This document shows, one piece after another, positions 1 to 34,021 of a DNA stretch of 34,021 nt. Location: the NCBI GenBank assembly GCA_019116485.1, contig DXBO01000028.1, positions 1-34,021 of the forward strand, given 5' to 3'. Source of the stretch: Candidatus Gemmiger excrementavium. Its GTDB lineage: Bacteria; Bacillota; Clostridia; Oscillospirales; Ruminococcaceae. The notes under the pieces were generated by a model. The model was not told the DNA's origin. It was given only the letters and a program-made list of their open reading frames with translations, and searched no databases. The translations under genes were made by a program, and so were the position numbers. The stretch's first letter is position 1. Every line of letters begins with the position of its first letter.

Positions 1-859
1 CCATGGCCAGCGGCGGCACCATGAAGGCGATGCCCGCCGCATGGCTGGGGTCGATGACCACCGGCAGGTGGGTCATCTTTTTGAGCATCGGCACCGCCGA
101 AAGATCCAGCGTGTTGCGCATGCTGGTCTCAAAGGTGCGGATGCCCCGCTCGCACAGCACCACGTTGGGGTTGCCCTCGGCCATGATGTACTCGGCGCTC
201 ATGACCAGCTCCTCCAGCGTGGAGGACAACCCCCGCTTGAGCAGCACCGGCACTTTCAGCTTGCCCACGGCTTTGAGCAGTTCAAAATTCTGCATGTTCC
301 GGGCGCCGATCTGAATCATGTCCACTTTGGCGTCCAGGAACAGGGGAATGTGCTCGTTGTTCATCAGTTCGGTGACGATGGGCTGGCCGGTGGCGGCCCG
401 GGCTTCCTGCAAAAGTTCCAGTCCCTCGGCCCGCAGCCCCTGGAAGCTGTAAGGACTGGTCCGGGGTTTGAAAGCGCCGCCCCGCAGAATACTGGCCCCC
501 GCCGCCTGTACCCGTTTGGCCACTTCCAGAATCTGATCCCGGCTTTCCACACTGCAGGGGCCGCTCATCACCGCAAAGTATCCGCCGCCGATCTTGTGGC
601 CGCCCACGTCCACCACGGTGTCGTCAGGGTGGAACTTGCGGTTGGCTTTCTTGTAGGGCTCGCTGACACGGCGGCAGGTGTCCACCACCGGGTTGGCCAG
701 CACCCAGCTTTCAGCCAGGGCCTTGGTGTCGCCGATCAGGCCCAGGATGTGGGTATCGTGACCGGTGGAATCGTTGATCTCAAACCCCATGCCCCGCAGT
801 TCTTCGCAGAAGCTGCGGACCTGTTCTTCGGGGGCGTTTTGTTTCAGTACGATAATCAT
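1..859 (-). CDS. aroF: DAHP synthase (3-deoxy-7-phosphoheptulonate synthase), partial
   Basis: This enzyme condenses phosphoenolpyruvate with erythrose 4-phosphate, the first step of the shikimate pathway. The 286 visible codons begin MIIVLKQNAPEE, an N-terminal ferredoxin-like regulatory domain as in the AroF/AroA(G) beta-type enzymes. The TIM-barrel signatures follow: GPCSVES, LRGGAFKPRTSPYSFQG, and near the edge VIDPSHAAGIAFMVPP. The family is usually about 335-340 residues, so roughly 50 C-terminal residues lie beyond the left edge. The ATG at 859 has GGGAG eight or so bases upstream. A promoter with TTGACT and TAAAAT at 17 bp spacing precedes it. No defect is visible in the part present. 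Divergent from the ybaK-like gene. Confidence 0.95.
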   Translation of the reverse strand, partial: MIIVLKQNAPEEQVRSFCEELRGMGFEINDSTGHDTHILGLIGDTKALAESWVLANPVVDTCRRVSEPYKKANRKFHPDDTVVDVGGHKIGGGYFAVMSGPCSVESRDQILEVAKRVQAAGASILRGGAFKPRTSPYSFQGLRAEGLELLQEARAATGQPIVTELMNNEHIPLFLDAKVDMIQIGARNMQNFELLKAVGKLKVPVLLKRGLSSTLEELVMSAEYIMAEGNPNVVLCERGIRTFETSMRNTLDLSAVPMLKKMTHLPVVIDPSHAAGIAFMVPPLAM

Positions 860-898
860 GGCGGAAATCTCCCTCTATGCTGTTGGATTCTGAGATGG

Positions 899-927
899 AT
901 TTTAACACTTTAAAGCACTAAAGTCAA
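899..927 (-). promoter_or_regulatory. sigma-70-type promoter of the DAHP synthase gene
   Basis: On the minus strand TTGACT (922-927) and TAAAAT (899-904) are separated by exactly 17 bp. The start codon lies 40 bp downstream. The -35 box is only 6 bp from that of the divergent promoter at 934-962. Confidence 0.75.
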
Positions 928-933
928 GCCCCC

Positions 934-962
934 TTGCGGAATTTTTCTTCCCGGCTTATAAT
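934..962 (+). promoter_or_regulatory. sigma-70-type promoter of ybaK-rsuA
   Basis: TTGCGG (934-939) and TATAAT (957-962) with a 17-bp spacer. The ATG at 999 is 37 bp downstream, which rules out the in-frame upstream ATG at 963 that would begin inside or next to the -10 box. Confidence 0.75.
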
Positions 963-998
963 ATGAGGCATACAGACCGCAGAACAGAGGGGAACGAT

Positions 999-1493
999 AT
1001 GGGAAAAGAAGCCAAAACCAACGCCATGCGCATGCTGGAGCGGGCCAAGATCGCCTACACGGCCCACGAATATCCCCACGAGGAGGGCACGGCCGTGGAC
1101 GGTGCCACGGTGGCGCGCCTCACCGGGCAGGACCCGGCGCGGGTGTTCAAGACGCTGGTCACCCAGGGGGCGGACCGCAACTATTATGTGTTTGTGGTGC
1201 CGGTGGAATCGGAACTGGACCTGAAAAAAGCCGCCAAAGCCGCAGGCGTCAAGAGCGTGGCCATGATCCATGTGGCCGATATCAACAAAGTCACCGGGTA
1301 TATCCGGGGCGGCTGCAGCCCGGTGGGCATGAAAAAGCAGTTCGCAACAGTTTTTGACGAGAGCTGCCTGGCCCAGCCCACCATGCTGGTCTCGGGCGGG
1401 CGCATCGGCACCCAGATCGAATGCGCCCCCGCCGATCTGATCGCGGTCACCCGGGGCAAAACGGCCCCCATCACCCAGGAGCGCGGCATATGA
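999..1493 (+). CDS. ybaK: YbaK/EbsC-family Cys-tRNA(Pro) deacylase
   Basis: A 164-residue single-domain protein of the YbaK/ProX editing family, which hydrolyses mischarged Cys-tRNA(Pro) in the cytoplasm. Start chosen at 999 (MGKEAKTNAMRM) because GAGGGGAAC lies just upstream and the promoter -10 ends at 962. Visible family features are the FKTLV segment, whose lysine belongs to the active site, the GCSPVGMKK segment and the C-terminal GGRIGTQIE stretch. Length is normal for the family. Its TGA overlaps the start of the rsuA-like gene (ATGATG at 1490-1495), so the two are probably translationally coupled. Confidence 0.92.
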   Translation: MGKEAKTNAMRMLERAKIAYTAHEYPHEEGTAVDGATVARLTGQDPARVFKTLVTQGADRNYYVFVVPVESELDLKKAAKAAGVKSVAMIHVADINKVTGYIRGGCSPVGMKKQFATVFDESCLAQPTMLVSGGRIGTQIECAPADLIAVTRGKTAPITQERGI

Positions 1494-2209
1494 TGCGGCT
1501 GGACAAATACCTGGCGGAACGCACCGGTCTGACCCGCAGCGAAAGCCGCAAGGCCATTACCAAGGGCCGGGTGGCGGTGGACGGCGTTGTCTGCCGCAAG
1601 GCCGATACCCAGGTGGCCGAGACCGCCGCCCTGGCCCTGGACGGCACACCGCTGGCGGGCGTTTACCAAAAATACGTCTACATTATGTTGCACAAACCGG
1701 AAGGCGTGGTCAGCGCCAGCCGGGACAAACGGGATACCACGGTGGTGGACCTGGTGGCGGCGGACTTTCCCCGGCGGGAATTGTTTCCGGCGGGCCGGCT
1801 GGACAAGACCAGCACAGGGTTCGTGCTGCTGACCGACGACGGCGCCCTGGCCCATGACATCCTGGCCCCGGCCCGCCATGTGGAAAAGCGCTATCTCGTC
1901 ACACTGGACACCCCGCTGACCGAGGAGATGCGCAAGGGGTTTGCCGCAGGGGTAACGCTGGCCGACGGGCAGACCCTGGCCCCGGCCATGGTGGAACCGG
2001 CAGGGGCGGACCCCTGTGTCGTGCGGGTCACGCTGCGCCAGGGGGTCTACCACCAGATCAAGCGGATGTTCGGCGTCTACGGCGCGGGGGTCAACGCCCT
2101 GCACCGGGAAGCCATCGGCGGGGTGGTGCTGGATGCGGCCCTGGCCCCCGGCCAGTGGCGGGAACTGACCGCCGAAGAACTGGCAGCCCTGCAAAATGCT
2201 GCCCGATAG
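1490..2209 (+). CDS. rsuA: 16S rRNA pseudouridine synthase, RsuA/RluB/E/F family
   Basis: About 239 residues. An N-terminal S4 RNA-binding domain (MMRLDKYLAERTGLTRSE, to about residue 60) is followed by a pseudouridine synthase domain. The catalytic-aspartate motif GRLDKTSTG is intact, and the C-terminal QGVYHQIKRMF segment is typical. The family isomerises a uridine in ribosomal RNA, U516 of 16S rRNA for RsuA. The exact target cannot be read from sequence, so RluB-type activity on 23S rRNA is possible. Two adjacent ATG codons (1490 and 1493) could serve as start, with AGGAG about 8 nt upstream. Second gene of the ybaK operon, ending just before a strong terminator. Confidence 0.92.
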   Translation: MMRLDKYLAERTGLTRSESRKAITKGRVAVDGVVCRKADTQVAETAALALDGTPLAGVYQKYVYIMLHKPEGVVSASRDKRDTTVVDLVAADFPRRELFPAGRLDKTSTGFVLLTDDGALAHDILAPARHVEKRYLVTLDTPLTEEMRKGFAAGVTLADGQTLAPAMVEPAGADPCVVRVTLRQGVYHQIKRMFGVYGAGVNALHREAIGGVVLDAALAPGQWRELTAEELAALQNAAR

Positions 2210-2223
2210 CGGACAACAAAGAA

Positions 2224-2257
2224 GCCTTCCTGTCCCCGGACAGGAAGGCGATTTTTT
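2224..2257. terminator. bidirectional intrinsic terminator between rsuA and murE
   Basis: A 12-bp stem, GCCTTCCTGTCC (2224-2235) with GGACAGGAAGGC (2238-2249), is followed on the plus strand by six T residues (2252-2257). On the minus strand a T-rich tail follows the stem directly after the murE stop, so it can serve both convergent units. Confidence 0.9.
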
Positions 2258-3737
2258 ATGGTTTTTTCTGCTTCATGTACGTCGCGATGATTTTCCGCTC
2301 ATCAAAGGGCAGTGTTTCGCCGCCGCGCTGCAGGGTGGTCTCGTGCCCTTTGCCGATCACCGCCACGATCTCGCCGGGTTCGGCGTGGTCCAGGGCGTAG
2401 TACAGCGCCTGGCGGCGGTCGGGGATCTCCACATACGGGGTGGCCGGGTTGCCCCGCTGCATCCCGGCGCGGATGTCGGCCAGAATGTCCGCCAGCGGCT
2501 CACCGCGGCTGTTGTCCTCGGTCAGGATGCAGAAATCTGCCAGGCGGGCGCAGATTTCCCCCATACCGGTGCGCCGCAGTCGGCTGCGCCCGCCGCCGCA
2601 GCCGAACAGCACCACAAGCCGGGCGGGGTGGTAGTCCCGCAGGGTGTGCAGCAGGCTTTCGGCGGCGGCTGCGTTGTGGGCGTAGTCCAGCACTACGGTG
2701 AACGGGGCGTCCAGCGGTACCGGCTCCACCCGGCCCCGCACAGCGGCACGGGTCAGGCCTTCGTGTACGGCTTGGTCGGGCAAGCCCAGTACCCCGGCTA
2801 CAGCCAGGGCTGCCAGGGCGTTGTACACGCTGAACCGCCCCGGCATGGGCAGGCGGTAGCCCCGTGGGCGGCCATCGGGGCCGGCGGCAGTAAACTCTAC
2901 CCCCAGCAGGCCCGGTTGCCGCAGCAGTGTAAAGGGTGCTTCGGCACGCCAGTCCGCCGGGCAGCCGATACCATAGGTTACCACCCGGCAGCTGTGCTGG
3001 TCCAGTACGGCCCCGGTGTGAGGATCGTCCGCGTTGAGAATGCCCACGGCGCAGCGGCGGAACAGTACGCTTTTCCAGGCGCGGTATTCGGCGAAGCTGG
3101 CGTGTTCCCCGGGGCCGATGTGGTCGGGTGAAAGGTTGGTAAAAACCCCTATGTCATAAAAAATGCCGGTGACCCGGTCCATTTTCAGCCCCAGGCTGGA
3201 CACTTCCATCACGCAGGCATCGCAGCCGTCGTCGGCCATGCGGCGCAGCAGCCGCTGCAGGTCGCAGCTTTCCGGGGTGGTATGGTCCAACGGGACCTGA
3301 TGGCCCGGCCAGCGGGCCCCGTTGGTGCCGATAAGCCCTGCTTTGCGTCCGGCGGCCTGCAGCACTGCTGCGATCAGGTGGGCGGTGGTGGTCTTGCCCT
3401 TGGTGCCGGTAATGCCGATCATGGTCATGCGGCGGGCCGGTTCGCCGTACAGGCAAACGGCCATTTTGGCCAATGCCCGGCGGGTGTGTTCCACCTGTAT
3501 CACCGGCACCCCGGCGGGCAGTTCCGGCAGGGGATGTTCACACACCACTCCTGCCGCCCCGGCGGCTACAGCCTGCCCCGCAAAGTCGTGGCCGTCGGCG
3601 TGCAGCCCGGGCAGGCAGACGAACAGCGCCCCCGGCGCGGCAGCCCGGGAATCACAGCACAGGGCGGTGATCTCGGTTCGGATATCGCCCTGAAGCAGCA
3701 CGCCCTCCGCGGCCTGCAGCAGTTCACACAACATCAT
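2256..3737 (-). CDS. murE: divergent MurE-like UDP-MurNAc-tripeptide synthetase
   Basis: A 493-residue Mur ligase, normal length for MurE, which adds the third stem-peptide residue to UDP-MurNAc-L-Ala-D-Glu in the cytoplasm. Visible elements are the N-terminal MurE/F domain, ATP loop GITGTKGKTT (108-117), the TTPES segment, a probable carbamylated lysine in YRAWKSVLF (about K222), the NADD motif and a C-terminal domain with CGGGRSR. Several signatures depart from canonical MurE. The usual SSHAL/SSHGL reads SSLGL (180-184), DYAHTP reads DYAHNA, and the diaminopimelate-recognition DNPR reads DNSR (408-411). The binding arginine is kept, so a diaminopimelate-type substrate is plausible but not certain. 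This may be a second MurE-like paralogue rather than the housekeeping enzyme. ATG at 3737 has GGGAGGG upstream and overlaps the asnB stop. Confidence 0.85.
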   Translation of the reverse strand: MMLCELLQAAEGVLLQGDIRTEITALCCDSRAAAPGALFVCLPGLHADGHDFAGQAVAAGAAGVVCEHPLPELPAGVPVIQVEHTRRALAKMAVCLYGEPARRMTMIGITGTKGKTTTAHLIAAVLQAAGRKAGLIGTNGARWPGHQVPLDHTTPESCDLQRLLRRMADDGCDACVMEVSSLGLKMDRVTGIFYDIGVFTNLSPDHIGPGEHASFAEYRAWKSVLFRRCAVGILNADDPHTGAVLDQHSCRVVTYGIGCPADWRAEAPFTLLRQPGLLGVEFTAAGPDGRPRGYRLPMPGRFSVYNALAALAVAGVLGLPDQAVHEGLTRAAVRGRVEPVPLDAPFTVVLDYAHNAAAAESLLHTLRDYHPARLVVLFGCGGGRSRLRRTGMGEICARLADFCILTEDNSRGEPLADILADIRAGMQRGNPATPYVEIPDRRQALYYALDHAEPGEIVAVIGKGHETTLQRGGETLPFDERKIIATYMKQKKP

Positions 3738-5566
3738 GGGGCATCCCTCCCAAAAAACTGCTCATACCAGACGAGGAAACAGTAGACACACCAAACCTGC
3801 CGCCAATTGTCCCGGCGGCGTTTCAGGTGCTGGTTCAACATTCTATGCAGCTGCCGGGTGTCAAAGAACCGCGCCGCCGCCGGGCTGTCGAAGGCTTCCC
3901 GTACCCGGGCAGCATACGGCTCCCTGCGCAGCCAGTCCCGCACCGGCACCGGGAAGCCCCGCTTGGGCCGTCCGGCACTGGCCGGGGGCAGGTGACGGGC
4001 GGCAGCCGCCCGCAGCGCTTTTTTGGTGGTCTTGGCGTCGGCTTTGGCCTCGGCGGGCAGGCGGCGGGCCAGGGCGAAGACCTCCCGGTCCAGAAATGGC
4101 ACCCGCAGTTCCAGGCTGTGGGCCATGCTCATCTTATCGGCTTTGAGCAGGATGTCCCCGGCCAGCCACAAGTGGACATCGCACAGCTGCATGCGGGTCA
4201 CAGGGTCTTGCCCGGTGCTGGCGGCCCAGTAAGGCTGAGCCAGAGAAAAAGGCGGCACCGCGCCGGTGTAGCGGCGCAGCAGGCGGCGTTTCTGCCGCTC
4301 GGTCAATAGCGCCGTGTTGCCGTAATACCGCCGGGAAAGGGGTACGGCCCGCCGTACCAGAAAATTCACCCCCGGCACAGCGGGCAGCCGCTCGCCCACC
4401 GCCCCCAGTAAACGCCGCAGCCCGGCGGGCAGACGGTCATACCAGCGGGCGGTAAAGGGGTCCCGGTAGATGTTGTACCCGGCAAAAAATTCGTCGGCTC
4501 CTTCGCCGGACAGGCAGACTTTTACCTCCCGGGCAGCTTCGCCGTTGAGGAAATACAGCGCCACCGCCGCTGCGTCGGCCAGGGGTTCGTCCATGTGGTA
4601 CTGCACAGCGGGCAGCGCATCCCAGAACTCCCCGGGGGTGATGCGCCGGGTCTTGTTTTCGATGCCCAGCGCCGCCGCCAGTTCGGCGGCCTGCCCGGCT
4701 TCGTCGTAGCCCGGCTCGGCATAGCCGATGGTGTAGCACCGTGCCGGGCGGGCCAGCGCCGTGATATAGGCCGAGTCTACCCCGCCCGAAAGAAACCCCG
4801 CCACCTCCACATCGGCGATCTTGTGGGCGGCCACGCTGTCCTGCAGCACGGCGTCCACGGCGTCCGGCCAGTCGGCAGGGGAAACCTCGGGGGCAAAACT
4901 TGTCTGCTGCCAGGGGGCAACCTCCAGCGTGTCGCCGTCAAAGTCCAGCCAGTAGCCGGGCAGCAGCTTTTTGACACCGACGAAAAAGGTGTCCGCCCCC
5001 GGCGAATACTGAAAGCTCAGGTACAACTCCAGCTGGGCTTCGTTGAACCGTTTTTCAAAGGCCGGGTGGTCCAGGAACGCCTTGATCTCGCTGGCAAACA
5101 GCAGGGTGCCGTCCCTGGTGCGGCAGTAGTACAGCGGTTTGATGCCGAAAGGGTCCCGGGCGCAGAACAGCCGCCCGGCGGCGCGGTCCCACAGGGCGAA
5201 GGCGAACATCCCCCGCAGCCGGGGCAGCAGATCGGGGCCCCACTGTTCCCAGCCGTGCAGCAGTACTTCGGTGTCGGCCTTTGTGGCAAAGGTGTGCCCG
5301 GCGGCGGTCAATTCCGCCGTAAGGGCCTGATAATTGTAGATCTCGCCGTTGAACACCACCACCAGGCTGCCGTCCTCATTGTACATGGGTTGGGGCCCGC
5401 CCTCCAGGTCAATGATGGCCAGCCGCCGGTGCCCCAGGGCGGCCCGCCCTTCCACAAATACGCCCTGGCCGTCCGGCCCCCGGTGGGCGATACGCGCCAG
5501 CATATCCTGCAATACCGCGCCTGATGCTTCTTCCCGCGGCGTGATGAATCCTGCAATCCCGCACAT
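3734..5566 (-). CDS. asnB: AsnB-like glutamine-dependent amidotransferase (copy 1)
   Basis: 610 residues, standard length for asparagine synthase B. The N-terminal Ntn amidohydrolase domain starts MCGIAGF, with Cys2 as nucleophile after Met removal, and contains RGPDG and NGEIYNY. The C-terminal synthetase domain has the PP-loop SGGVDS (260-265) and LSGEGADEFFAGY. The start is fixed at 5566 because the catalytic cysteine must be residue 2 and AGGGACAGG lies just upstream. The frame stays open upstream without any family homology. Free asparagine synthesis is one option. AsnB/AsnH homologues are also known to amidate peptidoglycan (diaminopimelate or D-Asp), and the ATGA overlap with the murE-like gene favours that role. 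Paralogue of the gene at 8210-10057. Confidence 0.93.
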   Translation of the reverse strand: MCGIAGFITPREEASGAVLQDMLARIAHRGPDGQGVFVEGRAALGHRRLAIIDLEGGPQPMYNEDGSLVVVFNGEIYNYQALTAELTAAGHTFATKADTEVLLHGWEQWGPDLLPRLRGMFAFALWDRAAGRLFCARDPFGIKPLYYCRTRDGTLLFASEIKAFLDHPAFEKRFNEAQLELYLSFQYSPGADTFFVGVKKLLPGYWLDFDGDTLEVAPWQQTSFAPEVSPADWPDAVDAVLQDSVAAHKIADVEVAGFLSGGVDSAYITALARPARCYTIGYAEPGYDEAGQAAELAAALGIENKTRRITPGEFWDALPAVQYHMDEPLADAAAVALYFLNGEAAREVKVCLSGEGADEFFAGYNIYRDPFTARWYDRLPAGLRRLLGAVGERLPAVPGVNFLVRRAVPLSRRYYGNTALLTERQKRRLLRRYTGAVPPFSLAQPYWAASTGQDPVTRMQLCDVHLWLAGDILLKADKMSMAHSLELRVPFLDREVFALARRLPAEAKADAKTTKKALRAAAARHLPPASAGRPKRGFPVPVRDWLRREPYAARVREAFDSPAAARFFDTRQLHRMLNQHLKRRRDNWRQVWCVYCFLVWYEQFFGRDAP

Positions 5567-5594
5567 ATCCTGTCCCTCACTTTTCCCAGACTGC

Positions 5595-5624
5595 CTTATA
5601 GTATGCGCAAAAACACCTGCGCAA
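5595..5624 (-). promoter_or_regulatory. probable promoter of the asnB-murE unit
   Basis: On the minus strand TTGCGC (5619-5624) and TATAAG (5595-5600) with 18 bp between them, ending 29 bp before the asnB start codon. The -35 box overlaps a palindrome at 5621-5635. Confidence 0.5.
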
Positions 5625-5635
5625 CCATGGGTTGC
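5621..5635. promoter_or_regulatory. candidate operator palindrome in the asnB/XRE divergent region
   Basis: Perfect inverted repeat GCAACC-ATG-GGTTGC overlapping the -35 box of the asnB promoter. It lies about 75 bp from an XRE-family regulator gene, a natural position for an autoregulatory operator. No second copy was seen elsewhere in the locus, so binding is unproven. Confidence 0.35.
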
Positions 5636-5676
5636 CGGATTGGCAGCGCCGCTTGCTGGTGTTTTAGGCGGCACTG

Positions 5677-5685
5677 TGCTACAAT
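5677..5685 (+). promoter_or_regulatory. extended -10 promoter of the XRE regulator gene
   Basis: TGC-TACAAT, an extended -10 element, 26 bp before the regulator's ATG. TTGCTG at 5653-5658 is 21 bp away, too far for a normal -35 box. Confidence 0.45.
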
Positions 5686-5711
5686 ACCCGTACAGAAAGG
5701 GGGCGGGGAGT

Positions 5712-6908
5712 ATGACGCTGGGACAGAATATCCAGGCGGCCCGCAAGAACAAGGGCTTCAGCCAGGAGGCATTGGCCGAGCAGGTGGGGGTCAGCCGCCA
5801 GGCCCTGGGCAAGTGGGAGAAAGACACCGCGCTGCCGAGCCTCGATAACCTGCAGGCACTGGCCGCCGCGCTGGATGTGAGCGTGGACAGCCTGCTGGGC
5901 ACGGCCCAACCGGGCGATGCGCCGGAACCCACCCTGACGCTGGACGCTCTGCGGGCGCTGTTGGACGCCCGGGATGCCGAAAAGCGCCGCCGCAGCTGGA
6001 TCTGGGGCGGCGCCGCGGCGGGGGCGGTGTTGCTGCTGCTGGCCGGGTTGATCGGCGTGGCCTGGCAGTATGACGGCCAGGTACAGGTTTTACAGGCCGG
6101 GTACAGCGGCATGCAGGCCCAGTTCAGCAGGACTCAGAGTGAACTGACGGCGCAGATCGAGGAACTGCAGGCCGCCGTGCGCCAGGGGGAGGCCACCGTA
6201 CTGAACTGGGACTGGCAGCCCACCGGCCGGGTGGTCCATGACCTGGACGGCAGCTGGGTGCCGGTGAGCGTGGCGGTGACGCCCCGCACCGACAGCGACG
6301 GCATGACCGGGCAGCTGGTACTGGTGCACCAGGGCGGCCGGTACGACGGAACCACCGAGCTGCTGGACATGACCCCGGGGGCCGACGGGGTCTACCGGGT
6401 GAACAAGGGGATCGTGTTCACCATCGGCGAGACGGTGGACCTCTCGGTACGCTGGAAAAGCGCCGCCGGTACCGTGACCAACGAGCCCCTGGGGGCGGTG
6501 CCCTGCACCGAGGAGGCTTTCCGCCCGCTGTTTGCGTGGAGCGGCTCGTCCGACAGCCTTGCCTACGGCTACCGCACCCGAAAAGAAAGCGGCGCGACGA
6601 TGCTGACGCTGACATGCTACCCCGTGGAACTGGAAGTGGACGTGCCTGCCTGGATGGAGGTGCAGTCGGTGGTGGTGGAACTACGGCTGGATGGTGCCGC
6701 CGGGGAACCGGCGGCCACCGCTGAGCTGGAATGCCTGGGCTGGAGCGAGAGCGGTGACCGCCGCACGGCGGTCTACAACGGCACTTTTTATAACGAAACG
6801 GCCAAGAATGGCTGGCCCTACCAGGGCGGCACGGTGGATTTTGTGGTCCGCCTGACCGATGCAAACGGCAACACCTGGACCAACACCCATCCGCTGACCG
6901 AGCGGTAG
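5712..6908 (+). CDS. XRE-family regulator with membrane anchor and extracytoplasmic domain
   Basis: 398 residues. An N-terminal Cro/C1-type helix-turn-helix (MTLGQNIQAARKNKGFSQE to about residue 65) is followed by a charged linker (DARDAEKRRRS). One hydrophobic membrane span follows at about residues 95-115, then a short coiled-coil-like stretch (about 130-160) and a roughly 240-residue C-terminal domain predicted outside the cell. I do not recognise the outer domain. This one-span layout suggests a DNA-binding protein that senses the envelope directly, an inference. Start at 5712 chosen because AGGGGG lies 8 nt upstream and the HTH begins at once. It sits between the two divergent asnB units and is the obvious candidate to control them. 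Confidence 0.85.
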   Translation: MTLGQNIQAARKNKGFSQEALAEQVGVSRQALGKWEKDTALPSLDNLQALAAALDVSVDSLLGTAQPGDAPEPTLTLDALRALLDARDAEKRRRSWIWGGAAAGAVLLLLAGLIGVAWQYDGQVQVLQAGYSGMQAQFSRTQSELTAQIEELQAAVRQGEATVLNWDWQPTGRVVHDLDGSWVPVSVAVTPRTDSDGMTGQLVLVHQGGRYDGTTELLDMTPGADGVYRVNKGIVFTIGETVDLSVRWKSAAGTVTNEPLGAVPCTEEAFRPLFAWSGSSDSLAYGYRTRKESGATMLTLTCYPVELEVDVPAWMEVQSVVVELRLDGAAGEPAATAELECLGWSESGDRRTAVYNGTFYNETAKNGWPYQGGTVDFVVRLTDANGNTWTNTHPLTER

Positions 6909-6986
6909 ACCCAACAGAAAAATCCGTGACCCCGGCGCATAGGCGCCCCCCTTTGTCATACACTAAGACAGAAAGGGGTGGTGCCT

Positions 6987-8225
6987 GTGGCCGGGGTCTT
7001 GCCGGTTTTGCTGGGCGGGGACGCCAACGTCTACGGTATGGCGCGCAGTTTTTATGAGGCATATCATCTGCCCAGCGTGGCGGTGTGCAAGCGGGCGCTG
7101 CCCGCGCTGGCCCACAGTCGCTTTGTGCGCCCGGCGGTGCAGGACCCGCTGCTGGAACAGGACGCCGTGTTTACCGCCCGGCTCACCGCCCTGGCCAGGG
7201 AGCACCCGGGCAAGACCTGCCTGCTGGTCAGCTGTGCCGACGGCTACACGCTGCAGCTGGCCCGCTGCCGGGCCGCGCTGGCCGGGTATTACCGCTTTGC
7301 CTGTCCGGTGCCGGAAACCGTGGAACAGCTGGGCACCAAGCAGGGATTCGCCAAAGTATGCGCCGACCATGGCCTGCGCACGCCGCGTACGGTGGCGCTG
7401 CGCCCCGGCGGGGCGGTGCCGGCGCTGCCCTTCGACTGGCCGGTGATCCTCAAGCCCGCTGATTCCACGGCTTACTGGAACTGCCGCTTTCCCGGCAAGC
7501 GCAAAGTCTACCGGGTAGGGAACCGGGTTGAACTGGAAGAAACACTGGCGTTGATAGCGGCGGGGGAGTACCGGGGTTTGCTGCTGGCCCAGGAATACAT
7601 CCCAGGGCCGGATACGGCCCTGGGGGTGGTCAACGCCTACTGTGCGTCGGACGGCACGGTGCCCTGGATCGTGCAGGGACAACCGCTGCTGCAGGAGAAC
7701 ACTCCCGAGGGCACCGGCAACTATGCCGCGGTACTGGTGGAACCCGCCCGGCAGGACACCGCCCTGCTGGGGGCGCTGGCAGAACTGCTGCGCCGCAGCG
7801 GCTGGCGAGGGTATGCCAATTTCGATTTCAAATACGACGCCCACGGTGTGCCGGTGCTGTTTGAGATGAACCCCCGGCAGGGCCGGGCGTCCTATTTCTG
7901 CACGGCGGCGGGGGCCAATCTGGCCCGCCCCCTGGTGGAAGACCTGGTTCTGCGCCGCCCGGTCACACCCCCGTCGCTGCGCCCGGTGGTATGGCATACG
8001 GCTCCCTGGGGCGTGGTGCGGCGCCTCTGCCCCGACAAACGGCTGCTGGCCCGGGCTGCGGTGCTGCGGCGCCGGGGGCGGGGCCGGTGCCATTTGCTGG
8101 GCCCCGGCGAGGGAACGGCCCGGCGGGTTTGGTATCTGGCCCGGCAGGGCAACTATTGGCGCAAGGTATGGGCCGCCCGGCAAACCGGGCGGGGGCAAGG
8201 AGGCAGGCTATGTGCGGCATTGTAG
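6987..8225 (+). CDS. ATP-grasp carboxylate-amine ligase, D-aspartate ligase-like
   Basis: About 412 residues. The N-terminus LPVLLGGDANVYGMARSF resembles the opening of the D-aspartate ligase (Aslfm-type) family, which joins the beta-carboxylate of D-Asp to the lysine side chain of peptidoglycan precursors. The ATP-grasp core shows VILKPADS, the central segment LLLAQEYIPGPD and the metal-binding FEMNPRQGR. The likely start is GTG at 6987, 8 nt after AAAGGGG. GTG at 6978 or 6981 is in frame but overlaps or crowds that site. The 3' end overlaps the next asnB-like gene by 16 nt, so the two are coupled. A ligase paired with an amidotransferase fits D-Asp/D-Asn cross-bridge formation. The substrate is inferred from family resemblance only, and other amines or acids are possible. 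Confidence 0.8.
   Translation: MAGVLPVLLGGDANVYGMARSFYEAYHLPSVAVCKRALPALAHSRFVRPAVQDPLLEQDAVFTARLTALAREHPGKTCLLVSCADGYTLQLARCRAALAGYYRFACPVPETVEQLGTKQGFAKVCADHGLRTPRTVALRPGGAVPALPFDWPVILKPADSTAYWNCRFPGKRKVYRVGNRVELEETLALIAAGEYRGLLLAQEYIPGPDTALGVVNAYCASDGTVPWIVQGQPLLQENTPEGTGNYAAVLVEPARQDTALLGALAELLRRSGWRGYANFDFKYDAHGVPVLFEMNPRQGRASYFCTAAGANLARPLVEDLVLRRPVTPPSLRPVVWHTAPWGVVRRLCPDKRLLARAAVLRRRGRGRCHLLGPGEGTARRVWYLARQGNYWRKVWAARQTGRGQGGRLCAAL
8174..8191 (+). other. GC-rich intercistronic hairpin before asnB copy 2
   Basis: Seven-base-pair stem CGCCCGG / CCGGGCG with a CAAA loop, inside the 3' end of the ligase gene and 5 nt before the AAGGAGG site of asnB copy 2. It is followed by G residues, not T, so it is not a terminator. 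A translational role is possible. Confidence 0.4.
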
Positions 8226-10057
8226 GATTTGGCGAGGAACACCACGAACCCGCCGCGGCCCGGCATACCCTGCAGGCCATGGCGGCGCTGATCCGCCACC
8301 GGGGCCCCGACGGGGAGGGCCTGTATGCCGATGACCGGGCGGCGCTGGGCCACCGGCGGCTCTCCATCATCGACCTGGAGGGCGGCGGCCAGCCCATGTT
8401 CAACGAGGACGGCAGCCTGGTGGTGGTCTTCAACGGCGAAATCTACAACTACCGGGAACTGGCCCGCCAACTCTCGGCGGCGGGGCATGTGTTTGCCACC
8501 CGGTCGGATACCGAGGTGCTGCTTCACGGTTGGGAGCAGTGGGGCAAGGCGCTGCCCGGCAAGCTGCGGGGGATGTTTGCCTTTGTGCTGTGGGACCGCA
8601 ACACCGGTACGATGTTCGGCGCGCGGGATGTGTTCGGCATCAAGCCGTTGTACTATTACCGCCGGGGGGAACTGCTGCTGTTCGCCAGCGAGATCAAAGC
8701 GCTGCTGGCCCACCCCGGTTTTGTGAAACAGTTCAACGAAGCCCGCCTGCCGGATTACCTGAGCATGGAATACCTGCCCGGGGACGAAACGCTGTTCACC
8801 GGCGTCTACGAACTGCTGCCTGCCCACAGCTTTACCTGGCAGGCCGGCAAACTTCGGGTGGAACGGTATGCCGCCCTGCGTTTTGCAGAAAAGCGGGACC
8901 GTACCCTGGCGGAATGGGCCGAGGCCATCGATGCTGCTTTTACCGACAGCGTGGCAGCCCATCGCATTGCCGATGTGGAGGTGGGATGCTTTCTCTCCGG
9001 CGGGGTGGATTCCAGCCTGGTAGCCTGCAAGGCCGCCCGGCAGCAGGAAAAACTGCGCTGCTTTTCGGTAGGATATGCCGAGGAGGACTACTCCGAACTG
9101 CCCGTTGCCCGGCAGGCAGCCGAAGCCTTGGGCGTGCCCTGTACCGAGACCACCGTCGGCGCCGAGGAATTTTTTGCCGCCAACCGGGCCATCCAGTGGT
9201 ATCTGGACGAACCCATGCCCAACCCGGCAGAGGTGCCGCTGTATTTCCTCTGCCGCACGGCGCGGCAGCAGGTCAAGGTGGTACTCTCCGGCGAGGGGGC
9301 AGATGAGTTGTTCGGCGGCTACCCCCTCTACTGCCAGGCAGTCCACGCCGAAGCCTGGCAGCAGCTGCCCCGGGGCGTGCGACGCCTGCTGGCCCGGTGC
9401 GCACCGGGCTGCGGCTTTTTGCGCCGGGGTGCTTTGCCCCGGTGGCGGCGCAGCGCCCGGGCCAACTACGTCTTTGCCGACCCGGCTGAGCGGGACCGCT
9501 ACCTGAACCGGGACGTGGGGGCACCCAGCCCGGCCCGCCGGTGCAAACCTTATTTTGACGCCGTGCAGGGGTTGGACGAGGCCACCGCTGTGCAGTGGGT
9601 GGACCTGCAGACCTGGCTGCCCCGGGACATCCTGCGCAAAGCGGACCGCATGAGCATGGCCCACAGCCTGGAACTGCGGGTGCCTTTTTTGGACCGGGCG
9701 GTATGGGCCCAGGCCCGGGCTTTGCCCCGGCCCCTGCGCTGCACCCGCCGCAAGACCAAGGTGGCCCTGCGGGCTGCGGCGGCCTGCAGTCTGCCGTCCG
9801 AAATTTCGGGGCGCAAAAAGCGGGGCTTCCCGGTGCCGCTGGCCGACTGGCTGCGGCAGGACAAATATTACCAGATGGTGCGGGAAAAGTTCACCGGCCC
9901 GGTGGCATCACGCTTTTTCGATACCACCGCTTTGTGCGACCTGCTGGAGGCCCACCGGGCAGGTAAGGTCAAAGGGATGACGAAAATATGGAGTTTTTAC
10001 TGCTTTATCCTGTGGTATGAACTGTACTTTACCGGGCCGTTCCCGCCGGACCTGTAA
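8210..10057 (+). CDS. asnB: AsnB-like glutamine-dependent amidotransferase (copy 2)
   Basis: 615 residues. The N-terminal glutaminase domain begins MCGIVGF with catalytic Cys2, followed by RGPDG and NGEIYNY. The synthetase domain has SGGVDS (263-268) and LSGEGADELFGGY. Start at 8210 is set by Cys2 and by AAGGAGG at 8197-8203. The gene begins inside the last codons of the ATP-grasp ligase gene, so both products are probably made in step. Clearly paralogous to copy 1 in both domains, though the acceptor-side regions differ, so the two may amidate different substrates. Candidate role: amidation of the residue added by the ligase (AsnH-like). A plain asparagine synthetase cannot be excluded. No terminator is evident after it. 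Confidence 0.93.
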   Translation: MCGIVGFGEEHHEPAAARHTLQAMAALIRHRGPDGEGLYADDRAALGHRRLSIIDLEGGGQPMFNEDGSLVVVFNGEIYNYRELARQLSAAGHVFATRSDTEVLLHGWEQWGKALPGKLRGMFAFVLWDRNTGTMFGARDVFGIKPLYYYRRGELLLFASEIKALLAHPGFVKQFNEARLPDYLSMEYLPGDETLFTGVYELLPAHSFTWQAGKLRVERYAALRFAEKRDRTLAEWAEAIDAAFTDSVAAHRIADVEVGCFLSGGVDSSLVACKAARQQEKLRCFSVGYAEEDYSELPVARQAAEALGVPCTETTVGAEEFFAANRAIQWYLDEPMPNPAEVPLYFLCRTARQQVKVVLSGEGADELFGGYPLYCQAVHAEAWQQLPRGVRRLLARCAPGCGFLRRGALPRWRRSARANYVFADPAERDRYLNRDVGAPSPARRCKPYFDAVQGLDEATAVQWVDLQTWLPRDILRKADRMSMAHSLELRVPFLDRAVWAQARALPRPLRCTRRKTKVALRAAAACSLPSEISGRKKRGFPVPLADWLRQDKYYQMVREKFTGPVASRFFDTTALCDLLEAHRAGKVKGMTKIWSFYCFILWYELYFTGPFPPDL

Positions 10058-10086
10058 AAAAATGCAAAAAAGTCTTGGAAAAAACC

Positions 10087-10115
10087 TTGACTTGCGCCCG
10101 TCGGTCTGCTATAAT
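10087..10115 (+). promoter_or_regulatory. near-consensus promoter of the tRNA cluster
   Basis: TTGACT (10087-10092) and TATAAT (10110-10115) separated by exactly 17 bp, 38 bp before the first tRNA. The best promoter match in the window, as expected for stable RNA genes. Confidence 0.85.
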
Positions 10116-10153
10116 AACCCTCGCAGCATGCCCCTGTGGGCAAGAACCATTGC

Positions 10154-10227
<74 letters not shown>

Positions 10228-10233
10228 TTTTGT

Positions 10234-10311
10234 GGTGCCTATGGCGCAGTTGGTTAGCGCGCCAGATTGTGGCTCTGGAGGCCGAGAGTTCGAATCTCTC
10301 TAGGCACCCCA
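10234..10311 (+). tRNA. tRNA-His (GTG)
   Basis: Acceptor stem GTGCCTA (10235-10241) pairs with TAGGCAC (10301-10307). The histidine-specific extra G-1 (10234) faces C73 (10308), a well-known identity feature. Anticodon loop TTGTGGC gives GTG. CCA is encoded at 10309-10311. Only 6 nt separate it from tRNA-Arg, so both are processed from one transcript. Confidence 0.95.
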
Positions 10312-10313
10312 CC

Positions 10314-10350
10314 AAAGACCGTGCAGGCCCGTCCTCACGGTCTTTTCTTT
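10314..10350 (+). terminator. intrinsic terminator between tRNA-His and tRNA-Gln
   Basis: AAAGACCGTG (10314-10323) pairs with CACGGTCTTT (10336-10345) around a 12-nt loop, followed by a T-rich tail. As it precedes tRNA-Gln in the same direction, it may be leaky, or tRNA-Gln may have its own start. Confidence 0.75.
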
Positions 10351-10353
10351 TAC

Positions 10354-10428
10354 TGGGCCGTCGCCAAGCGGTAAGGCAGAGGACTTTGACTCCTCCATCC
10401 GTCGGTTCGAATCCGGCCGGCCCAACCA
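10354..10428 (+). tRNA. tRNA-Gln (TTG)
   Basis: Acceptor stem TGGGCCG (10354-10360) pairs with CGGCCCA (10418-10424). The anticodon stem GAGGA/TCCTC encloses CTTTGAC, anticodon TTG. T loop is TTCGAAT. Discriminator A is followed by an encoded CCA (10426-10428). Confidence 0.95.
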
Positions 10429-10430
10429 AA

Positions 10431-10464
10431 ACAGCGTTGTGCTTTTGCACAGCGCTGTTTTTTT
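10431..10464 (+). terminator. intrinsic terminator after tRNA-Gln
   Basis: Stem ACAGCG-TTGTGC (10431-10442) with GCACAG-CGCTGT (10447-10458) around TTTT, followed by a run of T residues to 10464. It closes the tRNA transcript. Confidence 0.85.
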
Positions 10465-10514
10465 GCGCATATCCACCCCGCCCGCGGGCACACTAGGCCC
10501 GGAGGTGTTTCATC

Positions 10515-10826
10515 ATGGTTTATCTGGACTGTGCGCAGTACGACTGCTGCCACAATAAAGGCGGTGCCTGCTGCCTGGGCGGCATCAAGGTGCACCACAC
10601 GGGGGAAAAGGACGCGGTCTGTACCAGCTATCGCTGCAATGAAAGCGTGGGCAACGTGGCCACTGACAACGCGCCCGCCACTGCCGAGACCGAAATCCGC
10701 TGCGACGACAAGGGCTGCAAGTATCTGGAAGGCCGGGCCTGTTGTGCCGATCACGTCTGCATCGACGAATGCGGCCTGGGGCCTCGGTGTGCCACCCGAA
10801 AAACCGTGCGGCAGACCCGCCGCTGA
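10515..10826 (+). CDS. cysteine-rich protein with two DUF1540-like repeats
   Basis: 103 residues with 13 cysteines in two similar blocks. Block one is about residues 5-41 (CAQYDCCHNKGGACC then CTSYRC). Block two is about residues 62-92 (CDDKGCKYLEGRACC then CIDECG, CATR). The spacing matches DUF1540, a small, probably metal-binding domain common in Clostridia and of unknown function. GGAGGT at 10501-10506 sits 8 nt before the ATG. The gene stands alone between the tRNA terminator and its own terminator. No specific role can be given. Confidence 0.88.
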   Translation: MVYLDCAQYDCCHNKGGACCLGGIKVHHTGEKDAVCTSYRCNESVGNVATDNAPATAETEIRCDDKGCKYLEGRACCADHVCIDECGLGPRCATRKTVRQTRR

Positions 10827-10832
10827 CCACTG

Positions 10833-10868
10833 CAGGGTACTTCCCGATTGGGAAGTGCCCTGTTTTTT
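10833..10868 (+). terminator. intrinsic terminator after the DUF1540 gene
   Basis: Thirteen-position stem CAGGGTACTTCCC (10833-10845) with GGGAAGTGCCCTG (10850-10862), one internal mismatch, loop GATT, then T residues to 10869. Confidence 0.9.
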
Positions 10869-10873
10869 TACGG

Positions 10874-10902
10874 TTGCGAAAGCGCAGGAATCGTTGTATA
10901 AT
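10874..10902 (+). promoter_or_regulatory. promoter of the surface-polysaccharide operon
   Basis: TTGCGA (10874-10879) and TATAAT (10897-10902) with a 17-bp spacer, immediately after the preceding terminator and 62 bp before the fdtB-like start. No other convincing promoter or terminator was seen between here and 23957, so it probably drives all 13 genes. Confidence 0.75.
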
Positions 10903-10964
10903 AAGACGATATAGTAGGCGGCGTGTGCCCGTCTGCCAAATTTCGGGAAGCGAGGCGTATCGCA

Positions 10965-12080
10965 ATGAGTCAACAGCCTGTCACGGTGCCCTTTGTATCT
11001 TTCCGCCCCATGGAGCGGGAACTGGACAAGGAACTGCGCGCGGCCTTTGACCGGGTGCTGCAAAACAGCTGGTATATTGAAGGGCGGGAGGATGCCGCCT
11101 TTGAACAGGCCTTTGCCGCTTACTGCGGTGTGGGCCACTGTGTGGGCTGTGGCAACGGCCTGGATTCTCTGGTGCTGATCCTCAAGGCTTTCGGCATCGG
11201 GGCGGGGGATGAAGTCATTGTGCCCTCCAACACCTTCATCGCCACGGTGCTGGCCGTCAGCTACGCCGGGGCTACGCCGGTCTTTGTGGAACCCGATCTG
11301 GCTACCTACAACATCGACCCCAACCGCATAGAAGCGGCGCTGACCCCCCGCACCAAAGCCATCATGGCGGTGCACCTCTATGGTCAGTGCGCCCCCATGG
11401 ACGCCATCAACACCATCGCCAAAGCCCACGGTCTCAAAGTCATCGAGGATGCAGCCCAGGCCCACGGCGCTACCTGGCAGGGCCGCCGGGCGGGCAGCCT
11501 TGGCGATGCCGCCGGGTTCAGCTTCTACCCGGGCAAAAATCTGGGTGCTCTGGGCGATGCGGGCTGCGTCACCACCAACGACCCCGACCTGGCCAAAAAG
11601 GTGCGGGCGCTGGGCAACTACGGCAGTGACTTCAAATACCACCATATTTATAAGGGGCAGAATTCCCGCCTGGACGAACTGCAGGCCGCTTTCCTGGCCG
11701 CCAAGCTGCCCCATCTGGACCGCATGAATGCCGAGCGCCGCCGCATCGCGGACCGCTACCTGGCCGAGATCCGCAACCCCGCCGTGGTGCTGCCCACCGT
11801 GGCGGCGGGCTGTGAGCATGTATGGCATGTCTTTGCGGTGCGCTGTGCGGCCCGTGATGCTCTGGAAGCCCACCTGACGGCCCGGGGCATCGGCACCAAC
11901 AAGCATTATCCCACCCCTATCCACCGCCAGGGGGCTTATGCGGAACTGGGCATCCCCCAGGGGGCGCTGCCTCTGGCTGAGGAAATTTCCGCCACCGAAC
12001 TGAGCCTGCCCATGTTCTACGGCATGACCGAGGAACAGGTCACCGCTGTCATCAACGCCGTCAATTCGTTTAAGGAGTAA
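10965..12080 (+). CDS. fdtB: DegT/DnrJ/EryC1-family sugar aminotransferase (FdtB-like)
   Basis: 371 residues, a PLP-dependent nucleotide-sugar aminotransferase of fold type I. Visible features are GNGLDSL (64-70), which contacts the cofactor, PSNTFIAT, the aspartate of EDAAQAHG (about D162) and the internal-aldimine lysine in FYPGKNLG (K191). Together with the FdtA-like ketoisomerase downstream it fits 3-transamination of a dTDP-3-keto-6-deoxyhexose, giving dTDP-Fuc3N or dTDP-Qui3N. Specificity is inferred from this pairing. Start chosen at 10965 ([10 protein letters not shown]), with GAGG about 10 nt upstream. A longer in-frame extension from 10923 has no homology and starts close to the promoter. 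First gene of the operon. Confidence 0.88.
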
Positions 12081-12082
12081 CC

Positions 12083-12967
12083 ATGCCAAACGTCGGGATC
12101 GTCATCTCCAACTACAACGGCTGGCAGGACACCGTTCAGTGTCTGGAAAGCCTGCAAAAGCAGACCTGCCGGGATTTTGAGATCATCCTGCTGGACGATG
12201 CCTCCACCAACGACTCGGTGGTGCAGCTGCAAAGCCGCCTGCCCGCCAACACGGTGTTCCTGCCCCAGGAGTCCAACGTGGGCTTTGCGGCGGCCAACAA
12301 CATCGGTATGCGGCGGGCGCTGGCCGACGGATGCGACTGGGTGCTGCTGCTGAACAACGACACCACTGCTGCACCGGACTTCCTGGAAACACTGCTGGCT
12401 CAGACTCCCCCCGGGGCAGCCAGCTGCCCCAAGATGCTGTTCATGGACCCGCCCGATGAGATATGGTTCGCGGGCGGGGAACTGGACCGGGCTACCGGCA
12501 AAGTCAGGCATCTGGGCGGCCACGCAAAGGATGGCCCCGCTTTCGGCCAGAAAAAGCAGGTCAGCTTTATTACCTTCTGCTGTGTGCTGCTGCCCCGGGC
12601 GGTGATCGAGCAGGTGGGCTTTCTGGACGAAACGCTGTTCATGTACTGCGAGGATGTGGATTACTGCATCCGCCTGGGCGACGCCGGGGTGCCCCTGTGG
12701 TTCGTGCCAGACGCGAAGATATGGCACAAGGCCGGGGGCAGTGCCGGGGGTATGCTTTCGGTATATTACATCACCCGTAACACGCTGTACCTGATCTGCA
12801 AGGGAAAAAGTGCGGCGTATGCCCGCCTCAAAACGGTGGGACCGCTGCTCACCGGTGCGGCCCGGTATACGCTGACCAGACTGCTGGGCCGAAAAAAAGG
12901 GCGCAGCTACGGCGCATATAGGGGCGCCTTGGATTTCTGGCGCGGCAAAATGGGCCGCATGGAATAA
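12083..12967 (+). CDS. GT2 glycosyltransferase, WbbL/rhamnosyltransferase-like
   Basis: 294 residues, GT-A fold. The N-terminus reads VGIVISNYNGW with LLDDAST. The metal-binding motif is LLNNDT (about residues 91-96), the NND variant of DxD typical of WbbL-type rhamnosyltransferases. The acceptor-side segment FLDETLFMYCEDVDYCIR contains the ED motif usual in this subfamily. The C-terminal 70 residues are basic and may sit at the membrane. AAGGAG overlaps the fdtB stop and the start is 3 nt after it, so the genes are tightly coupled. It acts on the cytoplasmic face, extending a lipid-linked glycan. Donor sugar unknown. Confidence 0.88.
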   Translation: MPNVGIVISNYNGWQDTVQCLESLQKQTCRDFEIILLDDASTNDSVVQLQSRLPANTVFLPQESNVGFAAANNIGMRRALADGCDWVLLLNNDTTAAPDFLETLLAQTPPGAASCPKMLFMDPPDEIWFAGGELDRATGKVRHLGGHAKDGPAFGQKKQVSFITFCCVLLPRAVIEQVGFLDETLFMYCEDVDYCIRLGDAGVPLWFVPDAKIWHKAGGSAGGMLSVYYITRNTLYLICKGKSAAYARLKTVGPLLTGAARYTLTRLLGRKKGRSYGAYRGALDFWRGKMGRME

Positions 12968-12991
12968 AGAAAACGAGAGGAGAGGCCGGCT

Positions 12992-13942
12992 ATGGAAAAA
13001 ATGCTTACCGTACTGGTGGCCCAGTACCGGCCCGATCCTCAGGCGCTGCGGCGCACCCTGGCCTCGCTGGCGATGCAGGCTACCCGGGATTTTGCGGTGG
13101 TGCTGGCCGACGACGGCTCCCCCCAACCCTTTTTTGAAGAAAGCAAAGCCTGGCTGGCCGGGCAGGGCATCCACGATGTACAGGCTGTGGCCATGGTGCA
13201 AAACGGCGGCACGGTGCGCAATATCCTGAATGCCCTGCAGGCTGTCAACACCCGCTGGGTGCTGACCCTCTCACCGGGGGATTACCTCTACGATGCCGAT
13301 ACCCTGCCCTGGTGGCTGGAACAGCTGCGGGCCGATGCCCCCCGGGTGGCCTTTGGGCGACAGGCCTATTACACACCGGGGCCGGACCCCACCCCCGCGC
13401 CGGGGGAGACCCCTTTTGACCGCACCCCTTATGACCCGGCCCGGTATGATGCGCGGACCATCAAGCGCAACCTGTTGCTCTACGATGACGGCATCAGCGG
13501 CTGTGGTATGGTATATGAGCGGGATCTGCTGAAAGGGGCGCTGGAGATGATGGCAGGCCGTGTGCGTCTGGCTGAGGATTTTGCGGTGCGCCTGTTTGCG
13601 GTGCAGGGGGTGCCCATCACCCGGTACGACCGGCTGACCAGCTGGTATGAGTACGGGGCGGGGGTCTCCACCAACGAGACGGCCCGCCAGCGCATGGCAG
13701 CCGAGTGGCAGGCCATGGTGGAACTGCTGCAAGAGCGCTACCCCAGCGACCCCACGGTGCGGCTGGCCCGGGCCTATTTCTTCAATGACCGCCGCAAAAA
13801 CCGCCTGGTGCGCGGGCTGGTGGGGCGGCTTATCGTACCCCAGAACGCCCCCTTTAAAAAAGCGCAGCGGGCCTGGCAACCGCCGGTCAACGGCAATGCT
13901 GAAAAGCTGCGGGCAATCTACGCGGCCGCCGCGCGGCCCTGA
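12992..13942 (+). CDS. GT2-like glycosyltransferase with atypical DxD region
   Basis: 316 residues. The N-terminal half reads as a GT2 fold, with LTVLVAQYRPDPQALRRTL, then VVLADDGS (nucleotide-binding) and NGGTVRNI. Where most GT2 enzymes have a DSDD-type metal motif, this one has LSPGDYLYD (about residues 93-101), with only the final Asp of the motif retained. The C-terminal part has a plausible general-base segment (RLAEDFAVRLF) and ends in a basic tail. GAGGAGAGG precedes the ATG at 12992. Distant from the other GT2 enzymes of the operon. Likely a glycosyltransferase, but donor, acceptor and catalytic competence are open. Confidence 0.75.
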   Translation: MEKMLTVLVAQYRPDPQALRRTLASLAMQATRDFAVVLADDGSPQPFFEESKAWLAGQGIHDVQAVAMVQNGGTVRNILNALQAVNTRWVLTLSPGDYLYDADTLPWWLEQLRADAPRVAFGRQAYYTPGPDPTPAPGETPFDRTPYDPARYDARTIKRNLLLYDDGISGCGMVYERDLLKGALEMMAGRVRLAEDFAVRLFAVQGVPITRYDRLTSWYEYGAGVSTNETARQRMAAEWQAMVELLQERYPSDPTVRLARAYFFNDRRKNRLVRGLVGRLIVPQNAPFKKAQRAWQPPVNGNAEKLRAIYAAAARP

Positions 13943-13969
13943 CAAACTGTATGTAAAGGAGCTTTTTCC

Positions 13970-15520
13970 ATGACGCAGTTCTTGGATACCCTGGAACAAG
14001 CGGCGCGCAGCGGCTGGCAGCGTGTGGACAAACGGTTGCTGACGGCAGTGTCGCTGTCCGCCGTAATCTGCATGCTGCTGGCCCATGGCTTTGCCTTTAC
14101 CAACCTGTTTCCCAACCATGACAGCACAGTGGTGGTATTTGACGCCCAGTGGACCATGTATGTGCTGGGGCGGTGGGCGCAGAACCTGTATTTCCCGCTG
14201 ATTCGCGGAAAAGTGGCAGCCCCCTGGCTCATCGGCGCGTTCAGTACGGTGTATCTGGCGCTGACGGGGTACATCCTGGCAGTTTTACTGCGGCTGTCCC
14301 GTGGGGCGGCGGCACTGCTCACCGGTATCCTGGGGTGCTGCGCCAGTGTCACGGCGCTGCTGGCCACCTATACCTACGAGACTGACGCTTACCTGCTGGC
14401 CATGCTGCTGGCCTGTGCCGGGGCCTGGTGCGTGCACGCTGTGCGCGGCATCCGTGGTCTGGTAGCCGGTGCGGTCCTTTTTTGCGGATGTCTGGCACTG
14501 TATCAGTCCTACATCCAGTTCGCGGCAGGTATATTTTTGCTGCTTCTGCTGGACGCGGCGGGGAAAGATACCCCTTGGCAGTCCTGGCTGCGGCAGGGGC
14601 TGCGGGCTTTGGCGGCGCTGGTATTGGGCGGCGGGCTGTATTGGCTCTCGGTCAAAATTTCTCTGGCGTTAACGGGGTATCAGCTGGCCGATACCGGCAA
14701 CGGACTGGGCCAGCTGACACGGCTGGGACCGGCAGCTATTTTGACAGGTATTCCAGCGGTTTACCAGGATTTTTTTGAAAAATTGCTGGGCTATTCCGGC
14801 TGGAATGACCGGGGGATGCGGGTGGCTGCGGCGTTGTTGCTGCTTTTGTCCCTGTGGGGGCTCTTTCTGCGGTTGCGGGGACAAACGGGGCGCGGGATTG
14901 CTCAGTCGTTGCTTGCAGTGGCCCTTTTGCCGTTTGGGTTAAACGTAATTTATCTGCTTGCGTCTGGCAATGTGTACATTTTGATGCAACATGCCATATT
15001 CCTGGTATATGCATTGCCATGGATGCTGTTCGGGAGCGGGGCGCCTGAGGCACCCCGGGCACTCTGGCGCTGGTGCGTCGGGGCGTTGTGCGCTTTCCTG
15101 GTCCTGCGCATGGTCATTTGTGCCAACGGGGCCTATGTCTATACAAAACTGGTGTACGACCAGACGGCCCGCCAGATGTCTGTCATCACGGCGGAAGTGC
15201 AGCAGCTGCCCGGGTATGAAGAGGGGGTCACCCCCATCGCCTTTGTCGGTGATTTTACCCAGTCGAACTTTGCCTACCGTGACCCGGCATTCAGCCGGTA
15301 TGAGGAGGGTGACCTGCATCAGGTCCCTTCGGCTGTTACCTATGACGGTACCATCAAATGGTGGTTCCAGCATGTAATGGGAAGTTCCGCGGCAGTCATA
15401 GCAGACCAGGCCCAGCTGGACGCCTGGGCCGAAGATGAGCGGGTACAGGCTATGCCCGCATATCCCTATAGCGGCTGTTGCGCGATGTTGGACGGCACAG
15501 CCGTTGTCAAGATTTCCTGA
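13970..15520 (+). CDS. GtrII-like polytopic membrane glucosyltransferase
   Basis: 516 residues with about 10-12 hydrophobic spans between residues 25 and 395, then a soluble C-terminal domain of about 120 residues. The first extracytoplasmic loop has NLFPNHDSTVVVFDAQW and LGRWAQNLYFPLIRGK, resembling the GtrII glucosyltransferase family (PF14264). Those GT-C-type enzymes use undecaprenyl-phosphate-linked sugar outside the membrane to decorate a polymer. No GtrA/GtrB-type donor genes are in the window, so the lipid-linked donor must come from elsewhere. A short GC dip occurs near 14,940-15,000. AAAGGAG lies upstream of the ATG. Family assignment is from motif memory. Confidence 0.75.
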   Translation: MTQFLDTLEQAARSGWQRVDKRLLTAVSLSAVICMLLAHGFAFTNLFPNHDSTVVVFDAQWTMYVLGRWAQNLYFPLIRGKVAAPWLIGAFSTVYLALTGYILAVLLRLSRGAAALLTGILGCCASVTALLATYTYETDAYLLAMLLACAGAWCVHAVRGIRGLVAGAVLFCGCLALYQSYIQFAAGIFLLLLLDAAGKDTPWQSWLRQGLRALAALVLGGGLYWLSVKISLALTGYQLADTGNGLGQLTRLGPAAILTGIPAVYQDFFEKLLGYSGWNDRGMRVAAALLLLLSLWGLFLRLRGQTGRGIAQSLLAVALLPFGLNVIYLLASGNVYILMQHAIFLVYALPWMLFGSGAPEAPRALWRWCVGALCAFLVLRMVICANGAYVYTKLVYDQTARQMSVITAEVQQLPGYEEGVTPIAFVGDFTQSNFAYRDPAFSRYEEGDLHQVPSAVTYDGTIKWWFQHVMGSSAAVIADQAQLDAWAEDERVQAMPAYPYSGCCAMLDGTAVVKIS

Positions 15521-15536
15521 AGAAAGGAAAACACCT

Positions 15537-15953
15537 ATGATTATCCAGACCATCAGCATCAAAAGCGTTACCGCGGCGGGCATGGGTACCCTCTCGGTCT
15601 TTGAGGCGGAACGGGATGTGCCTTTTGCGGTCAAGCGCATTTACTACATCCACGGCGCACCGGAAGGGGTGCGGCGGGGCGGTCACGCCCACAAGCAGCT
15701 GCGCCAGCTGTTGTGGTGCCCCTACGGCAGCATTCTGATCCGGTTGGACGATGGCCACGAAAAAGCCGAAGTGCTGTTGAACGATCCCGCCAAAGGCCTG
15801 ATTGTGGAACACAACATGTGGCGGGAGATGCTCTGGCAGAAAACGGACTCGGTGCTCTGTGTGGCGGCGGATTCTTATTATGACGCCGACGATTACATCC
15901 GGGATTATGAGGAATTCCGGCGCGCCGTGCAGGCGGCCGGCACGGAGGATTGA
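15537..15953 (+). CDS. fdtA: FdtA/QdtA-like sugar 3,4-ketoisomerase
   Basis: 138 residues, a single cupin domain of the WxcM/FdtA type. The signature RRGGHAHKQLRQLLWCPYGS carries the paired histidines of the active site, and the C-terminal FRRAV segment is normal. The family converts dTDP-4-keto-6-deoxyglucose to the 3-keto isomer, as the galacto (FdtA) or gluco (QdtA) epimer, which the aminotransferase then aminates. The stereochemistry cannot be told from sequence. AAAGGA is 8 nt before the ATG at 15537. It is separated from its partner fdtB by three transferase genes, suggesting cluster shuffling. Confidence 0.88.
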   Translation: MIIQTISIKSVTAAGMGTLSVFEAERDVPFAVKRIYYIHGAPEGVRRGGHAHKQLRQLLWCPYGSILIRLDDGHEKAEVLLNDPAKGLIVEHNMWREMLWQKTDSVLCVAADSYYDADDYIRDYEEFRRAVQAAGTED

Positions 15954-15955
15954 GT

Positions 15956-16894
15956 TTGCAGAATGTATTGATCCTTTCCGCCGGGGTAACCACTACCTGG
16001 CACCTGGCCCAGGTGGCGCGCCGCTATTTCGGCGGAGATATCCGCCTGCATCTGTGCGATATCAACCCCCGGGAGCTGGTGGCGGCTGCCACGATGGCAG
16101 ACTGCTATCACCGGGTTCCTTTTCTGACCGACCCTGGGTATGAGGATGCTATCTGCCGCATCCTGCAGGAACATCACATGGATGTGATCGTGCCGCTCAT
16201 CGACCAGGACCTGTTCACCTGGGCCTGTGATGCTCCTCGTTTGATGGAACTGGGGGTGCGTTCTACCGCACCCCGGCGAGGCACCGTAAAGCTGCTCAGC
16301 GACAAGCAGGCTATGGCAAGGTTCCTGACGGATCACGACCTTCCCACGCCGCCCCTGGTCCCTCCAGAAGCGGTGGAACCCGGGCGTGCCTATGTCATCA
16401 AGAAAAAAGTGGGCTGTGGTTCCCATGATATGCGGGTGGTCACCGGTGGTGAGGAATTTTCCCTGAGCGGGGATGAGATTTTGCAGGAAAAATGCGATGG
16501 CGATGGAGTGGAGATCACCGCCGAAATTTTTAATGCCCAGGGCAAACTACGGGTATACTGCCGGGAACGGGTCATGACCAAGGCCGGTGTATGCACCAAG
16601 ATGGTGCCCCGTCATGAGCCGGAGATCGAGACATACATCGCCCGGCTGGTACAATTGCTGCCCTGTCCGACAGCGTTCTGCGCCCAGTTCATGCGGCACC
16701 GCGGGCAGTGGAATATGATCGATTGCAACCTGCGTATGGGGGCGGGCACTGCGTTGGCCAGCGCGGCGGGTTTTCAGCTGACCCGCGCGTTCTGGGCTGA
16801 TCTGTGCGACCGCCCGGTGCCCGACAAGTGGCTGCAGCCTGACCCGGCTGTCAAAGCGGTACTGCGGGTCTATCAGGAAGTGGTGATCCGGTGA
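15956..16894 (+). CDS. CarB-like ATP-grasp enzyme of unknown substrate
   Basis: About 312 residues. An N-terminal Rossmann-like preATP-grasp domain (NVLILSAGVTTTWHLAQ) is followed by the ATP-grasp fold. That shows LSDKQAMARFLTDHDLPTP (115-133), the nucleotide-binding VIKKKVGCGSHDMR (147-160) and a metal-binding DCNLRMGAG (256-264), where NLR replaces the usual NPR. Such enzymes join a carboxylate to an amine or other nucleophile through an acyl phosphate. TTG at 15956 is taken as start because GGAGG at 15944-15948 gives 7-nt spacing. TTG at 15950 would be only 1 nt from it. It overlaps the HAD gene by 4 nt and follows fdtA by 2 nt, so amino-sugar acylation is a reasonable guess. Confidence 0.8.
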   Translation: MQNVLILSAGVTTTWHLAQVARRYFGGDIRLHLCDINPRELVAAATMADCYHRVPFLTDPGYEDAICRILQEHHMDVIVPLIDQDLFTWACDAPRLMELGVRSTAPRRGTVKLLSDKQAMARFLTDHDLPTPPLVPPEAVEPGRAYVIKKKVGCGSHDMRVVTGGEEFSLSGDEILQEKCDGDGVEITAEIFNAQGKLRVYCRERVMTKAGVCTKMVPRHEPEIETYIARLVQLLPCPTAFCAQFMRHRGQWNMIDCNLRMGAGTALASAAGFQLTRAFWADLCDRPVPDKWLQPDPAVKAVLRVYQEVVIR

Positions 16895-17535
16895 CGATTT
16901 TTTGCGATGTGGACGGCACATTGCTGGACAGCAGCGCCCGCCATGAGCAACTGCTGCGGGACCTGATCCGAGAGGAGGGCCTTACCTGGCCGCAACAGGC
17001 ACCCGATTACCTGGCCTACAAAGCGGACGGCCACAGCACCTTTGCCTGGCTGCGAAAAGCCGGTTTTGGGGAAGAAATCGCCCGGCATCTTGCAGAAAGC
17101 TGGCGGCAGCGCATTGAGTGGCCCGGCTATCTGCAGACAGACAAGCCCTACCCGGATGCAGCAGCATTTTTACAAGCGGTGAAATGTTTGCCTGCCGTTG
17201 TGGTGCTGCTCTCTGCCCGGCAAGATGCCGCGGCACTGCAGAGTACCCTGGAACAGTGCGGTCTGTTGCCGCTGGTGCAGGAATTGGCCGTGGTTTCTCC
17301 TCAGGGGGCGGCACAGCGTAAGGCCGCATTTCTGCGCGGCAGAGCTCAGCCCGGTGATATCATGGTGGGCGATACCGAAGCTGACCTGGCAGCGGCACAG
17401 GCGGCGGGGCTGCCCTGTCTGCTGTTGGACCGGGGGTTCCGCAGCCGCCGGTACTGGCAGGAACAAGGACGGGACAGCTGTGCCGGTCTGCAGGAGATTC
17501 TGGAACACCTGCCACGGAAAATCAAGGAGGAATGA
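16891..17535 (+). CDS. HAD-superfamily phosphatase
   Basis: 214 residues. All four HAD motifs are visible: DVDGT at 6-10 (nucleophile D6, acid D8), LLSAR at 106-110, lysine in QRKAAF at about 143, and GDTEAD at 160-165. A cap domain lies between motifs I and II, as in subclass C1. It therefore probably hydrolyses a small phosphorylated metabolite in the cytoplasm, perhaps a sugar phosphate or an intermediate of the neighbouring ATP-grasp reaction. Start GTG at 16891 overlaps the ATP-grasp stop as GTGA, so the pair is coupled. No ATG start is available near the conserved DVDGT motif, which must lie at the very N-terminus. Confidence 0.88.
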   Translation: MTIFCDVDGTLLDSSARHEQLLRDLIREEGLTWPQQAPDYLAYKADGHSTFAWLRKAGFGEEIARHLAESWRQRIEWPGYLQTDKPYPDAAAFLQAVKCLPAVVVLLSARQDAAALQSTLEQCGLLPLVQELAVVSPQGAAQRKAAFLRGRAQPGDIMVGDTEADLAAAQAAGLPCLLLDRGFRSRRYWQEQGRDSCAGLQEILEHLPRKIKEE

Positions 17536-17538
17536 GCG

Positions 17539-18597
17539 ATGCAGCAGCCCAAAGTGAGCGTGCTGATCTCTTTTTATAACCTGGCACCCTATGTGGACCA
17601 GACACTGGAGAGCGTACTGGGTCAGAAAACAGATTTCCCCGTAGAAGTGCTGTGCGCCGATGATGGCTCCGACGACGGGACCATTGATATCCTGCGCGGC
17701 TGGGAACAGCGTTACCCGGACTCAGTACGGGTTTTTGTGATGGACCGTATTCCCGGTGCCAAATATGAGGCCAACGAGCGCATCCGGCGGATGAACGCCA
17801 TCCGGGGACGCCTGTTTTACGAGGCCAAGGGTGAATATATCTGCTATCTGGATGGAGACGATTTTTATACCGACGAGTACAAGCTGCAGAAGCAGGCGGA
17901 CATTCTGGATGCTGACACCGCCCACCGTTACATTGGCTGCGGGCACAACGGCTGCTACTATTGGCAGGAATCCGGTGAGACCCGCCCAATCGAGCGTCCC
18001 ATCCGGGAATGCAGCCTGACCGCCGGGGAATACTGGAGTTTTCTGTACATCCACACCAATGCGCTGATGCTGCGCAACGTGGGTCTGCAGGGCATCGACC
18101 CCTATACCAGCGGCATTCCTATCATCGACAATCCGCTGACCTTCCAGTTCCTGCCCTACGGCGATATCTACTATCTGCCGGATTGCATGTTCCATTACCG
18201 GCAGATGGGAGACAGTACCTATCACCGGCGCAGCCCTTACCAGAATGATATCCTCACGGCGCTGATCCAGTATGAACAACCCCGTGTTACCCGCCGCTTC
18301 TGGGCCGCGGGGCTGGTCCGTTTCCTGCGGGAGCATGAGTCGCTGTTTGCCGCCCGCAAGGACCCCCAACTTACCCGGGAGGCCCAGACCTATATGGAAA
18401 ACATCCACACCTACCACGCAGGGCGGCTGCGGCGCATTGTGAACTACAACAACGAACCCTTGCCGGCACGTCTTTGGTGTGAAATCGAAAACCCCGTATG
18501 GTTCTTTGTGACCAAGGTTTGCCGCCATTTTATCTGGAAACCGAAGGTGCGAGCCCTGCTGGAAGAGGCCCGGCAAAAACTGGAACAGAATGCCTGA
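17539..18597 (+). CDS. GT2 family glycosyltransferase
   Basis: 352 residues, GT-A fold. Features are VSVLISFYN, ADDGSDDGT and a clear metal-binding YLDGDDFYTD at about residues 106-115. The segment NNPLTF-like IPIIDNPLTFQF and the His/Arg-rich FHYRQMGDSTYHRR follow. The C-terminal third is probably an accessory region that helps bind acceptor. AAGGAGG lies 8 nt before the ATG and overlaps the end of the HAD gene. It works on the cytoplasmic face in repeat-unit assembly. Donor unknown. Confidence 0.88.
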   Translation: MQQPKVSVLISFYNLAPYVDQTLESVLGQKTDFPVEVLCADDGSDDGTIDILRGWEQRYPDSVRVFVMDRIPGAKYEANERIRRMNAIRGRLFYEAKGEYICYLDGDDFYTDEYKLQKQADILDADTAHRYIGCGHNGCYYWQESGETRPIERPIRECSLTAGEYWSFLYIHTNALMLRNVGLQGIDPYTSGIPIIDNPLTFQFLPYGDIYYLPDCMFHYRQMGDSTYHRRSPYQNDILTALIQYEQPRVTRRFWAAGLVRFLREHESLFAARKDPQLTREAQTYMENIHTYHAGRLRRIVNYNNEPLPARLWCEIENPVWFFVTKVCRHFIWKPKVRALLEEARQKLEQNA

Positions 18598-18613
18598 AAA
18601 GGAAGTGGAACAC

Positions 18614-19726
18614 ATGGAAGATATGCATGAGTTGACGGCGGAACAGCAGGTGGAATTGCTGCGCCACGAGTTGGAGGCCGTGTACGGTTCCTCCTCCTAC
18701 AAGATCGGCCGTGCCGTCACCTGGCTGCCGCGCAATGCGGCCCGCGGGTTGAAATACCTACTGCACAACGGGCCTGTCGTCAGTGTGCGCTATATCGTCA
18801 CCTATCTCCGCTACCACAAGATCGCAAATAAAAACTACGCTTACTGGGCTTGTTTGCAAAAAAAGGATTACCCGGAAGCGCTGAAAAAGTGGTTCCTGGA
18901 GACCAACTACACCCATACCCCTCTGGACCTGGAACATCCCAAAACCTTCAGCGAAAAGACCCAGTGGCTCAAGCTTTACGGCGGGTTTGAGGAAGTTTAT
19001 CCCTTGGTGGACAAGTACGAGGTCCGTGCCTGGGTCAAGGAAAAAATCGGCGAGGAATATCTGATCCCGCTGTTGGGTGTGTATGACCGCTTTGACGACA
19101 TTGATTTTGATGCGCTGCCGGATAAATTCATGCTCAAGGTCAACCACGGTGCGGGCTGGAACATCGCCGTACAGGATAAGACCAAGTTCGACAAAGCCGA
19201 TGCCAAACGCAAGGTCGAAACCTGGCTCAAGCTGAACTACTGCTACCTCATGGGCGGGTTGGATGTGCAGTATATTCACATTAAACCGCGCATTCTTGTT
19301 GAGGAGTATATGGAAAATAATGGCGGGGATTTGTATGATTATAAATTTTGTTGCTTCGATGGGGAACCAAAAGTTATTATCTATATCATGAATCGCTATA
19401 ACGAAGAGGATGAGCGAATTATCTGCTTTGATACAGATTGGAATTTGCTTCCGTTCAATATCTTTACGCCGCTTGAACAACCAAGGGATATCCCACGGCC
19501 ACCTAATTTGGAGAAAATGGTGGAGATTGCACGCATCTTGAGCAAGGGATTTGCTGCGGTGCGAGTCGATTTGTATGCTCTTAATGACGGAAGTATAAAA
19601 TTTGGCGAAATGACATTTACCACATATAGCGGGATAGCACCTTGGCACCCCGAGAGCGCTAACCTCTATATGGGCAGTTTGATCCACCTGCCCGGCGTGG
19701 ACGATGCGCCCGCCGCCACACAGTAA
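18614..19726 (+). CDS. TupA-like ATP-grasp protein
   Basis: 370 residues. A short N-terminal helix with SSSYKIGRAVTWLP, a motif often fused to cell-surface glycosyltransferases, precedes a TupA-like ATP-grasp domain (PF14305). Typical segments are HPKTFSEKTQWLKLY, LVDKYEVRAWVKEKIG, FMLKVNHGAGWN, ILVEEYM, DYKFCCFDGEPK and KFGEMTFTTYSG. Related proteins occur in teichuronopeptide and capsule loci, where they are thought to ligate or transfer a substituent onto the polymer. The reaction is not established. Start 18614 preferred because AAAAGGAAGTGG lies upstream. ATG at 18590 lacks a site. From about residue 216 the base composition drops sharply, to about 40% GC over 19261-19620. Confidence 0.8.
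   Translation: MEDMHELTAEQQVELLRHELEAVYGSSSYKIGRAVTWLPRNAARGLKYLLHNGPVVSVRYIVTYLRYHKIANKNYAYWACLQKKDYPEALKKWFLETNYTHTPLDLEHPKTFSEKTQWLKLYGGFEEVYPLVDKYEVRAWVKEKIGEEYLIPLLGVYDRFDDIDFDALPDKFMLKVNHGAGWNIAVQDKTKFDKADAKRKVETWLKLNYCYLMGGLDVQYIHIKPRILVEEYMENNGGDLYDYKFCCFDGEPKVIIYIMNRYNEEDERIICFDTDWNLLPFNIFTPLEQPRDIPRPPNLEKMVEIARILSKGFAAVRVDLYALNDGSIKFGEMTFTTYSGIAPWHPESANLYMGSLIHLPGVDDAPAATQ
19261..19620. other. low-GC segment inside the TupA-like gene
   Basis: By hand count 144 of 360 bases are G or C (40%), against 50-60% in the first half of the same gene and over 60% in much of the window. Codon choice shifts too, with ATT, TAT, AAA and GTT becoming common. The reading frame is unbroken, so this is a compositional mosaic rather than an insertion. 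Confidence 0.8.
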
Positions 19727-19736
19727 AGGAACCGCG

Positions 19737-20735
19737 ATGGCCCAGACAACACCCAAAATCAGCGTTATCGTGCCGGTCTACAAGGCCGAGGAAACACTGG
19801 ATGCCTGTGTGAACAGCATCCTGGCACAGACGCTGGAAGATTTTGAACTGCTGCTCATCGACGATGAGAGCCCGGACCGCTGCCCGGAACTGTGCGACGC
19901 CTGGGCTGCCAGGGACCCGCGCATCCGGGCGCTGCACCCATCCAAAGCCGGGCCGGGGCCATCCGGCGCCCGCAACGCCGGGCTGGACGCTGCCCGCGGG
20001 AAATGGATCACCATGGTGGACAGCGATGATACCGTCGCCCCGGATTTGTTCGCCGCGCTGTATTATGCCGCAAACCAAAGTGGCGCAGACTTGGTACTCT
20101 GCAACTGTTGTCGTGTACAGCAAGACGGCACTTTGATGCCGCTGCCGCAGGAGCAGTGCTTCCCGGTGGATACGATCCTCAGCGAAGAACAGTTCTGGGA
20201 TGCTTTCGGCACTCCCTGGATCAACCAGTTTACCGGTACGGCCCATCGGCTGTATGCGGCCAAACTGTTTGACGGTGTGCGCTATCCCCTGGGAATGCTG
20301 CACGAGGATTATTATGTGCTGCCCGACCTGATCGCCCGCTGTGGTATCATCCAGTGCCTGGCCTACACCGGGTACTATGTGCTGCAGCACGAGGGCAGCA
20401 TTACGGCCACCGCCCGCCAGGAAGTGCGCCTGGCTATGACCCGCGGCGATATCCACCGGGCGGAGTATTTCCTGTCCCGAGGGTGGCATGACCGGGCTGA
20501 AGGTGCCCTTACCGATGCGGCGGAATTCCTCTACCGCAACAAGGCTGCCTACGACCTGCGCAAGCCCGGGCACCGGGCCGAATTCGCCTTTGTTAAAGGG
20601 GAACTCTGCCGCGTTTACGGCGGGCTGGCAGCCCAAAAGGGGGCGCGCTCCCTCAAACTGCGCGCGGCAGCCCTGCGATGGGGATTGCCGGTGTTCCATG
20701 CCTACCGGGCTTTGCTGGCCGCCCGCCACGGCTGA
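19737..20735 (+). CDS. GT2 family glycosyltransferase (tandem copy 1)
   Basis: 332 residues. N-terminal GT-A domain with ISVIVPVYKAEETLDACV, LLIDDESPDRCPELCD and the metal motif MVDSDDTVAPDLF (about residues 90-102). The C-terminal half includes LHEDYYVLPDLI and a YYVLQHEGSITA segment, as in EpsJ/WcaA-like transferases. It shares layout and long stretches of sequence with the next gene, so the two arose by duplication. AAAGGA precedes the ATG at 19737, ten bases after the previous stop. Cytoplasmic-face glycan assembly. Donor unknown. Confidence 0.9.
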   Translation: MAQTTPKISVIVPVYKAEETLDACVNSILAQTLEDFELLLIDDESPDRCPELCDAWAARDPRIRALHPSKAGPGPSGARNAGLDAARGKWITMVDSDDTVAPDLFAALYYAANQSGADLVLCNCCRVQQDGTLMPLPQEQCFPVDTILSEEQFWDAFGTPWINQFTGTAHRLYAAKLFDGVRYPLGMLHEDYYVLPDLIARCGIIQCLAYTGYYVLQHEGSITATARQEVRLAMTRGDIHRAEYFLSRGWHDRAEGALTDAAEFLYRNKAAYDLRKPGHRAEFAFVKGELCRVYGGLAAQKGARSLKLRAAALRWGLPVFHAYRALLAARHG

Positions 20736-20759
20736 TTTTGTTCTGTAAAGGAGTTTGCC

Positions 20760-21728
20760 ATGCCTGCCATCAGTGTTATCATTCCGGTATATAAGGTGGA
20801 GCCCTATCTGGACGCCTGTGTGTCCAGTGTGGTGGGCCAGACCTTTTCGGACCTGGAAATCCTGCTGGTGGACGACGGCAGTCCCGACCGTTGCCCGGAA
20901 CTGTGCGATACATGGGCCCAAAAAGACCCCCGGGTGCGGGTGATCCACCAGGAAAACGGCGGCCTGTCCGCCGCGCGCAATACCGGCATCGAGGCGGCCA
21001 AAGGGGAGTTTCTGGCTTTTGTGGACAGTGATGATATGCTGGAACCCGATGCCTTGCGCCGGGCCTGGGAGGCACAGCGAGAGTATGGTGCGGATCTTGT
21101 CATCATCAATGTTGTGTATGTAGATGAAAACGAAAGGCCTCTAGGGACACCGGATTTCAGTATGTTTCAGGATGAAGTGCTGGATGAGGATGCCATTTGG
21201 CAACGCTATTTCGCACTAGGGGAACAAAAGATATACTACGCCATTGCCTGTAGTAAATTGATAAGGGCAGAGGTGTTTCAAGACCTGAGGTTCCGGGTTG
21301 GTAAACGATACGAGGATCAGTTCCTGATGCCACAGTTACTGCATCGATGCAAGGTTATTGTCTGCTTGGCATATCCGGGATACCACTATATTCAGCATAG
21401 CGGCAGCATCATGGCCCAGGGATCCAGCCGTAACTATTTAGATCGCAGCGAGTTTTTGCTGGAATGGTGCGACTATTTTTCGGATAAAGGCGATTTCCTG
21501 CGCGCAGAAGGGCTTTTGAACGATGCTATTCAAAATCTCAGCGAAAAAGAACGTTTTGACCTTTCTACCCCCGAGCAAAAGGCCCGGTACAGCGCAGACT
21601 GTAAAGCCTGCGCAGCGGCGTATGGGCGGTTGGCACGCCGTACCGGACGCGGTACGATGTGGTTGCGCGCAGGATTACTGCGGTGGAGTTTGCCGGCTTA
21701 CCTCCGATTTTTACAGAGAAAGCAATAA
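20760..21728 (+). CDS. GT2 family glycosyltransferase (tandem copy 2)
   Basis: 322 residues with the same architecture as its upstream neighbour: ISVIIPVYKVEPYLDACV, LLVDDGSPDRCPELCD, FVDSDDMLEP (about residues 84-93), then KRYEDQFLMPQLL and YHYIQHSGSIMA. The N-terminal donor-binding part is GC-rich (68% in one 60-base line). From about residue 115 the gene falls to about 46% GC (167 of 360 bases over 21121-21480), suggesting replacement of the acceptor-specificity part. AAAGGAG lies before the ATG at 20760. Linkage specificity unknown. Confidence 0.9.
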   Translation: MPAISVIIPVYKVEPYLDACVSSVVGQTFSDLEILLVDDGSPDRCPELCDTWAQKDPRVRVIHQENGGLSAARNTGIEAAKGEFLAFVDSDDMLEPDALRRAWEAQREYGADLVIINVVYVDENERPLGTPDFSMFQDEVLDEDAIWQRYFALGEQKIYYAIACSKLIRAEVFQDLRFRVGKRYEDQFLMPQLLHRCKVIVCLAYPGYHYIQHSGSIMAQGSSRNYLDRSEFLLEWCDYFSDKGDFLRAEGLLNDAIQNLSEKERFDLSTPEQKARYSADCKACAAAYGRLARRTGRGTMWLRAGLLRWSLPAYLRFLQRKQ

Positions 21729-21773
21729 AACCGGTGCTTTGGCCAGTAGGTCAATTCGAAAAGGAGTAATTTC

Positions 21774-22634
21774 ATGGAGCAGATGCAAAAGCAATACCAT
21801 GTGCACTATAGTCCCGCCAAAGGCTGGGCCCGGGTGGACTTCCACGAATTGTGGCGCTATAAGGACCTGATCTGGCTGTTCGTTAAGAGGGATTTCACCG
21901 TTATGTACAAGCAGACAGTGCTGGGCCCAGCCTGGGTGCTCATCAATCCCATTTTGTCCGCAGCTATGTACACCGTTATGTTCGGTGTTATTGCGGGTTT
22001 GTCCACTGACGGCGTACCCCAGACTCTGTTTTACTTGGCCGGCAGTGCACTGTGGGGATTCTTTGCGGCCTGTATCAACAAAATTTCGGCTACGTTTACC
22101 TCCAACTCTGCCATCTTCAGCAAGGTGTACTTTCCGCGGTTGGCAATGCCCATTTCCACCATGCTGTCGGCATTGATCAACTTTTTGCTGCAGTTTGCCA
22201 TGTTCTTTATTATGCTGCTGTACTATGTGGCCAAGGGGGAGGTCCAGCCCAACTGGGCCATGGTGCCCCTGACCGTGCTGCTGCTGGTGCAGGTGGGTTT
22301 GCTGGGCCTGGGCTGCGGCATCATCGTGTCCAGCCTGACCACCCGGTATCGGGACCTGATGGTGGTGGTCACATTTGGCGTGCAGCTGTGGATGTATGGC
22401 ACGCCGGTGGTCTATCCGCTCTCTATGGTCAGCGGTATGAGCCGAGTCCTGTATGCAGCCATGCTGTTCAATCCCATGACAGCACCTATGGAATCTTTCC
22501 GTTATATCTTCTTTGGCTCCGGGCAGGTAGACCTGCTCATGTGGGTGATTTCCATTCTCTGGACCTTTGCTCTGCTGGCCGTGGGTCTGTCCCTGTTCAG
22601 CAAAGTGGAAAAGACCTTTGTGGATACCGTGTAA
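21774..22634 (+). CDS. wzm: ABC-2 type polysaccharide export permease (Wzm/TagG-like)
   Basis: 286 residues, six predicted membrane spans. The cytoplasmic N-terminus contains DFHELWRYKDLIWLFVKRDF, which with the following YKQTVLGPAW is the hallmark of Wzm/TagG/RgpC exporters. It forms the channel that moves the lipid-linked polymer out, powered by the ATPase encoded next. AAAAGGAG precedes the ATG. The gap to the ATPase gene is only 13 bp with its own AAGGAGG site. An ABC exporter means the polymer is completed inside the cell, consistent with the absence of Wzx and Wzy here. Confidence 0.93.
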   Translation: MEQMQKQYHVHYSPAKGWARVDFHELWRYKDLIWLFVKRDFTVMYKQTVLGPAWVLINPILSAAMYTVMFGVIAGLSTDGVPQTLFYLAGSALWGFFAACINKISATFTSNSAIFSKVYFPRLAMPISTMLSALINFLLQFAMFFIMLLYYVAKGEVQPNWAMVPLTVLLLVQVGLLGLGCGIIVSSLTTRYRDLMVVVTFGVQLWMYGTPVVYPLSMVSGMSRVLYAAMLFNPMTAPMESFRYIFFGSGQVDLLMWVISILWTFALLAVGLSLFSKVEKTFVDTV

Positions 22635-22647
22635 GGAGGAGCGTATC

Positions 22648-23928
22648 ATGCAGCAACAAAAAGATATCATGATCCGCGTCCGGAATGTGAAGAAAAAATA
22701 TAAAATCGGCCAGATCGGCGGCGGTACCCTGCGGGGCGACCTGCAAAGCTGGTGGGCCCGCAAATGCGGCAAGGAGGACCCCAATACCCTTATCGGTACC
22801 GACCAGCGTCTGGTAGGTACCACCTTTATGGCACTGAACGGCGTGAGCTTTGAGGTGTACAAAGGAGAGGCCGTGGGCATCATCGGCTCCAACGGCGCGG
22901 GCAAATCCACGCTGCTGAAACTGCTCACCCACGTCACCGCCCCTACCGAGGGTGATATCGACCTGTATGGCCGCGTGGCTTCCATGCTGGAGGTGGGCAC
23001 CGGCTTCCACCCCGAAATGACCGGCCGGGAAAACGTCTATCTCAACGGTGCTATCTTGGGTATGACCCGGGCCGAGATCGACGCCAAAATGAGCGAGATC
23101 ATCGAATTTTCCGAGGTGGGCGATTTCATCGACACCCCGGTCAAGCGCTATTCCAGCGGTATGTATGTGAAGCTGGCGTTCAGCGTGGCGGCACACCTGG
23201 ACAGCGAGATCATGATCATGGACGAAGTGCTGGCCGTGGGCGATATGAAGTTCCAGAAAAAGTGCCTGGGCAAGATGCGCCAGGCCGCCCGGCGGGACGG
23301 CAAGACGGTGCTGTATGTCAGCCATAACATGGCCACCATCCGGGATTTGTGCGACCGCTGCATCGTGTTGGACCAAGGCAAAATTATCTTTGATGGAGAT
23401 GTGGACACAGGAATTGCGCTATATTTGGCCGCTAAAGCACAGAGCGGGAATTTTTTGGATTATTCAGATTATAAACGGGAGAGTTGGTGCCAGTGTGACG
23501 ATCTGAGAATCCGAAACGTTCGTTTTGGGGCTGAGTCCATCGAAGCATTGGAACGTAGCGAACCGGTACGCCTTGAGATGACGGTGGATGCTCGGAAATC
23601 TACAGATTCTATTGGTTTGCGGTTTGAGGTACGGGATGAAGTAGGCGCGCCGCTGGCCACTTCTTGTTTGTATGGACTGCGGATGAATGCGGGAGAAAAT
23701 CATCTGAACGTAGAATATGATTTAAGTATGCTTTCCCCAGCGCAGTACAATACTTACTTTACGTTGTTTGCTATAGGGGAAGGTGGCGGTCATAGTGATG
23801 AAGACTGTGTACCGGGGCCTCGGTTTGGGATGGTAGACACCTACAGCGACAAGCAGATAGAGTGGAATGCACGGCATTGGGGCTTTATCCAGTTGCCGGA
23901 TGCAAAACTTCTGCCGGAACAGGAATAA
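22648..23928 (+). CDS. wzt: ABC exporter ATPase with glycan-binding C-terminal domain (Wzt-like)
   Basis: 426 residues. The ATPase domain has Walker A GSNGAGKST (80-88), signature YSSGM (168-172) and Walker B IMIMDEV (188-194) with the H-loop histidine in VSHNM. After about residue 250 comes a beta-rich domain of about 175 residues with ESIEALERSEPVRLEM and GLRFEVRD. It resembles the Wzt C-terminal domain (PF14524) that recognises the terminal structure of the exported glycan. Base composition falls to about 49% GC over 23401-23880, starting almost exactly at the domain border. Start at 22648 chosen for the AAGGAGG site. It is the last gene of the operon, before a strong terminator. Confidence 0.93.
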   Translation: MQQQKDIMIRVRNVKKKYKIGQIGGGTLRGDLQSWWARKCGKEDPNTLIGTDQRLVGTTFMALNGVSFEVYKGEAVGIIGSNGAGKSTLLKLLTHVTAPTEGDIDLYGRVASMLEVGTGFHPEMTGRENVYLNGAILGMTRAEIDAKMSEIIEFSEVGDFIDTPVKRYSSGMYVKLAFSVAAHLDSEIMIMDEVLAVGDMKFQKKCLGKMRQAARRDGKTVLYVSHNMATIRDLCDRCIVLDQGKIIFDGDVDTGIALYLAAKAQSGNFLDYSDYKRESWCQCDDLRIRNVRFGAESIEALERSEPVRLEMTVDARKSTDSIGLRFEVRDEVGAPLATSCLYGLRMNAGENHLNVEYDLSMLSPAQYNTYFTLFAIGEGGGHSDEDCVPGPRFGMVDTYSDKQIEWNARHWGFIQLPDAKLLPEQE

Positions 23929-23956
23929 CTGTCTTTCGGGTTCAGAGATAATAAGG

Positions 23957-23997
23957 AAGGAGGCCGATCCCTGTGGATCGGCCTCCTTAATTTATTT
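23957..23997. terminator. bidirectional terminator between the polysaccharide operon and tsaD
   Basis: A perfect 14-bp stem (23957-23970 with 23975-23988) around loop CTGT. T-rich tails follow on both sides: TTAATTTATTT on plus and TTATTATCT on minus. It separates convergent operons. Confidence 0.9.
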
Positions 23998-24008
23998 GTT
24001 GCACAAAA

Positions 24009-25016
24009 TTACCGGTAATCAATCGGCAGCGTAGGCAGGCCGTTCAGGTCCCAGCCGGCCAGGTTGCCGTCCTGGTACTCGTAGTACCCTTGGGCGGCGA
24101 TCATGGCGCCGTTGTCGCCGCAGTATTTCAGCTCCGGCAGATAGATCCTGGCACCCAGCTTCTGGGCACCGTCGTTCACCAGTTGGCGCAGCCGCCCGTT
24201 GGCCGCCACGCCGCCCGCCAGGCAGATGGTCTGTGCGCCGGTATCCGCAGCCGCAGACAGCAGCTTTTTGGCCAGGATCTGGTCGATGCGCTCCTGGAAG
24301 CTGGCCGCCATGTCGGCCACGTTGATCTGCTGGCCTTTTTGCTCGGCGTTGTGTACCTCGTTGATGACGGCGGTTTTCAGCCCGCTGAAACTTACGTTGT
24401 ACTTGCCCTCTACATGGGGCACCGGCAGTTTGTAGGCGTGGAGGTCACCGCCCTTGGCGGCGGCGGCCACGCTGGGCCCGCCGGGGTAGGGCAGTCCCAG
24501 GGTGCGGGCCACTTTGTCGTAGGCTTCCCCGGCGGCATCATCCACCGTGCGGCCCAGCACCTGGTAGCGGCACCAGTCCTCCACCAGTACGATGTGGCTG
24601 TGCCCGCCGCTGGCCACCAGGCAGAGAAACGGCGGGTGCAGCGCCGGGTGGGTCAGATAGTTGGCGGCAATATGCCCCCGCAGATGGTGCACCGGCACCA
24701 GCGGTTTGCCCGCGGCGTAGGCCAGCCCCTTGGCAAAGTTGACGCCCACCAGCACCGCGCCGATCAGCCCCGGCGCAAAGGTGACGGCCACGGCGCCCAC
24801 GTCGGCAATGGTCATGCCCGCGTCAGCCAGGGCTTTGTCCACCACCGCGCTGATGGATTCGGCATGGCGGCGGCTGGCGATCTCCGGTACCACGCCGCCG
24901 TACAGCGCCTGTTCCCTGACGCTGGTGGCGATGACGTTGGAAATCACCTTGCGCCCGTCCTCCACAATGGCAGCGGCGGTTTCGTCGCAGGTGGATTCAA
25001 TTCCTAAAACATACAT
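24009..25016 (-). CDS. tsaD: tRNA N6-threonylcarbamoyladenosine synthase subunit TsaD
   Basis: 335 residues, the usual length. TsaD transfers the threonylcarbamoyl group to A37 of ANN-decoding tRNAs, with TsaB and TsaE encoded elsewhere. Visible features are the opening LGIESTCDETAAAIV, PGLIGAVLVG, the metal-binding histidines in VHHLRGHIAAN, VASGGHSHI, DDAAGEAYDK and the C-terminal CLAGGVAANGRLR with CGDNGAMIA. No key residue is missing. The start at 25016 is preceded by GAGAGGA at slightly long spacing. It lies 16 bp downstream of polA on the same strand and is probably co-transcribed with it. Confidence 0.97.
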   Translation of the reverse strand: MYVLGIESTCDETAAAIVEDGRKVISNVIATSVREQALYGGVVPEIASRRHAESISAVVDKALADAGMTIADVGAVAVTFAPGLIGAVLVGVNFAKGLAYAAGKPLVPVHHLRGHIAANYLTHPALHPPFLCLVASGGHSHIVLVEDWCRYQVLGRTVDDAAGEAYDKVARTLGLPYPGGPSVAAAAKGGDLHAYKLPVPHVEGKYNVSFSGLKTAVINEVHNAEQKGQQINVADMAASFQERIDQILAKKLLSAAADTGAQTICLAGGVAANGRLRQLVNDGAQKLGARIYLPELKYCGDNGAMIAAQGYYEYQDGNLAGWDLNGLPTLPIDYR

Positions 25017-25032
25017 GGGTAAACCAGTCCTC

Positions 25033-27543
25033 TCAATGTGCGTCCAGCCAGGTCTTGCCGGTGCCCACGTCGGTGGTCAGCGGCACGCTGTACTGCACGA
25101 CCTGTTCCATTTCCCCGCGCAGCACCCGCTTCACTTCCTCCACCTCGGCTTCGGGCGCTTCCACAATCAGTTCGTCGTGCACCTGCAACAGCAGCCGGGC
25201 TTCCAGTTTTTCCTCCCGCAGCCGCTGCCACACATGGACCATGGCCAGCTTGATGATGTCCGCGGCAGTGCCCTGGATGGGGGTGTTCCGGGCCATGCGC
25301 TCGCCGCTGGCCCGCACCTGGAAATTGGAACTGGCCAGTTCCGGCAACGCCCGGCGGCGTCCGAACAGCGTTTCCACATAGCCTTTCTCCTTGGCGTGGG
25401 CGATGCAGTCCTGCATATAGCCATCTACCTTGGGAAAGGTGGCCAGATAAGTTTTCAGGAAGTTGTCCGCTTCTTTCACCGATACGTCCAGGTCCTTGCT
25501 CAAAGAATAAGCGCCCTTGCCGTACATGATGCCGAAGTTGATGGCCTTGCTGGCGGAACGCAGCTGGGGCGTGACTTCGCTTTCCGGGATATGGTAGATT
25601 TTGGCGGCGGTGGAGCGGTGAATGTCCGCGCCATGCAAAAATGCCTGCTGCATGGCTTCGTCGCCGGTGATGTGGGCCAGAATCCGCAGTTCGATCTGGG
25701 AATAGTCGGCGTCCACCAGTTCCTTGCCCTCCCCGGCCACAAAGAACCCCCGCAGACGGCTGCCCAATTCGGTACGGATGGGGATGTTCTGCAAGTTGGG
25801 CTCGGTGGAGGAGATGCGCCCGGTGCGGGCTTCGGTCTGGATAAAGGTGGAATGTACCCGGCCATCGGCGGCCTGGGCGGTCAGCAACCCGTCCACATAG
25901 GTGGAAAGCAGCTTGGCGTAGGTGCGGTATTTCAAAATCTGGTCGATCACCGGGCTGTAGGGTCGCAGACTTTCCAGCGTTTCGGCGTCGGTGGAATACC
26001 CCCGGGAGGTTTTCTTCCGGGGCGGCAGTCCCAGCTTGTCAAACAACGCTTCGCCCAGCTGTTTGGGGCTGTTCACGTTGAACTCGTAGCCCACTTCCGC
26101 ATAGATGCTCTGCAAAATGCCGTCCAGTTCGCTGCGCAGGCTGTCGCCGAAGGCACGGATGCCCTCGGCATCCACCCCGAACCCGATGCGTTCCATATCC
26201 GCCAGCACCCGGGCCAGGGGCAGTTCCATTTCGTCGTGCAGTTTGCGCTGCTCGCTTTCGTCCAGGGCGGCGGCCAGCTTGTCCAGTAGCGCCGTGAGCA
26301 CCCCGGCGTCGGGGGCGGCCTCGCAGGCAAAGGCGGCGGGCACATCGTATTCTGCGGCCAGGTTCTTTACGGCGTAACCGCTGGCCGAAGGGTTCAGAAG
26401 ATAGGCTGCCAGTTTGCCGTCAAAGCGGATGGCCTTGCCGATACCTCCGTGGTCCAGCGCCAGATGGTACAGGGGCTTCGCGTCAAAGACCCACAGTTCC
26501 GCGTCGCCGTCCAGCAGAGCGGCCAGTCGGTCAGTGTCGGGCAGAAAGACCTGCCCGTCCTGCACGGCATACCAGTTATCGTTGCCGTTCTGGGCCAGGT
26601 ACAGCCGTCCGTCTACCACCAGCGGCAGGGGAGAAGGCTCCACCGTTTCCAGCGGGGCCGCTTCGGCTGCGGCGGGGGCGCTGCCGCTTTCCAGCTGCCA
26701 GCGGTCGATGAGTTTGTGCATCTCCAGGCTGGCCAGCAGATGGGCGGCGGCTGCCGCATCGCCGGGCTGGCGGGTGTAGGCGGCAGGGTCGGTTTCAATG
26801 GGGGAGTCCTTGCGGATGGTGCCCAGCATATAGGAAAGCTCCGCCTTGTCCCGGTTGGCGCCCAGCTTGGTGCGCTGGCCGGGTTTGATGGCGGGGTCGT
26901 CTATGTGGTCATAGATGGCTTGCAGGCTGCCGAACTTCTGCACCAGGGCCAGGGCGGTTTTCTCACCGATGCCCGGCACGCCGGGAATATTGTCCGACGA
27001 ATCTCCCATCAGGCTCTTCACGTCGATGAGCTGCGCCGGGGCCACGCCGTACTTTTCCCGGATGGCGGCGGGGTCCATAGGGATGGTCTCCTTGTTGGTG
27101 GCCAGCAAAACGGTAGTGGCGTCATCCACCAGCTGCAGGCTGTCCCGGTCGCCGGTGGCCAGCAGGGTGGTACCGCCCTTTGCTTCGCAGGCGGCGGCCA
27201 GGGTGCCCAGGATGTCGTCGGCTTCCCAACCGGCTTTGCTCACCTGCACAAACCCCAGGTGGGTCAGCAATTCTTTCAGCACCGGCATCTGCTGGGCCAG
27301 TTCCTCCGGCATGCCGTGGCGGGTGGCCTTGTAGCCGTCGTAGGCCTGGTGGCGGAAGGTGGGGGCCCGCTCGTCCCAGGCGATGGCCACCGCGTCGGGC
27401 TGATGGGCGGTGAGCAGGTTCAGCAGGATGTTCTGGAACCCGTAGATCGCGTTGGTGTAGCGTCCGTCCTTCGTCGTCAGCAGCTTGATGCCGAAAAAGG
27501 CCCGGTTGACCAGACTGTTGCCGTCCAGTACCATCAATTTCAT
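25033..27543 (-). CDS. polA: DNA polymerase I
   Basis: 836 residues. The order is an N-terminal 5'-3' nuclease domain (MKLMVLDGNSLVNRAFFG, WEADDILGTLA, TGDRDSLQLV, GDSSDNIPGVPGIGEKTA), a degenerate 3'-5' exonuclease domain, and the polymerase domain. The polymerase has motif A VDADYSQIELRILAHI, motif B RSASKAINFGIMYGKG and motif C QVHDELI (from residue 787). The middle domain (for example LPLVVDGRLYLAQNG) lacks the DxE proofreading motif, as in Bacillus-type enzymes. It acts in repair and Okazaki-fragment processing. Start 27543 chosen since AAAGGAG lies upstream and the nuclease domain opens at once. The frame continues upstream through the promoter without homology. Confidence 0.97.
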   Translation of the reverse strand: MKLMVLDGNSLVNRAFFGIKLLTTKDGRYTNAIYGFQNILLNLLTAHQPDAVAIAWDERAPTFRHQAYDGYKATRHGMPEELAQQMPVLKELLTHLGFVQVSKAGWEADDILGTLAAACEAKGGTTLLATGDRDSLQLVDDATTVLLATNKETIPMDPAAIREKYGVAPAQLIDVKSLMGDSSDNIPGVPGIGEKTALALVQKFGSLQAIYDHIDDPAIKPGQRTKLGANRDKAELSYMLGTIRKDSPIETDPAAYTRQPGDAAAAAHLLASLEMHKLIDRWQLESGSAPAAAEAAPLETVEPSPLPLVVDGRLYLAQNGNDNWYAVQDGQVFLPDTDRLAALLDGDAELWVFDAKPLYHLALDHGGIGKAIRFDGKLAAYLLNPSASGYAVKNLAAEYDVPAAFACEAAPDAGVLTALLDKLAAALDESEQRKLHDEMELPLARVLADMERIGFGVDAEGIRAFGDSLRSELDGILQSIYAEVGYEFNVNSPKQLGEALFDKLGLPPRKKTSRGYSTDAETLESLRPYSPVIDQILKYRTYAKLLSTYVDGLLTAQAADGRVHSTFIQTEARTGRISSTEPNLQNIPIRTELGSRLRGFFVAGEGKELVDADYSQIELRILAHITGDEAMQQAFLHGADIHRSTAAKIYHIPESEVTPQLRSASKAINFGIMYGKGAYSLSKDLDVSVKEADNFLKTYLATFPKVDGYMQDCIAHAKEKGYVETLFGRRRALPELASSNFQVRASGERMARNTPIQGTAADIIKLAMVHVWQRLREEKLEARLLLQVHDELIVEAPEAEVEEVKRVLRGEMEQVVQYSVPLTTDVGTGKTWLDAH

Positions 27544-27579
27544 AGAAAAGCTCCTTTGGCGCAATTTGCATATAGAATA

Positions 27580-27588
27580 AGTATACCA
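27580..27588 (-). promoter_or_regulatory. extended -10 promoter of polA-tsaD
   Basis: On the minus strand TGG-TATACT, an extended -10 element, 37 bp before the polA ATG. No good -35 box. The place it would occupy is the -10 region of the divergent dus promoter. Confidence 0.55.
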
Positions 27589-27603
27589 CAAACGGCGCAA
27601 ATG

Positions 27604-27612
27604 TGGTAGAAT
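27604..27612 (+). promoter_or_regulatory. extended -10 promoter of the dus gene
   Basis: TGG-TAGAAT, with -10 at 27607-27612, 31 bp before the ATG at 27643. It forms with the polA element an imperfect palindrome around an 11-bp spacer. The in-frame ATG at 27616 is too close to be the start. Confidence 0.5.
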
Positions 27613-27642
27613 GGAATGCGAAATCCAAAAACGAGGTATCCC

Positions 27643-28620
27643 ATGCAACTGAAAAACCTGCAAATCCCGGTGGGGGCGGTGTTCGCGCCCATGGCCGGGT
27701 TGACCGATGCCGCCTGCCGCCGCATGATGGCGGACCACGGGGCGGCCTGGACCGTCAGCGAGATGGCCAGTGCCAAGGCGCTGAATTTCGGGGACCGCAA
27801 ATCCTTTGCGCTGTTAAAGGACCCCGACCCCCATGGCATCTATGCCATCCAGCTGTTCGGGGCCGAGCCGGAAACGCTGGCCAAGGCCATCCTGCTGGTG
27901 CGGGAAAAAGGCATCCGTTTTGACATTCTGGATATCAACATGGGCTGCCCGGCCCCCAAGATCACGTCCAGCGGGGCGGGCAGTCATCTTTTGCTGGACC
28001 CGCCCCTATGCGGGGCCATGGTGGCCGCCGCCCGCAAGGCCCTGGGGGACGATACCCCTCTGACGGTGAAAATGCGCATCGGCTGGGACGCCGACCATCT
28101 TACCGGCGTGGAGGTAGCCAAACAGTGTGAGGCCAACGGCGCCGACCTGCTGGCGGTGCACGGCCGCACCCGGGAGCAAATGTACATCCCACCCATCGAT
28201 GCTGACGCCATTGCCGCCATCAAACAGGCGGTAACCATTCCAGTGCTGGCCAACGGCGATGTGACCACCGCCGAAGGGGCCCTGGACCTGCTGGCCCAAA
28301 CCGGCTGCGACGGCGTGATGATCGGCCGGGGGGCGCTGGGCGACCCCTGGCTGTTTGACCGGGTACGGGCGGCGCTGCTGGGCGAAGAACCGCCCGCCGA
28401 ACCCACCCTCAACCAGCGGATGGACGCCCTGCGCCGCCAGATTTACGAAATGTGCGAGGAAAAAGGGGAGTGGCTGGCCATGCCCCAGGCCCGCAGTCAG
28501 GCCATGCATTATATGAAAGGCCTGCGGGGGGCGGCTTCTCTGCGGCGGTACTGCTCCATGCTGGAACATTTCACCGATGTGGACAAACTGATTGATGCTG
28601 TCTACCGTCTGCAGGAGTGA
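27643..28620 (+). CDS. dusB: tRNA-dihydrouridine synthase, DusB family
   Basis: 325 residues, a flavin-dependent TIM-barrel enzyme that reduces uridine to dihydrouridine in the tRNA D-loop. Visible features are FAPMAGLTDAACRRM, the catalytic cysteine in NMGCPAPK (C102), the FMN/tRNA-contacting KMRIGWD and VHGRTREQMY, VLANGDV and MIGRGALGDPW. The C-terminal helical tRNA-binding domain ends IDAVYRLQE. Start at 27643 (MQLKNLQIP) selected because GAGG is 6-9 nt upstream. A second, diverged copy of the last 44 codon-aligned bases lies just downstream at 28649-28692. Confidence 0.95.
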   Translation: MQLKNLQIPVGAVFAPMAGLTDAACRRMMADHGAAWTVSEMASAKALNFGDRKSFALLKDPDPHGIYAIQLFGAEPETLAKAILLVREKGIRFDILDINMGCPAPKITSSGAGSHLLLDPPLCGAMVAAARKALGDDTPLTVKMRIGWDADHLTGVEVAKQCEANGADLLAVHGRTREQMYIPPIDADAIAAIKQAVTIPVLANGDVTTAEGALDLLAQTGCDGVMIGRGALGDPWLFDRVRAALLGEEPPAEPTLNQRMDALRRQIYEMCEEKGEWLAMPQARSQAMHYMKGLRGAASLRRYCSMLEHFTDVDKLIDAVYRLQE

Positions 28621-28648
28621 GCAAGATTGTGCCTTTCCTTCTGACGTT

Positions 28649-28692
28649 GCCGATGCAGATGAACGGATCGACGCGGTCTACCGTCTGCAGGA
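28649..28692 (+). pseudogene. remnant of a second dus 3' end
   Basis: 44 bases that match the 3' end of the dus gene (28573-28616) at 35 of 44 positions, with the last 17 identical. Translated in the matching frame, ADADERIDAVYRLQ corresponds to TDVDKLIDAVYRLQ. About half of the differences are at silent third positions, as between strains or species. There is no start codon or body of a gene, so this is a relic. It ends exactly one base before the stop codon of the convergent HD gene, suggesting that this gene arrived with its old neighbour's end attached. Confidence 0.7.
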
Positions 28693-29295
28693 TCAAAACC
28701 GGCCCCGGGTCAGTTCGTCCAGATTCTGGGCGTAGCAGGGCAGCATGTGCTGGATGAAATACTCCGCTTCGGGACAGTCCAGGGCATGCAGAGCCGCCAG
28801 CTGCTGTTCTTTGGCGGCTTCAAATTCCCGGTTGCCGCCCTGGCTCTCCTCAATGCACTTGATGATGGCCGAAAGCCGGTCCGCCGCTTTCAGCACCTTG
28901 CGCTCGGCATCGTTGAGCACCGCCCCTGTCAGATAGGCTTCGGTCTGGGGGCGCAGTTCAGCGGGCAGCAGGCTGGCCATCACCCGGGCGCTCTCCCGCT
29001 CCACGGCCTTGTAGGCGGAGCGCAGGGCGTCGTTCTTGTACTTTACCGGCGTGGGCATGTCCCCGGTGAGAATTTCCGGCGCGTCGTGGTACAGCGCCGC
29101 CGTGGCCACCACTTCGGGGCGCAGCCCCGCGCCGGTGCCGGTGCAGTTCTGGGCAATCAGGCAGAGCATGTGGGCCAGCAGCGCCGTGTCGGCGGTGTGT
29201 TCGCTCAAAGTTTCGGGGCGGCCATTGCGCATCAGGCTCCAGCGGGTAATATATTTCATGCGTCCCAGCAGGGCGCTCAAGGGATAGGTTTTCAT
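28693..29295 (-). CDS. yfbR: YfbR-like HD-domain 5'-nucleotidase
   Basis: 200 residues. The HD-domain metal ligands are visible in LSEHTADTALLAHM and in the YHDAPEILTGDMPTPVKY segment, the latter diagnostic for the YfbR family that dephosphorylates deoxynucleoside 5'-monophosphates. A further ligand, the aspartate of KAADRLSAIIKC, is present. Length matches the family. Start at 29295 (MKTYPLSALLGRMKY) has GGAGGAAGGA upstream at slightly long spacing and an extended -10 promoter. It converges with the dus gene and its 3' end touches a duplicated dus fragment, so it may have been acquired by homologous exchange. Substrate range is inferred from family. Confidence 0.9.
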   Translation of the reverse strand: MKTYPLSALLGRMKYITRWSLMRNGRPETLSEHTADTALLAHMLCLIAQNCTGTGAGLRPEVVATAALYHDAPEILTGDMPTPVKYKNDALRSAYKAVERESARVMASLLPAELRPQTEAYLTGAVLNDAERKVLKAADRLSAIIKCIEESQGGNREFEAAKEQQLAALHALDCPEAEYFIQHMLPCYAQNLDELTRGRF

Positions 29296-29331
29296 CTTTT
29301 CTTTGTCCTTCCTCCTTGTATGGTATATCTC

Positions 29332-29340
29332 AGTATACCA
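29332..29340 (-). promoter_or_regulatory. extended -10 promoter of the yfbR-like gene
   Basis: On the minus strand TGTGG-TATACT, matching the polA promoter over the 11 bases TGTGGTATACT, 37 bp before the ATG. No clear -35 box. Confidence 0.5.
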
Positions 29341-29393
29341 CACATCGGACGGAAAGGCAGTACGTTAAACGGGATTTATCCGGGGTTTTGACT

Positions 29394-31757
29394 ATGCAGT
29401 TACCAGCTACCAGGCAAAAATCACAATATGGGCGGGTGTTCGGCCTCTGCTTTCTGCTGGCCGCCGCCCTGTTTTTACCCCATTGCATTGCCGATGCGGT
29501 GTGGGGCGGCGGGTATTTCCACTATGCCGGGGACTTCAACGACCAGCAGATCAACTTTTACCAGTACGCCAACGCTTTTGTCAAGCAGGGCGGCACTTTC
29601 AGTTGGGCCACTGATTTGGGCAGCGGCTTCGTCAATTCCTATTCCTTCTATTTGTTGGGCAGCCCCTTTTTCTGGCTGAGCCTGTTCGTGCCGTCCCGAT
29701 TCATGCCCTGGATGCTGGTGCCGCTGCTTTGCCTCAAAATGGCTTTGGCGGGCGGCGGCGGATATCTGTGGGCCCGCCGTTGGGTACGGGATGAAGACGG
29801 TGCTGTGCTGGCCGGTTGCCTGTACGCTTTTTCGGGCTTTACGGTATACAACATCTTCTTCAACCATTTTCTCGACGTGGTGGCGCTGTTCCCCTATATG
29901 CTGGCCTCGCTGGACGACGCCGTGCTGGACGGTAAGCGGGGGCCGTTCCCCTTCTGGGTGGCGCTGAACCTGGTGAACAACTACTTTTTCTTTGCCGGGC
30001 AGGCGGTGTTTCTGCTGCTGTATTTCTTTTGTATGTTGGCGGCCCGCGCCTATAAGGTGGGCCCCCGCAGCTTTGCCGCCCTGGCAGGGGAAACAGCGCT
30101 GGGCTGCCTGATGGGCTGTGTGCTGCTGATCCCGGCGGGGCTGTCTCTCCTCCAGAATCCCCGCACCATTGACCCCTACAACGGGTACGGGTATCTGGTC
30201 TACGGCAACTCCCAGCAGTACGGGGCCATTCTGTACAGTGCTTTCCTCATGCCGGACGCCCCCTATTTCAAGGACCTGTTCCAGGAGGGCATCCTCAAGC
30301 ACACCAGCATGACCGCCTATCTGCCGCTGGTGGGTATCACCGGCGGGCTGGCTTTCTGCCGGGGGCGGCAGAAACATCCGTTTACCTATATTCTAAAACT
30401 GTGCATCCTCTGTGCTTTCGTGCCGGTACTCAACAGCGCGTTCTACGCCCTCAACTCCAGCTATTACGCACGGTGGTATTACATGCCGGTGCTGGTGCTG
30501 TGCGGCGCCACCGGGTATGTGTTTTCCCGGCCTCATCTGGCCGAACATCAGTTCCCCCGGGCCTGGCGGCTGGTGGCGCTGGTGACCCTCAGTGCCGCAG
30601 CCTTTGCCCTGGTGCCCAACACCGACGAGGAAGGTAATTTTACGCTGGGCGTGGTGGACCTGCAGCCCCGGTTCTGGGGTATCTTCGGCGTCAGCATGCT
30701 GGGCGTTGTCTTGCTGTGGGTGCTGTGGCGGTGGTTCCGTACCCGGCGGGACTGGCCCCAGGTGCTGCTGGCCGCTGTGCTGGCTTTCAGTTTTGTGTAT
30801 GGGTCGGTGCATCTCTCCCTGTGCAAATACGCCCAGTGGACCACCGACGAAAATCTGGTGGCCGAAACGTGGGACTCTGTGCAGGAGATAGAGGAAACCT
30901 TGCCCGATGATGCATTCTATCGCATCGATGCCTACGATGCCCACAACAACCTGGGCCTGTGGTTCAACAAGAGCTGCTTGCAGTTCTTCAACTCCACGGT
31001 GGCGCCCAGCATCATGGAATTCTACCCCGAGGTGGGTGTCAAGCGGGATGTGAATTCCAAGCCGGAAGCCTCCAACTACGCCTTGCGGGGGCTGCTCAGT
31101 GTGCGGTACACGCTGGTGCCCAAGGACAGTGACGCCGATTGGCTGGCCGAGGATTTGACCGGGTGGTCGCTGTACGGCGAGACCGATGCCTACTACCTTT
31201 ACGCCAACGAAAATTGGGTGCCCATGGGCTTTACCTGCGATTACTACGTCACCCAGGAACAGCTGGACACCGTGCCGGAGGACGAGCGCGCCCAGATTCT
31301 GCTGCGGGCGTTGCTGTTGGATGACACCCAGATCGCGGCGCTGGACGGCTTATTGGACCCGCTGCCCGAGGAGGAACTGACCCGGCGGGATGAAGAGAGC
31401 TACGCCGCCGACTGTGCCGACCGACGCGCCGCGGCGGTACAGGCATTTACCCCCACCAATACCGGCTTTACCGCGGTCACGAACTATGACCGGGAGGAAC
31501 TGGTATTTTTCAGTGTGCCCTACGACGACGGTTTTACCGCCACCGTCAACGGTACGCCCGCCGCTATCGAGAAGGTGGACCACGGCCTGATGGCGGTGCG
31601 GGTGCCCGCCGGGCAGGCGACCATTGAGTTCGCCTACCACACGCCGGGGCTGGCGCTTTCGGCTGGTATCAGCCTGACCGCGCTGGCCGTTTACGGCGTC
31701 TACCTGCTGTTGCTGTACTATAATAGAAAGAGGAAATCACATGCCGAATCATGCTGA
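29394..31757 (+). CDS. yfhO: YfhO-family multispanning membrane protein
   Basis: 787 residues. The first span (FGLCFLLAAALFLPHCI) is followed by a conserved outer loop with GDFNDQQINFYQYA and DLGSGFVNSYSFYLLGSPFFWL, typical of YfhO (PF09586). About 12-13 spans extend to residue 480, then a soluble extracytoplasmic region with a beta-rich end (YDDGFTATVNGTP, VRVPAGQATIEFAYHTPG), and a last span followed by the basic tail YYNRKRKSHAESC. YfhO-type GT-C proteins are linked to glycosylation of teichoic acids or other wall polymers from lipid-linked donors. Only weak GGGG precedes the ATG. Overlaps tex by 17 nt. Confidence 0.88.
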   Translation: MQLPATRQKSQYGRVFGLCFLLAAALFLPHCIADAVWGGGYFHYAGDFNDQQINFYQYANAFVKQGGTFSWATDLGSGFVNSYSFYLLGSPFFWLSLFVPSRFMPWMLVPLLCLKMALAGGGGYLWARRWVRDEDGAVLAGCLYAFSGFTVYNIFFNHFLDVVALFPYMLASLDDAVLDGKRGPFPFWVALNLVNNYFFFAGQAVFLLLYFFCMLAARAYKVGPRSFAALAGETALGCLMGCVLLIPAGLSLLQNPRTIDPYNGYGYLVYGNSQQYGAILYSAFLMPDAPYFKDLFQEGILKHTSMTAYLPLVGITGGLAFCRGRQKHPFTYILKLCILCAFVPVLNSAFYALNSSYYARWYYMPVLVLCGATGYVFSRPHLAEHQFPRAWRLVALVTLSAAAFALVPNTDEEGNFTLGVVDLQPRFWGIFGVSMLGVVLLWVLWRWFRTRRDWPQVLLAAVLAFSFVYGSVHLSLCKYAQWTTDENLVAETWDSVQEIEETLPDDAFYRIDAYDAHNNLGLWFNKSCLQFFNSTVAPSIMEFYPEVGVKRDVNSKPEASNYALRGLLSVRYTLVPKDSDADWLAEDLTGWSLYGETDAYYLYANENWVPMGFTCDYYVTQEQLDTVPEDERAQILLRALLLDDTQIAALDGLLDPLPEEELTRRDEESYAADCADRRAAAVQAFTPTNTGFTAVTNYDREELVFFSVPYDDGFTATVNGTPAAIEKVDHGLMAVRVPAGQATIEFAYHTPGLALSAGISLTALAVYGVYLLLLYYNRKRKSHAESC

Positions 31758-33906
31758 ACAACTGGCCGCTGAACTGAACCTGAACGTCAAGAATGTGCAG
31801 GGGGCCATTGAACTGATCGACCAGGGCAATACCATCCCCTTTATTGCCCGCTACCGCAAGGAGGCCACCGGCTCCATGGATGACCAGGTGCTGCGGGACC
31901 TGGGGGACCGGCTGGAATACCTGCGGGGCCTGGACAAGCGCAAGGAGGAAGTGACCTCCTCCATCACCGAGCAGGGGGCCATGACGCCGGAACTGACCGC
32001 AGCCCTGGAAAAAGCCAAGACCCTGGCCGAGGTGGAGGATATCTACCGCCCCTACAAGCCCAAGCGCAAGACCCGGGCCAGCATCGCCAAAGCCCGGGGC
32101 TTGCAGCCGCTGGCCGATGCCATCCTGAAACAGGACGCGGCCTTTGACCCCCAGGCGGCTGCAACGGACTACCTCAACGAAGAGGTGCCCGACGCCGAAG
32201 CAGCCCTGGCCGGTGCCCAGGATATCATCGCCGAGGCAGTGTCCGACGATGCGGCCTGCCGTGCTGAACTGCGCCGGTACTACCGGGCTTTCGGGCGTAT
32301 CGCCAGCGTCAAAGCCAAGGAGGAGGACAGTGTTTACGCCCAGTATTACGACTATGCCGAGCCCCTTGCCAAAATCCCGGGGCACCGGGTGCTGGCCCTG
32401 GATCGCGGCGAGCGGGAAGGCTATCTGAAAGTTTCCATCCAGGTAGACAGTGAGAGGGCCGGGGCCATTGCGGCCTGGATGTTTACCCGCAAAAAGACCG
32501 GCGGCGCCAGCGCCCTGCTGGTGGAAGCCGCCGCCCTGGATGCCTACAGCCGCCTGATCCATCCCAGCCTGGAAAATGAGCTGCGGGGGGAACTGTCCGC
32601 CGCAGCCGCCGAGGGCGCCATCAAGGTCTTTGGCGATAACCTGCGCCAGCTGCTGCTCCAGCCGCCTATCCGGGGCAAAACGGTCATGGGCCTGGACCCC
32701 GGCTACCGTATGGGATGCAAGGTGGCCGTGGTGGACCCCACCGGCAAAGTGCTGGATACCAACGTGGTCTACCCGGTGCCGGAGTTCAAACGGGTGGATC
32801 AGGCCAAGCGCATTATAAAGGATATGGTGCGTAAAAACGGCGTGGAAGTGATGGCCATCGGCAACGGTACTGCCGGCCACGAGACCGAGGAATTTGCCGC
32901 TGCCGTCATCCGGGAACTGGCCGAGGAACAGGGCCTGCACCTGCAGTATATGGTGGTCAGCGAGGCGGGCGCTTCGGTGTATTCCGCCAGCAAACTGGCT
33001 GCCGAGGAATTCCCCCAGTTTGACGTCAACCTGCGCAGTGCGGTGTCCATTGCCCGCCGCCTGCAGGACCCCCTGGCGGAACTGGTCAAGATCGACCCCA
33101 AGGCGGTGGGCGTGGGCCAGTACCAGCACGATATGCCCCAGAAACGCCTGAATGAGACGCTGGACGGCGTGGTGGAGGACTGCGTAAATAGCGTGGGTGT
33201 GGACCTGAACACCGCCAGCGCCCCGCTGCTGCGCCGGGTGGCGGGCGTTACCGCCGCCACGGCCAAGAACATTGTGGCCTGGCGGGAGGAGGAAGGCGCC
33301 TTTACCTCCCGTGCCCAGCTGAAAAAGGTCAAGGGCCTGGGTCCCAAAGCCTATGAGCAGTGCGCAGGCTTCCTGCGCCTGCCCGAGGCCAAGAACCGCC
33401 TGGATGCCACCGCCGTCCACCCCGAAAGCTATGCCGCCGCCAAAGCCCTGCTGGAAGCCTGCGGCTACACCACCGCCCAGATCGGCACCGAGAAACTGGC
33501 GAATCTGCCCGCCGCAGTGAAGGCCAAGGGGGAGAAGTCCCTCTGCGATACCTTGGGCATCGGTGCGCCCACCCTGCACGACATTGTCTCGGAACTGTGC
33601 AAGCCCGGACGGGATGTGCGCGACAGCCTGCCCAAGCCGCTGCTGCGCAGCGATGTGATGAGCCTGGAGGACCTGAAACCGGGTATGGAACTCACCGGCA
33701 CCGTGCGCAACGTCATCGACTTCGGCGCCTTTGTGGACCTGGGCGTACACCAGGACGGCCTGGTGCACATCTCCCAGATCAGTGACCGATTCATCAAGCA
33801 CCCCCGGGAAGTCCTCAAGGTGGGGGATATCGTTAAGGTGAAGATTCTTAGCGTTGACACGTCTAAAAAGCGCATTGCGCTGACCATGAAGGGCCTTTCC
33901 TGCTGA
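31741..33906 (+). CDS. tex: Tex-family S1 RNA-binding transcription accessory protein
   Basis: 721 residues, full length for the family. The N-terminal Tex helical domain (IPFIARYRKEATG, VEDIYRPYKPKRKTRA) is followed by a YqgF/RNaseH-like domain (MGLDPGYRMGCKVAVVD), helix-hairpin-helix repeats (VGVDLNTASAPLLRRVAG, KVKGLGPKAYEQCAGF) and a C-terminal S1 domain (GTVRNVIDFGAFVDLGV, DGLVHISQIS) to the end. Tex binds nucleic acids and modulates transcription and stress or toxin expression. The exact role here is unknown. AAAGAGG lies upstream of the ATG, inside the end of the yfhO gene, so translation is likely coupled. No intrinsic terminator was seen after it. Confidence 0.96.
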   Translation: MPNHAEQLAAELNLNVKNVQGAIELIDQGNTIPFIARYRKEATGSMDDQVLRDLGDRLEYLRGLDKRKEEVTSSITEQGAMTPELTAALEKAKTLAEVEDIYRPYKPKRKTRASIAKARGLQPLADAILKQDAAFDPQAAATDYLNEEVPDAEAALAGAQDIIAEAVSDDAACRAELRRYYRAFGRIASVKAKEEDSVYAQYYDYAEPLAKIPGHRVLALDRGEREGYLKVSIQVDSERAGAIAAWMFTRKKTGGASALLVEAAALDAYSRLIHPSLENELRGELSAAAAEGAIKVFGDNLRQLLLQPPIRGKTVMGLDPGYRMGCKVAVVDPTGKVLDTNVVYPVPEFKRVDQAKRIIKDMVRKNGVEVMAIGNGTAGHETEEFAAAVIRELAEEQGLHLQYMVVSEAGASVYSASKLAAEEFPQFDVNLRSAVSIARRLQDPLAELVKIDPKAVGVGQYQHDMPQKRLNETLDGVVEDCVNSVGVDLNTASAPLLRRVAGVTAATAKNIVAWREEEGAFTSRAQLKKVKGLGPKAYEQCAGFLRLPEAKNRLDATAVHPESYAAAKALLEACGYTTAQIGTEKLANLPAAVKAKGEKSLCDTLGIGAPTLHDIVSELCKPGRDVRDSLPKPLLRSDVMSLEDLKPGMELTGTVRNVIDFGAFVDLGVHQDGLVHISQISDRFIKHPREVLKVGDIVKVKILSVDTSKKRIALTMKGLSC

Positions 33907-33984
33907 AGAGGGGATACAGAACCTGCAAATTATATATTTTTGTTGCAAGAAACTTTTGCACTTGTCAATTTTTTGATTTTAAAA

Positions 33985-34012
33985 TTGTGCGAAACGGCGC
34001 AAAAAATATAAA
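33985..34012 (+). promoter_or_regulatory. possible promoter at the right edge
   Basis: The 115 bases after tex are strikingly AT-rich. TTGTGC (33985-33990) and TATAAA (34007-34012) with a 16-bp spacer could drive a gene beyond the edge. A second TTGTCA at 33962 has no matching -10. No gene is seen in this stretch. Confidence 0.3.
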
Positions 34013-34021
34013 ATACGGGCA

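Follow-up and report, generated by a model that had tools for sequence, protein, structure and literature searches.

The flagellin of C. difficile carries Fuc3N that is N-acylated by glycine and capped with Ala and taurine. Disruption of an ATP-grasp gene, CDR20291_0245, led to the loss of the glycyl-Fuc3N residue from this flagellin. The authors of that work regarded the FemAB-like CDR20291_0244 as the candidate amine acylator and CDR20291_0245 as a D-alanine-ligase-like enzyme acting in the peptide part, and left the exact roles open. In Neisseria, PglB2, which combines an ATP-grasp with a phosphoglycosyltransferase, is credited with a glyceramido sugar whereas PglB gives the acetamido one; another paper describes this role of PglB2 as "proposed". 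ORF8, an insertion that accompanies pglB2 in Neisseria, might be a HAD.

To these systems we compare an operon in a 34,021-nucleotide window from the gut bacterium Candidatus Gemmiger excrementavium. Its 13 genes are listed below, all on the + strand.

10965..12080, + strand: QdtB/FdtB-like DegT-family 3-amino-sugar transaminase (PF01041, 404 bits; the ORF opens at 10923 and the start is probably 10965)
12083..12967, + strand: GT2 glycosyltransferase (PF00535)
12992..13942, + strand: GT2-like glycosyltransferase (PF00535)
13970..15520, + strand: GtrII-type membrane glucosyltransferase (PF14264; without a match in locus L007)
15537..15953, + strand: FdtA/QdtA sugar 3,4-ketoisomerase (PF05523, 142 bits; solved structure 2pa7, E 1e-26)
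15956..16894, + strand: ATP-grasp protein of PylC-like type, proposed to N-acylate an amino sugar (PF21360 and PF02655; TTG start)
16891..17535, + strand: HAD phosphatase adjoining the ligase gene (PF00702; DxDGT, Ser, Lys and GDTExD retained)
17539..18597, + strand: GT2 glycosyltransferase (PF00535)
18590..19726, + strand: TupA-like second ATP-grasp protein (PF14305, 160 bits)
19704..20735, + strand: GT2 glycosyltransferase (PF00535)
20760..21728, + strand: GT2 glycosyltransferase (PF00535)
21774..22634, + strand: ABC-2 type exporter permease (PF01061)
22567..23928, + strand: ABC transporter ATPase (PF00005; the true start is probably internal to the ORF)

The gene order, coordinates and junctions given in the initial annotation were confirmed, including the 2 bp gap between the FdtA and ATP-grasp genes and the GTGA overlap of the ATP-grasp and HAD genes. 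Its description of a 13-gene operon devoid of an N-acyltransferase also held, as no hexapeptide or GNAT family was matched by any of the 13 genes in Pfam at E 0.001. The TupA-like ATP-grasp gene had gone unmentioned there.

The sugar-forming genes were readily assigned. The FdtA protein exceeded the PF05523 cut-off of 23 bits by a wide margin, placing it in that family, and was the sole match of its kind in the genome, which also encodes an RmlB above its family cut-off. The nearest solved structure to the transaminase was QdtB (3frk, E 8e-148). Residues Y17 and R97 of QdtA correspond to R and H in FdtA, a difference which we take to mark the configuration of the product. The window protein has M and R at these sites, and the five Gemmiger copies have M or L followed by R. 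The sugar may therefore be Qui3N instead of Fuc3N, since the window protein shares with QdtA the arginine at the position where FdtA has histidine.

The ATP-grasp protein scored above the cut-offs of both PylC-like_N (PF21360; 40.2 bits, cut-off 27) and ATP-grasp_3 (PF02655; 37.2 bits, cut-off 23.2). The closest fold to its model was PylC (4ffl, E 7e-14, TM 0.46), with 2pn1 also near; the model, built from five close sequences, was fair, with a mean pLDDT of 66.9 and values below 50 for residues 260-312. Taken together, the two Pfam domains and the modelled fold point to a member of the PylC-like superfamily. PylC is a carboxylate-amine ligase. The model specific for PylC itself as 3-methylornithine-lysine ligase (TIGR03909) gave no match to the window protein at E 0.001. 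The protein had previously been called a CarB-like ATP-grasp ligase; the ATP-grasp assignment stands, and the "CarB-like" name was dropped as too loose, because all five carbamoyl phosphate synthase (CPS)-like NCBIfam models of the PRK12767 group (NF009402-NF009406) remained below cut-off (best 84.9 vs 390 bits) and the nearest fold was that of PylC. The reported NLR in place of NPR in the metal motif is real and is common to all five Gemmiger copies, whereas the Methylorubrum relative described below keeps NPR.

The HAD protein matched Hydrolase PF00702 with 49.6 bits (cut-off 26.4), and its model (pLDDT 93.8) had the fold of phosphoglycolate-phosphatase-like HADs, so that motifs in the alignments and the modelled fold both place it in the HAD superfamily. 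It stayed below the cut-off of the phosphoglycolate phosphatase model TIGR01449 (32.4 vs 180 bits). Among the HADs beside such ligases that were compared, only that of Methylorubrum (E 8e-14) matched it below E 0.04 outside Gemmiger. A plasmid search with the window HAD returned no matches, and one with the Methylorubrum HAD returned only the query itself. This HAD type was also sought in 398 genomes, where three weak matches were found beyond the window. The short flanks of two of them gave no match to this kind of ligase; the ATP-grasp neighbour of the third was PurK-like, as judged by eye from its N-terminus, and was set aside as a chance neighbour.

Four other Gemmiger genomes share the FdtA/ATP-grasp/HAD trio in synteny, and its genes are adjacent in all five genomes in which the ligase was found; the ligase was present in 4/4 named Gemmiger loci. 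Locus L008 is from G. formicilis ATCC 27749. In locus L007 the trio stays adjacent although the neighbouring GtrII gene is unmatched there. The trio is under purifying selection, with dN/dS values of 0.14-0.23 (ligase) and 0.15-0.31 (HAD). Outside Gemmiger, a plasmid of the alphaproteobacterium Methylorubrum extorquens DM4 carries an ATP-grasp/HAD/FdtA/transaminase block with rfbA/B/D upstream, which is an independent instance of the arrangement. The Gemmiger and Methylorubrum ligases joined in the tree with a support of 99/96 on long branches. In BLASTP with the Methylorubrum ligase, two loci without FdtA (L130, 1e-27; L131, 4e-27) ranked slightly ahead of Gemmiger (1e-25).

These two lineages were the only ones in which fdtA was seen beside this ligase, so the conserved fdtA, ATP-grasp and HAD neighbourhoods that the initial annotation had proposed to look for in other genomes proved rare. 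FdtA occurred in 0/32 loci read around ligase relatives of the same phylum, and the ligase in 0/14 other strong FdtA loci of the phylum sample, at least 11 of which had a hexapeptide or GNAT transferase. Nonulosonic-acid or transaminase/phosphoglycosyltransferase genes lay near the ligase relatives in 30 of the 32 loci, a raw count, uncorrected for the frequency of amino-sugar genes in glycan loci at large; the concern that the ligase might occur mostly away from amino-sugar genes was thus not borne out. NeuA/NeuB genes were near in 17/32 and transaminase plus phosphoglycosyltransferase genes in 13/32, and a HAD gene followed directly 3' of the ligase relative in 20/32. The ligase query found no relatives in viral contigs or phages. 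A query made of three nonulosonic-locus ligases reached three distant loci in viral contigs; two of them (L146 and L147, the latter also scanned) were read and had no bearing on the case.

The reading we prefer, to which we give about even chances, is that the operon makes and exports a 3-amino-sugar glycan, the ATP-grasp protein N-acylating the amine and the HAD serving the ligase. The product would be an exported surface glycan containing a dTDP-derived 3-amino-3,6-dideoxyhexose, Qui3N or Fuc3N. FdtA would isomerise the product of RmlB, made elsewhere in the genome, and the transaminase would then add the amino group. With ATP, the ATP-grasp protein would convert a carboxylic acid into an acyl phosphate and attach it either directly to the 3-amine or to another acid that the amine already bears, a step that would stand in for the usual CoA-dependent acyltransferase. 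The HAD would help the ligase, most likely by freeing the acid from a phosphorylated form, or else by taking a phosphate off the product. Since the ligase and phosphatase occupy the usual place of the acetyl-adding enzyme, the group added is suggested to be an amino acid or another small acid rather than acetate. If true, transaminase-containing glycan clusters that lack an acetyltransferase would become readable, the ATP-grasp/HAD pair would mark unusual amide sugars, and "carbamoyl phosphate synthase-like" proteins and their adjoining HADs would gain a testable function. A broader and more doubtful proposal is that the pair forms a portable two-enzyme cassette for acid supply and ligation. 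The HAD would release a small hydroxy or amino acid, such as glycerate, glycolate or serine, from its phosphorylated form, and the ligase would couple this acid to an amino-sugar nitrogen. Different versions of the cassette would add variety to nonulosonic acids and to bacillosamine-type sugars; those of Gemmiger and Methylorubrum would do so for dTDP-3-amino sugars.

Alternatively, the 3-amino sugar could be acetylated by an enzyme encoded elsewhere, with the ATP-grasp/HAD pair modifying another part of the glycan such as the carboxylate of a uronic acid. The search for an FdtC/QdtC homologue in the rest of the genome did yield a candidate on contig C44, a NeuD/PglD-like sugar acetyltransferase that scored above cut-off for PglD_N and below it for TIGR03570 (109 vs 160.8 bits), and whose gene adjoins an Acyl_transf_3 gene. 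However, this protein is short (179 aa) and its gene lies away from amino-sugar genes, with no FdtA, transaminase, NeuA or NeuB matched within the 19 kb read around it. Two further hexapeptide proteins are encoded in the genome; a GNAT, or an enzyme in a gap of the assembly (94% complete, 177 contigs), could also serve. The linkage of the pair to FdtA in two distant lineages argues against this explanation, which we regard as unlikely.

The TupA-like ATP-grasp protein might instead attach the acyl or peptide group, the PylC-like protein and the HAD only supplying a small amide or dipeptide block. Its gene was also matched in loci L004, L007, L008 and L009 (L010 stops short of it), and the C. 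difficile cap, a small chain of peptide-like character (taurine, Ala, Gly), has been attributed to several genes, with the ATP-grasp gene assigned to the peptide part. Yet the gene sits among glycosyltransferases, past the trio and one GT2 gene, and no second annotated ATP-grasp was found in the 10.9 kb opened around the Methylorubrum block, where the plasmid gene tables are incomplete; this division of labour seems improbable. Least probable in our view is that the pair acylates no sugar at all, the ATP-grasp protein being a kinase or a maker of a soluble metabolite and the HAD a sugar-phosphate phosphatase of a precursor pathway. A HAD in nonulosonic-acid loci could be a 9-phosphate phosphatase, and the fold matches of the window HAD include human NANP in the lower ranks. 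Nevertheless, the Gemmiger and Methylorubrum HADs are not close to those of nonulosonic-acid loci, we know of no phosphatase step in dTDP-3-amino sugar pathways, and the ATP-grasp protein comes closest in fold to a carboxylate-amine ligase.

Compared with the described systems, the operon shares its ketoisomerase and transaminase with the QdtABC and FdtABC pathways to dTDP-Qui3NAc and dTDP-Fuc3NAc, whereas their acetylating hexapeptide/GNAT transferase has no counterpart in the operon by Pfam. The PRK12767 CPS-like ATP-grasp proteins of glycan loci, the best NCBIfam matches of the ligase, often have a HAD gene directly 3' and amino-sugar genes around, as in the window, but carry an ENPR motif where the window protein reads D-C-N-L-R. 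Neisseria PglB2 resembles the proposed ligase, a likeness drawn from its description, in linking an ATP-grasp to amino-sugar acylation in place of acetylation; it differs in acting on a UDP-4-amino sugar and in its phosphoglycosyltransferase fusion, and no PF02397 phosphoglycosyltransferase, fused or adjacent, was found among the 13 genes. Layouts like a split PglB2, with phosphoglycosyltransferase, ATP-grasp, transaminase and in some cases HAD genes, did occur among the ligase relatives. The C. difficile type B flagellin locus CDR20291_0244-0247 encodes FemAB-like, ATP-grasp (PF13535), ornithine-cyclodeaminase/alanine-dehydrogenase-like and FdtB proteins, and resembles the window in the proximity of an ATP-grasp gene to one for an FdtB-type transaminase. 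It lacks the FdtA homologue and lists no HAD, both of which the window has; its ATP-grasp belongs to a Pfam family not found for the window proteins, and its glycan is placed on flagellin whereas that of the operon would be ABC-exported. The N-acylation route suggested by the initial annotation fits the amino-sugar context and the conserved trio, and is not new in principle: with C. difficile and PglB2, ATP-grasp-dependent decoration of amino sugars is already known, and what is new here is a trio that includes a HAD of its own.

The FdtA/ATP-grasp/HAD locus of the window is real, conserved and unusual, and its ligase most likely attaches a carboxylic acid, either directly to a 3-amino sugar or to an acid that the sugar already bears. 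The window, contig C128, comes from an assembly of 2.5 Mb in 177 contigs that is 94% complete. The three genes, whose junctions matched the description in the initial annotation, belong to a 13-gene operon. Between it and an upstream AsnB gene lie three tRNA genes and one small ORF that resembles DUF1540 at a score below the cut-off:

10154-10428: tRNA-Arg, tRNA-His and tRNA-Gln, between AsnB and the glycan operon
10965-23928, + strand: operon in the order transaminase, GT2, GT2, GtrII, FdtA, ATP-grasp, HAD, GT2, TupA-like ATP-grasp, GT2, GT2, ABC permease, ABC ATPase

None of the 13 proteins matched a hexapeptide or GNAT transferase in Pfam, in agreement with the reported absence of an N-acyltransferase from the operon. 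Within 6978-10057, a further ATP-grasp-like ORF overlapped the start of the AsnB gene (probable start 8210). This ORF had a weak ATPgrasp_Ter match and no NCBIfam family at 1e-5, and was matched together with AsnB in loci L005, L009 (where the locus end cuts the ORF) and L010 as well.

The named relatives found were all Gemmiger: An723 (L007), ATCC 27749 (L008), MCC627 (L009) and Ca. G. avistercoris (L010). FdtA, ATP-grasp and HAD adjoined one another in all four loci, with identities of 79-83%, 66-75% and 55-62%, respectively, and 63-87% for the remaining operon proteins. GtrII was unmatched in An723 (5703-5755), which retained the trio, and fell into two alignment pieces in Ca. G. avistercoris (8024-9564), so this glucosyltransferase may be dispensable. 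At E 1e-10, the ligase was detected in 3 of 396 family-sample genomes, the window's own counted, and in two of the eight listed for the genus (the second being G389); the locus is thus conserved where present, not genus-wide. The dN/dS values of the ligase and HAD genes were far below 1, with synonymous sites close to saturation.

The ligase was assigned by Pfam as a PylC-like/ATP-grasp_3 protein, and the nearest folds to its model, itself only fair, were PylC and 2pn1 (TM 0.46-0.48). Alignment of 19 diverse relatives revealed 16 invariant columns. The ENPR-type motif reads D-C-N-L-R in the window ligase; among the aligned rows, with L047 set aside, its D was shared with a Methylorubrum protein only and its L occurred in Gemmiger only. 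The HAD protein retained the DxDGT, SAR, Lys and GDTExD residues in alignments, and its structure was predicted with high confidence (93.8). Its fold relatives were phosphoglycolate-phosphatase-like and other HADs, at identities of 13-22%, a resemblance that does not single out a substrate.

The Methylorubrum protein is encoded on plasmid p1METDI of M. extorquens DM4, where ATP-grasp, HAD, FdtA/QdtA and transaminase genes follow in order, with rfbB, rfbD and rfbA upstream. On plasmids, 21 records matched; in all six opened, a HAD lay directly 3' of the ligase (five by annotation, one by profile and Pfam), and p1METDI was the only one with the FdtA block beside it. A tree of 43 ligases joined Gemmiger and Methylorubrum with support of 99/96, albeit with long branches and a program warning. 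Methylorubrum was the best non-Gemmiger BLASTP match of the window ligase; in the reverse search, L130 and L131, both lacking FdtA, scored slightly better than Gemmiger. The two HADs matched at E 8e-14, and none of the rest of the 31 non-Gemmiger HADs matched the window HAD better than E 0.04, indicating that those of the nonulosonic-acid ligases are of a different kind. The claim that every ATP-grasp/HAD pair of such loci performs the same chemistry is therefore weak; there is a stronger case for a specific FdtA/ATP-grasp/HAD module.

A profile built from 19 ligases was searched against 398 genomes of the phylum (E 1e-25), yielding 60 places in 56 genomes. Thirty-two non-Gemmiger loci were read, comprising the 29 best-scoring places, two weaker ones from a separate search and one from the family-sample search; 28 weaker places lay outside this set. 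Contrary to the possibility that the ligase occurs chiefly away from amino-sugar genes, NeuA or NeuB genes were present in 17 loci and a transaminase plus phosphoglycosyltransferase in 13 (single-query matches, E 1e-8), with neither matched on the short contigs L036 and L130. In 20 of the 32, the ligase was followed immediately by a HAD gene of like orientation (gaps -50 to 127 bp); the HAD lay farther downstream in L131 and was unmatched by the HAD profile in 11. That profile was built from six of the 20 adjacent loci, their HADs confirmed by Pfam; without them the count was 14/26. Adjacency was found in 14/17 NeuA/NeuB loci versus 6/13 of the transaminase type. In seven loci (L040, L045, L134-L137 and L140), transaminase, phosphoglycosyltransferase and ATP-grasp genes resembled a split PglB2 layout, with a HAD in six. 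An uncultivated viral contig also encoded an ATP-grasp protein of the same superfamily (L147 2989-3993; PylC-like_N, ATPgrasp_Ter).

Conversely, PF05523 (FdtA) matched 44 of the 398 genomes, and 15 strong places (E < 1e-30, 13 genomes, the window's own included) were kept and weaker ones dropped. The ligase profile matched none of the 14 other loci within the 5-14 kb read per locus, and FdtA none of the 32 ligase loci; the fdtA/ATP-grasp/HAD neighbourhood proposed for search in other genomes was seen in Gemmiger and in one of the six plasmids opened. A hexapeptide or GNAT transferase occurred in at least 11 of the 14: fused in L079, adjacent or at most two genes off in nine (L077, L078, L081, L082, L083, L085, L087, L089 and L090) and ~5.3 kb off in L086. 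Five were confirmed by Pfam (L078, L082, L083, L086 and L087) and the other six were called from their similarity to a single PglD-like protein; L080, L084 and L088 gave none in the one or two ORFs scanned per locus. Gemmiger is thus an exception, with ligase and HAD at the usual place of the acyltransferase.

A candidate acetyltransferase elsewhere in the genome counts against the proposed acid ligation. Contig C44 encodes one NeuD/PglD-kind protein (L032 1195-1734) adjoining an Acyl_transf_3 gene. The C44 protein is short (179 aa) and scored 109 bits against a family cut-off of 160.8, and the surrounding 19 kb gave no match to amino-sugar genes. Hexapeptide matches lay on five further contigs; one protein, with a Mac domain, is maltose O-acetyltransferase-like, others we read as CysE-like and gamma-carbonic-anhydrase-like, that on C15 may be GlmU-like, judged by eye, and another is on C155. 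This search covered the hexapeptide type in an incomplete assembly, and a GNAT-type enzyme such as those next to FdtA in L078, L082 and L083 may also be encoded elsewhere. Alternatively, the ligase could be the TupA-like ATP-grasp protein (PF14305, 18590-19726), a rival within the operon that the initial annotation had passed over.

RmlB was present on contig C58. Where QdtA has R97 and other FdtA proteins H, the Gemmiger FdtA copies carry R; at the site of QdtA Y17, an R in other FdtA proteins, they carry M (as in the window) or L. These two residues would determine product configuration. Together with QdtB as the closest solved transaminase, they favour Qui3N only slightly over Fuc3N.

In the open-licence literature examined, nothing was found joining ATP-grasp with Qui3N, or with polysaccharide, aminoacyl or amino sugar, nor any description of the FdtA/ATP-grasp/HAD module; excerpts of PMC3628348 and PMC13317340 added nothing on ATP-grasp. 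Excerpts of other papers provide related cases. Acinetobacter carries 3-hydroxybutanoyl groups on Fuc3N and Qui3N (PMC3726653), so these two sugars are well known to bear acyl groups other than acetyl. In Shewanella oneidensis, the NeuB-like operon sfm for flagellin modification ends with an ATP-grasp_4 gene (PMC3765264). The glyceramido sugar of Neisseria is attributed to PglB2 (ATP grasp/phosphoglycosyltransferase), and the acetamido one to PglB (PMC11130364; see also PMC4569582 and PMC8627216); for the domain, PMC6959607 says 'proposed'. In C. difficile type B flagellin, glycine sits on N-3 of Fuc3N within a taurinyl-Ala-Gly chain (PMC5207245), and this residue depends on the ATP-grasp protein CDR20291_0245 (PF13535), whose gene is close to that of an FdtB homologue (PMC5207246). 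The authors of PMC5207245 assigned this 'putative d-alanine ligase' to the peptide part and named the FemAB-like CDR20291_0244 as candidate for amine acylation, which argues against a simple reading. As far as the excerpts go, both systems place an ATP-grasp gene near an FdtB-type transaminase, whereas CDR20291_0245 is a PF13535 protein and the window ligase is PylC-like/ATP-grasp_3. The proposal of a new N-acylation route is partly supported: ATP-grasp-linked acylation of amino sugars is known in principle, and the locus would represent a new form of it, with its own HAD as the unexplained part.
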